The position numbers and the translations under genes are program-made. Below are positions 1 to 64,000 of a DNA stretch of 64,000 nucleotides, in pieces (positions within the stretch are counted from its first letter, which is position 1; each line of letters begins with the position of its first letter). Location: NCBI RefSeq assembly GCF_013402875.1, contig NZ_CP058579.1, forward strand, positions 930,001 to 994,000, in the 5' to 3' direction. The notes below the pieces were generated by a model that did not search any database, was not told where the DNA came from, and worked only from the letters and a program-made list of their open reading frames with translations. Source of the stretch: Halorarum salinum. GTDB lineage: Archaea; Halobacteriota; Halobacteria; Halobacteriales; Haloferacaceae.

Positions 1-186
1 TCCCTGGTCATCGAGACGGTGTTCAACTGGCCGGGGATGGGGCGGGAGATGGTCCAGTCCATCAACTACAACGACTACCCCGTCGCCATGGGGTCGTTCT
101 TCCTCATGGGGTCGGTGGTCATCGTCATGAACTTCCTGGCCGACCTGGCGTACGGCTTCCTCGATCCACGGGTGCAGTATGATTGA
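1..186 (+). CDS. Peptide ABC transporter permease, DppB type (3' end only)
   Basis: Frame 1 is open from the window edge to the TGA at 184-186 and gives the last 61 residues of a binding-protein-dependent permease. It contains the ETVFNWPGMG and NYNDYPVAMGS segments typical of the C-terminal end of DppB/OppB, a hydrophobic helix, and the usual closing DPRVQYD. The protein would form one half of the membrane channel for peptides or related solutes. The paralogue at 17631-18623 ends in the same way (ETVFSWPGVG, DPRV). The start lies outside the window. Confidence 0.9.
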   Translation, partial: SLVIETVFNWPGMGREMVQSINYNDYPVAMGSFFLMGSVVIVMNFLADLAYGFLDPRVQYD

Positions 187-251
187 GACGATGAACGGGA
201 CGTGCACGACGGAACGACCGGGCGTCGCAGCGACGGCCGGGAGGTGTAGCG

Positions 252-1196
252 ATGGGAACTGACGATGGACGGGCCGAGCTCCCGGACTCACTCTCCGGCG
301 GTGCTGGAGGGTTGACGTCGACCGAGCGGCTCGTCAAGCAGGTGTCCGGCATCGTCGGGGTGCTGTGGAACAACCGGATGGGACAGGCCGGCGTGGGCAT
401 CCTCTTCGTCTTCGTACTGCTCGGGGTGTTCGGCCCGTACCTCGCTCCACACGACCCGACCGTGATCAACCGCGCCAGCGACGGCTCGGCGCTTCGGCTC
501 GCGGAGCCGTCCCTCACCCATCCACTGGGAACGACGAACCTGGGGCGCGACGTCGCATCGCAGGTGATCCTGGGCGCTCGAGTGTCGCTACTCATCGGGT
601 TCTTCGCGGCGTTCATCGCCGTGTTCATCGGCCTGAACATCGGCCTCGTCAGCGGATACTTCGGCGGCTGGGTGGACGACGGGCTGATGCGCCTCACGGA
701 CATCGCCTACGGGCTTCCGTTCCTCCCGTTCGTCCTCGTCCTGGTGTTCCTGCTGGGGCCGAGTCTCAGGAGCATTGCCATCGTCATCAGCCTGCTCCTC
801 TGGCGCTCGACCGCCCGCGTGATCCGATCGCAGGTTCTCAGTCACAAACAGCGCCCGTACGTCGAGTCGGCGCGGGCCATCGGCGCGAGTGACTTCCGGA
901 TCATGTACTATCACATCCTCCCGAACGTTCTCCCGCTCGCGTTCCTCTACGGTTCGTTTTCGGTGGCGTGGGCGGTGATCGGGGAGGCGAGCATCTCGTT
1001 CCTGGGGTTCGGCGACCCCACCATGACGTCGTGGGGACAGATGCTCTTCGACGCCTACAGCGCCGGCGCCATCCGGTTCGCGTGGTGGTGGGTAGCGCCA
1101 CCCGGGATCTGTATCATGCTGATGGTGATGTCCGTGTTCTTCATCGGACGTGCGCTCGAGCAGGTGACTAACCCAGAACTCCGCCATTCCGAGTAG
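252..1196 (+). CDS. dppC: Peptide ABC transporter permease, DppC type
   Basis: This 314-residue protein has six probable membrane helices (about residues 46-66, 109-136, 157-172, 174-186, 224-253 and 283-299) and the EAA loop ESARAIGASDFRIMYYHILP at about 205-224, which docks on the ATPases. It is the second channel subunit and partners the truncated permease just upstream. Length and layout are normal for DppC/OppC; the hydrophilic N-terminus of about 40 residues is typical of archaeal members. ATPase genes follow on the same strand. Substrate cannot be read from the sequence, but the downstream peptidase and amidohydrolase genes suggest peptides or amides. Confidence 0.92.
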   Translation: MGTDDGRAELPDSLSGGAGGLTSTERLVKQVSGIVGVLWNNRMGQAGVGILFVFVLLGVFGPYLAPHDPTVINRASDGSALRLAEPSLTHPLGTTNLGRDVASQVILGARVSLLIGFFAAFIAVFIGLNIGLVSGYFGGWVDDGLMRLTDIAYGLPFLPFVLVLVFLLGPSLRSIAIVISLLLWRSTARVIRSQVLSHKQRPYVESARAIGASDFRIMYYHILPNVLPLAFLYGSFSVAWAVIGEASISFLGFGDPTMTSWGQMLFDAYSAGAIRFAWWWVAPPGICIMLMVMSVFFIGRALEQVTNPELRHSE

Positions 1197-1313
1197 AATG
1201 AGTACACTACGAACCGACCGGACGGGAACGTCCGACCGAAACCGGGTGCAGTTGCGGGCGCGTCGACGCGCCTCGAGACACGCGACGCGATTCCAGCGGG
1301 GGAAACCGCCCGC

Positions 1314-2372
1314 ATGACGCTGATACGACTCGACGGACTGAAGACGTACTACCGTACGGAGGAGGGGGACGTCGCTGCGGCGGACGGCGTGTCGCTGTCG
1401 GTGTCTCCCAACGAGACGTTGGGACTCGTCGGCGAAAGCGGCAGCGGAAAGACGACCGTCGCCAAGTCGATCATCCGACTCCTCCCCGACAACGGGGAGA
1501 TCGTCGACGGAACGATCGAGTATCGGGACGAGAACGTCACGGAAATGTCGATGAAGGAGGTGCGACGGAACCTCCGCTGGAAGGAGATCTCGATGATCCC
1601 GCAGAACGCGATGAACGGGTTCGACCCCGTCCAAACCGTCTGCGATCAGATCGTCGAGGCGATCCGGGCGCACGAACCGGACACCTCCCGAGCCGAGGCC
1701 CGTTCGCGGGCCGAGGACCTGTTCGAGGAACTCGGACTCGACGCGGAGCGGATCGACGACTACCCCCACCAGTTCTCGGGCGGGATGGCCCAGCGGGCGA
1801 TGATCGCGCTCGCGCTGGCGGTCAGCCCCTCGGTCGTCCTCGCGGACGAACCGACGACCGCACTGGACGTGGTGATCCAGGACCGAATCCTGGGGACCAT
1901 CTCGGACCTCCAGGAGGAGTACGACACCGCGATGATACTGATCACCCACGACATGTCCGTCGTCTCGGAAACCTGCGACAGGATCGCGGTTATGTACGGC
2001 GGGCGCGTCGTGGAGTCGGCCGACGCGGACACGATCATCAGGAACCCCCGTCACCCGTACACCCTCGGGCTCAGAAACGCGTTTCCCGACATCACTGCGG
2101 ACTCACAGGAGCTCATCTCGATCCCGGGCACGCCGCCCGAGCTCACCGACCCCGACGAGGGCTGCCGGTTCGCCCCGCGGTGTCCGTTCGCCGAGGAGCG
2201 GTGCTGGGAGGAGACACCGGAACCGGAGGAGTTCGGGGAGGGACACGTCGTCGAGTGCCACCGCGCGGACGAAGCCGACCTGCTCCGCGAGGAGGCCAGC
2301 AAACGGGAAACGTGGCAGGAACTACGCGAGCAAGCGGAACGAGCGGCGTTCGATGGGGGCAGCGATGAGTGA
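1314..2372 (+). CDS. dppD: Peptide ABC transporter ATP-binding protein, DppD type
   Basis: A 352-residue ABC ATPase. Walker A is GESGSGKT (residues 40-47), the signature is FSGGMAQ (154-160), and Walker B is VVLADEPT (174-181), followed by the H-loop THDMSVV. The C-terminal extension carries GCRFAPRCPF, the oligopeptide-transporter C-terminal domain with conserved cysteines found in DppD/OppD. It energises import through the upstream permeases. The ORF overlaps the start of the next ATPase by a few bases, so the two are translationally coupled. The ATG at 1314 is the first in-frame start and gives the usual MTLIRLDGLK opening. Confidence 0.93.
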   Translation: MTLIRLDGLKTYYRTEEGDVAAADGVSLSVSPNETLGLVGESGSGKTTVAKSIIRLLPDNGEIVDGTIEYRDENVTEMSMKEVRRNLRWKEISMIPQNAMNGFDPVQTVCDQIVEAIRAHEPDTSRAEARSRAEDLFEELGLDAERIDDYPHQFSGGMAQRAMIALALAVSPSVVLADEPTTALDVVIQDRILGTISDLQEEYDTAMILITHDMSVVSETCDRIAVMYGGRVVESADADTIIRNPRHPYTLGLRNAFPDITADSQELISIPGTPPELTDPDEGCRFAPRCPFAEERCWEETPEPEEFGEGHVVECHRADEADLLREEASKRETWQELREQAERAAFDGGSDE

Positions 2373-3420
2373 CGGACGAGCGGTCGCCCCCGAGGACGCC
2401 AAGCTCGCCGTCGAGAACCTCTACAAGCACTTCCCCGTCAACGAGGGCATCGTCTCCCGGCTCTTCAATCGGGGCGACCGGGAGCACGTTCACGCCGTGG
2501 ACGGCGTCTCCCTCTCGGTGAAGGAGGGCGAGACGTTCGGCCTGGCGGGCGAGTCGGGCTGCGGGAAGACGACGCTCGGGAAGACCGCGATCCGTCTTCA
2601 CGACCCCACGGACGGACGGATCTTCTTCGACGGGGAGGACGTGAGCCAGTTCACCGACGACGAACTGTTCGACTTCCGTCGGGAGGCGCAGGTCATCCAT
2701 CAGGACCCGTATCAGTCCCTGAATCCGAAGTGGACCGTCTACCGCTGGGTGAGGGAGCCGCTCGACGTCCACGGCATCGGGACGCCGGAGGAGCGAGCGA
2801 ACAAGGTCTACGAGACCCTCGAGAACGCCGGGCTCCGGCCGGCACAGGCGTACGCCGAGGAGTACCCCTCGGAACTGAGCGGCGGGGAACGCCAGCGGGT
2901 CGGCATCGCCCGTGCGCTGGCGCTGGACCCATCGTTCCTCCTCGCGGACGAACCGGCGAGCATGCTCGACGTCAGCATTCGAGCGAGCATCCTCGATCTC
3001 TTCGAGGACCTCCAGGCGGAGTTCGGACTCACGGCCGTGTACATCAGCCACGACCTCTCGCTGCTGAAGCACATGTGCGACCGCATCGGCGTCATGTACG
3101 CCGGGAAGCTCGTCGAGGTCGGCCCGACCGAGCGGATCATCTCCGATCCGAAGCACCCGTACACGCGGGCGCTGGTCGGCTCCATGCCGATCATCGACCC
3201 CGACGTCGACCGCGAGCCCGTCAATCTAGAGGGTGAAGTGCCGGACCTCACGGAGACGATGGAGCGGTGTCGGTTCTACGACCGGTGTCCGGAGGCGATG
3301 CCGCGCTGCCAGGACGGGGAACCACCCATGTTCCCCGTCGACGGGGATCGACACGCACGGTGTGTTCTCTACGACGAACACGCGTCCGCTGAGACGACGG
3401 AAATCACGAAAACAGTATGA
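2365..3420 (+). CDS. dppF: Peptide ABC transporter ATP-binding protein, DppF type
   Basis: From the ATG at 2365 this is 351 residues. Walker A is GESGCGKTT (62-70), signature LSGGERQR (171-178), Walker B FLLADEP (191-197). The C-terminus has the CRFYDRCPEAMPRC oligopeptide-transporter motif. It is the second motor subunit and pairs with DppD. An in-frame ATG at 2353 lies further inside dppD; the 2365 start leaves an 8-base overlap and is preferred. The stop overlaps the next gene as ATGA at 3417-3420, showing that the catabolic genes downstream are part of the same operon. Confidence 0.93.
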   Translation: MSDGRAVAPEDAKLAVENLYKHFPVNEGIVSRLFNRGDREHVHAVDGVSLSVKEGETFGLAGESGCGKTTLGKTAIRLHDPTDGRIFFDGEDVSQFTDDELFDFRREAQVIHQDPYQSLNPKWTVYRWVREPLDVHGIGTPEERANKVYETLENAGLRPAQAYAEEYPSELSGGERQRVGIARALALDPSFLLADEPASMLDVSIRASILDLFEDLQAEFGLTAVYISHDLSLLKHMCDRIGVMYAGKLVEVGPTERIISDPKHPYTRALVGSMPIIDPDVDREPVNLEGEVPDLTETMERCRFYDRCPEAMPRCQDGEPPMFPVDGDRHARCVLYDEHASAETTEITKTV

Positions 3421-4178
3421 TTGAACTTAGATCGGAACTGCTCGAGGAGTTGACCTGGGTGGAGATCGAATCGGCCATCGAAGAGGGGGTGAAGACGGCC
3501 CTCGTTCCGGCCGGGTCCGTCGAACAGCACGGCCCACACCTCGGCATCCTCAAGGACGCCGCCTGGGCCGAAGCGATCGGGGTGGAGTTGGCGAAGGAGC
3601 TCGGCGACGCGCTCGTCGCGCCCGTCGTTCGACCGGGTTGCTCGGACCACCACATGGGGTTCGGGGGGACGATCAGTTATCGACCGGAGACGCTGATGCG
3701 CGTCCTCGAGGACTACTGTCGAAGCCTCGATTCCCACGGGTTCGAGCACATCGTCCTGTTCTCGCTCCACGGCGGGAACTTCCCGGCGATGAACGCGATC
3801 CTCCCGTCCATCGCCGACGAGGTCGACGCACAGATCATCACGCTCCTCGACAAGGAGCTGCTGATCGACCCGCTGATGGAGAGTCTGGCTCGCATGGAGA
3901 TCACCCCCGAGGCTCGTGGCCACGGCGGTGCAGCGGTGACCGCGTCGGTCTGGCACCTGCGCCCGGACCTCGTGCTCGAAGAGGAGTTCACGCCGGGGTT
4001 CACCGGCGACGTCTCGACGTCGAAACTGATGACGAACGGCCTCGACGCGGTGACCGAGCTCGGCCACATGGGGGATCCGACGTACGCGACGCGCGAACTC
4101 GGCGAGGAGGTAACGACGCGACTCGTGGGCGCCTTCTCCGACCGCGTCCGATCCGAACGGGGTGATTCCAGTGAGTGA
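3417..4178 (+). CDS. Creatininase family protein
   Basis: A 253-residue member of the creatininase/creatinine amidohydrolase fold. It has GSVEQHGPHL (residues 33-42) with the metal-binding E-Q-H, and a central SLHGGNFPA segment corresponding to the usual NGHGGN. Where many relatives have HAGExETS it has HGGAAVTAS, so one expected acidic residue is missing. Family members hydrolyse cyclic or linear amides such as creatinine or formamides with divalent metals. It overlaps dppF by 4 bases and the next peptidase gene by about 17 bases, so it is co-expressed with the transporter. The actual substrate is unknown. Confidence 0.85.
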   Translation: MIELRSELLEELTWVEIESAIEEGVKTALVPAGSVEQHGPHLGILKDAAWAEAIGVELAKELGDALVAPVVRPGCSDHHMGFGGTISYRPETLMRVLEDYCRSLDSHGFEHIVLFSLHGGNFPAMNAILPSIADEVDAQIITLLDKELLIDPLMESLARMEITPEARGHGGAAVTASVWHLRPDLVLEEEFTPGFTGDVSTSKLMTNGLDAVTELGHMGDPTYATRELGEEVTTRLVGAFSDRVRSERGDSSE

Positions 4179-5514
4179 GCTCGAGACGACGATCGACGAC
4201 CGGTTCCCGGCATACCGCTCGGCCCTGTTCGAACTGCTGGCCCAGCCGAGCATCAGCGCGACGGGCGACGGGATGGAGCAGTGCGCGGAGCTGTTGCTGT
4301 CGATGCTCGACGGCTACCCGTTCGACCGGGTCGAGCGGATCGAGACGAGCAGATACTCCCTCGTGTACGCCGAACGCACCGTCGACGAGTCGGCACCGAC
4401 GGTCGCGTTCTACGGACACTACGACGTCCAGCCGCCGGGGGAGCGGGACGAGTGGGAGTCCCCGGCGTTCGAGCCGACGGTCCGTGACGGGTCGATCTAC
4501 GCCCGTGGCGCGGGGGACAACAAGGGCCAGTTCCTCGCGCACGCGTTCGCGCTCGACGCGTTGACCGGCGCCGACGCCGATCCGGCGGTCAACGTCAAGC
4601 TCCTGGTCGAGGGCGGCGAGGAGAGCGGGAGCCTCGGCCTGATCGAGTACCTGCGTGGCGAGCCGACCGAACTCGCGGACGCCGACCTCGTGTACGTCGC
4701 CGACGGCCCGATGCACGCCTCGAGGCGGCCGACGATCATCTACGGCAACCGGGGCATCGTCTCCTACCAGCTCGACCTCGAGACGGCGAATTCGGACCTC
4801 CACTCTGGGAACTTCGGGGGGCCGACTCCGAACGCCGCGAACGAACTGGTCGAGGTCCTCTCCTCGATGTTCGACGGGGACGAGGTGACCGTCGACGGCT
4901 TCTCCGAGGACGTCGAGATCTCGGCCGCGGACCGGGAGCTGGTCGGGACCATCCCGGTCGACGAGGACGCGCTGAAATCGGAACTCGGGATCGACGAGTT
5001 CGCCACCGACGACCCGTACTACGAACGGCTGCTGTTGCGGCCGACGATGACGGTCAGCGGGCTCTCGAGCGGCTATCAGGGAGAGGGGAAGAAGACGATC
5101 GTCCCGCACCGGGCGACCGCCAAGTTGGACTCACGGCTCGTGCCGAACCAGGACCCCGAGCGGGTACTCCAGCGCATCACCGAGCACGTCGAACGCGAGA
5201 ACCCGAACGTGGAGGTGACGAAGATGGGGTCGTTCCCGCCGATGAAGACGCCGCTGGACACGCCGGCGTCGACGCCGCTCGCGGCGGCCCTCGGGACGGT
5301 GTGGGACGAGGACCCGGTCGAGATGCCGCTGTTGGGCGGGAGTCTCCCTGCAGCGTACTTCAGGAGCGAACTGGACGTGCCCGTGCTGGTCGTCCCGTAC
5401 GCGAACCCCGACCAGGGGAACCACTCCCCGAACGAGCACCTCGACGTCGACTGCTTCCGGAACGGGATCGAAACGACCGCACGGTTCCTCGAACGGGTGC
5501 CGACCGAACTCTGA
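4162..5514 (+). CDS. M20 family metallopeptidase (dipeptidase-like)
   Basis: A 450-residue M20/M28-type zinc peptidase. The metal and catalytic motifs are in order: GHYDVQPPG (85-93, H86 and D88), ARGAGDNKGQ (114-123, D119), EGGEESGS (150-157), and a C-terminal NQGNHSPNEH-like histidine segment. The dimerisation domain lies between. The enzymes remove amino acids from small peptides or N-acyl amino acids in the cytoplasm, which fits a gene co-transcribed with a peptide importer. GTG at 4162 is the longest start; GTG at 4171 (VSELETT) is an equally possible one. Both overlap the preceding gene. Confidence 0.88.
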   Translation: MIPVSELETTIDDRFPAYRSALFELLAQPSISATGDGMEQCAELLLSMLDGYPFDRVERIETSRYSLVYAERTVDESAPTVAFYGHYDVQPPGERDEWESPAFEPTVRDGSIYARGAGDNKGQFLAHAFALDALTGADADPAVNVKLLVEGGEESGSLGLIEYLRGEPTELADADLVYVADGPMHASRRPTIIYGNRGIVSYQLDLETANSDLHSGNFGGPTPNAANELVEVLSSMFDGDEVTVDGFSEDVEISAADRELVGTIPVDEDALKSELGIDEFATDDPYYERLLLRPTMTVSGLSSGYQGEGKKTIVPHRATAKLDSRLVPNQDPERVLQRITEHVERENPNVEVTKMGSFPPMKTPLDTPASTPLAAALGTVWDEDPVEMPLLGGSLPAAYFRSELDVPVLVVPYANPDQGNHSPNEHLDVDCFRNGIETTARFLERVPTEL

Positions 5515-5522
5515 GACGGAAG

Positions 5523-6323
5523 ATGGACAGAGAAATTCGACCCGGCGTCCACTGGCTGTACGAACCGGGACCGGACCGGTCCGGCATGATCGAGGGGATG
5601 GAGCCGATCCCCGACTGGTACGACGAGGAGGAGTCGGTCCACATCCCGCAGTGTGCCTATCTCCTCGACGGAGGGGACGAGACGCTCCTGATCGACACGC
5701 TGTCGCCGGCGAGCACCGACCTGATCCTGGGGGAGCTAGACGAACTGCTCGACGACGGTCTCGACTACCTCGTCGTGTCCCACCCGGACGTCCCACACGC
5801 GGGCGGCACGGGCGCGATCCGCAGGGAGTACGACCCGACGGTCGTCGCCCCGCGCTACGGCGACGACCACGAACTGTACCGCCTCGACGACGCTCGCCTC
5901 GTCGGGGAGGGGGACTCGATCGACCTGGGCGGGTACGTCGTGGACTTCCACGAGGCGACCTTCCTCGACGCCCCCGTCTCGCTCTGGATGAGCGAGCGAA
6001 CCGAGGGGATGCTGTTCACGGTCGACTGGATGGGCTTTCCCCACCTGGAGAGCGAGCGGCTTCGATTCGTCGACGAACTCGACGGCGATCTCGACGGCAC
6101 CCGACTGCTCCAGTTCCACGGCCGCGTCCTCTTCTGGCACCAGTACGTCGACGTCGAGAAGGTACAGCGCGAGATCGAGCGGGTGAAGCGAACGCACGAC
6201 CCCGAGATGATCCTCCCGGCACACGGGCTCGTGATCCGGGAGGATTCGGGCACGTACTTCGAACTGATGAAGGACGTCGTCGCGGAGATCGAACGGCGGG
6301 ACCGAATCGGGGCGCTGGGATGA
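5523..6323 (+). CDS. Metallo-beta-lactamase fold protein (first of a pair)
   Basis: 266 residues from ATG 5523, nine bases after the peptidase stop; the frame stays open upstream but there it only shadows the peptidase. The expected HxHxDH metal motif is replaced by SHPDVPHAGG, with a later TVDWMGFPH and a C-terminal LPAHGLVI histidine. The spacing H-x-D-x-x-H resembles the oxygen-binding diiron (ODP/FprA) branch more than classical lactamases, but no flavodoxin domain follows. It is probably a hydrolase or redox sensor-like MBL; the function is unassigned. It is followed after 13 bases by a paralogue. Confidence 0.75.
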   Translation: MDREIRPGVHWLYEPGPDRSGMIEGMEPIPDWYDEEESVHIPQCAYLLDGGDETLLIDTLSPASTDLILGELDELLDDGLDYLVVSHPDVPHAGGTGAIRREYDPTVVAPRYGDDHELYRLDDARLVGEGDSIDLGGYVVDFHEATFLDAPVSLWMSERTEGMLFTVDWMGFPHLESERLRFVDELDGDLDGTRLLQFHGRVLFWHQYVDVEKVQREIERVKRTHDPEMILPAHGLVIREDSGTYFELMKDVVAEIERRDRIGALG

Positions 6324-6336
6324 TGGAGGACCGACC

Positions 6337-7101
6337 ATGACGACACGACTCGCCGACGACGTCTACTGGATCAACGAGTGCTACGCGCACGGCGACCGCC
6401 ACGAACACGTCTCGGCGTATCTGATCCGGGGCGAGGCGGGCACCGTGCTGGTCGACTCCGGGTCGTTCTACCACCGCGAGGCGATCCGCGAGGCGGTCGT
6501 CGACGCCACCGACGGCGAGGGGATCGACGCGATCGTGCTCTCGCACTCGGATTACCCCCACTCCGGGAACGTCTCCGAGTTCCGCGACGAGTGGGACGAC
6601 GTCGAGCTGGTCGCGTCGTCCGGCTCGCCCGAAATCCAGGGGCTCTCGGACGCACGGCGGTGTCGGATCGGCGGGTCGCTCTCGATACGGGGGCGGCAGT
6701 TCAGCTTCATCGACCCGCCGCTGGCCGACAGGTCGCACACGACGTGGATCTACGATCACGAGTCCGCCGTGTTGTTCACCGCCGACGGGTTCGGCTCCTA
6801 TCACCATCCCACCGACTGTGATCGCACGTCGACGGCGTTCGAGGACGGAATCTCCACGGAGTCGATACTCGAGTTCCACCGGGAGAACCTCGTCTGGCTG
6901 CGCTACGTCGACGCCGACAAACTCGCGTCTGCCCTCGATTCGATCGTCGAATCGTACGACGTCTCCTACGTCGCGCCGATACACGGGCATCCGATCCACC
7001 GAGACGACCTCGACGGGTTCCTCGACCGGTTGATCGAGTCGGCTCGCACGATCGCGGACGAGTACAGAGTCCCTGAGCCCTACGAGCAGCCAAGTCGCTG
7101 A
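6337..7101 (+). CDS. Metallo-beta-lactamase fold protein (second of a pair)
   Basis: A 254-residue paralogue of the preceding gene, sharing the altered metal motif (SHSDYPHSGN), a TADGFGSYHHP aspartate segment and a C-terminal APIHGHPI histidine segment. Both copies share an FHRENLVWLRYVDADKL or FHGRVLFWHQYVDVEKV stretch that is characteristic of the pair. It closes the operon that starts with the peptide transporter: the next 245 bases are non-coding and AT-rich, and the next gene is on the opposite strand. Function is not known; a coordinated role with the creatininase and peptidase is inferred only from the operon. Confidence 0.75.
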   Translation: MTTRLADDVYWINECYAHGDRHEHVSAYLIRGEAGTVLVDSGSFYHREAIREAVVDATDGEGIDAIVLSHSDYPHSGNVSEFRDEWDDVELVASSGSPEIQGLSDARRCRIGGSLSIRGRQFSFIDPPLADRSHTTWIYDHESAVLFTADGFGSYHHPTDCDRTSTAFEDGISTESILEFHRENLVWLRYVDADKLASALDSIVESYDVSYVAPIHGHPIHRDDLDGFLDRLIESARTIADEYRVPEPYEQPSR

Positions 7102-7346
7102 TTCGCGGTGTGACAGGCGTTAATCTGTCATGCCGCTCCTTCACGGCCTCGTTTTCGCGCGATTCTCGCGTTCGCTCCTCCACCGTCGAGCTGAACGAGT
7201 TCCTCCTGCTCAGCTATGTCTCCCGATGGCCGTGTATCTACAACTGATCGAAGGTGAGCGAATTCTACTCTAACTATATCTATATTGTTATAAATGGGTA
7301 TTTGACTGAAGTATGAAGACAGACGCCGATTCGTAAATCAACGTTC
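7102..7346. other. Convergent intergenic region with AT-rich tract
   Basis: Lies between two genes that converge. The segment at about 7260-7310 is markedly AT-rich (ctctaactatatctatattgttataaat and following). It could hold terminators for both genes. No coding sequence was seen. Confidence 0.4.
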
Positions 7347-8306
7347 CTACACAACGCCTGAATTCACTAGATTTTCAGGGGTTTCGCCGGAGAGAACGCG
7401 AAGTACGTCTTCAGTGATCGTTCGACGTAGTTCGATCTGGGACTCTTCAGAATACCAGGCGACGTGAGGCGTAAGGATGGCGTCTTCCCGATCGAGGAGC
7501 GGCAAATCCCCCGGAGGCTCCTCCGGAAGAACGTCGAGTCCCGCACTGGCAATCTCTCCTTCATCAAGTGCGCTAGATAAGGCCTCAACGTCAACCACCT
7601 CACCTCGTGCAGTGTTAATAAGAATGGCTGTTTCCTTCATTTGACTGAAAGACGATAAGTCAAAGAGCGACTCGGTTTCCTCTGTTAGGGGAACGTGCAC
7701 CGAGATGAAGTCGGAATCCGAGAGCAACGTATCGAAGTCGACTTTCCGTGCCCCTTCCTCACGTATCTCTTCAGCCGAGAGATACGGATCGTAAACGTGC
7801 ACATCTACACCTAATGACTGTGCTTTCTTCGCAAGTTCTTGAGAGACGTTTCCGAACCCGGCTAGTCCGAGTATGCTCCCAGCCAATCGGTGGATCGGTT
7901 TCCCGTGAGTCCAATCCCATCCGCCGGCTTTGACCGTCTTGTTGAATTGTGGGATCTTTCGGGCGCACGCGAGTAGCAACGCCAATGCGTGCGTAGAGAC
8001 CTCGTCGATACAGTACGTTGGGACGTTCAGAACTTGCACGTTCGCTGCTGTCGCCGCGGTGAGATCGACCGAGTCGACACCGATTCCGTACCGACCTACG
8101 ACTTTGAGATTCGAGAGCCCCTCGAATACCTCTGCAGGGAGGTCCAGGTACTGGGTGAGTAATCCGTCAGCGTCACTCGCAGTTTCGATCACCTCTGCAG
8201 GAGACTCTGCCTGTATCGATTCCAGTTCGACGTCCGCGTTTGTTGCGAGTTCTCTCTCGATCGACAAATCCGGGAAGTTCGAATCGGTGACTACTAGCTT
8301 CGGCAT
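7347..8306 (-). CDS. D-isomer-specific 2-hydroxyacid dehydrogenase
   Basis: 319 residues from the ATG at 8306 (MPKLVVTDSN); the frame is open back to 8363, but the extra residues are basic and unlike the family. NAD-binding segment is LAGFGNVSQELAKKA, where the third glycine of GxGxxG is serine. Catalytic residues are in INTARGEVVD (Arg), LDVLPEEPP (Glu) and LTPHVAWYS (His). It should reduce a 2-keto acid such as glyoxylate, hydroxypyruvate or a phosphoglycerate-like acid, or run in reverse. Codon use is less GC-rich than the neighbours. It stands alone, divergent from the next gene. Confidence 0.88.
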   Translation of the reverse strand: MPKLVVTDSNFPDLSIERELATNADVELESIQAESPAEVIETASDADGLLTQYLDLPAEVFEGLSNLKVVGRYGIGVDSVDLTAATAANVQVLNVPTYCIDEVSTHALALLLACARKIPQFNKTVKAGGWDWTHGKPIHRLAGSILGLAGFGNVSQELAKKAQSLGVDVHVYDPYLSAEEIREEGARKVDFDTLLSDSDFISVHVPLTEETESLFDLSSFSQMKETAILINTARGEVVDVEALSSALDEGEIASAGLDVLPEEPPGDLPLLDREDAILTPHVAWYSEESQIELRRTITEDVLRVLSGETPENLVNSGVV

Positions 8307-8807
8307 TCGATGTCGATACTGACTCCGTCTAGAAAGAGGTTTCCCACCCCCGGGCCGACCCATTATGAAACTTATATTATGTGTTCCCGGGACGTGCTAC
8401 ACTCGATTACGTGGTCGCTGCCCACGCCAGATAAGGCCGGAACAGGAGAGTATCCACTCACCCTCACTTGAGACGTATCCCGGGCCCTCACGGACAACTG
8501 GTTCGAGACTCGCATTCTGGAACGGGCATGGACGTCAGGATGTGATCTCCGCCACTATGCTCGTCCGACGAAAGCTGTTCCCTCAAAGGTACACCAAACG
8601 GGCTCAACATCTAGCATGGTGGCACGGGTCGGCCACTCGCTCGCAATCGAGGTTAGGTTGACGATGAACGTTATCGACTAGACCTGTGTCGATTCGTGAG
8701 TGAGTGTTCGATGACCGTCTGCCACTGTCTCTGATGTGTCGTCCAAATTGGCCGCAGAACTCCTCCTGAGTGATAACGTTCAACACAATGGCTGGCAACA
8801 AGCGGGT
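8307..8807. other. Intergenic region between divergent genes
   Basis: About 500 bases between a minus-strand dehydrogenase and a plus-strand hydrolase. An AT-rich element at 8371-8379 (cttatatta) fits a minus-strand promoter giving a leader of about 45 bases to the start at 8306. GC-rich palindromic patches (ccccgggccg, cccgggacg, tcccgggccc) are scattered through it. Open frames here lack any recognisable protein character. Confidence 0.4.
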
Positions 8808-9647
8808 ATGCAACTCGGTCGGATCAAAGCAGGTGGAAAGGAACGGATCGGTGTCTTCGGGAACGGAACGGTGCGGGACGTCAGCGAGGCCTTCGATTCG
8901 TTCCGCGAGGCTATCGCTCGTCCCGAGGAGGCCGCAGAGACAAACGGCGAGACGTTCGATGTTGCGGAAGTGACCTATCTCCCTCCAACGACTACCCGGA
9001 ACACCGTCTTCTGTGCCGGGCTCAACTATGAGGCACACGCCGAAGAGTCCGACATCGCGGTGCCAGACTGGCCGCTCATCTTCATGAAGCTCCCACAGAC
9101 CCTCGTCGGGCATCGTGAGCCGATCGCATATCACACCCGCGTGACGCAGGAGATCGACTATGAGGCCGAACTAGCGGCTGTTATCGGCGACACTGCACGC
9201 AACGTTCCGGTCGATGAGGCGCTCGACTACGTCGCAGGCTACACGATACTCAATGACACGTCCGCGAGAGACCTCCAACTCGGATTGCAGATGGGTGACG
9301 ATGCCCTGCTCGACTGGTTCTCGGGCAAGACGATGCAGGACACCACGCCCGTCGGACCGTACGTGGTCGTAGACGAGATCGACGATCCGCAAGACTTGGC
9401 GATCGAGTCGCGCGTCAACGGTGAAACGCTACAGGACGACTCGACGGCCATGATGATCCGGTCTGTCGCGGAACTCGTCTCGTTCATCTCGAGCCGGGTC
9501 GAACTGTCGCCCGGCGACATCGTGGCTACTGGAACACCCGAGGGCGTCGGGGCGTTCCAGGATATTAAACTCGAGCACGACGATACTGTCGACATCGAAG
9601 TCGAAGACATTGGCGTGTTATCGAACACCGTCCAGAAAGTCGAGTAG
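8808..9647 (+). CDS. Fumarylacetoacetate hydrolase family protein
   Basis: About 280 residues from ATG 8808 (MQLGRIKAGG); the upstream in-frame start at 8736 adds residues that do not match the family. The metal site of the FAH fold is visible: an E-x-E in IDYEAELAAVIG, and NDTSARDLQ; FMKLPQTLVGHREPI and GDIVATGTPEGVG are typical of the group. The fold includes acylpyruvases, 2-keto-3-deoxy acid dehydratases and hydratases of aromatic catabolism. A carbon-carbon hydrolase or oxaloacetate decarboxylase role on small keto acids is likely. It has no same-strand partner downstream: the next genes are the minus-strand Tct operon. Confidence 0.88.
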   Translation: MQLGRIKAGGKERIGVFGNGTVRDVSEAFDSFREAIARPEEAAETNGETFDVAEVTYLPPTTTRNTVFCAGLNYEAHAEESDIAVPDWPLIFMKLPQTLVGHREPIAYHTRVTQEIDYEAELAAVIGDTARNVPVDEALDYVAGYTILNDTSARDLQLGLQMGDDALLDWFSGKTMQDTTPVGPYVVVDEIDDPQDLAIESRVNGETLQDDSTAMMIRSVAELVSFISSRVELSPGDIVATGTPEGVGAFQDIKLEHDDTVDIEVEDIGVLSNTVQKVE

Positions 9648-9777
9648 TGCCGTCAGTCAGTTCGCGTTCGGCTTGTGTCGTGAACGAAACGGGACCCGTG
9701 AAGCAACTCAGATCGTCGGCTCAACCGTGATGAGCGATAAATAGACCGTGGAAGAGAGCGGGAATCCACCATCGAGG

Positions 9778-11256
9778 TCACGAGTCGGTGAGTTGCCGTT
9801 GGATGAACGGATACAGCAGTGACAACGCCGAGAGGATGAGGATGGTGAACGCGATCGGACTGGTGTAGAAAATCGCGAACGACCCGTCCGAAATTTGCAG
9901 GGACCGTCGAAAGTTCGACTCGGCAATCGGGCTTAGTATCATGCCCAAGACGAGCGGGACGAGGGGGTACTCCTGCATCAGAAGAACGTATCCGACGATC
10001 CCAGCGAGAATCATCACCCAGGCATCGAAGGGATTACCGCGGAGAGCGATCGACCCGACGACACAGAGCAAGAAGATCGATGGCCAGAGCAGACGTGGCG
10101 GGAACGATATGAGCCGAACCCACACGTGTGCACCCAGGAATCCCACGACGAGAATGACCAGATAGACGAGAAAGAAGCCGATGAAGATCCCGTAGACCAT
10201 ACTTGCATCGGACTCGAACATTCCGGGCCCTGGTGTAATCCCATGAACGAGAAGCGCGCCGATCAGAATCGCTGAGACAGCGTCGCCTGGGATACCCAAC
10301 GTGAGCGTTGGAATGAGGGCGCCCCCTGTACTGCCATTGTTCCCGGATTCCGCGGCGGCGATCCCTCGAATGTTACCGTCGCCAAATTCGGGGGTCCCAT
10401 CGGAAATCCACCGTTTCGCTTCATTGTATGTGACGAATGACGCCATATCACCACCAGCGCCTGGAATCGCACCGATGAGACTGCCCACCAATCCGGAACC
10501 GAGCGACGTGGCTGAAATCGTCCGGAGATCCTCCCAGGACGGAATCGTCCCGGAGATATCCTGACTGACCGCATTCTGCTTGATGCCCTTCCGGTAGTAG
10601 TTGAGCCCCTCGGCGACACCGAACAGTCCGATCATGACCGCGATGAACGCGAATCCCGCCGTCAATGCCGTCGTCCCGAACGTAAACCGTGGTGTTCCGA
10701 CGACAGGATCCAATCCAACAGTAGCGATGAGCATTCCGAGGAGGCCGGAGATGACTCCTTTAACCACCGAATCACCGCTAATACTCGCAATAATCGTCAG
10801 TCCAAACACCGCCAGCGCAAAGAACTCTGGTGACCTGAAATTCAACGCGATTTGAGCGACCTGGGGGGCGAATATCGCGAGGATTACCACGCTCGTCGCA
10901 CCTCCGATTACGGACGCGACGGTCGCAATCCCGATTGCACGACCAGCCTCACCTCGCTGTGCGAGGGGATATCCGTCGAACACGGTGGCGGCAGCACTTG
11001 GTGTCCCCGGGGTGCGAATAATAATCGCAGGGATCGACCCGGCGTACAACGCTCCGCCATAGATGCCAAGCAGGAGCATCATCCCCTCGATCGGTTCCAT
11101 CGCGAAGGTGAACGAGACGAGCACCGCGACGGTCATCGTCGCGGTCATCCCGGGAATCGAACCCATCAGAACACCGACTAACACGCCGGCGACAAGGAGG
11201 AGTAACGCGATGGGGGTGAACACCAGTATCGCACCCTCTATGAACGCTTCTAACAC
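9778..11256 (-). CDS. tctA: Tripartite tricarboxylate transporter, large membrane subunit
   Basis: A 492-residue very hydrophobic protein with about 11-12 membrane spans. TctA-specific motifs are clear: GSIPGMTATMTVAVL near residue 32, and GIYGGALYAGSIPAI with TPGTPSAAATVFDGYP at about 65-100; AIPGAGGDMASFVTYN and LTLGIPGDAVSAI are repeated versions in the second half, reflecting the internal duplication of the family. It moves an organic acid (citrate-like or other carboxylate) using an ion gradient, fed by the TctC binding protein. It follows tctB by 1 base on the minus strand. Confidence 0.93.
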   Translation of the reverse strand: MLEAFIEGAILVFTPIALLLLVAGVLVGVLMGSIPGMTATMTVAVLVSFTFAMEPIEGMMLLLGIYGGALYAGSIPAIIIRTPGTPSAAATVFDGYPLAQRGEAGRAIGIATVASVIGGATSVVILAIFAPQVAQIALNFRSPEFFALAVFGLTIIASISGDSVVKGVISGLLGMLIATVGLDPVVGTPRFTFGTTALTAGFAFIAVMIGLFGVAEGLNYYRKGIKQNAVSQDISGTIPSWEDLRTISATSLGSGLVGSLIGAIPGAGGDMASFVTYNEAKRWISDGTPEFGDGNIRGIAAAESGNNGSTGGALIPTLTLGIPGDAVSAILIGALLVHGITPGPGMFESDASMVYGIFIGFFLVYLVILVVGFLGAHVWVRLISFPPRLLWPSIFLLCVVGSIALRGNPFDAWVMILAGIVGYVLLMQEYPLVPLVLGMILSPIAESNFRRSLQISDGSFAIFYTSPIAFTILILSALSLLYPFIQRQLTDS

Positions 11257-11257
11257 A

Positions 11258-11788
11258 TCATTTCACCCTGGTTGGAGCTGCTGGAAGTTCAAGTAGTATC
11301 GGGATGACACGAGAGAGTGGCATAACGGGATTTTCCGGGAGTCGAACGTCGAATATTCCGGCAAACACGACGGATAGAACGAGCGGGAGGCCGACGGAGA
11401 TGAGAGCGATAATCCGGTAATCCGTCTCGCCCGAGTATCGGAGCAGGACGATGAGGAACAGGGCGGAAGCGATGAGGAATCCTAGAGTCGAGAGGCTGGC
11501 GACGAACAGCAGCAACAGCGCAGAAACCGTTGCGACAGTCTTCGCTGTCGACCGCGGAACCTCGTAGCGAACCTCCGTACCGCGTCTAATCGACAGGAGT
11601 AACTGGACAACTGAGAGAATCGCGATTCCAGCCAGGATAAGCCGCGGGAAGAACGCAGGACCGGGATCTGCTTCAGGTGGGCGACCCGAGACCAGTTGGC
11701 CGCTTAACGCGAACACCCCGATCGACATGAGTATCAAGAGCAGCGATCCTAGCTTTTCGGCGTGTCGTATCGTGATCGGTTGTGACAT
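11258..11788 (-). CDS. tctB: Tripartite tricarboxylate transporter, small membrane subunit
   Basis: A 176-residue protein with four predicted membrane helices (about 12-30, 43-60, 80-105 and 120-150), matching the TctB/DUF1468 layout. The N-terminal RHAEKLGSLLLILMSIG and central VSALLLLFVASLSTLGFLIASALF fit the family. It is the accessory membrane subunit required with TctA. It lies between tctC and tctA on the same strand: the gap to tctC is 66 bases and to tctA 1 base, the standard tctCBA order. Confidence 0.9.
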   Translation of the reverse strand: MSQPITIRHAEKLGSLLLILMSIGVFALSGQLVSGRPPEADPGPAFFPRLILAGIAILSVVQLLLSIRRGTEVRYEVPRSTAKTVATVSALLLLFVASLSTLGFLIASALFLIVLLRYSGETDYRIIALISVGLPLVLSVVFAGIFDVRLPENPVMPLSRVIPILLELPAAPTRVK

Positions 11789-11854
11789 AGGGTGCGTGAC
11801 GGAACTGGGTATGTTAGCAAAGATGGCTCAGCGGACCACGAATTGATATCGAGA

Positions 11855-12859
11855 TCACATACCTAACTCGTCAGTGAGGTCCTGGAATCGCTGGTAGTCC
11901 TGTTCCCAGAACTCCCCGAACTCCTCGGTATCGCGATAGATCGTTCCGAAGCCCTGTTCTGACATGAACGATTGGAACTGGTCGGTTTGGAACGCCTCAT
12001 AAAAGACGTCGTGGAGGAACTCGATTCGATCGTCCGGCGTTTCTGCTGGCACGGCGATACCGCGCCATGCCCCTAACGTGAAGTCGTACCCCTCCTCTTG
12101 CAACGTCGGAACATCCGGGAAATTGTCGTGCCGTTCGCTTTCCATGACGGCCAATAATTCGAGCGGGCCGTCCTCAACCTGTGGAGCGACCTCCGGGACG
12201 CTTGACGTCGTTGCATCCATTTCCCCGTTGACAACCGCTGTGGTCGCAGGTCCACCTCCGTCGTAGCCTACGTAATCTAACTCGATGTCGGCCTCGAGTT
12301 CGAATCCGACACCAGCGAGATGCCAAATTCCGCCCTCGCCGTCCGTGGAAACTTGAATCTCGCCGGGGTTGTTCGCTGCGTACTCGACGAACTCCTCGAG
12401 CGTGCCGTATGGTGCGTCCTCGTGAACAGCAATCCCTGCAGGATCGGAATTGAACTGCATGACGGGCTTGAAGTCATCTGGAGTGATGTCTGCAATCCCG
12501 AGCGGCTTGAAGATGCTCAACCCGATGGTCGCAATGCCGATTGTGTAGCCGTCAGGCTCCGAGTTCTTCCACTCGGTGAACCCTGTCACGCCACCGCCAC
12601 CGGTAACGTTCGTCACGTACATCGACGCATCCAGCTCTTCATCGGCGACGTCCACAATCTGGCGGCCGACCCGGTCTGTTCCCCCGCCCGCTGGGAACGC
12701 AACGATGACCTCGATATCCTCTGACGGATATTCGTCGTCACCCGTCATACAACCGGCGAGCGACAGCGTTACACCCGCGCCTGTAGCAGTCAGAAAGGAT
12801 CTGCGATCAGTGACAGTAATATTTCTACTCGGCCGTTGTGGTGAGCGATCATTCCCCAT
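11855..12859 (-). CDS. tctC: Tripartite tricarboxylate transporter substrate-binding lipoprotein
   Basis: 334 residues from ATG 12859. The frame is open to 12982, but a TATA-like element at 12883-12890 sits about 27 bases before 12859, fixing a leaderless start. The N-terminus has a Tat motif (DRRSFLTATGAG) and lipobox (LSLAGC), so it is exported folded and lipid-anchored. The mature part matches the Bug/TctC fold: VIVAFPAGGGTDRVGR, a PDGYTIGIAT stretch, and LQEEGYDFTLGAWRGIAVP. It captures the carboxylate substrate outside the cell for TctAB. First gene of the tctCBA operon. Confidence 0.93.
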   Translation of the reverse strand: MGNDRSPQRPSRNITVTDRRSFLTATGAGVTLSLAGCMTGDDEYPSEDIEVIVAFPAGGGTDRVGRQIVDVADEELDASMYVTNVTGGGGVTGFTEWKNSEPDGYTIGIATIGLSIFKPLGIADITPDDFKPVMQFNSDPAGIAVHEDAPYGTLEEFVEYAANNPGEIQVSTDGEGGIWHLAGVGFELEADIELDYVGYDGGGPATTAVVNGEMDATTSSVPEVAPQVEDGPLELLAVMESERHDNFPDVPTLQEEGYDFTLGAWRGIAVPAETPDDRIEFLHDVFYEAFQTDQFQSFMSEQGFGTIYRDTEEFGEFWEQDYQRFQDLTDELGM

Positions 12860-12882
12860 AGTAACTATCGCCAAATGGTCTT

Positions 12883-12890
12883 CTATAAAC
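12883..12890 (-). promoter_or_regulatory. TATA-like element of tctC
   Basis: Plus-strand ctataaac (minus-strand gtttatag). Its centre is about 27 bases from the tctC ATG, the archaeal spacing for a leaderless mRNA. Confidence 0.6.
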
Positions 12891-13335
12891 GTTCTGGTTG
12901 AGTGATCGTCGACCCCCTTTGGGGAGTTCGATACGTTTCTGTCACGAATGTGACTGCCTCTCACGGTCATCGACCCGAGCACTCACAATGCGCTGAAACT
13001 ACGATTTTTACTGAATCCGGGTCTCCTCGTGTTCCTTCCGAAGAGATCAACGAATGCAATCGCCTCCTCCGTGAGGGTTCAGGACAGGTACCACTCGTCC
13101 GAGCGAGAAATACGGTTCGAGGTCCGGTCGGGATTGTCGAGACATCCGACGAAAACTGCTTCAGCGATGCGGCTACGCTGCGCCTCGTGGCTGGAGTTCC
13201 GGGGGTGGACGAGTGAGTCGACGGCGTCGATCCGTTATACCGTCTCCTCTATGAGTGCGTTCTTATGGTTATTTGAACTACCATCTCATCATTGGGTTCT
13301 CTCAGTAATGCGGTTCCGGTACATGCGATTGCCCA
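12891..13335. other. Intergenic region
   Basis: Between the tctC promoter and the 3' end of an enolase-family gene on the same strand. A frame at 12902-13216 on the plus strand gives partly protein-like sequence towards its end but has no recognised domain, no clear promoter and no partner; it is left unannotated. Terminator signals for the enolase gene are not obvious. Confidence 0.35.
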
Positions 13336-14445
13336 CTACCCGATCCGGTACTGTTCGAGTTTCCCCTCGTCGACCGAGACGCCGAGTCCAGGGCCGTCAG
13401 GGACCGCCATCGTCCCCTCGGAGACGGTGAGTGGGTTTTCGAGCAGGTAGTCCTCCCAGGCAGGGTACACCGTATCCACCGCGAGGTTGATCGCCGTCGT
13501 ACTCGCTACAGCGTGCAATACGGCAGCCTTCTTGATCCCGAGGTCGAACCCGTCGTGGTGGGCCACCGAGATCCCATGTTCGGCGGCGACAGCGGCCTGT
13601 GATTTGAGTGCGAGAATACCACCCGCCGGGACGAGATCGACGACTGCGACGTCGATCGCGTCCTCGCCGAGAAGGTGCGAGAGGTTTCGCGGGAAATACG
13701 CGTCCTCGTTGATCCCGATCGGCGTCGAGAGACGGTTCCGAAGCCGCTTGTACGTTCCGAACGTATCGATGCGGACCGGTTGCTCCAAGTACTGAAGATA
13801 TATCCCGGCGTCTTCCAATCGAGCACCGACGCGAACCGCATCCTCGAAGGTCCACCCCTGATTCGGGTCGAGCCGGAACTCCAGGTTCCCATCGACCTCC
13901 TCGTGCATCGCAACGACCCGCTCTACGTCCGTCTGCCAATCACGCCCAGCTTTCAGTTTGAGGACATCATACCCCTGATCGAGCGCCATTGAGGCGTACG
14001 TTCGCGAGCGTTCCGGACTGAGGATCCCGAGCGTACTCGCAACGGGAACGTGGTCGGATGCCTTCCCGCCAAGGAGTCGGTGAAGCGGTGCGTCGAGATG
14101 CTTTCCCAGGGCGTCCCACATCGCCATCTCGACACCGGCGATGTAGGAATTGAGATCGAGATACTCGTAGTGAAACCCGCTGACGAACGACTCGATCTCC
14201 CACACAGAGCGGCCAATGACCTGCGGGATTACGTCGTTTCTGAGGAGCCCCATCGTCGATTCGACCGAAGGAGAGGGTCGAATCTCCCCCCAGCCTTCGA
14301 TACCAGTCTCCGTACAGAGACGAATCAGTACCCGTTCCACTCGTTCAACCGAGGAGAACTTGCCCTGATATGGCGCGATTCCGCCGTCTTCCAGCGAGTC
14401 TACGTTCATCTCGACTGGGATCACATCTACATCCGTTACTTCCAT
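13336..14445 (-). CDS. Mandelate racemase/muconate lactonizing enzyme family protein
   Basis: A 369-residue enolase-superfamily enzyme. The lysine motif KLKAG lies on strand 2 of the barrel, metal ligands are in LDPNQGW, QYLEQP and GINED, and a probable Asp-His pair is in VAVVDLVPAGG and SVAHHDGFDLG. The KxK plus D-H pattern is that of the mandelate-racemase branch, in which acids are racemised or dehydrated, rather than the muconate branch that uses a second lysine. It probably acts on a sugar acid or hydroxy acid. It lies downstream of the second peptide transporter on the same strand, with a 215-base gap. Confidence 0.88.
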   Translation of the reverse strand: MEVTDVDVIPVEMNVDSLEDGGIAPYQGKFSSVERVERVLIRLCTETGIEGWGEIRPSPSVESTMGLLRNDVIPQVIGRSVWEIESFVSGFHYEYLDLNSYIAGVEMAMWDALGKHLDAPLHRLLGGKASDHVPVASTLGILSPERSRTYASMALDQGYDVLKLKAGRDWQTDVERVVAMHEEVDGNLEFRLDPNQGWTFEDAVRVGARLEDAGIYLQYLEQPVRIDTFGTYKRLRNRLSTPIGINEDAYFPRNLSHLLGEDAIDVAVVDLVPAGGILALKSQAAVAAEHGISVAHHDGFDLGIKKAAVLHAVASTTAINLAVDTVYPAWEDYLLENPLTVSEGTMAVPDGPGLGVSVDEGKLEQYRIG

Positions 14446-14660
14446 GATCGGGTTGACGTATCGACCAAGACCACTTCAATGCGTGCATCAACCCCCCACT
14501 GGGACTGAGAAAAAGGGTCGGGGAGTCGACGCGGTACCACCCGAAACCCGTTGAAGGGCCGCTGAGAGCACCCGTGAGGCTTTCAGATCCGTGGTTCGAG
14601 GGGACGATCTGCGCCACGCACCAGGTGATGCTATCCGGCGTTCTAGTTCACGTGCTCATG

Positions 14661-15680
14661 TCATGACTGCTCCAGGGGGTGATAACACGCGACGTCGCGG
14701 TCCGACTCACCCCTCGAGATCAGCGCGGGTTCCGACTCCTTGCACTCCTCGGTCGCGTACGCACAGCGCGGGTGGAATCGACACCCGGTGGGGATATTAG
14801 TGGGACTTGGGACCTGTCCCTCCAGTTTCCCCCACGAGCGGGTCGCGTCAGGATTTGGATTGGGAACCGACTCGAGTAGTGCCTCCGTGTACGGATGAGC
14901 AGGTTCGTGGATTACCTCGTCGGTCGGTCCGGACTCCACGATGTTACCGAGGTACATGATCATCGTCCGGTCGGCGAGATAGTTGATCGTCGAGAGGTCG
15001 TGGGAGATATACAGGATCGACAGGTCCCGCTCCGCCTGCAAGCGCTCGAACAGGTGGAGAATACCGGTTCGCACGCTCACGTCCAGCATGGACACCGGTT
15101 CGTCTGCCACCAGGAAATCCGGATCGAGGATGATCGCACGGGCGATGCACACCCGCTGTCGCTCCCCGCCGGACAGCTCACCCGGTAGTTTATCGAGATA
15201 CTTCTCGGGTGGGGCGAGTCCAACTTCCTCGAGCGTTTCGATCGTCCGATCGGTTCGGGACTCCCGATCGCCGATTCCGTGTATCTTCAGGGGTTCGGAA
15301 ACGATCCGAGCGACGGGGAACCGTGGGTTCATCGCTTCGTACGGATCCTGAAATATCACCTGTGCCTTCCTCCGGAACTCGTTCATCTCGGCTTTCCCGA
15401 ACTCCGTCAACTCCTCCCCGTCGAAGAGAATCCGCCCGCCGGTCGGTTTCTGTAACCCGACGAGGAGTTCCCCGAGCGTCGATTTCCCACAGCCGCTCTG
15501 TCCCGCGAGCCCGACGATTTCACCACGTTCGATGGTGAAATCCACGTCGTCGACTGCTTTGAGATAGTCCGGCTCGGAGAACAGGGTCGAAAGTATCGAT
15601 CCTTCTCCCTGAGACGCGAACCACTTGCGGAGGTCCTGTACTTCGAACAGGTTCCTCGACTGAACTTCCGTGCTCGACAT
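14661..15680 (-). CDS. dppF: Peptide ABC transporter ATP-binding protein, DppF type (second system)
   Basis: 339 residues from ATG 15680 (MSSTEVQSRN), one base after the dppD stop; the frame is open further upstream but only shadows dppD. Walker A GQSGCGKST (60-68), signature LSGGERQR (169-176), Walker B FLVADEP (189-195), and the C-terminal CRFHPRCAYATEEC cysteine motif of oligopeptide transporters. It is the last gene of a five-gene minus-strand operon (binding protein, DppB, DppC, DppD, DppF). It is a clear paralogue of the gene at 2365-3420. Confidence 0.93.
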   Translation of the reverse strand: MSSTEVQSRNLFEVQDLRKWFASQGEGSILSTLFSEPDYLKAVDDVDFTIERGEIVGLAGQSGCGKSTLGELLVGLQKPTGGRILFDGEELTEFGKAEMNEFRRKAQVIFQDPYEAMNPRFPVARIVSEPLKIHGIGDRESRTDRTIETLEEVGLAPPEKYLDKLPGELSGGERQRVCIARAIILDPDFLVADEPVSMLDVSVRTGILHLFERLQAERDLSILYISHDLSTINYLADRTMIMYLGNIVESGPTDEVIHEPAHPYTEALLESVPNPNPDATRSWGKLEGQVPSPTNIPTGCRFHPRCAYATEECKESEPALISRGESDRDVACYHPLEQS

Positions 15681-15681
15681 C

Positions 15682-16710
15682 TTACTGCTCCCCCTCAACT
15701 GCGAGCCAAACATCGGACGATTCTCCACGCTGCCTGAACTCGGTTGCCTGATCTGTGTAGTGGCACTTTGCCCGTTGCCCATCACCCACGTCCACGGTCG
15801 GCGGTTCGACGGAGTCACACTCCTGTGTGGCAAACGGACAGCGGGCCTTGAACCGACAGCCCATCGGTGGATCCCGGAGATCCGGTGGTGACCCCGGGAT
15901 ACTCACCAGACGTGACTTACTGCTCCCACGCTCCAGTGATGGGAACGCGTTTTTCAGACCGATCGTGTACGGATGATTGCTGTTGTTGAACACGGACGAC
16001 GTACGCCCGAACTCCATTACTCGTCCCCCATACATCACCGCGATCTTGTCTGCGACTTCGGCGACGACGCTCATGTCGTGGGTGACGAGGACGATCGCAC
16101 AGTTCACCTCGTCTTGAATCTCGGACAGGAGCTTGAGAATCTCGTCTTGAATGACGACGTCGAGGCCAGTCGTTGGCTCGTCCGCGAGGATGAGGGAGGG
16201 TTCGAGTGCAAGCGCGAGCGCGATCACGGCACGCTGCCGTTGCCCACCCGAGAGTTCGTGCGGGTAGTCGTACAGCCGTTCGGAATCGAGCCCAACGTTG
16301 TTCAGGAGCTCTTCGGCCCGGTCCATCGCATCCCGTTCCGACGCCTCGGTGTGTGTCTGAATCACCTCGACGATCTGTGATCCGATGCGGTACACCGGAT
16401 CGAGCGACGCCATCGCGTTCTGTGGAATATACGAGATCTCCTTCCACCGTATCCTGTCGTTCAGTTCCTCGTTGGAGAACTGGGTCAGATCATCCCCCTT
16501 GAATCGGAGCTCGCCGTCCGCGACCGATCCGTTCGAATCGAGAATATCGATGAGTGATTTGATGATCGTCGATTTTCCGCTACCGCTCTCGCCGACGATG
16601 CCGAGAGTTTCCCCCGGTTCGACGGATAGGTCGACCCCATCGACTGCCCTGATGGTCGCTCCGTCTTCCTCGTACACAACGCCCAGATTCTCTATTTCGA
16701 GTAGTGTCAT
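15682..16710 (-). CDS. dppD: Peptide ABC transporter ATP-binding protein, DppD type (second system)
   Basis: A 342-residue ATPase with Walker A GESGSGKST (40-48), signature LSGGQRQR (153-160), Walker B LILADEPT (173-180), and THDMSVVAEV H-loop. The C-terminal CRFKARCPFATQEC motif is the oligopeptide-transporter domain. It is paralogous to the gene at 1314-2372. It is preceded by dppC with a 9-base gap and followed by dppF with one base, so the set is one transcription unit. Confidence 0.93.
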   Translation of the reverse strand: MTLLEIENLGVVYEEDGATIRAVDGVDLSVEPGETLGIVGESGSGKSTIIKSLIDILDSNGSVADGELRFKGDDLTQFSNEELNDRIRWKEISYIPQNAMASLDPVYRIGSQIVEVIQTHTEASERDAMDRAEELLNNVGLDSERLYDYPHELSGGQRQRAVIALALALEPSLILADEPTTGLDVVIQDEILKLLSEIQDEVNCAIVLVTHDMSVVAEVADKIAVMYGGRVMEFGRTSSVFNNSNHPYTIGLKNAFPSLERGSSKSRLVSIPGSPPDLRDPPMGCRFKARCPFATQECDSVEPPTVDVGDGQRAKCHYTDQATEFRQRGESSDVWLAVEGEQ

Positions 16711-16719
16711 TGGTATCTA

Positions 16720-17634
16720 TTACCTGATCTGCGGGTTGGTTACGTCTTCGATGCCACGGGAGATGTAGAAGAACGAGACGACGAGCGCCGTAATGCTCAG
16801 GCCCGGGGGGAGAACCCACCACCAGGCGACGGCGATTGCGCCACTCGAGAAGGTGAGCTGTAGCATGACCCCCCAACTCATCATCTCCGTCGCCCCAAGC
16901 CCCAGGAACGATACTCCGGCCTCGAGCAAAATGGCCGATCCCATCACGAACGTCCCTTCGACTAACATTATCGGCACGAGAATGGGGGCGATGTGGAGAA
17001 ACATGATGCGGAAGTCGCTCGCCCCGGCTGCCCGCGCAGCTTTCACGAACGGCTGTTCCGACAACGACATCGTCTCCGACCTGATGAGACGGGCCGCTGT
17101 ACGCCACAGGACCAGTATCATCGCGATGATAACTGTCCAGACCGAACTGCCATAGAACAAGGCCACCACCAGGACGAGTGGCGTCGCGGGGATCGCATAG
17201 AGGATATCCACGACGCGCATGAGCACCAAGTCGACGATCCCCTTGTAATACCCGGCGACGAGTCCGACGGTGGTTCCGATCATGATGACGGATAATCCGG
17301 AGAGGAACCCAACCAGTAACGAGACACGGCTCCCGTAGATCCACTGGCTCATGATGTCCTGTCCGAGGTGATTCGTTCCCATGGGAAACTCGGCACTCGG
17401 TGACTGTAGCGTCGCGACCCCCCCGTCCTCCGCGTATACCGTCTCCGTTGGTTCGTACGGTGCCAGGAATGGTGCGAAGATGGCCATGAACAGGGTGATC
17501 CCAACGATAGTCGCGCCGATCACTGCCATCCGATTCTGTCGGAAGACATCGATCGCTTCGACTAACCGTGACCGATAGTGGTCGAATTGGATCTGCTGGC
17601 TCGTGGAGAGGTTGTTCAGGACGGATCCGATCAT
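16720..17634 (-). CDS. dppC: Peptide ABC transporter permease, DppC type (second system)
   Basis: A 304-residue permease with about six membrane helices. The EAA loop is AARAAGASDFRIMFLHIAP, followed by a GVSFLGLG helix and the same WWWVLPPG segment seen in the first system. The hydrophilic N-terminus (LSTSQQIQFDHYRSR) is typical of DppC. The start overlaps the end of dppB by 4 bases (17631-17634). It forms the import channel with DppB. Confidence 0.92.
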   Translation of the reverse strand: MIGSVLNNLSTSQQIQFDHYRSRLVEAIDVFRQNRMAVIGATIVGITLFMAIFAPFLAPYEPTETVYAEDGGVATLQSPSAEFPMGTNHLGQDIMSQWIYGSRVSLLVGFLSGLSVIMIGTTVGLVAGYYKGIVDLVLMRVVDILYAIPATPLVLVVALFYGSSVWTVIIAMILVLWRTAARLIRSETMSLSEQPFVKAARAAGASDFRIMFLHIAPILVPIMLVEGTFVMGSAILLEAGVSFLGLGATEMMSWGVMLQLTFSSGAIAVAWWWVLPPGLSITALVVSFFYISRGIEDVTNPQIR

Positions 17635-18623
17635 GCTTCTACCCCCGTGTCCGCGACCCGCGGATCGACATATACGGACAGGATGTCCACGAGGAAGTTA
17701 AGCACGATTATCGCCACGGAGATGATCGTGAAGGCTCCCTGGGCGACGGGGTAATCGCTGGCCCGGACAGCCGTCCACATCGCCTGCCCGACACCCGGCC
17801 AGGAGAACACCGTTTCGAGGATGATCGACCCTCCGAACGCGAAGCCGAACGCGAGCGCCATGTAGTGGACGAGCGGGAGGAGTGCGTTCCGGGCTCCATG
17901 CCGGTACATGATGCTCCGTTCAGGGATCCCCTCGGCCCGCTTTAGCTTGATGAAATCCGAGCCGATGAGATCGATCATGTTGTTCCGCATGATCAGCGTC
18001 GGTTGACTCAACCGCCAGAGCGCGAAGATCGCGATCGGAAGGATGGCGTGCCTGAGGAATTCGACCGAGAAAAAGCGGTCGAGCAACGAGATCTCCGTGT
18101 ACGTCGCGGAGTGCATCCCGGCCGCAGGTAGCCAGCCGAGCCAGAACGAGAAGACCATAATGCTGAGCATTCCCGTCCAGAATATCGGCGCTGCGAACGC
18201 AACCAAGACGAGTCCCGTCCCGTACGAGTCGAGACTCTCGTTCCGGTTCCACGCGAAGTTTGCTCCGATGAACGGCCCAAATGTGAACGCCAACAGCAAC
18301 GCCGGCACCGTGATCGAGAGTGTATTTAACGTTTTGTTCAATAGGAACGGAAGCACAGGACTCCCGTGCTGGAACGAGATCCCGAGGTTCCCCTGTGCTA
18401 CATTCTGGAGATAGATGATGTACTGTACATGTAGCGGTTCGGTGAGGCCATGCTGTTCGAGGATCGCTTGGCGGTCTGCCTCAGAAAAGCGTGGTGAAAC
18501 GAGTTGGCTGGCCGGGTCCCCTGGCATTAGCCTGAAGAGCACGAACAGAAGGGTGATTACTGCGAATAGGGATACGAGCATCAGCCCAAAACGCTGTAGG
18601 ATAAATTTCGTTTTCTGGTTCAT
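17631..18623 (-). CDS. dppB: Peptide ABC transporter permease, DppB type (second system)
   Basis: A 330-residue permease. N-terminal helix at about 10-30, the conserved RLMPGDPASQL after it, large periplasmic-type loop, then five further helices; the EAA loop is LKRAEGIPERSIMYRHGARN. It ends in FSWPGVGQAMWTAV and DILSVYVDPRV, like DppB. It follows the binding-protein gene by 88 bases and overlaps dppC. Together these components import peptides or related solutes. Confidence 0.93.
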   Translation of the reverse strand: MNQKTKFILQRFGLMLVSLFAVITLLFVLFRLMPGDPASQLVSPRFSEADRQAILEQHGLTEPLHVQYIIYLQNVAQGNLGISFQHGSPVLPFLLNKTLNTLSITVPALLLAFTFGPFIGANFAWNRNESLDSYGTGLVLVAFAAPIFWTGMLSIMVFSFWLGWLPAAGMHSATYTEISLLDRFFSVEFLRHAILPIAIFALWRLSQPTLIMRNNMIDLIGSDFIKLKRAEGIPERSIMYRHGARNALLPLVHYMALAFGFAFGGSIILETVFSWPGVGQAMWTAVRASDYPVAQGAFTIISVAIIVLNFLVDILSVYVDPRVADTGVEA

Positions 18624-18711
18624 GGATGGAGTTACGCTCCCTCAACGACGCCAGGTTTGGAAGCCATTGACAGGGCTGTCGAGAACATAGATGAATAATC
18701 TATAGGTTCAT

Positions 18712-20430
18712 TCAGTCATCGACGCTAACGTATTCCGATGAGGGCTCCCAGTCGACGGGCTTCAGAAGCGTGTCACCTTCGTATCGGAATCCGCTTTCCT
18801 CAAGCAACGACCGTGCCTGCTGAACGTTGAAATCGTAGCTCTCTACGTCTTGGTTGTGATACTGTTCGTTCGCTGGCGCGACTGGCGACTTTGCGGTCTC
18901 GGCATAGCCCTGATGAACCGTCTGAACGAGTTCAGTTTTGTTGATTGCGTACGCACATGCGCGCCGCACAAGAACATCGTTAAACGGTTCGTTGTTCGTA
19001 TTGAACCAGACTGCGTTGGCGGCGATGGAGGGGTTTTCGATGGCTTCCGCGGTATCACTGTCCTTGGCTCGTTGCCAGTCAGTGTTCCCCAACCCCTGCG
19101 TGAATGTCGCGTCGCCTCCAATAACGTCACCAACCGCTGTTGAGTTCGTCCCGTAGATGTTGTAGACGATTTGGTCGAAGTCGTACTCGTCCGCGTGATA
19201 GTGGTCCTCGTGTTTTTCGAAGACGACTCGATTCCCGGGCTCGTAGTTTGTCATCTGGAACGGCCCGCTCCCGGTCATATCCGGGTTTTCCCACTGGCCG
19301 GGGTTGTCAATGTCCTCTTCCTCGGTGATTCCATCCCAAACGTGTTGTGGAAGAATTGGAACACGATATAGGCTCACGGGAATGAATCCGGCAAAGGGGT
19401 TCGCTAGATTAAAACGTACCGTGCGATCGCCAACGAGTTCGGAACTGTCGTATGGCTGGATGTCGGACGCGAGATACGGGATGCCGTGCTCGGTCGCGAA
19501 ATCCCAGGTGAACATGACGTCCTCCGGCGTAACAGGCTCACCGTCGTGCCAGGTCATCCCCTCGCGAAGAGTCACGTCAATCGTGGTGTCGTCGACGACC
19601 TCCCAATTCTCCGCTGCTCCCTCGGCGATCGGCTCGCCGGTCGTATCCATCTGAACTAGCGGATCGTAGTTCAGTTTGTGCAGGAAGACGGCTTCTGGTC
19701 CCGTGTGGGACATGAAGTTCGGATATTGTTCAGGCGGTGAGTTCGTCGCAAAGATTACTACGCCGTCACCTCCCTGCCGCTCGGCAGTTTTCAATGTTGT
19801 TGGATTGAAATATGCCCACTCACCCACCATCGGTTCCCACCCAGTATACAGTTCAGTATTATGCGCTATTAGCGATGAAGGATGTGTGGTGAAGGTACAG
19901 GGAACGTTCTGCGCGATAATCTCCTGACAGCGGAACGCAAACTCCGCTCGCTTCTGGTCGTCCATCTCACTGGCGAAATTCTCAACCGCTTCATCGTATT
20001 CCTCACTCTCGAAATTCGTGAAATTCCCCTTATCAGGACCTGCATATTGGGAGTGGAAGCTGAAGTAGAGGTTGTAATATGGGAAGAGCCTCTCAACGGT
20101 ATTTGACCAGCCGAGATTTGCGATGTCATAGTCCTTCGCGAAGAGCGTGTTTACCCATTGGCCGGATTCATATACGTTCTCCTCAAAGGAGAAGCCAATT
20201 TCCTCTAGCATCCCTTGGGTTTGCTGAGCCTCCTCGTAATATGCCGGATTATCCTCCCGAGAGAGTGTTAGCCAGGTAAAACCACTAACTTCCTCGTATT
20301 CTACATCGGGATCCGGTGAAAGCGTATCTTGCGATCCGCCACCATTGCCGGTTCCCTGACAGCCGGCAATTCCGACGAATGATCCTGCTATCGCTGCTCG
20401 CTTCAGGAAGTCACGCCTGTGCTTAGGCAT
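18712..20430 (-). CDS. Peptide ABC transporter substrate-binding lipoprotein, apparently circularly permuted
   Basis: 572 residues from ATG 20430. Tat motif RRDFLKRAAIAG and lipobox IAGC (Cys24) mark an exported lipoprotein. Normal SBP_bac_5 proteins begin with the YDPLV...GEPIAEGAAENWEV...WHDGEPVTPEDV block; here that block lies at residues 222-311. Residues 50-210, with an LEEIGF motif, a YDIANLGWSN block and TELYTGWEP, correspond to the usual C-terminal third of the family. The protein ends at YDFNVQQARSLLEESGFRYEG, the point where that third would normally follow. Total length is normal. This is my reading of motif order; the canonical start at TTG 20442 is less likely than the ATG with a TATA element 27 bases away. 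Confidence 0.85.
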   Translation of the reverse strand: MPKHRRDFLKRAAIAGSFVGIAGCQGTGNGGGSQDTLSPDPDVEYEEVSGFTWLTLSREDNPAYYEEAQQTQGMLEEIGFSFEENVYESGQWVNTLFAKDYDIANLGWSNTVERLFPYYNLYFSFHSQYAGPDKGNFTNFESEEYDEAVENFASEMDDQKRAEFAFRCQEIIAQNVPCTFTTHPSSLIAHNTELYTGWEPMVGEWAYFNPTTLKTAERQGGDGVVIFATNSPPEQYPNFMSHTGPEAVFLHKLNYDPLVQMDTTGEPIAEGAAENWEVVDDTTIDVTLREGMTWHDGEPVTPEDVMFTWDFATEHGIPYLASDIQPYDSSELVGDRTVRFNLANPFAGFIPVSLYRVPILPQHVWDGITEEEDIDNPGQWENPDMTGSGPFQMTNYEPGNRVVFEKHEDHYHADEYDFDQIVYNIYGTNSTAVGDVIGGDATFTQGLGNTDWQRAKDSDTAEAIENPSIAANAVWFNTNNEPFNDVLVRRACAYAINKTELVQTVHQGYAETAKSPVAPANEQYHNQDVESYDFNVQQARSLLEESGFRYEGDTLLKPVDWEPSSEYVSVDD

Positions 20431-20452
20431 GACATGACACAAAACCTATGGG

Positions 20453-20462
20453 GTTATAAATC
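20453..20462 (-). promoter_or_regulatory. TATA-like element of the binding-protein operon
   Basis: Plus-strand gttataaatc, centred about 27 bases from ATG 20430. A second AT-rich stretch (ctttatatcagatattt) continues upstream to about 20477. It probably drives the binding-protein-dppBCDF operon as a leaderless message. Confidence 0.6.
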
Positions 20463-20534
20463 TTTATATCAGATATTTGTATTGTTCTATATGGCGGCAC
20501 CTCCGATTGGTTTTTTGCCGGAAAGAATCTCGAT

Positions 20535-22124
20535 TCACGAACGCAGTGCCCGGCCGGGCGTTCGATTGGTAACTGCACTGTCGCGGACGACAAATACTCC
20601 GTTAACAAGAACGCTATCAATACCATTTGCTGTCCGGGTTGGCTGATCGACCGTAGCGGAGCTTGAGATAGTTTCTGGATTAAACATAACTAAATCTGCA
20701 TCGAATCCTGGCCGAACGATCCCCTTGTTTTGGAGATGAAAAATACGTGAGGGTAGCGAGGTCATTTTTCTCACTGCTTCTTCAATCGAAAGGAGATTCG
20801 TGTCGCGAACATAGTGCCCCAGGATTCGAGGGTATGTCCCGTAGGTCCGAGGGTGAGGTTTCTTACCGAACATACCATCGGAGCCAATTCCGACGAGGTC
20901 ATCCGATAAAACTGATCGAATGTCTTGCTCTGTTGTTTCCTTTTGTTCAGACAAATTTACTATCCCGACTTTGAATTCATTCTTAAGAAGAATGTCACAT
21001 ACAAGTAAAGCCGGATGTTGGTTACGTTCTGATGCTGCTTCGAGAATGGTTTTCCCAAGAACGTCCTCAGAGTCTTCGGAATCAACGTGGCAAAGAAGGA
21101 CATTCTTCCAGTTTAGGTTCCACGGACCCACACCTTCCGAAAGTGACTGTATCAGCTCCGTACGCGTTTCTTCATCTTTTAGACTCGCTCTGAGTTCGGC
21201 CCCGGTCATGGAGTGGTACCGTCGGGGGAGGAGAGTGAACAGGTTTCCACTCCCAGGTACAAAGGGATAAACGTCCGCAGTAAAGTCGATGTCTCGTTCC
21301 CGAGCTGATCGGACTATATGAAGTGCTCGTTCTGAGAGTCCTCGCTTCGCCCCTCCCAGCTTAAAGTGTGAGAGGTGGACAGGAATACCCTCGCTTTCTC
21401 CAATGTCGACAAATTCATCAAGGGCATTCCACATTTTGTCACGATAACTCCGTATGTGGGCGACGAATGGAAGACCAGACGATGCGAGTTGTCCAGCCAA
21501 TTGTTGGATTTCTTCAGTTGCAGCATAACATTGGGGCGTATAGTCTAATCCCGTGGAAAACCCGACTGCACCGTTTTCAATAGCGTTACTCACCATTTCC
21601 TGCATTTTCTGGAGTTCATCGTCGGATGGCTTTCGATTATCCATTCCCATCACGTTTGCCCTTATCGTCCCGTGACCAACCAACGTAGCTATGTTCGCCC
21701 CGGCTCCATTTTTATCGATGGCATCGAGATAATCTGCGATTGAAGGCCAAGTCCTTCGGTCAGAAATATTTGGATAAAAACCTCCAAGAAACCGCCACCA
21801 TGAGTCGAGATTGGCGTCTGAACATGTTGGTGCCATGGAGAACCCATCTTGCCCGACGATTTCTGTGGTAACACCCTGAGTGATTTTTGGGGTTATTGTT
21901 GGGTCAGTAAACGGTTCAAGGTCTGCATGTGAGTGCAAGTCAATGAAACCCGGGCAGACAACCTTCCCCTCCGCTTCCACTTCACACGAAGCTGTAAGGT
22001 CATGTGATGTTCCCCTCTTCACATGGCTTATCCTTTCCTCTTCGATTCCAATACAACCTTCAAACCAGGGTGAACCTGTTCCGTCAATAATCCGCGCACC
22101 TTCTATTAGTACATCTAGTGACAT
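20535..22124 (-). CDS. N-acyl-D-amino-acid deacylase (D-aminoacylase family)
   Basis: A 529-residue amidohydrolase. Metal motif DLHSHAD with H64 and H66; the segment GQDGFSMAP at about 91-99 replaces the GNCG-type cysteine of classical D-aminoacylases by Asp93; further ligands are in VAHIRSYRDK, VHLSHFKLGG and GIGSDGMFGK. The C-terminal PSRIFHLQNKGIVRPGFDADL is the usual closing of the beta-sandwich domain. It would release free D-amino acids from N-acyl derivatives or D-residue peptides. The gene is AT-richer than its neighbours and lies upstream of the peptide transporter on the same strand with its own promoter. Confidence 0.87.
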   Translation of the reverse strand: MSLDVLIEGARIIDGTGSPWFEGCIGIEEERISHVKRGTSHDLTASCEVEAEGKVVCPGFIDLHSHADLEPFTDPTITPKITQGVTTEIVGQDGFSMAPTCSDANLDSWWRFLGGFYPNISDRRTWPSIADYLDAIDKNGAGANIATLVGHGTIRANVMGMDNRKPSDDELQKMQEMVSNAIENGAVGFSTGLDYTPQCYAATEEIQQLAGQLASSGLPFVAHIRSYRDKMWNALDEFVDIGESEGIPVHLSHFKLGGAKRGLSERALHIVRSARERDIDFTADVYPFVPGSGNLFTLLPRRYHSMTGAELRASLKDEETRTELIQSLSEGVGPWNLNWKNVLLCHVDSEDSEDVLGKTILEAASERNQHPALLVCDILLKNEFKVGIVNLSEQKETTEQDIRSVLSDDLVGIGSDGMFGKKPHPRTYGTYPRILGHYVRDTNLLSIEEAVRKMTSLPSRIFHLQNKGIVRPGFDADLVMFNPETISSSATVDQPTRTANGIDSVLVNGVFVVRDSAVTNRTPGRALRS

Positions 22125-22144
22125 AGGTCTGCATCCGACGGGGC

Positions 22145-22154
22145 AATAATAAAA
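22145..22154 (-). promoter_or_regulatory. TATA-like element of the D-aminoacylase gene
   Basis: Plus-strand aataataaaa, centred about 26 bases from the ATG at 22124, consistent with a leaderless transcript. Confidence 0.55.
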
Positions 22155-22558
22155 TTGAGTGTATGCTTCACCTTCGCTATTACATGGTTCATCAGAAGAT
22201 CTTAGCGGAGAAATATATCCTGATTGAGCGTTAATACGTCCTGTTCGTCCTAGTTTTTAGGGTCTAAGTTGGAGGTGATGAATCGCAAATGGACGATATT
22301 GAGAAGCCCTTTCTGGAAATTATCGATGGGAACCTCCATTTATCAGTTAAATATGCCTACGGACTGGGGAGATATAGATGACTGTGAGTCTGGTCGATCA
22401 ATTCAATCGAAGGGGACCCACCCAAACTTGAATTTCTATCTTGTATATCTGAGGTTAACACCCGTTATTACTATAAATATATGAGAGATATAATCTTGAA
22501 TTATATCTGGACAGATAGCACATTGAACTACAAAATGAGTGTCATCAGAAATATCACT
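22155..22558. other. AT-rich divergent intergenic region
   Basis: About 400 bases between the D-aminoacylase and aldehyde dehydrogenase promoters, clearly lower in GC than the surroundings. Several TA-rich tracts occur (for example ttactataaatatatgagagatataat at about 22467-22494). No coding sequence was recognised; the short open frames are not protein-like. Confidence 0.4.
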
Positions 22559-22568
22559 ACAATTTAAC
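22559..22568 (+). promoter_or_regulatory. TATA-like element of the aldehyde dehydrogenase gene
   Basis: acaatttaac ends about 24 bases before ATG 22592; the spacing fits a leaderless start. Confidence 0.55.
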
Positions 22569-22591
22569 TCGCCCCAGTTCTATCATCGCGT

Positions 22592-24088
22592 ATGGGTGCG
22601 AATGAACGTCCAGCGGAGTATGGCCTCCCTGACAATGAATATGGACTGTACATCGAAGGGGAGTGGAGACAAGATTCGTCAAGGGGGACGAAACGAGCCA
22701 CGAGTCCTGCCACGGGGGAGCCGATCGGTTCGATCACGATGGGAACTGCGGACGACGTAGCCGACGCCGTCGAAGCTGCAAGTACCGCCCAAGCAGAACT
22801 CGAGTCGATGACCGCATTCGAACGTGCAGATCTAGTCCACGAACTAGCCGACGCTATCGAATCGCGGGTTGACTCACTGGCCGTCTGGCTGTCTGCCGAT
22901 CAGGGTAAACCGATCAACGAGGCACGAATCGAACTGGAACTGGCAGCAGAGATGTACCGCGATGCGGCGGAGAACGTCAAGCGCGCGGGCGGCTCGACGA
23001 TCCCCGCCGAAAACCCTGACAAGCGCATCTTCACGATTCGGCAGCCACACGGTGTCTATGGCGTCATCACGCCGTGGAACTTCCCCGTGACCATCCCAAG
23101 CGAGTATCTCGGGCCGGGAATCGGCGTCGGGAACGCGGTCGTATGGGTACCCGCACCGACGACCTCGGTGATTTCCGCGAAGCTGGTGGAGGCATTCTCG
23201 GATACCGCGCTTCCAGATGGAGCACTCAATCTCGTTACTGGCGAGGGTCCCGTCGTGGGGGAGGCCGTAGTGACCCATCAGGGGACCGATGCGGTCGGAT
23301 TCACCGGCAGTCCAGAGACGGGCGACCTCGTCGCCAGGAACGCGGGCGCCAAACCGACGCTGCTCGAACTTGGCGGCAACGGTCCGGTGATCGTGCTCGA
23401 TGACGCCGACCTCGACAGGGCAGCCGAGAGCGTAGCGAACGGTTGTTTCACCAACGCGGGGCAGATTTGCACGGCGAGCGAACGCATTCTCGTTCACGAG
23501 GACGTCCACGCGGCGTTTCGCGAACGGCTACTCCAACACACCGAGGACGTCGTCCTCGGTCACCCGTTAGACGAGACGACAGATATGGGGCCGCTCAACA
23601 ACAGGGACGTCGCCGAGAAGATGGAGACTCACGTTGACGACGCCGTCTCCCACGGTGCCGAACTGCTCCACGGGGGCTCGCTCGCGACCGATCAACCGAC
23701 CGAGCTCTACTACGAACCGACGGTGCTGGACGACGTCACCCCGGAGATGCTGACCAACGAGCAGGAAACGTTCGGGCCGATTGCGCCGATCATCACGTTC
23801 GACGACTACGACGAGGCAATCCGGATTACCAACGGTATCGAGCTAGGGCTCTCGAGCGGCATCTTCACGGAGAATATCTCGAAGATGTACTACTTCGCCG
23901 AGCGGATCCAGGCCGGCCTCATTAATATCAACGAGGGGAGTGCACACTGGGAGACCCACACACCGGTCGGTGGTCACTCCGGCACGAACAGCGGTGTCGG
24001 GCGAATCGGCGGTCGGTACACGATCGACGAGATGAGCCAGATCAAGAACGTAACCGTGGATATCGATGGCGACTGGGAGCGATCCTGA
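22592..24088 (+). CDS. NAD(P)-dependent aldehyde dehydrogenase
   Basis: 498 residues, normal for the family. PWNFP (161-165) is in the coenzyme domain, FTGSPETG (237-244) follows, the general base Glu259 lies in LLELGGN, and the nucleophile Cys293 in NAGQICTASER. The residue that is normally the lysine of the KPxxxTP motif is valine (WVPAPTTS), so coenzyme binding may differ. It oxidises an aldehyde to an acid. It converges on a D-threonine-aldolase-like gene whose expected product is acetaldehyde plus glycine, so acetaldehyde is a plausible substrate. Confidence 0.9.
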   Translation: MGANERPAEYGLPDNEYGLYIEGEWRQDSSRGTKRATSPATGEPIGSITMGTADDVADAVEAASTAQAELESMTAFERADLVHELADAIESRVDSLAVWLSADQGKPINEARIELELAAEMYRDAAENVKRAGGSTIPAENPDKRIFTIRQPHGVYGVITPWNFPVTIPSEYLGPGIGVGNAVVWVPAPTTSVISAKLVEAFSDTALPDGALNLVTGEGPVVGEAVVTHQGTDAVGFTGSPETGDLVARNAGAKPTLLELGGNGPVIVLDDADLDRAAESVANGCFTNAGQICTASERILVHEDVHAAFRERLLQHTEDVVLGHPLDETTDMGPLNNRDVAEKMETHVDDAVSHGAELLHGGSLATDQPTELYYEPTVLDDVTPEMLTNEQETFGPIAPIITFDDYDEAIRITNGIELGLSSGIFTENISKMYYFAERIQAGLININEGSAHWETHTPVGGHSGTNSGVGRIGGRYTIDEMSQIKNVTVDIDGDWERS

Positions 24089-24130
24089 CTGCGCATCGAA
24101 CCCTCCCGTCCCGGACTCGTTCTTTGTTTT

Positions 24131-25252
24131 TCAGGCGCGGACAGTCCACACGTCCTCGACGAGACCGTCGCGCATCCCGACCACTCTCTCGTGGAGGTTG
24201 ATTGTGGTGCAGACGTGCGGAACGATGAATTCGAGTCGGTCTCCTACCTCGATACTCTGGTCTGTCCCACCGATATCGATCCACCCGTGTTCCTCCGAAG
24301 CGTTTCGATAGGCGATATCGTCCCTCCCGTTCGGGATGGGATCGCAGTCGAGATCGAACGACATCGCCTTGCTCCCCGCATCGACGACGACTCTCTCGTC
24401 GGTCGGTTTCGAGATGACCGTTGTCAGCATCGTAAGCGCACAGTCTGTCTCCTCCACCGGACCGTTCCACGAGAGGACGTTTGCATCGTTGAACGGGTAC
24501 ATCCCCGGGTTGATCTCGGTCACGACCGGGTGCTTACCGCTGTATCTCGACGTCCCGGTTGACCCGACTTTCACTCCGTCGACGGGGATTCCGTCTCCTT
24601 CGAGTCGCTCGACCATCGCCTCGACGCTGTCCATGGCTTCCAGACACCGACGCTCGTAGTCGCCTTCCGAGTCCGCGAGGGTATTGATGTGCCCCTCGTA
24701 GGCCATGACACCTGCGAAATTGAGGTTCTCCGCCTCGACGATCGACCTGGCCAGCTCGAGCGCTTTCTCTCCTGGTTCGACCCCGACTCTGTTGAGGCCG
24801 ATGTCGAGCTCGAGGACGGTGTCGATCGATCTCCCGTGGCGTGCGCCGGCCTCCTGAAGCGGTTCGATGTTGCCGGGACAGTCGACCGTCGTCGCGAACG
24901 AGTCGATCGATTCCGAGAGCCTGACGAGTCGATCGAGTTTCGACCTGGTGACTACCATGTACGACAGGTAGATGTCCGAAAGCCCGTATTCTGCCATGAC
25001 CTCTGCCTCGTGTAACGTCTGGCAGATGATTCCCTCGTTCCCCGACAGCGCTTCCTGCCTACGTGCGAGCACAGGGCTCTTGTGCGTTTTCACGTGGGAA
25101 CGAAGCGCGACGTCGTGCTCCCTCGCGAAGGACGCGAACTCGGACATGTTCGCTTCCATCGTCTCGAGATCGACGAGAGCTACCGGCGTTTCCAGCTCCT
25201 CCCGTGATTGACCGGGTTCTGGCGACCCATTGTTCGGTGCTGTGAACGTCAT
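24131..25252 (-). CDS. D-threonine aldolase / D-serine dehydratase-like PLP enzyme
   Basis: 373 residues from ATG 25252 (MTFTAPNNGS); the longer frame to 25348 adds unrelated basic residues. Fold type III PLP enzyme of the alanine-racemase-like group: the PLP lysine is in RSHVKTHK (Lys55), and the metal site of this subgroup is visible as HVC in IVPHVCTTINL near the C-terminus, with EEHGWID before it. Members cleave D-threonine or hydroxyaspartate or dehydrate D-serine, with a divalent metal. A paralogue lies at 56580-57719. A minus-strand TATA-like ataatt near 25290 may be the promoter. Confidence 0.87.
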   Translation of the reverse strand: MTFTAPNNGSPEPGQSREELETPVALVDLETMEANMSEFASFAREHDVALRSHVKTHKSPVLARRQEALSGNEGIICQTLHEAEVMAEYGLSDIYLSYMVVTRSKLDRLVRLSESIDSFATTVDCPGNIEPLQEAGARHGRSIDTVLELDIGLNRVGVEPGEKALELARSIVEAENLNFAGVMAYEGHINTLADSEGDYERRCLEAMDSVEAMVERLEGDGIPVDGVKVGSTGTSRYSGKHPVVTEINPGMYPFNDANVLSWNGPVEETDCALTMLTTVISKPTDERVVVDAGSKAMSFDLDCDPIPNGRDDIAYRNASEEHGWIDIGGTDQSIEVGDRLEFIVPHVCTTINLHERVVGMRDGLVEDVWTVRA

Positions 25253-25478
25253 GAGTACAGGGATGACTTCGCGCAGGACCTCATAATTGTGGTCGTGAAT
25301 TCCCCTCGCTGGCGGCGCCGGACGTCTTCTCTCCGAGAGCCATTGCACGCCGGCGTATCACCACGTCTTCTCAGTAATCCGACCGCCCGTTCGCTCAGTA
25401 ATCGACGAAGCGGGGATCCTGTAACTCACTCACGATTCGACACGTCTCGACTGCATCGGACTCCCACCAGAGCGCTCT

Positions 25479-26693
25479 CTATCCTTCGAAGTCGATTACG
25501 TGGGCACGGATGCGGTCGACTACGTGGCGCGCCTCATCTGTGGTGAGCGTCTTTGGAACGATCCGAAACACCCCCTGATTGAGCGTTTGTTCGCCGACGA
25601 AAATCCGGGGGTTCTCTGCACGGAGTCGTCTGATCAGCGTCTCGATGTCTAGTTCCTCCGTGGATTCGAGGCCGACGTGGAGAACAGTGACTGTGTCCGG
25701 CTCGTCCTCGTTGCATACGGAGACCACCAGTCCGTCGATTTCTCGCAGTTTCTTCATCAAGAAGGAAGCCCGTTCGTTCCATTCCCGCAGTACCTCGCTC
25801 TCGTCTTCCTCAAGGAAGAGTTCCAGGGCACGAATCAGGCCGACTAGCTCCTCCTTGCCGACTTTCATCGGGCGGCCGATGCCATGGCGAGGCATCCCCG
25901 GAACCGAGTCCGGGTCGATCAACGACCGAGGCGGGTCCCAGAGGTCCTCATGGGTGCCAGACGGGAGGTGCTGAAGGGCGACGGACTGGACCAGCTCCGC
26001 GCGACCGGCCAGAATCCCGGTCGTCTGTGGGCCTCGAACGGCCTTCCCGCCACTGAATGCGACCAAGTCGGCTCCGACGTCGATGTATCGGCGCAGATTC
26101 TCCGTCGGCGGTAGTTCCGCGGCCGCGTCGACGATCACAGGGACGTCACGTTCGTGAGCGACGTCGATGACGCTCTGGAGCGACAGCTGGTTGTGGGGGC
26201 GATCGACGTACGTCACCGCTGCGGTCGAATCAGTAATCGCTGCGGCCACTTCCCAGGGCTCGACACTCTCGAGGCCGTTACCGAGGTCGTTCATCCCCGC
26301 CGATACGAGACGTGCACCCGCGACGCGGTACGCGACTTCGTACTCATTGCGATGAGCACACGGGATGACCACTTCGTCGGGGACGTCGTCGGTACGCGGA
26401 AGGGTGTTCATCACCTCGTAGTCGTTGTCCGCGATACATGCGGCCGTACCGAGCGTCAGTGCCGAGGCAGCTCCGTTCGTCACGTACCCCGCCTCGGCAC
26501 CCGTCGCCTCCGTGATCAACTCTCCCGCACGCGACTGGAGGTCCCCGAGGTGAACGTACGCATTCGCGGCACGTCGCATGGCGTCTGCGGCCTCCGGTCG
26601 CATCAGCGTCCCGCTGATTCTGGTTTGCTCCCCAGCACAGTTGATTACAGTCGGGACGCCTAGCTCGTCATAGACCGTGGATTGACTGCTCAT
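25479..26693 (-). CDS. SelA-like PLP-dependent lyase/aminotransferase
   Basis: 404 residues of the fold-type I group related to L-seryl-tRNA selenium transferase and to sugar-amino-acid ammonia lyases. The PLP lysine is in VAFSGGKAVRGPQTTG; VIVDAAAELPPTENL supplies the cofactor aspartate. The opening DELGVPTVINCAGEQTRISG and SRAGELI are typical of this branch. No selenocysteine machinery lies in the window, so a role in beta-elimination of an amino acid, releasing ammonia, is more likely. The nearest same-strand neighbour is the D-threonine-aldolase-like gene. Confidence 0.82.
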   Translation of the reverse strand: MSSQSTVYDELGVPTVINCAGEQTRISGTLMRPEAADAMRRAANAYVHLGDLQSRAGELITEATGAEAGYVTNGAASALTLGTAACIADNDYEVMNTLPRTDDVPDEVVIPCAHRNEYEVAYRVAGARLVSAGMNDLGNGLESVEPWEVAAAITDSTAAVTYVDRPHNQLSLQSVIDVAHERDVPVIVDAAAELPPTENLRRYIDVGADLVAFSGGKAVRGPQTTGILAGRAELVQSVALQHLPSGTHEDLWDPPRSLIDPDSVPGMPRHGIGRPMKVGKEELVGLIRALELFLEEDESEVLREWNERASFLMKKLREIDGLVVSVCNEDEPDTVTVLHVGLESTEELDIETLIRRLRAENPRIFVGEQTLNQGVFRIVPKTLTTDEARHVVDRIRAHVIDFEG

Positions 26694-26860
26694 TGGTCGT
26701 GGTTGCTACTACCGTGGTAGACTAACCAGCCTATAATTGTTCCGCCGAACCGATGTAACGGCACACGTCTGTGACGGAACTGGACCAGACGTTGACTGGG
26801 TCACTCCTGTCGGAACCTGTCACTGGTCGGAAAACGAGCAAGGTAGTAACCGAGAGCGGC

Positions 26861-27709
26861 TTATGACCGATTACGCTCGTACACGTCTCGTAGTAACGAC
26901 TCCAGTTCGTCGCCGAGGCGGTCGTAGAGCTGCTCTCCCTTTTCTGCGGATGCGTGTTCGGGACTCCCGATCGCACCTGTCGTGGAGTACTCCTCGAACC
27001 CTCGATACACGGCGAGTGGCCCGCCCTCGAACATGTCCTTGATTCCCTCCTCGTACGGCTCGTCCATTGCCGTACCTGTGAGCTCGTTTTCACGGACGAG
27101 GTCCTCACGGAGGTGGAGCATCAGTGACGTCTCGAATTCGCCGCCGTGGCCCATCCCCCCGATCTCGCTGTCCCGAATCTCGTCGATGAACCGGCTTGCG
27201 AGTCGGAAGTACGTCAGTCCGAGTACCTCCACATCGTCGTACTCCGAACCGATCGTGCTGACTGCACCATTGACGAGCGAGGTGTTTCCCCCGTGACCGT
27301 TCAACAGCAGGAGCGCATCGAACCCGTTTTCGAGCGCCGTTCCCGCAATGTCCTCGAGTATCCGATGCATGTGGTCGAATTCGAGGGAGACCGTCCCTCC
27401 GAACGAGAGATGATGTGGCGAGTATCCACACCAGAGGGTGGGAAGCATCAGGATTGGGACGTCCTCCTCTACACGCGCCACGCCGAGGGCCGCGATCTCG
27501 GAAACGAGGACCGAATCAGTCGATACGGGAAGATGGTCCCCGTGTTGCTCCATACTCCCGATCGGAACGACGAGAACGGACCCGTCTTGCGAACCGACAT
27601 CGCGAATTTCGTCGGCAGTAAGGTCCCTCCAGGAGTTGCTGCCGACAGTTGCTACGGTGGAGTGCACAGTACCGTCCTCATCGACCGGTGGTAAAGAGGT
27701 TATCCCCAA
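26861..27709 (-). CDS. Creatininase family protein (second copy)
   Basis: About 282 residues; the N-terminus is uncertain because the first 25 residues are unlike the family and an internal start could be used. The fold motifs are complete: GSMEQHGDHLPVSTD with its metal-binding E, H and D, LLNGHGGNTS, and GHGGEFETSLML, the glutamate motif that the copy at 3417 lacks. It should be an amide hydrolase. It lies upstream of the SelA-like gene with a 167-base gap and diverges from the aminotransferase gene. Confidence 0.85.
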   Translation of the reverse strand: MGITSLPPVDEDGTVHSTVATVGSNSWRDLTADEIRDVGSQDGSVLVVPIGSMEQHGDHLPVSTDSVLVSEIAALGVARVEEDVPILMLPTLWCGYSPHHLSFGGTVSLEFDHMHRILEDIAGTALENGFDALLLLNGHGGNTSLVNGAVSTIGSEYDDVEVLGLTYFRLASRFIDEIRDSEIGGMGHGGEFETSLMLHLREDLVRENELTGTAMDEPYEEGIKDMFEGGPLAVYRGFEEYSTTGAIGSPEHASAEKGEQLYDRLGDELESLLRDVYERNRS

Positions 27710-27769
27710 ACCGTTCCGCTCGAATCCGATATGCGAGACCGTGCTCGAATCTGTTGCGAGGCTGCGGAA

Positions 27770-27780
27770 ATTTTATTAAC
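27770..27780 (+). promoter_or_regulatory. TATA-like element of the aminotransferase gene
   Basis: attttattaac, centred about 26 bases before ATG 27801, supporting a leaderless start. Confidence 0.6.
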
Positions 27781-27800
27781 ATCCTTGGTAACGGTTCTCC

Positions 27801-29204
27801 ATGGATGAGCCTTCAGCGGTGGAGCCATCGGTATCGGAGGGGACGTACGAATCGTACGGAGCGCTCGGTCTAGACTCGTTTTCCCGGTCACTGACCCTGC
27901 AACGCAAGGCGGAAGAAGAGATTCCTGAAGCGACGTCATCCAATCACCGTGGGAAAGGCTCCTACGCACCGTATCCGATGATCTACATGGAGGAGGGCAA
28001 CGGTGCCGAACTCACCGACGTCGATGGAAACTCGTACATCGACTTTCACTGCGGTGTCTCCGCGATCATCAATGGCCACGGGCCGGAAGCGCAGGAGGAG
28101 GCAGTAAAGCGTCAGGTCGAACGTGGTCCGTACTTCGCTACCACCTACGAACTCGAGTACGAGACCGCGAAACTGATGAACGAACTCGTGCCCGGAAGCG
28201 ACCTGACCAAATTCATCAGCACCGGAACGGAGGCAGTAATGAGTGCGTTGCGGCTCGCACGGGCGTACACGGGTAAAGAGAAGGTTCTCAAATTCGAAGG
28301 GATGTATCATGGGCACACCGACTACGCACTCGTGAACGTTCATCCGACCGTCGAGAATCTCGGAACGGGACGAAATGCGACGAAGATCCCCGAGACGGCG
28401 GGAGTCCCCGGATCGACCCTCGAGGCCGTCGAGACGGTTCCGTGGAACGATACGACGCTGCTGGAGGAGAAACTCGAGCGCCAGGGCGACGAGATCGCTG
28501 CTGTCATCACCGAAGCCGTGATGAGTAATAGTGGACTCCTCTGGCCGCAGGATGGATACCTCGAGGATCTCCGCCGATTGACCCGCGAGCACGATGTACT
28601 GCTCATCCTGGACGAGGTCGTCACCGGGTTCAGAATGGGCCTGCACGGCGCACAGGGGTACTTCGATATCGAACCTGACCTCTCCATCTTCGGCAAGGCC
28701 ATGGCCAACGGCTACCCCTGTGCCGCGTTGACTGGACGGGAGGACGTGATGCGCTTCCTCGAGTCTGGGCCCGATAAAGCAACGTTCATGGGAACGTTCT
28801 CCGGAAATCCGCTCGTCGTTGCAGCAGCACACGCGAACCTCGAACTGTTGAACAGCGTCGGGGAACGCGGCTACGCGGACCTGTATGAGCGGGGGGAGCG
28901 ACTGACCGAGGGCTTCGAAGAAATTCTGACTGATGCAGGCCACGACGTCTTCATTCCCGAGTTCGCGGGATTCTTCTGTCTTCACTTCACGGACGGCGAG
29001 AGCGACCCGTCGCAGTGGCACGACTGGCGGGACATCTCCCCACATACCGATGCGGCGACTTACGAACAGTTCGCCAGCAGGATGGTGGGAGAGGGCATCT
29101 TCCTGCCCCCAAAAGGTGGTCGCATTAACCTGATGCACGCCCACACCGATGAACACATCGACGAGGCGCTGGAAGCGGCGAAAGAATCCATCTCCCACGT
29201 CTAA
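27801..29204 (+). CDS. Class III aminotransferase / glutamate-1-semialdehyde aminomutase-like
   Basis: 467 residues of the omega-aminotransferase group. GNGAELTDVDGNSYIDF opens the fold, DEVVTGFR (about 271-278) provides the PLP aspartate, and the Schiff-base lysine is Lys299 in FGKAMANGYP. TFMGTFSGNPL and the late NLMHAHTDEHID are typical of glutamate-1-semialdehyde aminomutase relatives. True HemL acts in haem synthesis, but the catabolic context favours a D- or beta-amino-acid aminotransferase/aminomutase. An N-terminal extension of about 50 residues precedes the domain. It is single-gene, diverging from the creatininase. Confidence 0.87.
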   Translation: MDEPSAVEPSVSEGTYESYGALGLDSFSRSLTLQRKAEEEIPEATSSNHRGKGSYAPYPMIYMEEGNGAELTDVDGNSYIDFHCGVSAIINGHGPEAQEEAVKRQVERGPYFATTYELEYETAKLMNELVPGSDLTKFISTGTEAVMSALRLARAYTGKEKVLKFEGMYHGHTDYALVNVHPTVENLGTGRNATKIPETAGVPGSTLEAVETVPWNDTTLLEEKLERQGDEIAAVITEAVMSNSGLLWPQDGYLEDLRRLTREHDVLLILDEVVTGFRMGLHGAQGYFDIEPDLSIFGKAMANGYPCAALTGREDVMRFLESGPDKATFMGTFSGNPLVVAAAHANLELLNSVGERGYADLYERGERLTEGFEEILTDAGHDVFIPEFAGFFCLHFTDGESDPSQWHDWRDISPHTDAATYEQFASRMVGEGIFLPPKGGRINLMHAHTDEHIDEALEAAKESISHV

Positions 29205-29422
29205 CTGGCCCTACACCCGACCGTGTGAGTTAGTCCCGAACTGGGAACTGGAGGACAACGACTCGACTTCGCGTGTACTTCGAGAAGATCGAGCGCCAAC
29301 GTCGGCCGAGGTCCGGCTGACACCGTGTAGGAATCCTCGATAACGACGCGTCCTAGTTTGAATCGTGCTGCGGGGAAGGCTCCACATTCCGATCGATGAC
29401 GAATATCTGTATCGTGGGTTCG

Positions 29423-30361
29423 TCACTGTCGGAACGTATCCCGCACGTCGGATGCGATTTCTGCCCAGACCTCGTCGGCTCGGTCGATAACGTCCGGGCA
29501 GGAGAGAAACCCGTGAAGCTGGTCAGGTTCGTCGATGAGGGTTACGGACGACCCAGCCTCCGCAAGGCGCTCAGCGTAATCGACACCCTCGTCGTGAAGC
29601 GGATCCCAGCCACAGGTGACGACAGTTGCCGCCGGAAGATTTGAGAGGTCACGAGCTTGGAGCGGTGCAGCATAGGGATTCATCGAATCGATGTCACGTT
29701 CGAGATATTGCTCCCAGTACCACCGCATGTTCGCCTCCGTGAGCAATCCGACATCCCCGACCTCGCGGTAGGAATCACGTGAGAAGTCCCGATCGAGGAC
29801 CGGATAGAGAAGGAGCTGGTGGCGAACAGTCGGACCGTCACGGTCCCGAGCGAGCAGTGAGACGGCCGCGGCGAGGTTGCCCCCCGCGCTCTCCCCGCCG
29901 ACGGCAACTTGCTCGGAATCGCCGTCGAGATGCTCCGCGTGCTTGGCCGCCCAGGTCGTTGCAGCGTAGCAGTCCTCGAGCGCTGCCGGGAATGGGGATT
30001 CTGGGGGCCGCCTGTAGTCGACCGAGACGACGATTGCCTCCGTCTCGTTGGTCAGTTGGCGGCAGAGATCGTCGTGCGTTTCGATGTTCCCCTTCACCCA
30101 CCCTCCTCCATGGAAGTACACGATTATCGGAAACGGTCCTTCCCCACCCGGGCGATACACTCGGACGGGTACTCCTCCCGACGGCCCGGCGATCTTCCAG
30201 TCAGTCACCTCGCCAACACTCTCTCCAGACTCATCGGTGATGAGGAGGTCGTTCAGCGTCTTCCTCGCGCTTTCCGGCGAGAGCACGTGTGAGGGGAGAA
30301 TGGTCATATCTGCGTTCCGCTCAAGCAACCGCCTCGCCTGTGAGTCTAGCTTTTCAGGCAT
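29423..30361 (-). CDS. Alpha/beta hydrolase, hormone-sensitive lipase (HSL) family
   Basis: 312 residues with the HSL oxyanion motif HGGGW (84-88), nucleophile elbow GESAGG (Ser158), acid in CGWDPLHDEG (Asp253), and catalytic histidine in QLHGF (His283). SVDYRRPPESPFPAALED follows the usual motif. It is a complete, probably cytoplasmic esterase of small acyl esters. A TATA-like element near 30391-30400 (taataatact) lies about 34 bases before the ATG. No operon partner. Confidence 0.9.
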   Translation of the reverse strand: MPEKLDSQARRLLERNADMTILPSHVLSPESARKTLNDLLITDESGESVGEVTDWKIAGPSGGVPVRVYRPGGEGPFPIIVYFHGGGWVKGNIETHDDLCRQLTNETEAIVVSVDYRRPPESPFPAALEDCYAATTWAAKHAEHLDGDSEQVAVGGESAGGNLAAAVSLLARDRDGPTVRHQLLLYPVLDRDFSRDSYREVGDVGLLTEANMRWYWEQYLERDIDSMNPYAAPLQARDLSNLPAATVVTCGWDPLHDEGVDYAERLAEAGSSVTLIDEPDQLHGFLSCPDVIDRADEVWAEIASDVRDTFRQ

Positions 30362-30685
30362 GCTCTTCCAGTATCGGATGGAGAGACGAGTAATAATACT
30401 TCCTTGGACAGAGCGACGATACGACGACCACGGGTTCCGGATTCGACGGTAGGATCACGAAACCCGATTGCCTCTTCCAAAAATTCGCTCTTGTGTGCAT
30501 TCCTCATTCTCGTACGGATGAATCGAAGCGAGAGGATTCTCTGCCAAAACGGCCCCGGCCGAAAGTGCGTGTTCCCGTATCGATTCCCTCCACGTTTGGA
30601 TGGGACTGGAATGTTAATCACGTGAGTTAAGGGTGAACTGGGGAAAAAGAGACGAGTATACGGGGCCCTACCACGACTCGTTCGT
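30362..30685. other. Intergenic region
   Basis: About 320 bases carrying the esterase promoter (30391-30400) on its left and the 3' end of the FG-GAP gene on its right. No other feature was recognised. Confidence 0.35.
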
Positions 30686-32581
30686 CTACTGGTATTCGGT
30701 CGATTCGAGAGCGTTGATCGTCAGATGCTGGTTCGCACGAACGCCGCGCCGTTGGACAGTCCCATTGTCGTGCGGGAGGGTGACCTGGACGTCGACAGCG
30801 GGTGCTTGGCCGAGGCCGAAGTGGAGTTCCGTACTGACTCCCGAGGCATATCCGGTGTTTGCTGTCACTGACTGGGTCGCGATTCGACCACCCTCCTCGC
30901 CGAGCCGACCAGGACAGAACAGTTCGACGCGGGCGCCGATAGCCTCGGCTTGCGGAGCCACATCGACGAAGAGGTGATTTCCTGCGTCGCTCTCGTTGTG
31001 GAACATTCGAGACGGCAGTTCCTGGAACCACTCCACGAGGAAGGGATCCAGCCGTCCGTCGCGGTCATAGTCTTCGCTGGCGCCGACGGCCCAGTAGCGA
31101 TCGATTCCCACGACCGTCTCCCACTGACTCTGCGTGGGTGGCTCAGTCCGTTCTTCGCCGAGGCCACTTGGCGTGGCAAACTGTGGAACTCCGTTCTCGT
31201 CGACACCTGTGTGCTGGAACACCGCCGGCATCGTTCCATCACCTCGCGAGAGGCTCGTGTGCAGATCGGGCCAGCCGTTGTTGTTCAGATCGACGAGTTC
31301 GACGTGTGGGACCCTGGTCGTGACATCCGGGATTCCGGCTGCTTCGGTGACGTCCTCGAATATGGGGACGCCATCGGCATCGAGACCGCGATGGAGATAC
31401 ACTCTGGCTGCGGGAATCCCCTCACCGAGGGCAACGTGTTTGTGCTCCCCGAGGACCACGTCGAGGCGGCCGTTACGGTTTAGATCAGCGACCGCGATGC
31501 CGCCGGATTCATCGACCGGGTGATGCGATGGAAGCGTGAAGGTGGAAGCGTCTACCTCTCGGAACGAACCTCCGGAGTTGAGGAACAGGCGGGCAGATTG
31601 AGCCTCCATGTATCCGCTCGGGTCGTCATCAGTGCGGACTGACCCAGATACCAGCAGGTCGGGCCATCCGTTACCGGTGAAGTCCGCCGCCGCTGCCCCG
31701 AGGCCGGTAACCCCTCTGGGGAGTCCGGCATCCTCCGTTGCGTCACTGAACTCGAATCCCCCCTCATTACGGAACAGCAACGAACTGCGGTCGTCTCCGT
31801 AGTGATCGTCGATGACGAACAGATCGATCAATCCGTCATCATCGTAGTCGAACGGGACGACGGTCCGACCGTACAATTCGTGGTCTACGACACCCCCGTT
31901 ATCGAGTGTCGCCACCCTGGAGAACTCACCGTCGTCGTTCTCCAGGACGATGGTCTGATTGTCGAATTCGTTGAATTTGTCATTCGGTGCGGAGGACTTG
32001 GAGTCGTTACGGGACAGCACGAGATCCAGGTCACCGTCGTTATCCAGATCGACGAATGCGGCACCACTGGTCCGCCCGTACATCTCCGGGAAGTTCTCGG
32101 CGACGGTGAAGCCATCGGGGCCGCCGAGTAGCAGGCGGTCCGGCGCGATGCCATCGGACCCGCGGACCAGGTAGTTCTCTCGGGGTCGGCCGGTGAACGT
32201 TCCGACGAACAGATCCAGCCAACCGTTTCCGGTCACGTCACCCCACGCGGTCGCGTGGCCCATCATCCCTTTCAGTGGTTCGAGCAGGCCAACCTCTCCA
32301 GTAACCTCCTTGAGACTGATGTCCCCAATCTCCGCGCCACCAGTAGAATCTGGGGGCATGGCAGTGCAACCTTGCCCTGAATTGCTGGCGGAGTCGGTAG
32401 CGGACGCGAACCCACTGAACCCGACGACAGCAGCGCCGATCCCGGCTGCCGATCCCTTCAAGAAGTTTCGGCGATCGATACTAGTTCGTGGCGCTACTTG
32501 TTCGTCTGCGTCCGTGCGACCAGCGTGACCGTCGGTCCTGCTCCCCTGTTTGACGTCTACAGTGTTCCCTTGGTTTGGCAT
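30686..32581 (-). CDS. Tat-exported FG-GAP/VCBS repeat protein with ASPIC/UnbV domain
   Basis: About 631 residues from ATG 32581. The Tat motif is DRRNFLKGSAAG followed by a hydrophobic stretch; no lipobox is clear. The body contains repeated FG-GAP/VCBS beta-propeller blades with calcium-type DxDxDG loops (VDLDNDGDLDLV, FDYDDDGLIDLF, ADLNRNGRLDVV, VDLNNNGWPDLH, EDYDRDGRLDPF). The C-terminal about 80 residues form an ASPIC/UnbV-type domain with GARVELF and STELHFGLGQA. It is probably a secreted adhesin-like or enzyme-associated protein; the role is unknown. Its promoter is likely the cttaattc element near 32616. Confidence 0.85.
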   Translation of the reverse strand: MPNQGNTVDVKQGSRTDGHAGRTDADEQVAPRTSIDRRNFLKGSAAGIGAAVVGFSGFASATDSASNSGQGCTAMPPDSTGGAEIGDISLKEVTGEVGLLEPLKGMMGHATAWGDVTGNGWLDLFVGTFTGRPRENYLVRGSDGIAPDRLLLGGPDGFTVAENFPEMYGRTSGAAFVDLDNDGDLDLVLSRNDSKSSAPNDKFNEFDNQTIVLENDDGEFSRVATLDNGGVVDHELYGRTVVPFDYDDDGLIDLFVIDDHYGDDRSSLLFRNEGGFEFSDATEDAGLPRGVTGLGAAAADFTGNGWPDLLVSGSVRTDDDPSGYMEAQSARLFLNSGGSFREVDASTFTLPSHHPVDESGGIAVADLNRNGRLDVVLGEHKHVALGEGIPAARVYLHRGLDADGVPIFEDVTEAAGIPDVTTRVPHVELVDLNNNGWPDLHTSLSRGDGTMPAVFQHTGVDENGVPQFATPSGLGEERTEPPTQSQWETVVGIDRYWAVGASEDYDRDGRLDPFLVEWFQELPSRMFHNESDAGNHLFVDVAPQAEAIGARVELFCPGRLGEEGGRIATQSVTANTGYASGVSTELHFGLGQAPAVDVQVTLPHDNGTVQRRGVRANQHLTINALESTEYQ

Positions 32582-32955
32582 GGTATCACACCACATTCGC
32601 CGTTATTGCCAGATGACTTAATTCTATCCCTGAACTAGTTATTGGAACGTGCAGATTAGATAATGCTTCCTCTGAGCGCCGATTCAACATCGATGTCGTA
32701 CCGACCACCGTACGGATTTCAATAATCGATTGTGGCACCGATAGTAGTTACACTGTGAGCGAATCGATCTCACGCAGATGATGCCAGATCGGGAGAGTGG
32801 TTGAGAAGGGTGATGTGGGGTAACGGGATCTCTCGAGCGTAAAGCGAAGTATGCGCCATCAACCATGCGAGTCCGAGTTCCCTTCGCGGCGTCGCTCAGG
32901 CAAATACTGGGGTAGATATATATGTTCACTTCCCTCTTCACGATACGTCTCACCT
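32582..32955. other. Divergent promoter region
   Basis: Contains a minus-strand TATA-like element at about 32616-32625 for the FG-GAP gene and a plus-strand gatatatatg at 32915-32924 for the M81 peptidase gene. Nothing else recognisable. Confidence 0.45.
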
Positions 32956-34488
32956 ATGAGCTATACAGTCGTCGTCGGCGCGTTCGCCCACGAGACCAAT
33001 ACCTTCGTCTCAGAGCCCGTGACACGGTCGGACTTTCAGGAACGACAGGAGTACCTCGACGGTGGGGTACGAGAGAACCTTCGAGGTACCGAAACCGCTG
33101 TCGGTGGAGTCATCGATGTCGCCGATGAGGAGGACGTCGAGCTAGTCCACACCGTCTCGGCCTTCGCGACGCCCGGAGGGGTCGTGGATGATGAGACGTA
33201 CGACTTCTACACCGACCGAATCCTGACCGGCGTCCGCGACCACATTGACGAACTTGACGGCGTCATCCTTCCCCTCCACGGGGCAATGGTGTCGGAAAGC
33301 CACACCGACGGTGAGGGACCGCTCATCGAAGCAGTGCGGGACCTCGTTGGTGAATCAATTCCGATCGTGGTCACACTCGATCTCCATGGAAACGTCTCCG
33401 AACGGATGGTCGAGGCGGCAGACGCGTTGGTCGCGTACGAGACGTACCCCCACCTCGACAAAGCAGAGACTGGTCGCCGGGGGATGCGACTTCTCATTCG
33501 GGCCATGGAGAACGCAATCTCTCCAGCGATGCATTTCGAGCGGCCACCCATGATCGCCTACCAACCCAAAGCGTACACTCCGGACGGTCCGATGGCGGAG
33601 GTGATGGCGCACGCGAGACGGCTCGAAGAACGCGATGGCGTTCTGAAAGTAAACGTCCTCCCCGGGTTCTATCACGCGGACATCCTCGAGATGGGATTCA
33701 CTGTTCCGGTTGTCACGGACGACGACCCTGACCTTGCACGGCAGGTTTCACGAGAGTTAGCCGAATTGGCCTGGGAAATGCGTGAAGCGTTCGTGGAAGA
33801 GTATCCGAAACCCGCCGAGGCGATCGAGCAGGCACGTGAACGCGCCGCCGACCTCGAGCCTGGTGACGGCCCGATCGTTATGGCTGACTTTGGATCGAAT
33901 CCCGGTGGTGGCGGCGCCTCCAACGGAACGACCGTCCTCCGCGAGATGCTCGATCAGGGCGTCGAGAACGCTGGCTGGGCGATCATGTACGACCCGGAAG
34001 CCGTCGATGATTGTCTGGAGGCAGGTGTCGGCAATCGGGTCACGACGACGATCGGCGGGAAATCCGACGACCGCCACGGTGAACCGATCGAGGATATCGA
34101 CGGCTACGTCAAGGCGATCACCGACGGTCGATACGTGAACACGGGAACCTCCCACTCTGGACAGGGGGTGCAGAACGACATCGGCACGACAGTACGATTC
34201 CAGTGTGGCCAAGACGATTCCATGACGGTCGTTCTCGCCCGGACGAGGGCCTCCGCGTTCGACGCGGAAATCTGGCGTCACATCGGTCAACCTCCCGAGC
34301 GACTGTCGATGATCTGTATCCCGAGTTTGATCGCGTTCCTCGGAGATTACGAACCGATGTCGAGCGAGGTAATTCTCATCGATACGCCAGGGACGAGTGC
34401 GGTGAACCCAGCGCGGTTCGAGTATTCCAAGATACCCCGACCGATCTTCCCGCTTGACGATTTGGACGAAGACGCGTATCCAGCCTAG
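32956..34488 (+). CDS. M81 family metallopeptidase (MlrC/microcystinase C-like)
   Basis: 510 residues from ATG 32956 (MSYTVVVGAF); the longer frame from 32851 crosses the promoter. It has the M81 metal motifs in order: FAHETNTF, LPLHGAMVSE, LDLHGNVSE and GFYHADILEMG, then the C-terminal MlrC domain with ADFGSNPGGGG and GTSHSGQGV. MlrC in microcystin degraders cleaves linear peptides containing D- and beta-linked residues. Here it probably handles unusual D-residue-containing peptides. It sits in a cluster with D-amino-acid enzymes and is followed by RidA on the opposite strand. Confidence 0.9.
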   Translation: MSYTVVVGAFAHETNTFVSEPVTRSDFQERQEYLDGGVRENLRGTETAVGGVIDVADEEDVELVHTVSAFATPGGVVDDETYDFYTDRILTGVRDHIDELDGVILPLHGAMVSESHTDGEGPLIEAVRDLVGESIPIVVTLDLHGNVSERMVEAADALVAYETYPHLDKAETGRRGMRLLIRAMENAISPAMHFERPPMIAYQPKAYTPDGPMAEVMAHARRLEERDGVLKVNVLPGFYHADILEMGFTVPVVTDDDPDLARQVSRELAELAWEMREAFVEEYPKPAEAIEQARERAADLEPGDGPIVMADFGSNPGGGGASNGTTVLREMLDQGVENAGWAIMYDPEAVDDCLEAGVGNRVTTTIGGKSDDRHGEPIEDIDGYVKAITDGRYVNTGTSHSGQGVQNDIGTTVRFQCGQDDSMTVVLARTRASAFDAEIWRHIGQPPERLSMICIPSLIAFLGDYEPMSSEVILIDTPGTSAVNPARFEYSKIPRPIFPLDDLDEDAYPA

Positions 34489-34519
34489 AAATGTGTCGAC
34501 GGTTGTGACGTTTTTCCGG

Positions 34520-34897
34520 TTAGTCCTCGACAGCTGCGATAACGTCGATTTCGACCATGATGTCCACTGGAAGATTCACGACTTCCATTGCGGTTCTCGC
34601 CGGATACGGCTCAGTGAGTCGAGTACCGTACGCATCGTTTACACGATCGTAATGGTCGATATCATTGAGGTACACCGTTGCTTTCACGATCGACTCGAGC
34701 GAGGACCCACCGGCCTGCAGAATCCGAGCGATGTTATCGAGGGTTCTGTCGACCTGTTCCTCCGGCGTCGTTCCCACGATTTCTCTCGAGTGTGGGTCAA
34801 CAGGGCCCTGTCCCGAGACGTAAATCGTCTCACCGTGCTTGATCGCTTCCGAAAACGGCAACTGGCTCTCGGTGGAGAGTGACTGGATCTGCTCCAT
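34520..34897 (-). CDS. ridA: RidA family enamine/imine deaminase
   Basis: 125 residues, the full size of the family. FSEAIKHGETIYVSGQGPVDP opens the fold, and the substrate-binding arginine is in YPARTAMEVVNLP, followed by a VEIDVIAAVED end. RidA removes reactive enamine intermediates released by PLP enzymes such as D-serine or threonine dehydratases, which fits the several PLP enzymes of this island. A TATA-like ttatttaaatt at 34919-34929 lies about 27 bases upstream, giving a leaderless start. It converges on the M81 peptidase gene. Confidence 0.92.
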   Translation of the reverse strand: MEQIQSLSTESQLPFSEAIKHGETIYVSGQGPVDPHSREIVGTTPEEQVDRTLDNIARILQAGGSSLESIVKATVYLNDIDHYDRVNDAYGTRLTEPYPARTAMEVVNLPVDIMVEIDVIAAVED

Positions 34898-34918
34898 CGT
34901 TTGTCGATACCCGGAGAG

Positions 34919-34929
34919 TTATTTAAATT
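34919..34929 (-). promoter_or_regulatory. TATA-like element of ridA
   Basis: Plus-strand ttatttaaatt, centred 27 bases from ATG 34897. Confidence 0.6.
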
Positions 34930-35113
34930 CTCGCTCTGAAATACAGCACTGCTCATTCTGGCACTTCGTTCCGTATTGCCGGACACGTTGCCACCAGAAT
35001 CACAGACCGTGACCACGCTATGACGGCCCAGATTGCTAAGAGAACGGCTGTCTTGCCACTATCTTCGCTTCGCCGGTAGTGGAGCGGAGTCGTCAACTCG
35101 TCCGGCGGTGCGG

Positions 35114-35123
35114 AACAATTAAG
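35114..35123 (+). promoter_or_regulatory. TATA-like element of the first IclR gene
   Basis: aacaattaag, about 34 bases before ATG 35153. No palindrome was seen near it. Confidence 0.5.
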
Positions 35124-35152
35124 ACGCGCCAGTCCATGCCACCACATGACCA

Positions 35153-35914
35153 ATGTCGCAAAACTCTTCCAAGGTAAAATCACTGGAAACAGGATTTCGG
35201 ATATTCGAGGCTCTTGATGAACTGGGAGGGGCAGGTGTTACAGAACTCGCAACGGAGATCGGGGTTGCAAAGAGCACTGTACACGACCACCTTGTTACGA
35301 TGGTTGAGGGCGGCTATGTATTAAAAGAGGGGAGCGAGTACCGAATTAGTCTGAAGTTCCTCGATCACGGTGGCCGACAGCGCGACAACATGGGCCTCTA
35401 CAAGGTTGCTCGCCCGGAACTCCGGGAACTTGCGATGGACACCGGGGAACTCGTGAACCTCGTCACGGAAGAGCGCGGGCTCGGTGTCTACCTCGATCTC
35501 AAACGAGGCGAGAACGCGGTGAATCTCGACACCTTCCTGGGGAAACGAGAACACCTCCACTCGACTGCGGCGGGAAAGACGATCCTTGCAAATCGACCGG
35601 AGTCGTTCGTAAATGACGTAATTGAGCGGCATGGTCTCGCCGGTGAAACCGAACAAACAGTCACTACACCTCCGGAACTCTTCGACGAACTGGATGTGGT
35701 TCGAGAACGGGGATTCGCGTTAGACAGAGAAGAACAACTGCGGGGGCTCTGCTGTGTCGCGGCGCCCATTACAGATGATGAGGGCTATGCGCTTGGAGCG
35801 CTCAGTATCTCAGGCCCGAAAAATCGGATGCAGCCTGACCGATTGGAAAACGAACTCGCAGACCGAGTGACGCAGGTTGCGAACGTGATCGAAGTCAATC
35901 TGGCCTACTCCTAG
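35153..35914 (+). CDS. IclR family transcriptional regulator (first copy)
   Basis: 253 residues. N-terminal winged helix-turn-helix at about 10-65 (VTELATEIGVAKSTVHDHL) and the effector-binding GAF-like IclR domain after it, with LHSTAAGKTILAN and ERGFALDREEQLRGL, the typical ligand-pocket segments. It probably senses a metabolite of the neighbouring catabolic enzymes. It is divergent from ridA, separated by about 255 bases, so the two could share a control region. Confidence 0.9.
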   Translation: MSQNSSKVKSLETGFRIFEALDELGGAGVTELATEIGVAKSTVHDHLVTMVEGGYVLKEGSEYRISLKFLDHGGRQRDNMGLYKVARPELRELAMDTGELVNLVTEERGLGVYLDLKRGENAVNLDTFLGKREHLHSTAAGKTILANRPESFVNDVIERHGLAGETEQTVTTPPELFDELDVVRERGFALDREEQLRGLCCVAAPITDDEGYALGALSISGPKNRMQPDRLENELADRVTQVANVIEVNLAYS

Positions 35915-36888
35915 TCTGCTTCCGGTAATGCGGAACACACCGACATTGTATCGGGTGTTCGTTAACGGTGGATGGGTAACTGCTCTGTGTGTTAATTCGA
36001 GATCGAGGGCCACAAATCGATAGGCGATATTACAGTAGTATGGTTGTAATGGGGAATGGTCGCCAGTCGTTTCGAGCTTACTCCCAAGAGTATTCCAGCT
36101 ATATGGCACAGTCACATCGTTGTTAATCCATATTGTGGTACTGATATCTCTCAGCCCTCTCCTTCTGTACGTCAGAATGCCTCATCGATCGCCAATCTAT
36201 CGACCCATCATCTCCCCTCTCCCACAAACGGGTATTTCCCCATGGTGTGTCAGATATGCAAGCCCCTGACGTAGGCGAATGCCTACAGCTAGTTCGACAC
36301 AGAACAACGGCACGGAACTGTATCCGGTATTAACAAGCGAGTCCTTTGTTATCCCGAAGAACTCTCAGTGATTATCGGACTCTTGACACGCCGACTCGAT
36401 AAATAGGTGTCATGTGAACCTATGCATCGACTTCATACCGGGTCCTGCATGCATTGTTGAGGGGTGGTTTGATGGTGGTATCGAAAGTGACGCGTTCATC
36501 GACACATCTCCGACGTTGATGGGCCTCGGCGACCGATTGTAGGGCGCGTAGATTTCGGGCGTCCTCGTGTCTCCGACAATCGACTGGTACCGACAAGGCC
36601 TTCCACGACCTGATTACAGGCGTATCTCTGTAATGGGGAACCGTCGGACGAGGTGTACCGTGACTCCTCGCAGGCGAACACGTAGCGCCAGCTAGTGTAT
36701 CGACGAATTCGAGTCAGCGTCGCAGGTGACTTTCTCCATGGTATCTATCTCTGGTCTTACTCCAGTTTGGAGGATGTGGCCCCATACTGGGCGAACACGC
36801 TCGATATCTACGTTTCTCGAACGCTGCCGTGAGCGTCGCGACTGGCACAGAGGTCGTCCAGTAGAGCATGCCGGTCCCCATCCCGTTC
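35915..36888. other. Gene-poor region of about 970 bases
   Basis: No convincing gene. On the plus strand about 36419-36541 encodes a short protein-like stretch (FIPGPACIVEGWF followed by DGGIESDAFIDTSP, then stop) that may be the relic of a lost gene, but it matches no family I know. A perfect hairpin GTAGGC-gaat-GCCTAC lies at 36271-36286; it is not followed by a T-run. The base composition is lower in GC than neighbouring genes. The region looks like decayed sequence between two regulators. Confidence 0.35.
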
Positions 36889-37629
36889 CTACGGCGAGTA
36901 ATCGGATTTGATCTCGATGACGCTCGCCGTTCGCTGCACCTCGGATGCGAGTTCGCCGTGATCGAGGTCGTCGAACTGCTCCGGCGAGAGTTCGATCTCG
37001 ATGGCGGCAGCGTCCGATTCGTCGCCGTAGGCGAGCGCGACTGCCAGGCTACACCGACCGTTCCAACGTTCTCCGCACGCAGTCGCATACCCGCGATCTG
37101 CTATCCCGGACAGCGACGATTCGAGCGTACTGGGATCGGTGATCGTTCGGTCCGTGTACGAGCGGCGAGCCTCGTCTCCAACGCCATCCGCTTCCCGTTC
37201 TGCCTGGATGCTCAGGAGGGCTTTCCCGGCAGCTGTGGTGTGGAGTGGGAGGTGGTCCCCGACGTGAACCGTCGCCGGGACGCTCGGATTCTCACCGCGA
37301 TCGTAGAGGAGGACAGCCTGGTCGTACTCGGAGACGTAGAGACCGACTGGGAGGTCGATCCGACTGGCGAGTTCGTCAATCTCCGTCCGCGCGATGTCGA
37401 ACAGTTCCATCCCCCGCCGAACGGTCTCGCCGATGCTGAGGAACCGAAGTGCGAGTCGATAGGTCCCGTCCGTGTTGACGACGAACCCGTTCTCCGCTAA
37501 CGTACTCAGGTGATGATACACTGTGCTTCGGGGGAGGCCGGTTCGCGCTGCCAGCGCGCTTGGCGTGCACGGACCGTTCGCGTCGAGTCCGTCGATGATC
37601 TCGACCGTCTTTTCGAGCGTTTTCACCAT
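36889..37629 (-). CDS. IclR family transcriptional regulator (second copy)
   Basis: 246 residues from ATG 37629 (MVKTLEKTVE). The helix-turn-helix is at about 20-47 (ALAARTGLPRSTVYHHL); the IclR effector domain follows with LHTTAAGKALLSI and DRGYATACGERWNGRCSLAVA. The longer frame to 37668 begins inside a palindrome and is unlikely. It is divergent from the RraA gene. A near-palindrome lies directly upstream of its TATA element and a perfect copy upstream of the RraA promoter, suggesting self-control and control of the neighbour. Confidence 0.92.
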   Translation of the reverse strand: MVKTLEKTVEIIDGLDANGPCTPSALAARTGLPRSTVYHHLSTLAENGFVVNTDGTYRLALRFLSIGETVRRGMELFDIARTEIDELASRIDLPVGLYVSEYDQAVLLYDRGENPSVPATVHVGDHLPLHTTAAGKALLSIQAEREADGVGDEARRSYTDRTITDPSTLESSLSGIADRGYATACGERWNGRCSLAVALAYGDESDAAAIEIELSPEQFDDLDHGELASEVQRTASVIEIKSDYSP

Positions 37630-37651
37630 ACTCGCCCGTCGGACCCCTCGT

Positions 37652-37659
37652 GCATAAAT
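37652..37659 (-). promoter_or_regulatory. TATA-like element of the second IclR gene
   Basis: Plus-strand gcataaat; centre about 27 bases from ATG 37629, which fixes the leaderless start. Confidence 0.6.
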
Positions 37660-37661
37660 CT

Positions 37662-37678
37662 GTTTCATGGCGTGAAAC
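37662..37678. promoter_or_regulatory. Candidate IclR operator 1
   Basis: GTTTCAT-ggc-GTGAAAC, a 17-base near-palindrome with one mismatch in the 7-base arms. It sits just upstream of the IclR TATA element, in the position of a BRE, so binding there would block transcription of the regulator gene. Assigning IclR as the binder is inference. Confidence 0.55.
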
Positions 37679-37799
37679 GGACGGCGTTATCGCTGATTCG
37701 TCACGCAGCTAAAATCGGCCGCTGTCACCGCTCTATCGTTCGGATCCTCTTCCGCTGTCCCCCTTCCCGGTGTCGTTCACGGTTATTGTGGCAATTATC

Positions 37800-37816
37800 G
37801 TTTCACCACGTGAAAC
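37800..37816. promoter_or_regulatory. Candidate IclR operator 2
   Basis: GTTTCAC-cac-GTGAAAC, a 17-base palindrome with perfect 7-base arms, 122 bases from operator 1 start to start. It lies about 26-42 bases upstream of the RraA TATA element, a position that would suit activation or looping with operator 1. Confidence 0.6.
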
Positions 37817-37841
37817 GGCTAGGCGTTGGTCCTACCGGTCC

Positions 37842-37848
37842 AATTAAG
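37842..37848 (+). promoter_or_regulatory. TATA-like element of the RraA-family gene
   Basis: aattaag, about 32 bases upstream of ATG 37878. Confidence 0.55.
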
Positions 37849-37877
37849 TCCGGTCGTGGACACTCGAAGTCGTACGC

Positions 37878-38552
37878 ATGCACAGAGTGATCTCGGAGAT
37901 CGACCGCCCACCAGCCGACCTTGTCGCCGCCTTCGACGGGATTCCAACGCCGATCCTGTCGGACGTGACGTCCAAGTACGAGAACACGATGGCCAGCGAA
38001 ATCAAGCCCGTCTACGACGAGGCGTCGATGGCGGGGACGGCGTTCACCGTCAAGACCTATCCCGGGGACAATCTGATGGTGCACAAGGCGCTGACGCTCG
38101 CCGAACCGGGCGACGTCCTCGTCGTCGACGCGAACGCGTACGAGGAAGCAGGACTCGTCGGCGAACTGCTCTCGACGTCGTGTCAGGTACACGGGCTCCA
38201 CGGGACAGTCATCGATGGGGCCGTTCGCGACGTGAAGGAGATCGAGGAACTCGACTATCCCGTGTACGCGCGTGCCGTCAGCCCCAAAGGCTCCTACAAG
38301 GCACACCCCGGGTCGATCAACGTCCCAGTCTCCTGTGGCGAACTCGTCGTCGAGCCGGGCGATATCGTCGTGGGAGACGAGCACGGCGTCGCTATCGTCA
38401 AGCCTGACCACGCTGAGTCCGTCCTCGAGGACGCACGCGACAAACTGGACTCCGAAGACGCTACGCTCGAACGGATCCAGGACGGCGAGTACATCTACGA
38501 CATCGCAAACTTCGACGAGCAGTACGACGATCTCGTCATCCAGGAGCAGTAA
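37878..38552 (+). CDS. RraA family aldolase / oxaloacetate decarboxylase-like protein
   Basis: 224 residues. The family metal-binding segment GTVIDGAVRDVKEI follows GELLSTSCQ, and GDIVVGDEHGVAIV is the closing motif. Members with these residues act as 4-hydroxy-4-methyl-2-oxoglutarate/4-carboxy-4-hydroxy-2-oxoadipate aldolases or oxaloacetate decarboxylases, or as regulators of RNase E in bacteria; an archaeon lacks that partner, so an aldolase is likely. The gene is downstream of an IclR-operator-like palindrome and upstream of a 2-hydroxyacid dehydrogenase on the same strand, about 200 bases away. Confidence 0.87.
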   Translation: MHRVISEIDRPPADLVAAFDGIPTPILSDVTSKYENTMASEIKPVYDEASMAGTAFTVKTYPGDNLMVHKALTLAEPGDVLVVDANAYEEAGLVGELLSTSCQVHGLHGTVIDGAVRDVKEIEELDYPVYARAVSPKGSYKAHPGSINVPVSCGELVVEPGDIVVGDEHGVAIVKPDHAESVLEDARDKLDSEDATLERIQDGEYIYDIANFDEQYDDLVIQEQ

Positions 38553-38726
38553 CGTCGTCCGATGTACTCCCAGTTCGAGCGACGAATATGCTCGTCTCGC
38601 TAGCGCAGGGGGCTGTCGTCTCGAAGGACGATCCCGCTCGCGAAGATCGTAGACGAAGTATTCGCCGAGACTCGGCTCCGGAGTCACATCCGGCCGATCG
38701 ATAGGCGACGATTGGAAGCACCCGAA

Positions 38727-38735
38727 CGTTTTTAC
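38727..38735 (+). promoter_or_regulatory. TATA-like element of the second 2-hydroxyacid dehydrogenase
   Basis: cgtttttac, about 24-28 bases upstream of ATG 38755. It argues for a separate leaderless message and against the GTG at 38740. Confidence 0.45.
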
Positions 38736-38754
38736 TGCGGTGCGAGTTTGCCCA

Positions 38755-39765
38755 ATGTGGATGACGAACAAGCCAACGGTATACGTAACCCGGCGTATCC
38801 CTTCTGCCGGGCTCGAGCAGCTCGAGCGGGCCTGTACTGTGGAGGTGTGGCCCGAGAAGACCCCGCCATCGAAGGACCACTTCGTCGAGCGACTATCAGC
38901 CCTGTCGGCTGACGGACTCGTCTGCCTGCTCACCGACGACGTGGATGCGGAGGTAATGGACGCGTCACCCGACCTCCGCGTTATCAGCACCTATTCGGTC
39001 GGATACGATCACGTCGACCTCGATGCCGCCGCGGCACGTGACATCGCCGTCGGGCACACGCCGGGAGTCCTCACCGACACGACCGCCGACTTCGCGTGGT
39101 CGCTCCTGGCGACCTGTGCACGGCGGACCGTCGAGGGGCAGGCGTACGTTCGCGATGGCGAGTGGGAGACGTGGCAACCGACGTTGCTCACCGGGCAGGA
39201 CATCCACGGCTCGACGCTCGGCCTCGTCGGCCTGGGTAACATCGGGACCGGCGTCGCGAAACGGGCAGCGGGGTTCGAGATGAACGTCCTCTACTCGGAC
39301 GTCGAACGCCACGAACGGACGGAGGAGGAACTCGCCGCTGCCGGCGTGGACATCACGTACGTCGACCAAGACGACGTCTTCGAACGGAGCGACTTCGTCA
39401 GTCTCCACGTTCCGTTACTGGAGTCGACCCGGGGGCTAGTCGGGGAAGCGGAGTTGCGTCGCATGAAGGACGACGCCGTTCTCATCAACACGAGCCGCGG
39501 GCCGGTCGTCGACACCGACGCGCTCGAGACCGCGCTCGAACGGGACTGGATCGAACGCGCTGGCCTCGACGTCACTGACCCCGAGCCGCTGCCGGCAGAT
39601 CACTCGATACTCGAGTACGCACCCGAGAAACTCGTGGTGACACCGCATCTGGCGAGCGCGAGCGTACAGACGCGGGACAAGATGGCGGAGATGGCTGCAG
39701 CGAACGCGCTGGCCGGCGTCCGAGGCGAGCCACTCCCGAACTCCGCGCTGGATGATGCTTCCTGA
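38755..39765 (+). CDS. D-isomer-specific 2-hydroxyacid dehydrogenase (glyoxylate/hydroxypyruvate reductase-like)
   Basis: About 336 residues from ATG 38755. The nucleotide fold has GLVGLGNIGTGVAKRA with a complete GxGxxG. The catalytic Arg is in INTSRGPVVD, Glu in LDVTDPEPLP, and His in VTPHLASAS. Closest by motif to glyoxylate/hydroxypyruvate reductases (GyaR/GhrB). It would make D-glycerate from hydroxypyruvate, which the glycerate 2-kinase at 46446-47783 could phosphorylate. ATG 38761 is an alternative start. It is followed by an LDH2-family gene on the same strand. Confidence 0.88.
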   Translation: MWMTNKPTVYVTRRIPSAGLEQLERACTVEVWPEKTPPSKDHFVERLSALSADGLVCLLTDDVDAEVMDASPDLRVISTYSVGYDHVDLDAAAARDIAVGHTPGVLTDTTADFAWSLLATCARRTVEGQAYVRDGEWETWQPTLLTGQDIHGSTLGLVGLGNIGTGVAKRAAGFEMNVLYSDVERHERTEEELAAAGVDITYVDQDDVFERSDFVSLHVPLLESTRGLVGEAELRRMKDDAVLINTSRGPVVDTDALETALERDWIERAGLDVTDPEPLPADHSILEYAPEKLVVTPHLASASVQTRDKMAEMAAANALAGVRGEPLPNSALDDAS

Positions 39766-39856
39766 GGACGCCCCAGTAGCATGAACCACACAATCCGACT
39801 TCGACCATCTCGTCCCGACGCAGGTGGCGACCAGCGACCCACGACCGGACCAACAC

Positions 39857-40927
39857 ATGGCTAACACAGCAGACCACATCCCCGTCGACCACGACGACCT
39901 CACGGCGTTCGCACGGGAACTGTCCCGGCAGGCCGGACTCTCCGATGAGCACGCTCGACTCGTCAGTCGAGCACTGGTGCGGGCGAATCTCCGCGGTGTC
40001 GACTCACACGGGGTCGTGCGACTCGAACCGTACATCAGGAGTATCGAACACGGGGGGTTCAATTCCGACCCCGATGTGACGATCACCAGACCGTCTCGCT
40101 CGTCGCTCATCGTCGACGGGGACGACGGCCCCGGACAGGTCGCGACTGTCAAGGCGATGGATGCCGCCGTGGAGGCGGCACGGGAGACGGGTGTCGCCTT
40201 CGCGTCCGTGCGGAACAGCAACCACTTCGGGACGGCCGCCTATTACACCCAGCGCGCTGCGGCCGAAGACTGCATCGGCTTCACCATGTCTAACGTCGGG
40301 CCGAACGTCGCCCCGTTCGGCGGCATCGACCCGTTCTTCGGCACGAACCCGCTGGCGTTCTCGATCCCGACCAATCGCCACTTCTCGATCACGCTCGATA
40401 TGGCGACGAGCGTCGTCGCCAAGGGCAAGATCCACGTCGCCGAGGAGGAGGGCGAGCAGATCCCGGAACGGTGGGCCATGGACGACCAGGGGAATCCCGT
40501 CACCGACCCCGCAGACGTCCACGCACTCCGTCCCGTCGGCGGGCCGAAAGGCTACGGCCTGGGACTCCTCGTCGACGTGTGTTCCGGCGTGCTCTCGGGA
40601 ATGGGGGTCAGCCCCGACGTCGACTCCCTGTATGACGACTACTCGAACCCACAGGGGGTCGGCCACTGGGTCGGCGCCATCGACCCCTCGTTCTACCGGG
40701 AGCTCCCGACGTTCAAGGCCGAGATCGACGACCTCATCACCCGCCTGAAGGCCGTGCGACCGAAGGACGGCGTCGATGAAATCAAGCTCCCGGGCGAGAT
40801 CGAAGCGGAGACGAGAGCCGAACGCGAGCGGAACGGGATCCCGCTCGGTCCCGGCGTCGTCGCGACGCTCACCGAACTCGCAGACCGATACGAAGTGGCG
40901 TTTCCGGCCGACCACTCCGCGGACTAG
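39857..40927 (+). CDS. LDH2 family malate/lactate/ureidoglycolate dehydrogenase-type oxidoreductase
   Basis: 356 residues from ATG 39857 (MANTADHIPV). GVDSHGVVRLEPYI opens the domain, NSNHFGTAAYYTQRAA and PFGGIDPFFGTNPLAFSIP are family hallmarks, and GGPKGYGLGLLVD binds the nicotinamide nucleotide. The family includes malate, sulfolactate and 2,3-diketo-L-gulonate reductases (YiaK). It follows the 2-hydroxyacid dehydrogenase and precedes a convergent paralogue. The GTG at 39824 is a possible but less likely earlier start. Confidence 0.9.
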   Translation: MANTADHIPVDHDDLTAFARELSRQAGLSDEHARLVSRALVRANLRGVDSHGVVRLEPYIRSIEHGGFNSDPDVTITRPSRSSLIVDGDDGPGQVATVKAMDAAVEAARETGVAFASVRNSNHFGTAAYYTQRAAAEDCIGFTMSNVGPNVAPFGGIDPFFGTNPLAFSIPTNRHFSITLDMATSVVAKGKIHVAEEEGEQIPERWAMDDQGNPVTDPADVHALRPVGGPKGYGLGLLVDVCSGVLSGMGVSPDVDSLYDDYSNPQGVGHWVGAIDPSFYRELPTFKAEIDDLITRLKAVRPKDGVDEIKLPGEIEAETRAERERNGIPLGPGVVATLTELADRYEVAFPADHSAD

Positions 40928-41004
40928 AACTGAGAATCACCATCCGGGACGCCGACGGGCCGTCGGGCCTACAGAGACGGGCTGCGGTCTATGCGGGCTG
41001 CCGT

Positions 41005-42078
41005 CTATGGCTGGTCGACTGAGTCGACCAGCAGGTCGGAAGCGTCGAGGTCCACCGTTTCGGAGAGGTCGACGAGCGCCTCCCATTCTGACGGCGAGAA
41101 CGGAATCCCGCGGTCGAGTCGCTGCTGTTTCGTCTCGTGTTCCGGCTCGCCCGGAACGAGTACCTGGTCGAACCCGTCCCGGGTCGGAACGGCCGCCAGC
41201 TCCTCGGCCATCCGATTGAGCCGTTCGGTGTAGCCCGCAAGCGAGGTGTACGCCTCGACGTTGATTGCGCCGACGAAGTGGGCGAGGTCCTGCGGGGTCG
41301 AGAGGTTCTCGTACGAGCTGGGGACGTCCGCCCCGAAGACGGTGTCCATGAGTATCCCACAGAACCCCTCGACCATGAACGCCAGGCCGTACCCTTTCGG
41401 GCCGCCGAGCGGCTGAAGCGCGTAGAAGTCGGACGGGTCGGTCGTCGGTTCGCCGTCGTCGTCGATCGCCCACGTGTCGGGGATGTCGTCGCCGCGCTTC
41501 TCGGCGAGCGCCACCGCCGACTTGGCCTTCACGCTCGTCGCCATATCGAGCGTAACCGGGAAGTGATCCTCCCGGGGGAGCGAAATCGAGATGGGGTTCG
41601 TGCCGAAGTAGGGCTCGGTGCCACCGAACGGGACGACGTTCTGGCCGGCGTGGGTCATACAGATGCCGATACAGCCCGCTTGGGCTGCCTGTCGCGTGAA
41701 GTAGGCGGCCGTCCCGAAGTGCTGGCTGTTCTTCACGCCTACGAATCCGGCACCGGCGTCGTCGGCGATCTGGATCGCTTCGTCCATCGCACGATGTGTC
41801 ACCGACTGCCCCGGTCCGTCGTCGCCATCGACGATGGCGGTGGCGGTTCGCGTCCGGTCGACGGTGACCGTCGGATCGGTGTTCATCCCGCCGCTCCGTA
41901 GCCGGCGCACGTATTCGGGGAGTTTGAACACGCCGTGGGTGTCGATCCCGTGGAGGTCGGCGTCGACGAGGGACTCGGCGACGACCTGGGCATGGCCAGT
42001 GTCGAGTCCCACCTCAGCGAGTGCGTTTCTTGCGTACGTCTCGAGCCGTTCATGGTCCGCTCGGTGTTCGTCAGTCAT
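41005..42078 (-). CDS. LDH2 family oxidoreductase (second copy)
   Basis: 357 residues from ATG 42078 (MTDEHRADHE); the ATG at 42105 adds nine unlike residues. It shares the family hallmarks: GIDTHGVFKLPEYV, NSQHFGTAAYFTRQAA, PFGGTEPYFGTNPISISLP, GGPKGYGLAFMVEG. It converges on the first copy (stops 77 bases apart), so the pair faces inwards. The two proteins are similar in segments but clearly diverged, suggesting different keto or hydroxy acid substrates. Confidence 0.9.
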   Translation of the reverse strand: MTDEHRADHERLETYARNALAEVGLDTGHAQVVAESLVDADLHGIDTHGVFKLPEYVRRLRSGGMNTDPTVTVDRTRTATAIVDGDDGPGQSVTHRAMDEAIQIADDAGAGFVGVKNSQHFGTAAYFTRQAAQAGCIGICMTHAGQNVVPFGGTEPYFGTNPISISLPREDHFPVTLDMATSVKAKSAVALAEKRGDDIPDTWAIDDDGEPTTDPSDFYALQPLGGPKGYGLAFMVEGFCGILMDTVFGADVPSSYENLSTPQDLAHFVGAINVEAYTSLAGYTERLNRMAEELAAVPTRDGFDQVLVPGEPEHETKQQRLDRGIPFSPSEWEALVDLSETVDLDASDLLVDSVDQP

Positions 42079-42625
42079 GGCTGAGTGGCGTGTCCCGGTC
42101 GTCATCTGATGCGCGACCGATGGCAGTCCGATACCCGATCGGGTGCGTGGTCACACGGACTGCTCGTGTGCGCCGCTGGGAACGGCTTGTCGAACGCGTC
42201 CGCTGCACCCCAGGCCGGACCACCTCCTCGACTGCAACACGCGGAACAGGTCGCGTGGACCGCTGCTCGGTCCGGCTCATTCGGTGGCAGTCTGTGAGTG
42301 GTGATCGTCCGGCTGAGCTGTACGGGCGGTCGCCCTCTGTGGACCCGAGGACACTACTTGCGCGTGGTCAGCCATTCCATATAAATTCGGGGGTGCTCAC
42401 AACGTAGGTCCCGACGTTCTCACCGTCGTGTCCGCCGCCCCGCTCTACTACCCGGTCCATGTTCGGCCCACTCCCGTTCGCGAACACACACCGGTTCCCA
42501 GCAACCCGACCGAACGGGACCACGACCGCGACCGTCGCCGTCGAGTTCACCGGGGTCGGAAAGCCGATCACGAGCTGTCTCGGAGAAAGACTTATCCCGG
42601 TTGGTCCTAGTGACCCAATGACGCT
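42079..42625. other. Intergenic region before the TRAP operon
   Basis: About 550 bases. A TATA-like gacttatcc at about 42588-42596 fits the start of the TRAP operon. A minus-strand frame at 42368-42571 (67 residues) has GC-rich third codon positions but no recognised domain; it is listed separately. Nothing else was seen. Confidence 0.4.
42368..42571 (-). CDS. Possible small gene or coding relic (unknown)
   Basis: 67 residues from a GTG. The third codon positions are mostly G or C, as in true genes here, although GC-rich DNA often gives this. The product opens VIGFPTPVNS and ends TPEFIWNG; it is not acidic and matches no family I know. It lies divergent from the TRAP operon and could also be a shadow. 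Confidence 0.2.
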   Translation of the reverse strand: MIGFPTPVNSTATVAVVVPFGRVAGNRCVFANGSGPNMDRVVERGGGHDGENVGTYVVSTPEFIWNG

Positions 42626-43711
42626 ATGACACGAGATAGCGCGGTTACGAGCAGGCGTAACGTTCTGAAATGGACGGCTGGAACGTCGACGGTAGGGATC
42701 AGCGCCTTGGCCGGCTGTTCTGGAGGCAACGGTAACGGCAGTGGAAACGGCGGGAACGGAGGGAACGGTGGCACAGCAGGCTCGACCGGTGGCGGTGGAA
42801 GCGATTCCGTCGAGATCACGCTCGGGAGCACGGAAAATCCCGAGAACATCCAGGTGAAGACGGCCCAGCGGTTCAAGGACAACGTCGAGAGCGAATCGGA
42901 CGGCGCCATCAGCGTGGAAGTCGCCGCTGGTGGCTCGTACGGGTCCGTCGAGGAGATCGCGGACCTCGTCAGCCAGAACGTGGTCCAGATGAGCGTCGGC
43001 GGCTTCCTGCCGATCGACCGCTACGCCTCAGAGTACTACTTCGTCGACAGTCCGTTCGTCATCGAAGACTACGAACACATCTCCAACCTGGTCCAGAGCG
43101 AGAAGTTCCAACCCGCACGTGACCAGCTGAAGGAGCGCGGAAACCAGAACATCATCGGGAAGCCCATCTACCGTGGCTTCCGCCATTTCACCTCCAATAA
43201 GCCGATTCGATCGCCCGAAGACGTACAGGGGTTGAACCTCAGGCTCCCTCAACTGGACACGTGGATCGCCGTCTGGGAGGAGATCGGCGCGAGTCCGACG
43301 CCCGTCGCCCTGGATGAGTTGTACAGCGCACTACAGCAGGGAGTCGCCGACGCGTCCGAGGGCGACATCCAGCAGATCAACTCACAGAGTCTCTACGAGG
43401 TACAGTCGCACGTGAGCCTCACGAGTCACCTGCTGTCCTGTGGCACAATGACTATTAACAACGACTTCTACACAGGACTCGATGAAACCCACCGGGAAAC
43501 GATCGACGAGGCGGTCAACGAGGCGACCGAATGGGGCGCCTCACAGGGTCAGTCGGCCGAGGAGGACCTCATCCAGGAGGTCGCGGACCAAGGGGTCGAA
43601 CTCATCGAGGACGTCGACCAGGAAGCGTTCCGTGAGGCAGGTCGTCCGGCCGTCGACCAACTCTTCGAGGGGGAGTGGGCCGAGACCTGGGATTACTGGC
43701 GAGACGTGTAG
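42626..43711 (+). CDS. dctP: TRAP transporter substrate-binding lipoprotein, DctP type
   Basis: 361 residues. Tat motif SRRNVLKWTAG and lipobox ALAGC give a lipid-anchored protein; a Gly/Asn/Ser-rich linker of about 25 residues follows, common in haloarchaeal lipoproteins. The DctP fold is recognised by AQRFKDNVESESDGAISVEV, the PIYRGFRHFTSNKPIRSPED segment, LNLRLPQLDTW (with the arginine that binds the substrate carboxylate), and SALQQGVADASEGD. It binds organic acids. It is followed by DctQ and DctM genes. Confidence 0.93.
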   Translation: MTRDSAVTSRRNVLKWTAGTSTVGISALAGCSGGNGNGSGNGGNGGNGGTAGSTGGGGSDSVEITLGSTENPENIQVKTAQRFKDNVESESDGAISVEVAAGGSYGSVEEIADLVSQNVVQMSVGGFLPIDRYASEYYFVDSPFVIEDYEHISNLVQSEKFQPARDQLKERGNQNIIGKPIYRGFRHFTSNKPIRSPEDVQGLNLRLPQLDTWIAVWEEIGASPTPVALDELYSALQQGVADASEGDIQQINSQSLYEVQSHVSLTSHLLSCGTMTINNDFYTGLDETHRETIDEAVNEATEWGASQGQSAEEDLIQEVADQGVELIEDVDQEAFREAGRPAVDQLFEGEWAETWDYWRDV

Positions 43712-43756
43712 ATTCGACATCTGAGTACCACCTGGAGAGACAATCACTCCGATACG

Positions 43757-44302
43757 ATGGAAATTGACCAAACGTTACCGCTAAAACGCGAGAACGTACT
43801 GGATCGGGCCTCGATCGTCGTGTCGACGGTCATGTTCACCCTCCTCATCATCCTGGTGAGTTTGCAGGTGGTGCTCCGGACGTTCAACATCCCCATCACC
43901 GCGACGTGGACGGAACCGATCGCCCGGTACCTGTTCATCGTCGGCACGTACTTCGGTGCCGCAGTCGCATCTCGCAACAACGAGCACGTCAGACTCACCC
44001 TGGTTCGCCAGAAAGTCCTCGCCGGACGGAAGCGGGCACAGTCGGTACTGGATATCGTAACGGTCCTGTCGGTGCTCGTGTTCGTCGTCGTCGCCATCTG
44101 GACGCTGTATCTGGCAACGATTCACGGCTGGGACACGAAGGCGCTCGGCGGCGTGACCACGCTGACTGCAGGCCACATCTACCTGGGAATCCTGCTCGGG
44201 TTCGGACTCATGGCCGTCTTCGAGATCCAGAACCTCCTCGCGGCACTCGAGAACCTCCTCGGCAGGGACATCACGGCTCGCTTTACACGTGGGGGGAAAT
44301 GA
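43757..44302 (+). CDS. dctQ: TRAP transporter small membrane subunit, DctQ type
   Basis: 181 residues with four predicted membrane helices (about 18-40, 50-70, 92-115 and 135-158). ITATWTEPIARYLFIVGTYF with the WxEExxRxxxxW-like motif and the SRNNEHVRL segment are typical of DctQ. It joins the binding protein and DctM channel. Starts 46 bases after dctP and overlaps dctM by 4 bases. Confidence 0.9.
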   Translation: MEIDQTLPLKRENVLDRASIVVSTVMFTLLIILVSLQVVLRTFNIPITATWTEPIARYLFIVGTYFGAAVASRNNEHVRLTLVRQKVLAGRKRAQSVLDIVTVLSVLVFVVVAIWTLYLATIHGWDTKALGGVTTLTAGHIYLGILLGFGLMAVFEIQNLLAALENLLGRDITARFTRGGK

Positions 44303-45600
44303 TGGACACCGTCACGCTCTCGCTGGTGTTCCTCGGGGTGCTCCTCCTGTTGTACGCGTCGGGCATCCCGGTCGCGTTAGCCATGGGCCTCGCGTCCGTC
44401 CTGATGATGCTCGCACCGTTCGGGCCGGCGTTCAACCCCGCGATCATCAGCAACGAGTTGTTCTACGGGCTGAACAGCTTCGGCCTGCTGGCACTCCCGT
44501 TCTACCTGTTCCTGGGGCGGATCATGAACAAGTCCGGACTGACGGAGGTGTTGTTCGATTTCGCGGGGTCGTTCGTGAGTCAGATGCGCGGCGGCATCGC
44601 CTTCGTCAACATCGTCGCAAGTATCCTCTTTTCGGGGATGTCCGGCCTCGCCACCGCGGACGCCGCCGGTCTCGGCCGCGTCGAGTACACCTCGATGCGG
44701 AACCGCGGCTACGATAAGGACTTCTCGCTCGGGCTCACTGGCGCCTCGGCGACCATCGGCCCGATCATCCCGCCCAGCGTACCGCTCATCATCTACGGCG
44801 TGCTGGCCGAGGAATCGGTCGGGGCGCTCTTCCTCGGTGGGGTCCTCCCGGGCCTGCTCCTGGGCGCGGTGCTGATGGCGTTCGTATTCATCCTCGTCAG
44901 GATTCGTGGGTACGAACGGGGGGAGCCCTTCGACCTCCAGACGTCCATCCAATCGTTCCTCAAAGCGATTCCGGCGCTCGCCATCCCCGTCATCATCATC
45001 GGCGGGATCCTCCAGGGGTACTTCACCGCGACCGAAGCGGGAGCGATGGCCGTCCTGTACGCGGTGCTCGTCGCGACCGTCTACGGCGACCTCACGATGA
45101 ACGAACTCGTGATCGAGTTGCGTGACAGCACCGTCGAAACGTTCTCGCTCACGATCATCATCAGTATGGCGACGATCTATGGGCTCGTCGCGCTCCAGAT
45201 GCGGATTCCCATGCTCCTCGCCGACACCATCACCGCGATCTCCTCCGACCCAACGGTCGTGATGCTACTGTTCATGGTGCTGTTCCTCGTGGTCGGGACG
45301 TTCATGAACGTGACGCCCTCGCTGATCATCCTGGTGCCAATCCTGCTCCCGGTCAGCCAGACTGTCGGGATCGACCCGATCCACCTGGGCGTGCTCATGG
45401 TCCTGACGCTCACCTTCGGGCTGGTCACGCCGCCGTTCGGCGTTATCCTCTTCGTCCTCGAGAAAGTGACCGACGCCGACCTGGAGGACACGATCCGGGG
45501 TATCGCCCCGTTCTACATCCCGATGCTCATCACGTTGCTCCTCATCGCGGTGGTCCCGGACATCGTCACCTACATCCCGTACGAACTGATGGGAGGATAA
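44299..45600 (+). CDS. dctM: TRAP transporter large membrane subunit, DctM type
   Basis: 433 residues from ATG 44299 (ATGA overlap with the dctQ stop); the frame is open far upstream but there shadows dctQ. Very hydrophobic with about 12 membrane spans. SASATIGPIIPPSVPLIIYG-like, LPFYLFLGRIMNKSGL and TPPFGVILFVLEKV are DctM motifs. It is the ion-coupled channel that carries sugar acids, dicarboxylates or keto acids. Completes dctPQM. Confidence 0.93.
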   Translation: MMDTVTLSLVFLGVLLLLYASGIPVALAMGLASVLMMLAPFGPAFNPAIISNELFYGLNSFGLLALPFYLFLGRIMNKSGLTEVLFDFAGSFVSQMRGGIAFVNIVASILFSGMSGLATADAAGLGRVEYTSMRNRGYDKDFSLGLTGASATIGPIIPPSVPLIIYGVLAEESVGALFLGGVLPGLLLGAVLMAFVFILVRIRGYERGEPFDLQTSIQSFLKAIPALAIPVIIIGGILQGYFTATEAGAMAVLYAVLVATVYGDLTMNELVIELRDSTVETFSLTIIISMATIYGLVALQMRIPMLLADTITAISSDPTVVMLLFMVLFLVVGTFMNVTPSLIILVPILLPVSQTVGIDPIHLGVLMVLTLTFGLVTPPFGVILFVLEKVTDADLEDTIRGIAPFYIPMLITLLLIAVVPDIVTYIPYELMGG

Positions 45601-45756
45601 CGTCTCCCCTGTCTCTCCTGGTTTTTGTGGGATGATACGCTTCTCACCGAAGTACATCTAGCCCGTGAACGTGGCACCGAAACGGCCCCGTGGCTCCGGT
45701 TGCACTACTGTCATCGTATAGGGACCCTCACCAATTACTGGTGGCCCCCCACCCTA

Positions 45757-45764
45757 CACTTAAC
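45757..45764 (+). promoter_or_regulatory. TATA-like element of the universal stress protein gene
   Basis: acttaact, about 30 bases before ATG 45790 and 18 before ATG 45778; it weakly favours the later start. Confidence 0.35.
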
Positions 45765-45789
45765 TACCACCGCACAGATGGAGAATGTA

Positions 45790-46212
45790 ATGCCGATCGT
45801 CGCTGCTGTAGACCAATCCGAACGAGCGGAGTTGGTAGTGACCCGGGCAGCTGACCTTGCCGACGCGTACGGGCACGACCTCCACATCGTCCACGTCGGA
45901 ACGCTCTCGGTCGGAAACCTGGCGACCGAATCGACGCAGGACTCCGAGGATGTAGACGAGGCCAGCCGAGCGGCCGAGGAGGTCGCCCGTGAGATCGGCC
46001 AGCGAGTGCAACCTGACCGCTCGTTCGACGCCATCGGCCTGGTTGGAAATCCCGCAGAGGAGCTCATCGCCTACAGCCAGGAGTGTGATGCCGAGTACAT
46101 CGTGATCAGTGGCAGGAAGAAATCCCCAGTCGGAAAGGCGCTGTTCGGCAGCGTCACGCAGTCGCTCCTCTTGAGTGCGGATCGACCCGTCGTCACAGTC
46201 ATGCCGCAGTGA
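45790..46212 (+). CDS. Universal stress protein family protein
   Basis: About 140 residues from ATG 45790 (MPIVAAVDQSE); ATG 45778 would add four residues. It has the UspA nucleotide-binding loop G-x2-G-x9-S, here near the end in VISGRKKSPVGKALFGSVTQSLL, and VTRAADLADAYGHDLHIVHV near the start. UspA genes are often found next to TRAP transporters in haloarchaea, presumably as regulators of the transporter by nucleotide or stress state. This gene lies 190 bases after dctM. Confidence 0.88.
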   Translation: MPIVAAVDQSERAELVVTRAADLADAYGHDLHIVHVGTLSVGNLATESTQDSEDVDEASRAAEEVAREIGQRVQPDRSFDAIGLVGNPAEELIAYSQECDAEYIVISGRKKSPVGKALFGSVTQSLLLSADRPVVTVMPQ

Positions 46213-46445
46213 TCGTCCGCCACCTCTCGGCGGCCTCGGTGTGACTCACGGGAAGCGGGGGAAACAGCGGTCGCAACAGCGGTGCGGTGTCATCGACGGG
46301 CGAACCGAGTTCGTGCGGTTGTGTCGCGAGTGGGACGCGCACGTGAGAGCAGTCAGCATTCGGAGGCGTGTCCCGACGGGCTTGCTCGACCGCCCACATG
46401 GGAATGTATCAGTATTAGACCTATTATTCTAGATAAATATATCGC

Positions 46446-47783
46446 TCACTCGTCCTGAATCACGAGCACGTGGAGGTCGTTGACGTTCGTTCCGGTCGGG
46501 ACGCTCGGGACGCGGTCGCCGTTCCTGGAGAGTTGCTGGGAGATGCGATTCGTGTTGAGAGCGTCCCAGGCATCGCTCATCGGTTCGGCGGACGTGTGGT
46601 CGACGACCGCGCCCGAGCACTCGGCGTGTCCGTCGACGCCGTCCGTCGCAACGCTGGCGAGGGCAGCGGCAGCGCCGAGTGTCTCGTGGAATTCGACGGC
46701 GCCACTGAGCGCGAACTCCTGATTCGGCCCCTGCTTCATCGATCCGAACGTCGGGATCGAGGTCTGGCCGGCCGCGAGGAGGACGGCCGGTGGTTCGACG
46801 GGCGTCCCGGAGAAGTAACACTCCTCGCCGATTCCGACGAGGGGTTTCACCGACTCCTGTGCTCGGCCCCGTAACCGCGTCGTGAGGATGAGCGACTCGA
46901 ACCCGAGCGACTCGGCTTTCGCTTGGGCGCCACGCAGCGCGGTCATCCCGTCCGCGATCGTGATACACGACGCCCGGTCGAACGCATCCGCCTCGGCCGT
47001 CGGCGTCTCCGGGATCGCGCCGCTCCGGCCGCGCTCGAGGTGGTGTTTCACCCGCGTTGGAGGCGAGATGCCGTATCGGTCGAAGATCTCGAGGGCATCG
47101 GCGTACGTCGACTCGTCCGGGAGCGTCGGGCCGGACGCGACGGCGGTCCGCTTCTGGCTCACGACGTCGCTGAACAGGAGCGTCACGATCGCCGCCGGCG
47201 CGGCCGCACGCGCGAGCTTTCCGCCCTTGACGGCGGAGAGATGTTTCCGAACGACGTTGACGTGCTTGTCGCTCACACCGTTCGCGAACAGGTCCTCGGT
47301 GACGGTCTGGAGGTCCGACAGCGAGATGTCTGGGACGGGTGCCGACAGCAGTGGGCTTCCACCGCCCGAAAGCGCGGTCAGCACCAGATCATCCGCGGTT
47401 GCTTCCTCCGCTAACTGGAGCACCCGTCTCGTCCCGAGCATGCACCGTTCGCTCGGAACGGGGTAATCTCCCTCCACGACGTCGATGCTGTCCGTGTCGA
47501 CCGGGTCATCCGTGACGACGACGCCGGCGGTGATGCGGTCGCCGAGTAATCGCTCTAACTCCGCCGCGACGTGACCGGCGACGTTCCCACCGCCGACGAC
47601 GTACACGTCCTCATACGCCGAGAGGTCGAACCGAGCGCCGTCGACGTAGAGCACGTCGTCCCGAACCTCGACACGCTCCGCGAAGACCGTTTCCGGGTGA
47701 GCTGCGCGAATTCCTGCCTCGACGCAGCCCAACGCGACCTCACGTACCGGCGTCCTCGCGATGTGGTCCCGGTTCGGAAACAT
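46446..47783 (-). CDS. gckA: Glycerate 2-kinase, MOFRL/DUF4147 family
   Basis: 445 residues from ATG 47783 (MFPNRDHIAR); the frame is open to 47942 but those residues lie upstream of a strong TATA element. Glycerate kinase type 2 (GckA) is recognised by VVGGGNVAGHVAAELE, ALSGGGSPLLSAP, KHLSAVKGGKLARAA, and the MOFRL C-terminus with PTGTNVNDLHVLV. It phosphorylates D-glycerate to 2-phosphoglycerate, linking hydroxypyruvate or sugar-acid breakdown to glycolysis. It converges on the stress protein gene. Confidence 0.92.
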   Translation of the reverse strand: MFPNRDHIARTPVREVALGCVEAGIRAAHPETVFAERVEVRDDVLYVDGARFDLSAYEDVYVVGGGNVAGHVAAELERLLGDRITAGVVVTDDPVDTDSIDVVEGDYPVPSERCMLGTRRVLQLAEEATADDLVLTALSGGGSPLLSAPVPDISLSDLQTVTEDLFANGVSDKHVNVVRKHLSAVKGGKLARAAAPAAIVTLLFSDVVSQKRTAVASGPTLPDESTYADALEIFDRYGISPPTRVKHHLERGRSGAIPETPTAEADAFDRASCITIADGMTALRGAQAKAESLGFESLILTTRLRGRAQESVKPLVGIGEECYFSGTPVEPPAVLLAAGQTSIPTFGSMKQGPNQEFALSGAVEFHETLGAAAALASVATDGVDGHAECSGAVVDHTSAEPMSDAWDALNTNRISQQLSRNGDRVPSVPTGTNVNDLHVLVIQDE

Positions 47784-47804
47784 ACGGCTATCGATAGCGG
47801 TTAC

Positions 47805-47814
47805 GATAAATAAG
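47805..47814 (-). promoter_or_regulatory. TATA-like element of gckA
   Basis: Plus-strand gataaataag, centred about 27 bases from ATG 47783. Confidence 0.6.
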
Positions 47815-48492
47815 CGGCGTGGTGGAGTGCGGTCGACTCGGGTGAGTTTCGTCGGTTGCAACCTTCGGACAATCCCCCATGGAACAGATTCAGAGCGGCT
47901 CAGAAATATATATGAGAACAAATAAATTGATATAATTACCATATATCTTATCTATCTGGCGCGGGTACTCCTTGACCCTCATGCGATTTGAGTTCTACAT
48001 TCGGGACACCGCTTCGCGTGTAGGCTGGCGGTCCTCAGATTGGACATGCTGGTCGCGAGATTTCCTTCCGATCTGCTTCGTGCCGTGAAGAAATCGCCGA
48101 AATAAATACTAACAGCTTCCGGGTGCCGATCAGAACACGAGTCGTGAGCAGATGTACAATGTCAAACCGGGGGCTGAGATCATCCCGCTACGACGTCGAT
48201 TTCGACCGAACCGATCCGCTTCCCTACGGATCTGTATTCTGAATTTGATTTTACAACGTTTCCATTTCATATGAGGTCTATTCCTGAGGACCATCGAATA
48301 TGTCCCGGCTTCGAGTGAAATATCATGTCTTCTGGCGCTTATTTCCTGATCCTCTCCAATACTCATATATCATAGTAGTCCTGTTGCACCTACTGATGGG
48401 GGGACAGGGAACAGTCCGTGTCGGCTACGTTGGGAGCGATCGACACTCTCGAGTTGGACTCGATTCCGTTACTCCATCGCCACCGTTTGATC
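47815..48492. other. Intergenic region before the secretion-type operon
   Basis: About 680 bases separating catabolic genes from the type IV-like operon. There is an AT-rich tract at about 47905-47955 (aatatatatgagaacaaataaattgatataattacc) and another at about 48235-48300. No gene is recognised; frames here are short and not protein-like. It is a likely left border of an integrated element, but no integrase or tRNA was seen. Confidence 0.4.
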
Positions 48493-48906
48493 ATGGCCTC
48501 CGAAGAACACCCGATCAACAGTCCTGCAGCTGAAACCGACACCCGACCGCCGCGAGTCCGCTCGCGCGTAGCCGCCTGGATTCTCATCTGCTGTCTCGTT
48601 GCAGTCGAACCAGCGACGGCACAGCAAAACGCCGTCTGTGCGGCCGACCGCCTCCCCGAGATGATCTCGGGGTTCTTCCGGCTCACCACCGCTATCGGAT
48701 TGATGGGGCTGGTCGTCGTCTGGCAAGCCGACTCGCTCGTGGAGATGTTCACGCTTCACCGGGAGCAGCGCGAGGGGATCAAGCGACACAAACGGACGGC
48801 GCTCAAGTCAGCCGTCATCCTGGTTGTCCTCGGGCCGCTGTACACCGTCGCCGGGTCGATGATGAACCTTCCGCTGGCCGGGTGTATCGACTTGGTCCCG
48901 TGGTAA
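48493..48906 (+). CDS. VirB2/TrbC-like small membrane protein (putative pilin-like)
   Basis: 137 residues from ATG 48493 (MASEEHPINS); the GTG start at 48418 is less likely. A hydrophobic stretch at about 26-43 ending ATAQ resembles a cleavable signal. Two membrane helices follow (about 58-77 and 104-124), joined by a short basic loop. This size and layout match VirB2/TrbC pilin-type subunits, and it is the first gene of the cluster, but no sequence motif proves it. Cys49 and Cys131 could form a disulfide outside the membrane. Assignment as pilin is inference. Confidence 0.6.
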   Translation: MASEEHPINSPAAETDTRPPRVRSRVAAWILICCLVAVEPATAQQNAVCAADRLPEMISGFFRLTTAIGLMGLVVVWQADSLVEMFTLHREQREGIKRHKRTALKSAVILVVLGPLYTVAGSMMNLPLAGCIDLVPW

Positions 48907-48924
48907 CTACTCGAGGAGAGATTC

Positions 48925-50667
48925 GTGAGTCGTCCCGTGTCCACGCGGATCCTCATGCACCTTCTCGTTGTGAGCGTCGTCGTCATCGGGCTCACGACCA
49001 TAATCGTCCCCGTTCAGTCGACCTCGAGTGAGCACCCGCTGGACGAAAACGAGACGGCGACGCTCTGGTCGAACGATCCCGATACCTGTCCCGAGGGCAT
49101 CCAGACTGGAGACGGCGTTGGCTCGGAGACCGCGGCCATCCGGGAGCTCGCGAACTGCACCGATCTCACGTTCAAGCGGCCACCATCGACCGCGGCGAGG
49201 TGGAGTGTGCACGATTTCGAGGAGCTCGAACCTGGGGACGGGAACACGTCAGTCCACCCGCCGAACGCGACGCTCACCGACTCGGTGGTGATCGCGGACG
49301 CGCATGCATCGCTGTTCGCTGCCCATCCATCCACGACGGTTCATCGGGAGCCGGACGACTCCCCACTGTACATTGCACCGACCGGGACGGTGCGAGGCCT
49401 CGTCGACTATCGCGTTCGGCCACTCGAGAACGAATCCGTTGATGTTGATCCCGACTCGGGGGCGAGCCTCCGGCACGAAGTGAGCGAAGTCCGCCTATTG
49501 CTGGGAGGTGACGTCCTCACCGTTACCAACGGGTCGCAGACTCCGGTCCTCGCGTACGAAACGAACGAGACTGGCCGAACAAATCTCACCATCGAAGCCG
49601 ACATCCGCGTGAGGCTTGCTCAAGGTAGCCCTGCTACTGGTGGGACTGACTCGGACTCTGAGACCACGGTCGACGAGGTGACTGTCTCCGAGTCGATTCC
49701 AGTTCGGGTGTACGGGCCAACGGTCGAACAGTTCACGGCACGGTATCCGAACGGAGATACTGGAATCGCGCTGTATCAGCGCCAACCCTGGCACGGTTAC
49801 AGCCTGCGTGGGGATGGCGATGCTCGAGTGCGAGGGGTGTGGCGCTACTACACGGCTCGCGATACTGGCTGGGACGAACTCGTCCACTCGAGGAGCGATG
49901 GATCCGAACGGGTCCGGTCGGACGCACGGCCGGTGTTCGTCCACGCGTACCCATCCGAGATCGGGCCGCGGGCAGAGCCCGTCAGGGACGGGCCGACGAT
50001 CCTCGACGTCTGGGGAACCGAGAGTGAATCACCGGCGATCGAACTCCCCGAGAACGTGACGGTCGACGTCGTCGAGCAGCCCTACACCCAGTCCTACGGG
50101 TTAGCATTGCGGACCGACGAGCGTACCCTCGAGGGCGTGCACGTCCAGGGGATCGTTCGCGGTGTCAACACCACGGTCACCATCCCGGATGACGAGCGGG
50201 TGCGGCCACTCCGTGAGAGCGAGCTCAGCGTCGAACTCGAGAATCAGTCGGCATCGGGTGCGACGCTTCGAATCGAACTGACGGACGCGACCACGGGTGA
50301 CCCCATATCGCTCACCGACACGCAGGGTGCAGATCCCGTGGCCGTTCCGGCTGACGGCGAGAGGCGTACGGGATACATCACTGTGAACGGTGAGCGGGTA
50401 GAGACGAACCCTGACGGGACGGCGACTGTGCAGGTTCGCGAGCCGGGAAGCTACAGCGTCCGGTATCATCCGGGGTCGTGGCTGTCGCACGATCCAGCGT
50501 ACGTCGGTTCGACGGCGAGCGTCTCTTGGCACCCGCTGCTCACCGTCGCTGGCTGGGTCGCTTTCCTCGATGAGGTCGTCTGGTGGTCGATTCCCTTCGT
50601 GACGGCCCTCTACGGTGGCATCCGCATCGGAAAATTCCTGAAATACGACGAATACCAATACAAATGA
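48925..50667 (+). CDS. Large membrane-anchored extracytoplasmic protein (unknown)
   Basis: 580 residues from a GTG, 18 bases after the preceding stop. A membrane helix lies near the N-terminus (about 11-30) and another at about 538-570; the intervening 500 residues are acidic, rich in Thr, Ser and Gly and in N-x-S/T sites, and probably form beta-rich domains outside the cell. Several LIKE-sheet segments (VTVDVVEQPYTQSYGLALRT, ATLRIELTDATTGDP) suggest Ig-like folds. No enzyme motif was seen. Its place between the pilin-like and VirB6-like genes suggests a surface or pore part of the apparatus. Confidence 0.65.
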   Translation: MSRPVSTRILMHLLVVSVVVIGLTTIIVPVQSTSSEHPLDENETATLWSNDPDTCPEGIQTGDGVGSETAAIRELANCTDLTFKRPPSTAARWSVHDFEELEPGDGNTSVHPPNATLTDSVVIADAHASLFAAHPSTTVHREPDDSPLYIAPTGTVRGLVDYRVRPLENESVDVDPDSGASLRHEVSEVRLLLGGDVLTVTNGSQTPVLAYETNETGRTNLTIEADIRVRLAQGSPATGGTDSDSETTVDEVTVSESIPVRVYGPTVEQFTARYPNGDTGIALYQRQPWHGYSLRGDGDARVRGVWRYYTARDTGWDELVHSRSDGSERVRSDARPVFVHAYPSEIGPRAEPVRDGPTILDVWGTESESPAIELPENVTVDVVEQPYTQSYGLALRTDERTLEGVHVQGIVRGVNTTVTIPDDERVRPLRESELSVELENQSASGATLRIELTDATTGDPISLTDTQGADPVAVPADGERRTGYITVNGERVETNPDGTATVQVREPGSYSVRYHPGSWLSHDPAYVGSTASVSWHPLLTVAGWVAFLDEVVWWSIPFVTALYGGIRIGKFLKYDEYQYK

Positions 50668-51479
50668 CTGACGCAGCGGTACACGTCCGCAGACGAACCG
50701 TCCTTGGAACGATTGTAGGGAGTACACTCCTTCCACTTGCTGGTTGTACTGGCTCGGGAAATCCGGCAGGGGAGGGGTCGAATCCGATCCGTGCCGTCTC
50801 GGTGGCCGACCTGCATCTGGTCGTGGAGGTGCGCGAGGATGCGAGCATCGACGAGTTGACTGTCGTCTCCCCGAATGGTGAGGCGTTCGCGACCCGGTCT
50901 CTCTCACCGGGTGTGCGGCGAGAAACAGTTGAGCTCGGCACGTCCTACACCCCCGGTTCCTACGAGATTCATGCGTCGGCTGACGGAGAAACGGTTGGTG
51001 AATCGTCCATCGACATCCGTCCCGACGTTCAGATCGTCGATCTGAAACTCGGTCGGAACCACCCAGATGAGATGTACGAGGGGGCGACCGAACAGGCGAT
51101 TCGCTCGGAAGTCATCGTCTCGCTGGAAAACCGGGGGACGGGACCTGATGCTGTGACGGCCCTCCGGTTCGATGGCGACGTTCCGTTCCCCACACGCGAG
51201 AATTTCGAGGAGAGCGGAATATACGATACCGAGAGTGATATCGGCGGAAATCGAGAACGAATACTCATCGGAACGGGAACGGAAGTTACGCTATTCAGCA
51301 ACTCACAACCCTTCTCCCCGGCCGGTGGGAATATCTCCTGTGAAGATGGTCCAGTGGACGGTCAGGTCGCGGTTGAACTCACTACACAGCTCTCCGATAG
51401 TGGCTCAACGGCCGACTACGATGTCAGCTATCGAGGGAATGACGACTTCGACTGTGACATCACAGTGGCTCAGTCATAG
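50664..51479 (+). CDS. Tat-exported lipoprotein of the secretion-type operon
   Basis: 271 residues from ATG 50664, overlapping the previous stop by 4 bases. The N-terminus VRRRTVLGTIVGSTLLPLAGC combines a Tat motif and a lipobox, so the protein is lipid-anchored outside the membrane. The rest is acidic and beta-rich with two probable Ig-like or CARDB-like segments (SVADLHLVVEVREDASIDEL; LRFDGDVPFPTRENFEESG). No known domain is certain. Operon position suggests a role at the cell surface of the transfer apparatus, perhaps replacing VirB7/VirB9-like parts, which archaea lack. Confidence 0.7.
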   Translation: MTDAAVHVRRRTVLGTIVGSTLLPLAGCTGSGNPAGEGSNPIRAVSVADLHLVVEVREDASIDELTVVSPNGEAFATRSLSPGVRRETVELGTSYTPGSYEIHASADGETVGESSIDIRPDVQIVDLKLGRNHPDEMYEGATEQAIRSEVIVSLENRGTGPDAVTALRFDGDVPFPTRENFEESGIYDTESDIGGNRERILIGTGTEVTLFSNSQPFSPAGGNISCEDGPVDGQVAVELTTQLSDSGSTADYDVSYRGNDDFDCDITVAQS

Positions 51480-51481
51480 TA

Positions 51482-52621
51482 ATGCAGGGAGTCTCACTCA
51501 CCGACGTTGGGCTCAAATGGTTCGAAGACGCAGTTAATCAAATTACTAAGTGGTTTAGTAACGGAATCACGACTGGGTACAATACGCTATCTGAGTTACT
51601 TCTGGGGACGCCAACGCCCGAAACTCGAGATACGTTCGTATTCGGTACTCCGACCAATGAGCCATGGATTGCACTCCACGACGCGTTAGTTGGTGGTGAA
51701 ATCCTCCTCCTCGCGCTACTTCTGTTAGTGGTTTGTGTCCAGGGTCGGCATACGGTTCGGATTTTCAATGTTGGGAGCGGGTATGAGGCACAGAAAACCA
51801 AACGAACAGCGTGGACTGGTGCGTTCCTCATCGTTACGTGGTACTGGATTGGCGTGCTGGCACTCTACCTCGTTGATGGATTTACCATCGCGCTGATTCC
51901 TGATGTCGCGGTCGTGACGACCGCGATGCTGGCTTTCATGGAAGTCTCGATCGCTAACCCCGCGCTCGCCCTGTCTCTCGCTGGACTCGGTGGCATCGCG
52001 ATGTGGGTCCTGCAGGCGCTCTTGTTCATCCGTAAGATCCTCCTGTACGTCTATCTCTATGGGATGCCACTCGCGATCGCGCTGGCGTTCGGAAACCTCC
52101 CGGTCGTCTCACGAATCGCACAGGCACTCAGCCTCAAGTTCGTCCCCCTCGCGATCATGCCGTTACCGGTCGCGATCCTGTTCAAGGCGTACGGACTCCT
52201 GTTCAGCGAGGGGACGGGCGCTCCGCTTGCACCCGAGAGCGCCTTCCTCAGTTACCTGCTCGCGGCGTCGCTCCCAATCCTGGCAGTCCTCGTCGTCTGG
52301 AAGCTGTTCAAGTACGCCTCGCCGATGACTGCATCGGTCATCGGCTCCGTTACCGGTGCTGCAGTAACAGCCGGTGCAGTCGTCACTGCGGGCGCTGTCG
52401 CAGGTCCATACGTCGCCTCGACTGCCGCAAAATGGGGACCGAAAGCGGCCGCCGGGCACGCCATGGCCCAGCGAGTCGCCGGTGGATCGACCAACTCTCA
52501 GAGTCGGCCCAGTGGCGGCTCGACTGGGGGAACGAGCCAGGACAACGTCGTCACCGACGCCTACGGCCAGCAGGGCGTCCCGTCGTATCGCCGTACCGAG
52601 AATGACCCCGGCTACTACTGA
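51482..52621 (+). CDS. VirB6/TrbL-like polytopic membrane protein
   Basis: 379 residues with five to seven predicted membrane helices (about 73-90, 115-140, 141-168, 170-190, 195-212, 222-245 and 258-278) followed by a glycine- and alanine-rich helix hairpin (SVTGAAVTAGAVVTAGAVAG) and a disordered Gly/Ser/Gln-rich tail. This design is typical of VirB6/TrbL channel subunits of type IV secretion systems. It starts 2 bases after the preceding stop. The sequence has no diagnostic motif, so the name rests on topology and position just upstream of VirB3/VirB4-like genes. Confidence 0.65.
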   Translation: MQGVSLTDVGLKWFEDAVNQITKWFSNGITTGYNTLSELLLGTPTPETRDTFVFGTPTNEPWIALHDALVGGEILLLALLLLVVCVQGRHTVRIFNVGSGYEAQKTKRTAWTGAFLIVTWYWIGVLALYLVDGFTIALIPDVAVVTTAMLAFMEVSIANPALALSLAGLGGIAMWVLQALLFIRKILLYVYLYGMPLAIALAFGNLPVVSRIAQALSLKFVPLAIMPLPVAILFKAYGLLFSEGTGAPLAPESAFLSYLLAASLPILAVLVVWKLFKYASPMTASVIGSVTGAAVTAGAVVTAGAVAGPYVASTAAKWGPKAAAGHAMAQRVAGGSTNSQSRPSGGSTGGTSQDNVVTDAYGQQGVPSYRRTENDPGYY

Positions 52622-52630
52622 CCACAAAAT

Positions 52631-52831
52631 ATGACCGACGATCACACTGCTGCGACCCGCCGTATCATGGACGCCATCGGCGAGGAGAGTCGCCTCCCGA
52701 TCATCAACGTGCGCGAGGGAGATGTTTACGTCCTCATCGGCTTTCCCACGGCCGGGCTCTTGCTCGGTGGCCTCACGGGCATCGACGTGCTCGTTCTCCC
52801 GCTCGTGTTGCTTGACTTCTCGCAAGCGTGA
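52631..52831 (+). CDS. VirB3-like small membrane protein
   Basis: 66 residues: a soluble N-terminus of about 30 residues and a hydrophobic hairpin (GDVYVLIGFPTAGLLLGGLT, then LVLPLVLL). VirB3/PrgI subunits are short proteins with such a hairpin and are encoded just before VirB4. The stop overlaps the next gene start by 4 bases (GTGA at 52828-52831). Assignment is inferred from size, hydrophobicity and position. Confidence 0.6.
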   Translation: MTDDHTAATRRIMDAIGEESRLPIINVREGDVYVLIGFPTAGLLLGGLTGIDVLVLPLVLLDFSQA

Positions 52832-53748
52832 CGACCGTCGTCGCGTCGCCGTCACACCTCCCCGCGTCGACGTGGCTCGGTGACGTCGCACGCTACTACC
52901 TGGGCCGGCCTCACATCACCTTCGCCGCACCGGCTGGCGAGTCAGCGGGGACAGACGAGGCTCTTCATCGAACTGATGGAGGGATCGTTCAGTACCGCCC
53001 GTTCACACCCGCAGAGCGCACCCAGGAGCTCACCCACCTCGAACGAGCGTGGCCTGGCGCGAGCGCGATCGAGCGGGATGACGGGACGATGGTCGCGATG
53101 CTTGCGATCGAGCCCGCGAACATGGATTTCGCCATGTCCGGTGACTGGGCGACTCGGCAGGCGACTGCCGAGACGTTTGCGAACAACGAACTCGACTTCC
53201 CGCTGACGCTCCACACGACGACGCGGCCGTTCCCCGTCACCCGGCTCGTCGACCAGATCGAGGACCGACTGACGGACGAAGACGTCACAGACAACGCCGT
53301 GTTTCGAGACCTGCTCGAAGAGTATCGCGACCGGCGACCCGAGCAGTTGGCCGACACTCAGCAGATCCAGTACTATCTCGGCGTCGAGGTGGCGCCGTTC
53401 GAGGTGTACAACCGGGACCGTGACGAGCGATCGCCCGCCGAACGGCTCAGCAGGATTCCCCTGCTCGGCCTCCTCTTCACGCCCTTCGTCACGCGACGCG
53501 AACGGTTCACGGAGGCCGAACTTCGGGCGAAGCAGTTCGAGCACCTGGACCGGCGCTGTCGGACGGTCGAAACCGAACTCGTGAGTAGCACGGCGGGCTG
53601 GTCGGCGCGGCGACTCGACACGCCCGACCTGTTCCTGCTCGCGATGGACTTCTGGAACGGTGAGCCCCACGCATACGGCGAGGCGGCAGCGGTCATCGGG
53701 CAAGAATCAGCCGTCGACCACCGCGCTCGGGGTGATTCCAATGGCTGA
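52828..53748 (+). CDS. Protein resembling a stand-alone VirB4/TraC N-terminal domain
   Basis: 306 residues from a GTG. No membrane helix and no Walker motif. The layout ERDDGTMVAMLAIEPANMDF, NNELDFPLTLHTTTRP and YYLGVEVAPFEVY, followed by LDRRCRTVETELV and ARRLDTPDLFLLAMDF, resembles the N-terminal domain of conjugative VirB4/TraC ATPases and the separate SCO6880-type proteins of Gram-positive systems. It overlaps the VirB4 gene by 8 bases. Likely a cytoplasmic partner of the ATPase; homology needs profile search. Confidence 0.6.
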   Translation: MTTVVASPSHLPASTWLGDVARYYLGRPHITFAAPAGESAGTDEALHRTDGGIVQYRPFTPAERTQELTHLERAWPGASAIERDDGTMVAMLAIEPANMDFAMSGDWATRQATAETFANNELDFPLTLHTTTRPFPVTRLVDQIEDRLTDEDVTDNAVFRDLLEEYRDRRPEQLADTQQIQYYLGVEVAPFEVYNRDRDERSPAERLSRIPLLGLLFTPFVTRRERFTEAELRAKQFEHLDRRCRTVETELVSSTAGWSARRLDTPDLFLLAMDFWNGEPHAYGEAAAVIGQESAVDHRARGDSNG

Positions 53749-55813
53749 CCCACGACTCGTCCCGATGCAGGCATCCGCTGCATGGTCACTGACGGACCTC
53801 GCACTCGTCGTGGGTGGGCTCCTTCTCGGGGTGCTGCTTGCAACGTGGTGGCAGCGCCGCGGGCAGGCTAACGGGTTCGATCCGAACGCGGTGTTCGACG
53901 AGTCCGTCTTGCAGGATGCCCCGGCCGACCGAGCAGTCCTGACTGCGATTTCCGAGCGCCAGCAGCGCGCCCTCGCCCCGGCCGCTATCGAGTGGGGGAC
54001 GCGGGCTGCCCGTGTCGGCGAGCAGTGGACGACCACGCTCTACGTGGCTGACTGGCCCGACTATCCCGCTGACGGCTATCTCAACGAACTGTTCACGCTC
54101 ACTGACGTCCAGTTCGATTGCACGGTTCACATTACACCGAAGAATCAGGAGCGAGCACGCGAGGAACTCCGGACGGTCGCTGACGACCTCCAGGTTGACG
54201 CAGACCTCGAACGAAGCGTCCGGGGCCGATACCTCCAGGACCGCGCCAACGAGGCGGCAGAGACGTACACGGCCGTCGAGAACGGTCAGCGGGTGTTCGG
54301 CCAGGCGATGTTCGTCACCGTGCGTGCCGACACGACAGAGGCCCTCCGCGAAGACGTCCGCACAGTGCGGCGCCGACTCCGTGACACACCCGCGAATCTC
54401 ACCCCGAAGACGGCTATCTGCAAGCAAGACCTGGCGATTCGGGCGGCTGCACCGCTGGGGGACAATTCGTTCGGCAGGGAGGCAGTCGCGCTCGGTGGGG
54501 CTGTCGGGGCGTTGCTGGCCTCACCGCATACGCCAACGATTCTCGAACCCGGTGGGGTCGAGGTAGGGACGCACCGGCACACGAACAGCCCGCTCGTCAT
54601 CGATCCGTTCGCCCGGGAGAACGGCTACGCCAAGTTCACCGTCGGTGATCCCGGGTCGGGGAAGTCCTTCGGTGCGAAACAGCAGTTCCTTCGATCGATC
54701 GCGCAGTCGCCGAATCGGCTCGGGATCATCCTCGAACCGCTGAACAACTGGGCTGGCGTCGCTGAAGCGCTCGGCGCTCGCCGCATCACGGTCGGTGGGA
54801 CGATGGGGTTGAATCCCCTGGAGCTCAAGCCGACGCCCGAGCACGTCCAGCGGGCGATGGGCGAGGACGCCAGCCCGTTCACCGAGAAGAAGGCGAGCGT
54901 CCTGAGCTTCCTTACGAACTACTTCGCGCTCCGGGGGGTTGAACTCGGTGACCGACGGACGACGCTCGAACTCGCCATCGACCAGGCGTACCGGGAGCAG
55001 GGGATTACCGACGACATCGCCACACATAGTCGAGAGAGCCCGACGCTGCGGGAAGTCCTCGATATTCTCGAGGCGCTGGTGGACGAGCCGGAATCATACG
55101 TCGTCCGGACGCCAGAGGAGGCAGAAAAACTCCGGACGGACGCGACGTGGCTCATCGACCAGCTACGTCCGTTCGCGGAGGGTGGGCGCTTCGAAAACCT
55201 CGGCCGGCCGACCGAGTTCGACATTCGCGACGAGGGACTCATCTATCTCGATCTCGCGCAACAGGAGGGAAACGTCGGTGGAAGCACGAGCCTCCTGATG
55301 CAGTTGCTCATCTCGCTCGTGTACGAACGGGCGAAAGAAACCGGGAAGGAGATCGTCTTCACGATCGACGAGGCGCGATACGTCATGCAGGATACGGCGA
55401 GCCTCTCCTTCCTCGAAACGGTGTTCAGACACCACCGCCATCACGATCTCTCGATCCGCCTCGTGACCCAGACCGTCGACGAGTTCTTCCACCACCCAGA
55501 ATCCGAGGCCATCCTCGATCAGTGTGCGATCAAGCAGTTCCACCGCCTCGACGGCATGGACGAGGAGTGGGCCAACGAGTTCGGCCTGAACTATGCGCAA
55601 ATGCGGTTCGTGCAGGACGCCGTACCGGGAAACGACCGGACGGGATACTCGGAAGCGCTCGTTGGCGTGGATGGTGAATGGCGCGGGATCGAGGTCAGGG
55701 CGTTACCACGTGAGGCGGAGGTCATCGACTTCGATCCGACGACGGACCGTGTAGATGAGCAGTCCGTCCTTCAGGATGGCACAGCGCCGATTCACCAAAG
55801 AGGGACCAAGTAG
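53741..55813 (+). CDS. virB4: VirB4-like conjugation/secretion ATPase
   Basis: 690 residues from ATG 53741 (MADPRLVPMQ), overlapping the previous gene. A membrane helix at about 16-36 precedes a VirB4-type N-terminal domain (about 80-240). Walker A is VGDPGSGKS (301-309), Walker B is IVFTIDEA (538-545), then FRHHRHHDLSIRLVTQTVDEF matches the sensor-like segment of VirB4/HerA ATPases and DQCAIKQFHRLDGMDEEWA the usual end. It would power assembly or DNA/protein transfer. Last gene of the operon; no relaxase or VirD4 gene follows. Confidence 0.85.
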   Translation: MADPRLVPMQASAAWSLTDLALVVGGLLLGVLLATWWQRRGQANGFDPNAVFDESVLQDAPADRAVLTAISERQQRALAPAAIEWGTRAARVGEQWTTTLYVADWPDYPADGYLNELFTLTDVQFDCTVHITPKNQERAREELRTVADDLQVDADLERSVRGRYLQDRANEAAETYTAVENGQRVFGQAMFVTVRADTTEALREDVRTVRRRLRDTPANLTPKTAICKQDLAIRAAAPLGDNSFGREAVALGGAVGALLASPHTPTILEPGGVEVGTHRHTNSPLVIDPFARENGYAKFTVGDPGSGKSFGAKQQFLRSIAQSPNRLGIILEPLNNWAGVAEALGARRITVGGTMGLNPLELKPTPEHVQRAMGEDASPFTEKKASVLSFLTNYFALRGVELGDRRTTLELAIDQAYREQGITDDIATHSRESPTLREVLDILEALVDEPESYVVRTPEEAEKLRTDATWLIDQLRPFAEGGRFENLGRPTEFDIRDEGLIYLDLAQQEGNVGGSTSLLMQLLISLVYERAKETGKEIVFTIDEARYVMQDTASLSFLETVFRHHRHHDLSIRLVTQTVDEFFHHPESEAILDQCAIKQFHRLDGMDEEWANEFGLNYAQMRFVQDAVPGNDRTGYSEALVGVDGEWRGIEVRALPREAEVIDFDPTTDRVDEQSVLQDGTAPIHQRGTK

Positions 55814-55837
55814 AACACACAGCACGTCGGTTTTGTT

Positions 55838-55891
55838 GGCTCTGTAGAGACTCCCAGAATGTGATAGTAAATGGCGTGCTGACTACAGAGC
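55838..55891. repeat. Short inverted repeat, possible transposon relic
   Basis: GCTCTGTAG at 55839-55847 and its perfect complement CTACAGAGC at 55883-55891, 35 bases apart, just after the VirB4 gene. The arm with its flanking G (GGCTCTGTAGAGAC) resembles terminal repeats of halobacterial IS elements, but there is no transposase. Confidence 0.3.
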
Positions 55892-56147
55892 GGGCATGCA
55901 GTAGTCAGTAGTCGTTCGTTTCAGGCTGCCAGTGGCGAAACAGTCGCTAAGCAGGTGTGCGAACCTAACGCGGCTGCTTCTATCAGCTGACGATGGTGTT
56001 GGTAGAACCGTGCTGAATACAGGGTGCGTATCTCGCACAGTACCTGCTCAAAGCGTGAGCGTTGGAATCGTTCGATACAGGGGTCCTCGCCGACCAGTCA
56101 ACGGATCTCCCCGCACCTATTGCTCGCCGGGAGGGTTCTGACGCGGT
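55892..56147. other. Intergenic scar between the secretion operon and the asparaginase relic
   Basis: No gene. CGTGCTGAATA occurs here (56010-56020) and again near 62237-62247, both among broken genes. This repeated 11-mer could be a relic of mobile DNA; the length is too short to be sure. Confidence 0.3.
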
Positions 56148-56510
56148 ATGACCGTCGCTATCATCTCCACGGGGGGCACGATTTCGTCTATCAGTGACGA
56201 AGGGACGGGAGCGACCCCCGAGCTTGAGGGCTCGTATCTAGTCGATTCCCTACCGGTTCTCGATCGAGGTCCTCCAATCGAGACGTGCGAGTTCGCGAAC
56301 GTGCCGAGCGCCTACCTTACCATCGAACAAATGTCGTCGCTCACGGAAGTCGTTCAGGAATATAGTCGCAATGACGACCTCACCGGGATCGTCGTGACAG
56401 TCGGCACTGACGTCCTTGAAGAAGTCGCGTACTTCGTCGATCTCTGTTACGGCGGACCGACACCAGACGAGTATCGCGACGATTGTGGCTCTCGCGAGCT
56501 GCGGGCTTGA
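56148..56510 (+). pseudogene. L-asparaginase family, N-terminal fragment
   Basis: Encodes 120 residues. The opening VAIISTGGTISSIS carries the catalytic threonine motif of asparaginases; residues about 80-100 (GIVVTVGTDVLEEVAYFVDL) correspond to the second motif, normally HGTDTxEET, here with His replaced by Val. The frame ends after YGGPTPDEYRDD, while complete enzymes have about 320 residues. The C-terminal two thirds are missing and the next gene lies on the other strand, so this is a relic. Confidence 0.8.
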
Positions 56511-56579
56511 GACCGTGTTCGACCGACCCGGACGAGATTGACGATTCGGTGCCGACCAGCCCGAATTCTTTCGTTGCTG

Positions 56580-57719
56580 TTAACGGACCTTCCCTCTCGC
56601 CTGCACCTCCCAGAGCTCTTCGACCCGGTCGTTTCGGATGCCGATGATGAGGTCGTGGAGGTTGATCGTCGTGCAGACGTGCGGGACGATGAACTCCAGT
56701 CGGTCGCCGACTGCGAACGACTCGTCTGAGTCACTGGTGTCAATCCACCCGTGTTCCTCGCTGGCGTTGACGTATTCGATGTCGTCGCGGTTCTTGGGGA
56801 CCGGCATTTGGGGTTTGTCCAACGAGAACGTTTTGCTGCCCCCGTCGACGACGAGTCGATCGTCGTCCGGCACCGAGATAACCGTCGTGACGACCGTCGC
56901 TGCACAGTCGTCCTTCGACACCTCCCACGGCCGGAGTTCGAGTTCGCCGACGTCGTTGAAGGGATACATTCCTGGGTTGATTTCGGTGACCACCGGATGC
57001 TTGCCACTGTACCCTGACGTCGCTGTCCCGCCGACCTTCACCTCGTCTACGGAGATTCCAGCGGCCTCGATGTCCTCGACCACGTCCTGGGCCAGTTCCA
57101 TAGCCTCCCAGCACAGCTTGTCGAACTCCGATTCGGTCTCGGCTTCGGCTTTCACGTGCGACTCGTACGCGAGGATGCCGTCGAACTCGAGATTGGCCGC
57201 CTCGTCGACCCGTTCGGCGAGGGCTACGGCCGCAGGGCCAGGACCGACGCCAGTCCTGTGCAATCCCACGTCGATCTCGAGGATGACGTCGGCCGTCGTT
57301 TCGTGGTCGTGAGCGGCGTCTTGGAGGAGGTCTATCGTCGCGTCCGAGTCGACTGTCGTCGCCAGCTTCTCGACCTTCTGCGAGAGCCAGCAGAACCGGT
57401 CGAGTTTCCGGTCACCGATGACCTGATACGACAGGTAGATGTCGTCGATTCCGTTTCGCGCCATCGTTTCAACCTCGCCCAGTGTTTGACAGCAGATCCC
57501 ACCACCATCAGTCATCTCGTCTTCGAGTGCCGCGAGTTCGGCGTTCTTGTGCGTCTTGACGTGCGAACGGAGCGATACGTCGCTCTCGTCGGCGAACGTC
57601 GCGTATTCATCGATGTTGCGCTCCATCGCATCGATGTCGACGAGCAAGGCCGGGGTTTCGAGGTCCTCGACCGGTTGATAGAGTGTCGGCCCCATCTCGT
57701 CAGTCGTCCAAATAGACAT
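56580..57719 (-). CDS. D-threonine aldolase / D-serine dehydratase-like PLP enzyme (second copy)
   Basis: 379 residues from ATG 57719 (MSIWTTDEMG), with a TATA-like element 27 bases upstream; the frame to 57854 continues into the promoter. The PLP lysine lies in RSHVKTHKN and the metal site in IVPHVCTTINLHD. It is a paralogue of the gene at 24131-25252, sharing GGTATSGYSGKHPVVTEINP with the same substitution pattern. It should cleave D-threonine or hydroxy-amino acids. It is stranded among relics outside the catabolic island and shows no sign of damage. Confidence 0.87.
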   Translation of the reverse strand: MSIWTTDEMGPTLYQPVEDLETPALLVDIDAMERNIDEYATFADESDVSLRSHVKTHKNAELAALEDEMTDGGGICCQTLGEVETMARNGIDDIYLSYQVIGDRKLDRFCWLSQKVEKLATTVDSDATIDLLQDAAHDHETTADVILEIDVGLHRTGVGPGPAAVALAERVDEAANLEFDGILAYESHVKAEAETESEFDKLCWEAMELAQDVVEDIEAAGISVDEVKVGGTATSGYSGKHPVVTEINPGMYPFNDVGELELRPWEVSKDDCAATVVTTVISVPDDDRLVVDGGSKTFSLDKPQMPVPKNRDDIEYVNASEEHGWIDTSDSDESFAVGDRLEFIVPHVCTTINLHDLIIGIRNDRVEELWEVQARGKVR

Positions 57720-57741
57720 AGTCCGAAGGAGGCTCCCTTGA

Positions 57742-57751
57742 AGTAATAAAC
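57742..57751 (-). promoter_or_regulatory. TATA-like element of the second D-threonine aldolase-like gene
   Basis: Plus-strand agtaataaac, centred about 27 bases from ATG 57719. Confidence 0.55.
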
Positions 57752-57881
57752 TGAAGGTACACACAAAGATGTGAGAAGATTCGCTTCGGCAACGACCCAC
57801 CGAATCGACTTTTGAGTGAAGGGATAATCTACCTGGACGGGGCCCAGAATCCATATCGGGGTCGATAGGCTATCCGTAGCC

Positions 57882-58070
57882 ATGCAAAGCGAGAAGGAGA
57901 AGATGCTGAACGGGGAGTTATACGACGCTGACGATCTTGAACTCGTGGCCGAACGGGAGCGAGCGCGAGGGCTCGTCGAGGGCTGTATGGACCCTGACGA
58001 CTACATCGTCAACCTGCTCGCCGAGCTCAACTGCGAGGCGGAGGTGAAACGGACTGAGTGCCCGGAGTGA
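57882..58070 (+). pseudogene. Maltose/galactoside O-acetyltransferase, Mac-domain fragment
   Basis: 62 residues beginning MQSEKEKMLNGELYDADDLE and continuing VAERERARGLVEGC, the signature of the Mac (maltose acetyltransferase N-terminal) helix hairpin. The normal left-handed beta-helix with hexapeptide repeats is absent: the frame ends after DDYIVNLLAELNCEAEVKR. It is a remnant of a 185-residue-class acetyltransferase. Confidence 0.75.
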
Positions 58071-58680
58071 GACAGGGATAGGTGTCCCGGCGATTCGGAC
58101 TGTCGCGACCGATACTGACAAGCGGGCGGCCGGGGCGAAGAGGCCAAGAATATGGCTGGGATCCTCGCGTCGATGCGGGAGAACCACACGGCTCAGGCGG
58201 CTGGCAGGTACGCGCGCTACGCCAACGATCCAGCTTCGACCGCGACCGTATTTGTCCGGACCGACGCGCTCCCGCCGGGGTTCATGGAAGTTGAATGTCG
58301 AGATCACGCTCTTGACCGCCCGAATCGCCTCCTATTCGTACCAGTTCAGTGATAGCCACCAGTGTCTTGAAATCAAGGCGAACCCGCTGAGAACGCCGTT
58401 GGATAACAAAAAACTGCGAATCGGCGTTTTACGTAGCCGTCCCTCGGTTTCCTTGTTCAACAGTCGCTTCTGCGTGGTTGGGCTTGCGAATCTCAGTTGA
58501 AATTCTGATACATCTACAGATCAATTCGTGGGTAATACGCGACTGGTAGATGGATACTAACTATACGGTATACAGGAGTGGTTAACATATTGACTAGTAT
58601 ATGATTCCGACTGTACGCCCTCACATAGCGTTGGCAGTATTTGGAAACAAGATCGAAGGAACGGCGAGGTGAATTGTTGT
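58071..58680. other. Degraded region
   Basis: About 600 bases. A frame at 58152-58352 gives 66 residues starting MAGILASMRENHTAQAAGRY with GC-rich third positions in its first half, but no known family and no partner; it may be another relic. The right half is AT-rich (gaaattctgatacatct, gactagtatatgatt). No complete gene. Confidence 0.3.
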
Positions 58681-59451
58681 ATGGCGCCAAAACCACCGAC
58701 CGAAGCAACTTCCTCAAAGGAAGCCAGGGAGTCAAGGATCAGGAGTACACATACAGGGGCCCTCTTGGCAATTGGTGTGGGTCTGGTCGTTACGGTCCTC
58801 TTTGCGTTGGTTGTTCCTCTCGTTATGGCGATGTTCAGTGGCGCGTTCCTGGCAGCCTTGGTTGTTCGGCGGAGAGCTCCCAGTTCGTATGGATTGACAG
58901 GCTCCCTGTATCTCGTCGGACTCGGAGTCCTCAGTTACACGCCGGTCCTCAGCACCCAGGCGACTGGGTTGACTCGCCTTATTCTTCTCGTTGTTGGGAT
59001 TCTGTATCTAGCGTTCCTTACCCTCAAATCCGGTGTGAAGATAGTTCTCCGGAATATTGGGCAGCGATATTTCAGTACAGACACATTATCCGAACTGTGG
59101 GATGTCGGCGTATCTTCCTGGAGTATCATTTACATTGTGTGGAATGCATTTCAACTCCTCGAGCGCGTGATTCGGAGTATAGCCATCTCGATACTTGGTC
59201 CGGGATCGATGATTACGAACATCTTGGTTGTCGGCTCCAGGAATGGGTTCAGAGGGTGGGTGTTCGACGTGTCTTTGATCATCTTCGTTGTGTGCGTGAT
59301 GCTCAGTTTCCATACGCTGGCCACCTGGCATTCTGCTGCGAAACTCAAGCGCTCCCTCACAACGGACACAGAGGGCGCACACTCATCCGTACAACTTCAA
59401 GTCGAGTCAATGAAGAATAGGATTTCTCAGCGACCGACTGAGGACGAGTAG
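58681..59451 (+). CDS. Hypothetical integral membrane protein
   Basis: 256 residues from ATG 58681 (MAPKPPTEAT). Six or seven predicted helices: about 25-43, 45-62, 68-90, 96-113, 145-165, 175-190 and 215-235, with a charged tail. It matches no family I recognise. It is followed immediately by a 49-residue membrane protein whose ATG directly abuts the stop. Lower GC than neighbouring genes, suggesting acquisition. Confidence 0.6.
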   Translation: MAPKPPTEATSSKEARESRIRSTHTGALLAIGVGLVVTVLFALVVPLVMAMFSGAFLAALVVRRRAPSSYGLTGSLYLVGLGVLSYTPVLSTQATGLTRLILLVVGILYLAFLTLKSGVKIVLRNIGQRYFSTDTLSELWDVGVSSWSIIYIVWNAFQLLERVIRSIAISILGPGSMITNILVVGSRNGFRGWVFDVSLIIFVVCVMLSFHTLATWHSAAKLKRSLTTDTEGAHSSVQLQVESMKNRISQRPTEDE

Positions 59452-59601
59452 ATGCCGATCTTTTGGTTTTTCATCAGTATAGTGGTGGGCGCGTTTATTG
59501 GAGTTCTCCTTGTGAGCATTTTCGCATTACTCTTTGCGGGAGCTATATCAATAATAAAATATAAAATCGGAATGAATAGTGGGGAAGATATCCATCATTA
59601 G
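59452..59601 (+). CDS. Small membrane protein, 49 residues
   Basis: ATG abuts the stop of the preceding gene. The product starts MPIFWFFISIVVGAFIGVLL and contains one long or two short membrane helices, then IKYKIGMNSGEDIHH. Position and direct coupling to a membrane-protein gene suggest a real, co-translated subunit. No family known. The rest of the operon is absent. Confidence 0.55.
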   Translation: MPIFWFFISIVVGAFIGVLLVSIFALLFAGAISIIKYKIGMNSGEDIHH

Positions 59602-59668
59602 CTACTCTGTTAATCAGGGCGCAGTGATGGCGACGGCTTGCTCCTAAGCAGAGGACCAGTTCACCGAG

Positions 59669-59890
59669 ATGGTTCGCGAGCACGCCGATCGGGAGTTGCG
59701 GGCCCGAGAGACGACCGAGGGGATCGTCTACGCGGGCGAGGATTTCCAGACGGAGGTGTACTGGCGCGAGGGCTACTTCCAGACGACGATTCCCTACTGG
59801 GTCCGGCTGCTTGGCGTCCTAAGTGAGAGCGAAGACGTCTGGGAGGCGCCGTCGCTGTACGAGAAGCCAGAATTAGGAGCGTGGGGGTAA
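59669..59890 (+). CDS. Hypothetical protein, probably a fragment
   Basis: 73 residues, MVREHADRELRARETTEG followed by YAGEDFQTEVYWREGY. The acidic composition and GC-rich third positions are protein-like. The reading frame continues a few codons upstream (AEDQFTE) to a stop at 59646, so the piece may be the tail of a larger lost gene. Not recognised. Confidence 0.4.
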   Translation: MVREHADRELRARETTEGIVYAGEDFQTEVYWREGYFQTTIPYWVRLLGVLSESEDVWEAPSLYEKPELGAWG

Positions 59891-59897
59891 CGCAGGG

Positions 59898-59907
59898 TTT
59901 TATTTTT
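59898..59907 (+). promoter_or_regulatory. TATA-like element of a 35-residue ORF
   Basis: ttttattttt about 25-30 bases upstream of ATG 59928. Confidence 0.4.
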
Positions 59908-59927
59908 CGGCACCTGGGGCGACGTGT

Positions 59928-60035
59928 ATGTTCAGGTATTCCGCGCTTTCTCTCACCGTGCCGTGGCCGCTGGCACTCGGCAGGCTCTTACTCGTCTTCG
60001 TCATCAGTGTCAGTCTCGTCCTCACGACCGCGTAG
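59928..60035 (+). CDS. Tiny membrane protein, 35 residues
   Basis: Starts MFRYSALSLTVPWPL and has one hydrophobic helix LLLVFVISVSLVL; ends at TAG 60033-60035. A TATA-like element at the haloarchaeal leaderless distance supports expression. No family known; a chance ORF is possible. Confidence 0.4.
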   Translation: MFRYSALSLTVPWPLALGRLLLVFVISVSLVLTTA

Positions 60036-60050
60036 TGGTCGAATAATTAT

Positions 60051-60057
60051 CTTATAG
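60051..60057 (+). promoter_or_regulatory. TATA-like element of the gene at 60080
   Basis: cttatag, centred about 26 bases before ATG 60080, favouring that start over the GTG at 60071. Confidence 0.55.
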
Positions 60058-60079
60058 GACTGACGATTTTGTGGGAAGA

Positions 60080-60880
60080 ATGTCACTAGCCCAAAAATTC
60101 CCCCTCATGCGAACGGGGGAAACAGGTCGGAACGCCGCGGTCGCTATCGGCTATTTCGTCACGATACCACTCTGGGTAATGCTCTTACCGTTCATCGTCT
60201 TCTGGCGAGATTATGGCGGGATTGCGACATCGCTGTCGGGCGTGCCAGGGATTTCGGCAGGCGGCGGTGTGGTCTCGGGGGTCGTCGCCTGCGTGCTCTG
60301 TCTCGTCCTCGTCGGACTCGTCAGCGCTGCTCTCCCTGGTGGTGACGCCCCGGGCCAGGGGGACGCCGGCGTCGACGCGGAGGAGCCAGGTGCAACGACC
60401 GACACGCCGGCCCCGATTGACGAGCCGACGTCGACGGCGACAGCGACGCCGATGCCGGACTCGGACAAAGAGCGAGCGGAGAACGCCCTGATCGAGGGTT
60501 ACCAGGCGTCCGACTCGGACTACCGAGACGGCGTTCGTGAAGTGGACACGCTCGATGGCTACGACGGCCGGGATGGCTACCTGATCGAACTCCGGTACGA
60601 CCTCTTCGTCGACGGGTTCGGGAACCTGGAGGACGATGCGGAGCACCGAGCCGGCCAAGTGGCGGTCGCAACGCTGGAGGCGATGGCCGACACGAATGCA
60701 GAGAACGTGACTGCGGTCGCAATCTATGCCTACGTCCCGACGAACAACGGTGACGCCGTCTCGACGAAGATCGTCATCGACATGAGCACCGTCGAGTCGA
60801 TCGACTGGAACTCGTACGCCTGGCAGTCGCTCCGCGACGATGCCTACCAGTACAAGTTCAACGACTACCTCTACAACTGA
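60080..60880 (+). CDS. Hypothetical membrane-anchored protein with acidic extracytoplasmic domain
   Basis: 266 residues from ATG 60080 (MSLAQKFPLM). Two hydrophobic helices at about 20-44 and 62-85, then a Thr/Pro/Asp/Glu-rich linker (TDTPAPIDEPTSTATATPMP) and a C-terminal domain of about 120 residues with RAENALIEGYQASDSDYRDG and VAIYAYVPTNNGDAVSTKIV. The layout is common in haloarchaeal surface-facing proteins of unknown role. Single gene with its own promoter. Confidence 0.65.
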   Translation: MSLAQKFPLMRTGETGRNAAVAIGYFVTIPLWVMLLPFIVFWRDYGGIATSLSGVPGISAGGGVVSGVVACVLCLVLVGLVSAALPGGDAPGQGDAGVDAEEPGATTDTPAPIDEPTSTATATPMPDSDKERAENALIEGYQASDSDYRDGVREVDTLDGYDGRDGYLIELRYDLFVDGFGNLEDDAEHRAGQVAVATLEAMADTNAENVTAVAIYAYVPTNNGDAVSTKIVIDMSTVESIDWNSYAWQSLRDDAYQYKFNDYLYN

Positions 60881-61115
60881 GGTCGGATCCACCGGTCGAC
60901 CTCATTATCACGACGCATGCCGACGGAGCAGCGAGTTGAGCACGTAACACCCGAACGAGATGGTCCCGCAGACGGTTGTAAACGCGAAGACGGATCTGTG
61001 AAAGCTAAGTTCAAGTAGAATAACTTTCGGGGTGGCTCGCATCCTCCTGAGATATTGTCAAGGTTGGCCTGCTGAATAAGAAGATGTATCCATCATTGGT
61101 TTGATGTATGGTAAC

Positions 61116-61361
61116 ATGCCCGATTTCTCAGTGAACCTGTCCTCTGACGACCACGTAGTCATCTCGATGAAATCACCACAATCTCCACGGAGATTCTATC
61201 ATCAAATCGGAACCGAGGAAAATCCATTCAGGCCCGATTGCGGAGCAGCAATCGAGACACCCGTAGTAGTCCGACTGAAGGATTTAGAAACGGGAGGAAC
61301 CGCAGTTACTAATCTATCCAAAGAGTACGCGCGTTGCTCGCGGTGTAATTGGGAGGACTGA
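61116..61361 (+). CDS. Small hypothetical protein with C-terminal zinc-ribbon-like cysteines
   Basis: 81 residues from ATG 61116 (MPDFSVNLSS); ATG 61104 or TTG 61101 are alternatives. RPDCGAAIETP and the end ARCSRCNWED hold three cysteines, and a fourth ligand is not evident. It could be a degenerate zinc ribbon. No family known. Confidence 0.4.
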   Translation: MPDFSVNLSSDDHVVISMKSPQSPRRFYHQIGTEENPFRPDCGAAIETPVVVRLKDLETGGTAVTNLSKEYARCSRCNWED

Positions 61362-61482
61362 GTGGTAGCTCCTACATCGATCAATACGTGGACCGACATC
61401 CCACATCGTCGATTTAAACTCGAATCCAGTCCCGAAGCAAGCACGACTTGCTAGCACCTCCTGGTAGCGTTCCCGATACAGG

Positions 61483-61489
61483 CTTAACG
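61483..61489 (+). promoter_or_regulatory. TATA-like element of the broken phosphoesterase gene
   Basis: cttaacg, about 28 bases before ATG 61514. A direct repeat GCACCCTTGC flanks the start region (61492-61501 and 61518-61527). Confidence 0.4.
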
Positions 61490-61513
61490 ATGCACCCTTG
61501 CTAGCGAATGTCA

Positions 61514-62211
61514 ATGCGCACCCTTGCCGTCTCCGACTGGCGGGTGCAGCCCATCGAAGACCTGTACACGATCGTCTCCGAACAGGCGGAACTCGACCTG
61601 CTCGTCTCGCCGGCGACGATCCCAGTCGGTTCATCGCCGGCGAAACCAACCACCTCGCCGAACTCGCTGAGCACACCACAGCCGGCATCGCGTTGGTCGT
61701 CGCTGGCAACGACGACCGCGAGCCGGTCACGACCGAGGTGACCGCTCCCGAGACAGTACACAACCTGCACTAGGCCCCCTACGCGTACGAACACGTCGTG
61801 TTCCTCGGCCAAGAGGGAAGTCTCGACGGAGACCCGGGATTCACGACGTATTCCGAAGCCGACATCCGCGCGCACCTCCAGACCCAACTTGACCGGGCAG
61901 CCAATGGCCAGCCCGTCCTCGTGACCCACACGCCACCGCCCGGGGTCTTGGATATCGGCCAGCGGTTCGGCCAACGCCACATCGGCTCCCACGCAGTGCG
62001 CGAGTTCGTCGAGACGGTCGAACCATCGCTGACGATCTGTGGGCACTGCCACCAGTTCGGCGGCCAGCGCGAAGACCGGCCGTTCGGGGCGGTACTGAAC
62101 ATCGCCTCCCACGACGACGACGGCGCCCCGGGCCGGTATGCGGTAATCGACCTTCAGCCGGATGGCCTCGATTGCACGATCGGATCTACGGCGGTTAACA
62201 GATTAGCATGA
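61514..62211 (+). pseudogene. Calcineurin-like metallophosphoesterase, disrupted
   Basis: The gene opens MRTLAVSDWRVQP in one frame and continues in another as AGDDPSRFIAGETNHLAELA and VVAGNDDREPVT. The join near 61607 reads ctcgtctcgccggcgac where an intact gene would need an extra base (ctc gtc tac gcc ggc gac), so one base appears lost. A TAG at 61771-61773 then interrupts the second frame, which continues to GHCHQFGGQRED and ends at 62211. The metal motifs D-x-N (AGDD), GNDD and GHCH of the family are present. Two lesions mean it is not functional unless the sequence is in error. Confidence 0.8.
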
Positions 62212-62309
62212 ACGCTGCACCGATGTCTTCGGGGGCATCGTGCTGAATATACGAACGCTATCCAGCGGATCCTACTCATACTATCACCGATTCAAGATAT
62301 CAATAGATG

Positions 62310-62621
62310 TCAAGTCGTGTCCTCGTCTGCGTCGTCTCCATCCGAGAGCCGGGTCGAAAGTCGGTCGAAGCGATTCGATGCGGACGCAGCCCGTTCTGCG
62401 GTCGCGTCGGGTTCGTAGGTGAACTCCTCCGGATCGCCGTCGACGACTGTGACGGTGAACACGGCATCTTGCTGCCGTCCCTCCTTTGGGAGTCGAGAGC
62501 TGGGGACGACTTCCTCGTCGACTACCTCACCGTCCGATTCGATCAGAAGCACTGCCATCTCCTCCCCATCCTCGAGTTCCTCGAAGCGATCTAATGTCGC
62601 CGTCAGCTCGGTTTCACTCAT
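62310..62621 (-). CDS. DUF3006-like protein
   Basis: 103 residues. It opens MSETELTATLDRFEELEDGE and continues MAVLLIESDGEVVDEEVV, PSSRLPKEGRQQDAVFTV, matching the small beta-barrel DUF3006 family (DRFEG...A-V-L-L, then LPxGxxxGD). Such genes are often found next to ComEC-like hydrolases. Its ATG overlaps the TGA of the ComEC-like gene by 4 bases, so the two are translationally coupled. Role unknown. Confidence 0.75.
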   Translation of the reverse strand: MSETELTATLDRFEELEDGEEMAVLLIESDGEVVDEEVVPSSRLPKEGRQQDAVFTVTVVDGDPEEFTYEPDATAERAASASNRFDRLSTRLSDGDDADEDTT

Positions 62622-64000
62622 TGGTAGTCCTCCTCGAGTACGAGTCGACCGTCCGAATGGGTAACGACCACCGTATCTCCGCCATTATTCCAGATGGCAC
62701 GTTCTGCACCCCAGTACAGTTCCGAATCAGTGTTCGTACCGCTACCGGAATAGAGGGTCACTCGCTCACCCGGCTCCAGCGTGAAGCCGTCGGGGACGGT
62801 ATAGGTGTGATCCGCCGCGTCAGCGACTTGCCAGCCTGAGAGGTCCAGCGGGTCATCGCCCGTGTTCTCGAAGACGACGTACTCGTCGTTCAGGTTCTCG
62901 TTGTCGTTCCCCGCTGCATCTGCGTGGACGTCGACGAGTGAAAGCGACTCGCTCTGGGAATCCGGGGGTGTCGTCGTCTCGGTGGTCGGCGTCTCAGTGG
63001 TGTCGATTCCACCGTCAGCGAGTGCGCCACCGACCGTCAGCTGCAGTTCGAGTTGTGCGTCACTGCCTGGCTCGATTGGTGATCCGTCCCGGAGGTCAGT
63101 CGCGGTCGTCGGTGCTGCCTGCTGGGTCCATACCTCGACTGCTGTCCCGTTCGATCGGACTGCGACAGTACCGTGGGTCGCGGTCCAGAGCGTCGGAATC
63201 TCGCGGTCGGCAAGCCGTTCGAGCGTCTCGGTGTGGGGGTGGTCATACTGGGAGTCGAACGCGCTCGAGATGACCGCTATCTGTGGCGACGTCGCATCGA
63301 GCAGTTCCTCCCCCGTACTGGAACTGCTCCCGTGGTGGCCGGCTTGCAGGACGGTCACGTTCAGCCGGTCGCCGTACGTTTCGGCGATGTGTGCTTCATG
63401 TTCGGCTTCCGCGTCACCGGGGAACAGGAAGCTCGTCTCGCCGTGTTGCACGTAGAGGACGAGGCTGTTCTCGTTCCTGTCCTCGCCAGCGAGGTACGGT
63501 TCCGGCGGGCCGAGCACCGTGGCGTTCACGCCATCGAGTGGCAGCGAATCGCCTTCCCTCGTTTCATAGAGCGGCACCTCGTGTTCCTCGATCGCATCGA
63601 GGTAGTCAGCGTATGTCTGGGAACTCGACGTGATGCCGGGGTCGTACACTGCGCCGATGCCGTCCCGCTCGGTCTCATAGTGGTTGATGATCGCCGCATG
63701 GCCACCGATGTGGTCAGCGTCGGCGTGAGAAGTGACCAGGTGATCGATGCGGTCGATTCCGAGCCTGTTCAGCGCGGTTAACACGTACTCGCCGTCATCG
63801 CGCCAGTCGCCCGAATCGATCAGCATCGTCTCGCCGTCAGGCGTGATGAGGACCGTACTCGCCCCCTGGCCGACGTTGATGTAGTGGACTTCGAGCGTCC
63901 CGTTCTCATCGCCCTGGAGCTGTGGTGGATCAGACGCCGGCGTCTGTGTCGAAGCGTCAGTAGGGGTCTCGCTAGTCGGTCCGGCTCCGAGACCACCAGC
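62618..64000 (-). CDS. Secreted ComEC-like metallo-beta-lactamase hydrolase with lamin-tail domain (5' end outside the window)
   Basis: The frame is open from 62618 to the right edge without a stop, so the start is off-window. At the edge the product reads AGGLGAGPTSETPTDAST, the linker usually found after a lipobox. The MBL domain begins HYINVGQGASTVLI, has LIDSGD and metal motif TSHADADHIGG, and LQAGHHGSSSSTG further on, as in ComEC/Rec2. After a Thr-rich linker the C-terminus is an LTD domain (DEYVVFENTGDDPLDLSGWQ). It would act outside the cell, perhaps on DNA; overlaps the DUF3006-like gene. Confidence 0.88.
   Translation of the reverse strand, partial: AGGLGAGPTSETPTDASTQTPASDPPQLQGDENGTLEVHYINVGQGASTVLITPDGETMLIDSGDWRDDGEYVLTALNRLGIDRIDHLVTSHADADHIGGHAAIINHYETERDGIGAVYDPGITSSSQTYADYLDAIEEHEVPLYETREGDSLPLDGVNATVLGPPEPYLAGEDRNENSLVLYVQHGETSFLFPGDAEAEHEAHIAETYGDRLNVTVLQAGHHGSSSSTGEELLDATSPQIAVISSAFDSQYDHPHTETLERLADREIPTLWTATHGTVAVRSNGTAVEVWTQQAAPTTATDLRDGSPIEPGSDAQLELQLTVGGALADGGIDTTETPTTETTTPPDSQSESLSLVDVHADAAGNDNENLNDEYVVFENTGDDPLDLSGWQVADAADHTYTVPDGFTLEPGERVTLYSGSGTNTDSELYWGAERAIWNNGGDTVVVTHSDGRLVLEEDYQ

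Follow-up and report, generated by a model that had tools for sequence, protein, structure and literature searches.

The question raised by this locus is whether a solute-binding protein (SBP) of the SBP_bac_5 family can carry the last third of its chain in first place and serve as a component of an ABC importer. The window, meaning the whole stretch of DNA analysed, comprises 64,000 nucleotides of the Halorarum salinum genome, and the gene of interest lies on its reverse strand. A sequence-only reading of this DNA had proposed that a gene rearrangement moved the ends of the encoded protein while keeping its fold. As described below, this proposal is supported by sequence, by predicted structure, by orthologues with the same end points and by conserved operons.

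Chain order of the binding protein

The gene and the parts of its product are as follows.

18712..20430, reverse strand: coding sequence of the circularly permuted family-5 solute-binding lipoprotein, 572 aa (sequence, Pfam and doubled-model matches)
20359..20430, reverse strand: residues 1-24, Tat signal (RRDFLK) and lipobox with Cys24 (sequence)
20299..20358, reverse strand: residues 25-44, low-confidence linker from the lipid anchor to the new N-terminal block (AlphaFold2 pLDDT)
19822..20298, reverse strand: residues 45-203, block that is C-terminal in canonical relatives, model positions 354-494 of 508 (sequence and structure matches)
19783..19821, reverse strand: residues 204-216, new joint from the old C-terminus to the old N-terminus (sequence; between the doubled-model blocks)
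18760..19782, reverse strand: residues 217-557, block that is N-terminal in canonical relatives, model positions 5-340 of 508 (sequence and structure matches)
18712..18759, reverse strand: residues 558-572 and stop codon, short tail past the new C-terminus (AlphaFold2 pLDDT)

The ORF begins with MPKHRRDFLKRAAIAGSFVGIAGC, which includes the Tat motif RRDFLK and the lipobox GIAGC24 noted in the initial reading; an alternative TTG start is possible 4 codons upstream. Residues R5, A22, G23 and C24 are invariant across 20 homologues that share the same cut (type A, defined below). The motifs and approximate residue numbers quoted in that reading are correct, and the length of 572 aa is normal, as had been stated. 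The chain ends after ARSLLEESGFRYEGDTLLKP, precisely where the canonical C-terminal third would join, and no internal signal peptide is left in the sequence of the new joint (residues 204-216).

The only Pfam family matched by this protein is PF00496 (SBP_bac_5), at 232 bits versus a gathering cut-off of 32.4. The main match places residues 271-556 on model positions 5-286, and a genome-level search locates the remaining piece (model positions 287-362) in the N-terminal part, in the same frame. Swapped pairs are also obtained by phmmer against the PDB: on chain 5u4o, residues 223-549 align to 44-360 and residues 68-174 to 379-482, and the pairs for 5isu and 1xoc are similar. We also used 47 unpermuted homologues, excluding the permuted SBP itself, to build a canonical model with 508 positions. 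Residues 217-557 match positions 5-340 of this model (285 bits), and a second, out-of-order match places residues 59-203 on positions 354-494 (61.5 bits, E 3e-21 in a one-protein search). Thus, the claim that the C-terminal third precedes the N-terminal block is borne out by Pfam, 5u4o and canonical-model matches alike.

When the canonical model is doubled head to tail, a circular permutation should appear as one collinear match whose start gives the cut point, and canonical proteins span positions of about 510-1010 or about 5-505. The permuted SBP yields a single collinear match of residues 59-557 on positions 354-848 (358 bits), which is the outcome sought in proposing a permutation-aware alignment to the PF00496 family. 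The two blocks jointly cover the canonical model once, with no overlap. These sequence comparisons confirm the assignment of the protein as an SBP_bac_5/DppA-like Tat lipoprotein with a circularly permuted chain. Both the Pfam swap and the doubled-model match depart from the canonical N-to-C order over PF00496; because this order is customary and is not in the Pfam definition, we file the protein as a permuted variant of family 5.

It had also been expected that permuted members would be missed by profile coverage filters, and this expectation holds in part. The Pfam score remains above its cut-off, but the matches are partial and swapped, and none of the eight permuted proteins tested, which represent both cuts and include a Symbiobacterium protein, scores above the cut-off of any NCBIfam model. 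The DppA equivalog NF043070, for example, gives 99 bits for the window protein versus a cut-off of 1005. Annotated permuted members are labelled 'ABC transporter substrate-binding protein', and none of the annotated records examined mentions permutation.

Predicted fold, operon and candidate ligand

An AlphaFold2 model of the permuted SBP (31 sequences) has a pLDDT of 89.4 and a pTM of 0.87, with values below 50 for residues 9-35 and 568-572. When the full model is searched with Foldseek and VIA-align, only residues 216-562 are matched, to the first ~360 residues of family-5 SBPs, and all of the matches listed are family-5-type proteins. For DppA itself (1DPP), residues 223-550 align with residues 1-342, with a Z of 21.8 and an rmsd of 3.7 over 319 residues. 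This one-sided result might suggest two separate folding units, wherein the N-terminal block is a new domain and the canonical fold is not completed. We judge this very improbable, since a match to one block only is what permutation must give with sequential aligners. Moreover, when residues 44-215 are folded separately (pLDDT 74, moderate confidence), they match the C-terminal third of family-5 SBPs, at 356-521 of 5u4o (Z 9.2) and 337-500 of 1DPP (Z 8.2); Z scores of 8-9 are modest, and the listed rows are the family or close relatives. The single coverage of the canonical model by both blocks also argues against a new domain.

In these models, the 1DPP ranges matched by the two blocks appear complementary and nearly complete, in agreement with the comparison to DppA that had been proposed. 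No collinear canonical alignment was found, and the prediction is of one confident protein rather than two incomplete domains. The permuted chain is therefore predicted to keep the two-lobed cluster C fold, with the joint arrangement of the lobes read from the pTM and the complementary partial matches. A short loop at about residues 204-216 bridges the old N- and C-termini, and the new termini fall in the loop between helix ARSLLEESGF and strand TWLTL of the canonical C-terminal lobe. The differences concern the chain order and the site of the lipid anchor, which is attached via the second lobe and not the first. Because the two-lobed flytrap fold is predicted to be kept, the ligand probably binds between the lobes, and would then be delivered to the adjacent DppBCDF.

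The genes for this transporter follow directly after the permuted SBP gene on the same strand, and enzyme genes flank the set.

20535..22124, reverse strand: amidohydrolase, probably of the N-acyl-D-amino-acid deacylase kind, upstream (Amidohydro_3 and Amidohydro_1)
17631..18623, reverse strand: DppB-type permease (BPD_transp_1 and BPD_transp_1_N)
16720..17634, reverse strand: DppC-type permease (BPD_transp_1 and OppC_N)
15682..16710, reverse strand: DppD-type ATPase (ABC_tran and oligo_HPY)
14661..15833, reverse strand: DppF-type ATPase, true start probably inside the ORF (ABC_tran and oligo_HPY)
13336..14445, reverse strand: enolase-superfamily enzyme (MR/MLE), downstream (MR_MLE_N and MR_MLE_C)

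In most of the bacterial and archaeal loci retrieved with sufficient flanking sequence, the permuted SBP is likewise followed by permeases, usually together with ATPases. Comparison with two near orthologues gives dN values of 0.11-0.13 and 0.16-0.18, with dS about 1.5 or saturated, for both blocks. Both blocks are therefore under strong purifying selection. Because of the dppBCDF context and the low dN relative to dS, we read the protein as a working importer component, and, with its circularly permuted chain, it almost certainly serves as the substrate-binding lipoprotein of a DppABCDF-type ABC importer.

The same evidence bears on whether the gene is a pseudogene, formed by the chance fusion of two partial tandem SBP remnants or by chimeric assembly. 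Relatives do contain tandem SBP genes (L086, L098, L100 and L130), but the identical order and joint recur in many independent genomes, which refutes this reading. The selection on both blocks, the normal length with intact signal and lipobox, the retained operon and the single confident AlphaFold2 model also oppose it, and we give it almost no credence.

For the ligand of the importer, the reference is DppA, in which Arg383 binds the peptide carboxylate and Asp436 binds the peptide amino group (PMC12136057). The corresponding positions in the permuted SBP are listed below; the alignment region has about 20-25% identity.

20257..20259, reverse strand: Arg58, aligned to DppA Arg383 (alignment)
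20098..20100, reverse strand: Thr111, aligned to DppA Asp436, the Asp not being kept (alignment)

This pattern, together with the upstream amidohydrolase and downstream enolase-superfamily genes, leads us to guess that the ligands could be N-blocked amino acids or peptides (such as N-acyl-D-amino acids) and not free dipeptides. We consider the guess doubtful: identity in the aligned region is just about 20-25%, neither neighbouring enzyme reaches a specific NCBIfam cut-off or equivalog, and the operon of the best orthologue has no amidohydrolase within the stretch seen. The MR/MLE gene adjoins the transporter in Halobaculum magnesiiphilum too.

Other genes of the region are recorded here as separate observations. 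Positions 22592-34488 of the window are rich in amino-acid and amide catabolism genes, including those for an aldehyde dehydrogenase, BhcC-like and DgaE-like PLP enzymes, and aminotransferase-like and M81-like ORFs, and the second creatininase-like protein of the window is encoded at 26861-27709. In a Halobaculum plasmid region, creatininase, aminotransferase and M81 genes adjoin the orthologous SBP. Beside the enolase-superfamily gene, at 9778-12982 on the reverse strand, are putative tripartite tricarboxylate-type transporter genes (TctA-like and TctC-like), recognized from their sequences.

Spread and repeated origin of the permutation

We designate as 'type A' those proteins with the same cut as the window protein, for which the doubled-model match starts at about 333-370 in most and ends at about 840-855. 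Haloarchaeal homologues with the same end points, which the initial reading recommended searching for, include orthologues of 80% and 73% identity in a congener and in Halobaculum. Among the matches listed, more than 60 of 170 genomes of the same family have a type-A member. A genome scan and plasmid search also uncovered type-A members in Pseudomonadota (alpha, beta and gamma), Thermodesulfobacteriota, Deinococcota, Bacillota, Actinomycetota, Verrucomicrobiota and Thermoproteota, with several of these bacterial and archaeal members coming from metagenome-assembled genomes (MAGs). In the tree, the main set of type-A proteins groups as a single supported clade. The type-A cut is thus old and spans eight phyla, which refines the initial proposal, as the event is neither local nor recent.

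The genome of H. salinum itself encodes ten SBP_bac_5 proteins, of which five are canonical, four are type A (the others being L002, with 32% identity, L004 and L006) and one has a later cut, such that permuted proteins make up half of the family in H. salinum. The type-A protein L002 (G000:C1:927442-929094) is encoded immediately to the left of the window, ~20 kb away from the first gene, and is the SBP of a second transporter operon at 252-7101 on the forward strand of the window, which carries dppC, dppD and dppF as well as genes for creatininase-like, M20 dipeptidase and MBL-fold proteins.

The breadth of the type-A set also informs the possible cause of permutation. The authors of work on the Treponema protein TpMglB-2 speculated that permutation helps a tethered protein (PMC4990184), and selection might similarly have shifted the lipid anchor of family-5 SBPs to the other lobe. 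The permuted proteins of haloarchaea and monoderm bacteria are indeed lipoproteins with the anchor on the other lobe, but no lipobox is recognized by pattern in most permuted members from Pseudomonadota, in those from Thermodesulfobacteriota or in the one from Deinococcota; most type-A proteins of Pseudomonadota and relatives instead carry Sec- or Tat-like signals. We consider selection for an anchor shift unlikely, and we reject lipid anchoring as a general cause because so many bacterial type-A members have no lipobox. Neutral drift via duplication is a possible cause. No duplication intermediate, with the C-block at both ends, is present among 128 classified ORFs.

The type-A cut is not confined to a single origin. 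A protein from a Symbiobacterium MAG (L087:5815-7554) has this cut, a lipobox and a full dppBCDF operon, and it nests among canonical Bacillota proteins in the tree. When it is constrained to join the type-A clade, the log-likelihood falls by 80.5 units (AU p = 1.5e-6). Because of this nesting and the AU rejection, we conclude that it acquired the type-A cut independently, and the recurrence of this cut suggests a permissive site in the second lobe.

The later cut, 'type B', is represented by the paralogue L005 (G000:C1:3065595-3067229, outside the window), which matches positions 447-958 of the doubled model. Relatives with type-B order have 62-80% identity over residues 2-545 and occur in about 31 haloarchaeal genomes (including L183-L191). 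Most other genomes with a match to L005 have canonical orthologues (L192-L202), which match only residues 110-544, with 50-62% identity; the segment absent from this match (about 50 residues) lies at the C-terminus, with 49-63% identity. The type-B permutation is recent, and its unpermuted orthologues are still about 60% identical. The type-B C-terminus (AQNLPSEEN) and the beginning of the relocated segment (LPEPETREGYLQRAN) resemble each other over a short stretch. Although only suggestive, this similarity would be consistent with tandem duplication followed by trimming. The history of the type-B group may comprise one origin and one reversal.

Sporosarcina quadrami carries a divergent permuted SBP (L123:2494-4338) close to a canonical one. 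This is possibly a further independent event, but its long branch keeps it out of our count. We count three events with good confidence: an ancient one (eight phyla), a Symbiobacterium event with the same cut, and a recent haloarchaeal one at the later cut. The initial reading is thus extended, in that family-5 permutation occurred more than once and at two cut points. Family-5 SBPs probably constitute a fold with recurring natural permutation, in which the chain was permuted independently three times or more, with two different cut points.

Comparison with known systems

SBPs are among the best-studied protein families and are the base of many biosensors. Regardless, a whole permuted lineage is unlabelled in the databases. 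Coverage-based annotation and sequential structure searches detect only fragments of permuted SBPs. A type-A profile search of the PDB found no permuted chain among the matches listed, because every listed match has its best stretch in the canonical position. We found no report of permutation in SBP family 5 in the searchable literature, a coverage that excludes most subscription papers and preprints.

In the recent haloarchaeal type-B case, related genomes encode orthologues of both chain orders that are about 60% identical. Because such pairs exist, it is possible to test directly what permutation costs or gains a protein in folding, Tat export, anchoring and docking.

The window protein is homologous over its full length to the SBP_bac_5 proteins DppA, OppA, AppA and NikA (cluster C, PF00496), with the same predicted fold segments and a dppBCDF context, but its last third comes first and its new termini lie within the second lobe. 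Its operon has the same five-component layout as E. coli DppABCDF, whereas E. coli DppA is unpermuted and its Asp436 position is not conserved in the window protein (PMC12136057). The closest parallel in chain order is TpMglB-2 (Tp0684) of Treponema pallidum, a natural circularly permuted binding lipoprotein of an ABC importer, which is a functional permuted SBP designated 'Type Ic / Cluster Bc' (PMC4990184). However, TpMglB-2 is a member of the sugar-binding Type I, cluster B class, and its cut differs in that the first three N-lobe strands were moved to the C-terminus (PMC4990184). Natural SBP permutation was thus already known for the Type I class, with TpMglB-2 as the sole precedent found. 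In family 5, nature appears to have relocated the termini of a large three-segment flytrap protein while keeping its transporter, a change that engineers make by design.

Follow-up and report, generated by a model that had tools for sequence, protein, structure and literature searches.

Two similar 17-bp palindromes lie in the gap between a gene for an IclR-family regulator, here called IclR1, and a divergently transcribed gene for an RraA-like aldolase in a window of Halorarum salinum DNA (the whole stretch analyzed, 64,000 nucleotides). From their motif, pairing, and conservation, it is almost certain that the adjacent IclR1 docks at these palindromes. We think it quite probable that IclR1 binds both sites and represses its own gene, probably also activating that of RraA. 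The locus clearly illustrates, without being unusual, a control layout known from bacteria, fitted onto archaeal promoters. It supplies, for a haloarchaeal regulator, a pair of predicted operators that can be tested and whose spacing follows a defined rule.

The IclR1 gene extends from 36889 to 37629 on the minus strand, with its start codon at 37629 (MVKTLEK...); the gene call is supported by Pfam and by an orthologue in genome G416 that has the same start residue. IclR1 is a member of the IclR family, having a winged helix-turn-helix domain at its N terminus (HTH_IclR, 3.2e-12, 46.5 bits against a cut-off of 22) and the IclR ligand domain at its C terminus (IclR_C, 3e-23, 82.7 bits against a cut-off of 24). 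Following a gap of 248 nt, the RraA-like gene occupies 37878 to 38552 on the plus strand (Pfam RraA-like, 1.5e-48). Its product scored 185.8 bits with NCBIfam model NF006731 for 4-carboxy-4-hydroxy-2-oxoadipate aldolase/oxaloacetate decarboxylase, above the cut-off of 179, and 166.6 with the stricter LigK/PcmE model TIGR02798, below the 304.5 needed there. Since the NF006731 cut-off was passed, the protein was read as an aldolase, and the RNase E inhibitor reading of the name RraA was dropped.

Next in the direction of RraA transcription are genes for a D-2-hydroxyacid dehydrogenase (38755 to 39765, plus strand, Pfam 2-Hacid_dh) and an Ldh2-family dehydrogenase of the malate/L-lactate/ureidoglycolate type (39860 to 40927, plus strand, Pfam Ldh_2). 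No operator of the type found in the IclR1/RraA gap was seen at the dehydrogenase genes downstream of RraA. The D-2-hydroxyacid dehydrogenase gene follows RraA by approximately 200 nt, may have its own promoter, and only possibly belongs to the RraA regulated unit. The Ldh2-family gene at 39860 to 40927 is convergent with a paralogue at 41005 to 42105 on the minus strand, with the RraA gene to one side of the two and a TRAP transporter to the other. Comparison of neighborhoods revealed Ldh2 relatives near RraA also in G416 and in a third genome, G188. In G416 and G188 (L087, L088), ABC sugar-type transporter genes adjoin the RraA/Ldh2 module, and in the window the TRAP transporter does; the transporter beside the module seems to have been exchanged between genomes. 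On the other side of IclR1, between it and a second IclR gene, almost 1 kb (35915 to 36888) is without a convincing gene and by eye has a G+C content below that of its surroundings.

The sequence-only reading had proposed a duplicated palindrome in the IclR1/RraA gap, and both copies were found where it had placed them. Predicted operator site 1, on the IclR side, is GTTTCATGGCGTGAAAC at 37662 to 37678, with 6 of 7 arm pairs complementary. Predicted operator site 2, on the RraA side, is GTTTCACCACGTGAAAC at 37800 to 37816; all seven arm pairs are complementary, in agreement with its description as perfect, and the dyad lengthens to eight pairs with CGTTTCAC/GTGAAACG. Neither site has an assigned strand, and they are separated by 138 bp. 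A scan of the window at up to two motif mismatches yielded no further copy, again as proposed.

Each site has its own place relative to a promoter, the TATA-like and BRE calls having been made by eye and consensus from the sequence alone. The TATA-like element of IclR1, ATTTATGC, lies at 37652 to 37659 on the minus strand, its 5' end 30 nt away from the ATG. Site 1 adjoins this element as the earlier reading held, at a measured 2 nt rather than the 3 bases given, and its GAAAC arm sits at the expected BRE position; the end of the site is 32 nt from the IclR1 start codon, in the window and G416 alike. The TATA-like element of RraA, AATTAAGT, is found at 37842 to 37849 on the plus strand without a purine-rich BRE in front, and site 2 ends 25 nt upstream of it.

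The strict motif GTTTCRYNNNRYGAAAC (class GTTTCAYNNNRTGAAAC) is rare. The 4.26-Mb genome has three copies, two of them in the IclR1/RraA gap, while approximately 0.02 exact-class sites would be expected genome-wide from base composition. When the intergenic region was dinucleotide-shuffled 2000 times, no shuffle matched the similarity of the pair while keeping both members at least 5/7 palindromic. The looser form GTTTC-N7-GAAAC occurs seven times in the genome against approximately two expected by base composition and, taken alone, has little evidential weight; the argument depends on the strict form and on the pairing. On motif evidence, the two palindromes would be the main recognizable sites of IclR1 in the genome. 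In 197 relatives, the exact motif turned up at 11 further sites, spread over 11 genomes, and no IclR gene was seen beside any of them; the motif thus does not define a general regulon.

A search elsewhere in the genome, which had been suggested as a check, returned the third copy at C1:2297148. This copy (L003 1501-1517; C1:2297148-2297164) reads GTTTCACGCGGTGAAAC, with another half-site, GTTTCACCA, directly after it. It lies between a gene for an HTH regulator and a methyltransferase gene, downstream of the former and approximately 53 nt upstream of the latter. As no equivalent was found in G416, its inclusion in the IclR1 circuit was set aside, and the copy is treated as unrelated or unexplained.

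When 392 genomes of the order were searched, one clear IclR1 orthologue emerged, in G416, which belongs to the same family but another genus (45% identity, E = 1e-62). The next-best matches among these genomes were 37 to 38% identical, and a separate contig scan with IclR1 returned distant relatives only, at 35% identity or less. In G416, the IclR gene is likewise divergent from an RraA gene, whose product is 75% identical to that of the window, and in the gap GTTTCGCCACATGAAAC lies toward the IclR gene and GTTTCATCAGGCGAAAC toward RraA. These two are the only copies of GTTTCRYNNNRYGAAAC in the 3.7-Mb G416 genome, and G416 is the one clear orthologue locus to carry the exact motif. Absence of conservation upstream of orthologues had been named as grounds for abandoning the proposal; both sites and their promoter spacing are kept.

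The spacing is equal to the base in the two genomes, with 2 nt between site and TATA-like element for IclR and 25 nt for RraA, and the RraA element AATTAAGT is identical at 8 of 8 positions. Each operator is identical at 14 of 17 positions between window and G416, whereas the flanks are at or near background (7/25 in the 25-nt gap; 7/41 and 9/40 upstream). The distance from site to site is 138 bp in the window but 123 bp in G416. Because the spacing to its own TATA-like element is fixed while the site-to-site distance varies, each of the two sites appears tied to its own promoter. The conservation shows predicted operators of the bacterial IclR type used on archaeal promoters.

A more distant locus was found in G188, which belongs to a different family within the order; there, an RraA protein 75% identical to that of the window is encoded divergently from an IclR protein 32% identical to IclR1. 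GTTTC sites were absent from the G188 gap. The best pair of similar palindromes there consists of GTCCCATAATACGGAAT, placed 34 nt before the IclR start, and ATCCCGTATCGTGGGAA, 71 nt before that of RraA; their positions match those of the other loci and their spacing is 123 bp, as in G416, with a half-site of ATCCC or GTCCC instead of GTTTC. A pair as good arose in 103 of 2000 shuffles (5%) without constraint and in 12 of 40000 when positions were confined to the ones seen at the other loci, a restriction chosen after the sites had been seen. The pair is suggestive of a diverged version of the operators. In the numbering of PMC8222616, position 28 of the recognition helix is Arg in the window and G416 and Lys in G188, and position 33 is His in the window and in G416 and Arg in G188, so that both residues change in step with the half-site.

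Bacterial IclR operators include a group 1 subgroup with the consensus GTTYCRYW3RYGRAAC, termed GTT-11-AAC (Suvorova and Gelfand 2021, PMC8222616). The two window sites and the two G416 sites all have arms matching GTTYCRY and RYGRAAC around a 3-nt center in 17 bp, and, as in the bacterial class, this odd-length palindrome accompanies a regulator that would control itself and its neighbor. Regulators of the family as a rule act on their own gene and on one or two operons next to it (PMC8222616). Conservation of sites upstream of the orthologous regulator and target, a further mark of the class, is seen in G416 and, in apparently diverged form, in G188. The AT-only W3 center is not shared, the centers being GGC and CAC in the window and CAC and CAG in G416; W3 is a consensus preference, and both genomes are G+C rich. 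Unlike the bacterial systems, the promoters here are archaeal (BRE/TATA) with one site per promoter, and the sites are 138 bp (window) or 123 bp (G416) apart rather than in the tandem arrangement of 18 to 22 bp center to center described for bacterial IclR proteins. No haloarchaeal operators were found in the parts of the survey consulted, where archaea receive only passing mention.

The IclR-family proteins XacR, GacR, RhcR, and MscR are activators of sugar catabolism in haloarchaea (PMC11519228). They resemble IclR1 as IclR-family proteins encoded beside catabolic genes, but their sugar pathways differ. A negative element of the xacR promoter covers a WW motif downstream of TATA (PMC6085418), whereas the IclR1 site lies upstream of TATA. 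The best NCBIfam match of IclR1 was the PcaR/PcaU/PobR model (TIGR02431), at 105.8 bits far below the subfamily cut-off of 284.75. PcaR, PcaU, and PobR regulate aromatic-acid pathways, and 4-carboxy-4-hydroxy-2-oxoadipate aldolase also belongs to such a pathway; no ring-cleavage genes were found with Pfam among the scanned neighbors of IclR1 and RraA.

We propose that an IclR1 dimer would occupy each 17-bp GTTTC-N7-GAAAC site. As the GAAAC arm of site 1 is at the BRE position and 2 nt from the TATA-like element, binding there should exclude TFB and TBP, and IclR1 would thereby limit its own synthesis; one class of archaeal repressors overlaps BRE/TATA and blocks TFB and TBP in this manner (PMC6085418). 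Occupation of site 2 would activate RraA, its position and the BRE-poor promoter being as expected of an archaeal activator, since such proteins bind upstream of BRE/TATA (PMC6737238). We infer this direction of control, autorepression with RraA activation, from the site positions considered against those two studies and from the precedent of XacR, GacR, RhcR, and MscR. The sequence-only reading likewise had the regulator's own promoter blocked, and it named no direction of control for the target. When ligand is present, IclR1 would probably switch the aldolase gene on. The nearby 2-hydroxyacid dehydrogenase, two Ldh2-type dehydrogenases, and TRAP transporter suggest a hydroxy- or keto-acid pathway, and the presumed ligand of IclR1 is likely a substrate or intermediate of it.

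In a different circuit, comparable to many bacterial IclR circuits, IclR1 would repress both promoters, with a tetramer or DNA loop bridging the operators until released by ligand. Tetramer binding is possible for IclR proteins, which include repressors (PMC8222616). They can repress from upstream sites too; the center-to-center distance of 123 bp is also common to G416 and G188. The window spacing of 138 bp is, however, approximately 1.4 helical turns longer, so that the phase is not kept between genomes and looping is not favored. What stays constant to the base is instead how far each site lies from its own TATA-like element, and those haloarchaeal IclR regulators that we found cited as tested are activators (PMC11519228). 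We regard repression of both promoters as unlikely compared with autorepression and RraA activation.

Binding of the palindromes by a different regulator, such as an ArsR-like winged-helix protein, is very improbable in our estimation. Palindromes of the same class do occur approximately 41 nt upstream of non-IclR winged-helix genes in two other haloarchaea (L037 1501-1517, L042 1501-1517), in stretches where no IclR gene was noticed. Yet in two genera the gap between IclR1 and RraA is exactly where the pair is placed, at a fixed spacing to the promoters, and as a pair it is found nowhere else; its motif is of a known IclR class, and dyads like it accompany many other IclR genes of haloarchaea. 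Less credible still are chance palindromes or hairpins without regulatory function. Short palindromes are common, and even the looser form was expected about twice per genome; the shuffles and the far lower expectation for the strict class speak against chance, which is already contradicted by the conservation of both positions at the G416 orthologue.

An arrangement of the same kind is present at the neighboring divergent pair of RidA (minus strand) and IclR2 (plus strand), which has a double palindrome, GTTCCGTATTGCCGGAC at 34968 to 34984 and GTCCGGCGGTGCGGAAC at 35100 to 35116, the latter directly before AATTAAG, the TATA-like element of IclR2. The half-site, GTTCCG.../...CGGAAC, differs from that of IclR1. 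By eye, both sites are kept in the congener G002 (L116) as GTTCCGCGATGCCGGAC and GTCCGGCCCTGCGGAAC, beside an IclR2 that is 81% identical, and one copy is kept in L117.

We then surveyed 58 clusters of haloarchaeal IclR genes for dyads with five perfect outer pairs ending 22 to 50 nt before the start codon. In this near-gene zone, lengths of 15, 17, and 19 bp gave 8, 14, and 9 dyads, respectively, compared to approximately 2 in shuffles and 2 to 3 in a far zone of equal width; the counts overlap in part because a single site can score at more than one length, and a rule was used to place the start codons. Enrichment was seen at odd lengths only. From this excess and its position, we argue that an operator adjoining the gene is probably common in the haloarchaeal IclR family, and such odd-length, gene-adjacent dyads would allow operator prediction in a large and mostly unstudied group of regulators. 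A broader proposal, to which we assign an even chance, is that haloarchaeal IclR proteins, thought to be bacterial in origin, kept their odd-length operator code in an archaeal slot: a dyad of 15, 17, or 19 bp immediately upstream of the regulator's own TATA, one arm often doubling as BRE, with a second copy upstream of the target TATA in divergent pairs. If true, the operators and targets of many uncharacterized haloarchaeal regulators would be readable from sequence.

RraA proteins also form a clade at 50 to 55% identity (L052-L062, L090-L107), in which the IclR gene is mostly downstream on the same strand. No GTTTC-N7-GAAAC was found upstream of RraA in this clade, and its RraA promoters have CGATAGTTTAA in common. 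In the regulators' own promoters in this clade, dyads of the TTTCAA/TYGAAA type stand before GGGCTTAAG.
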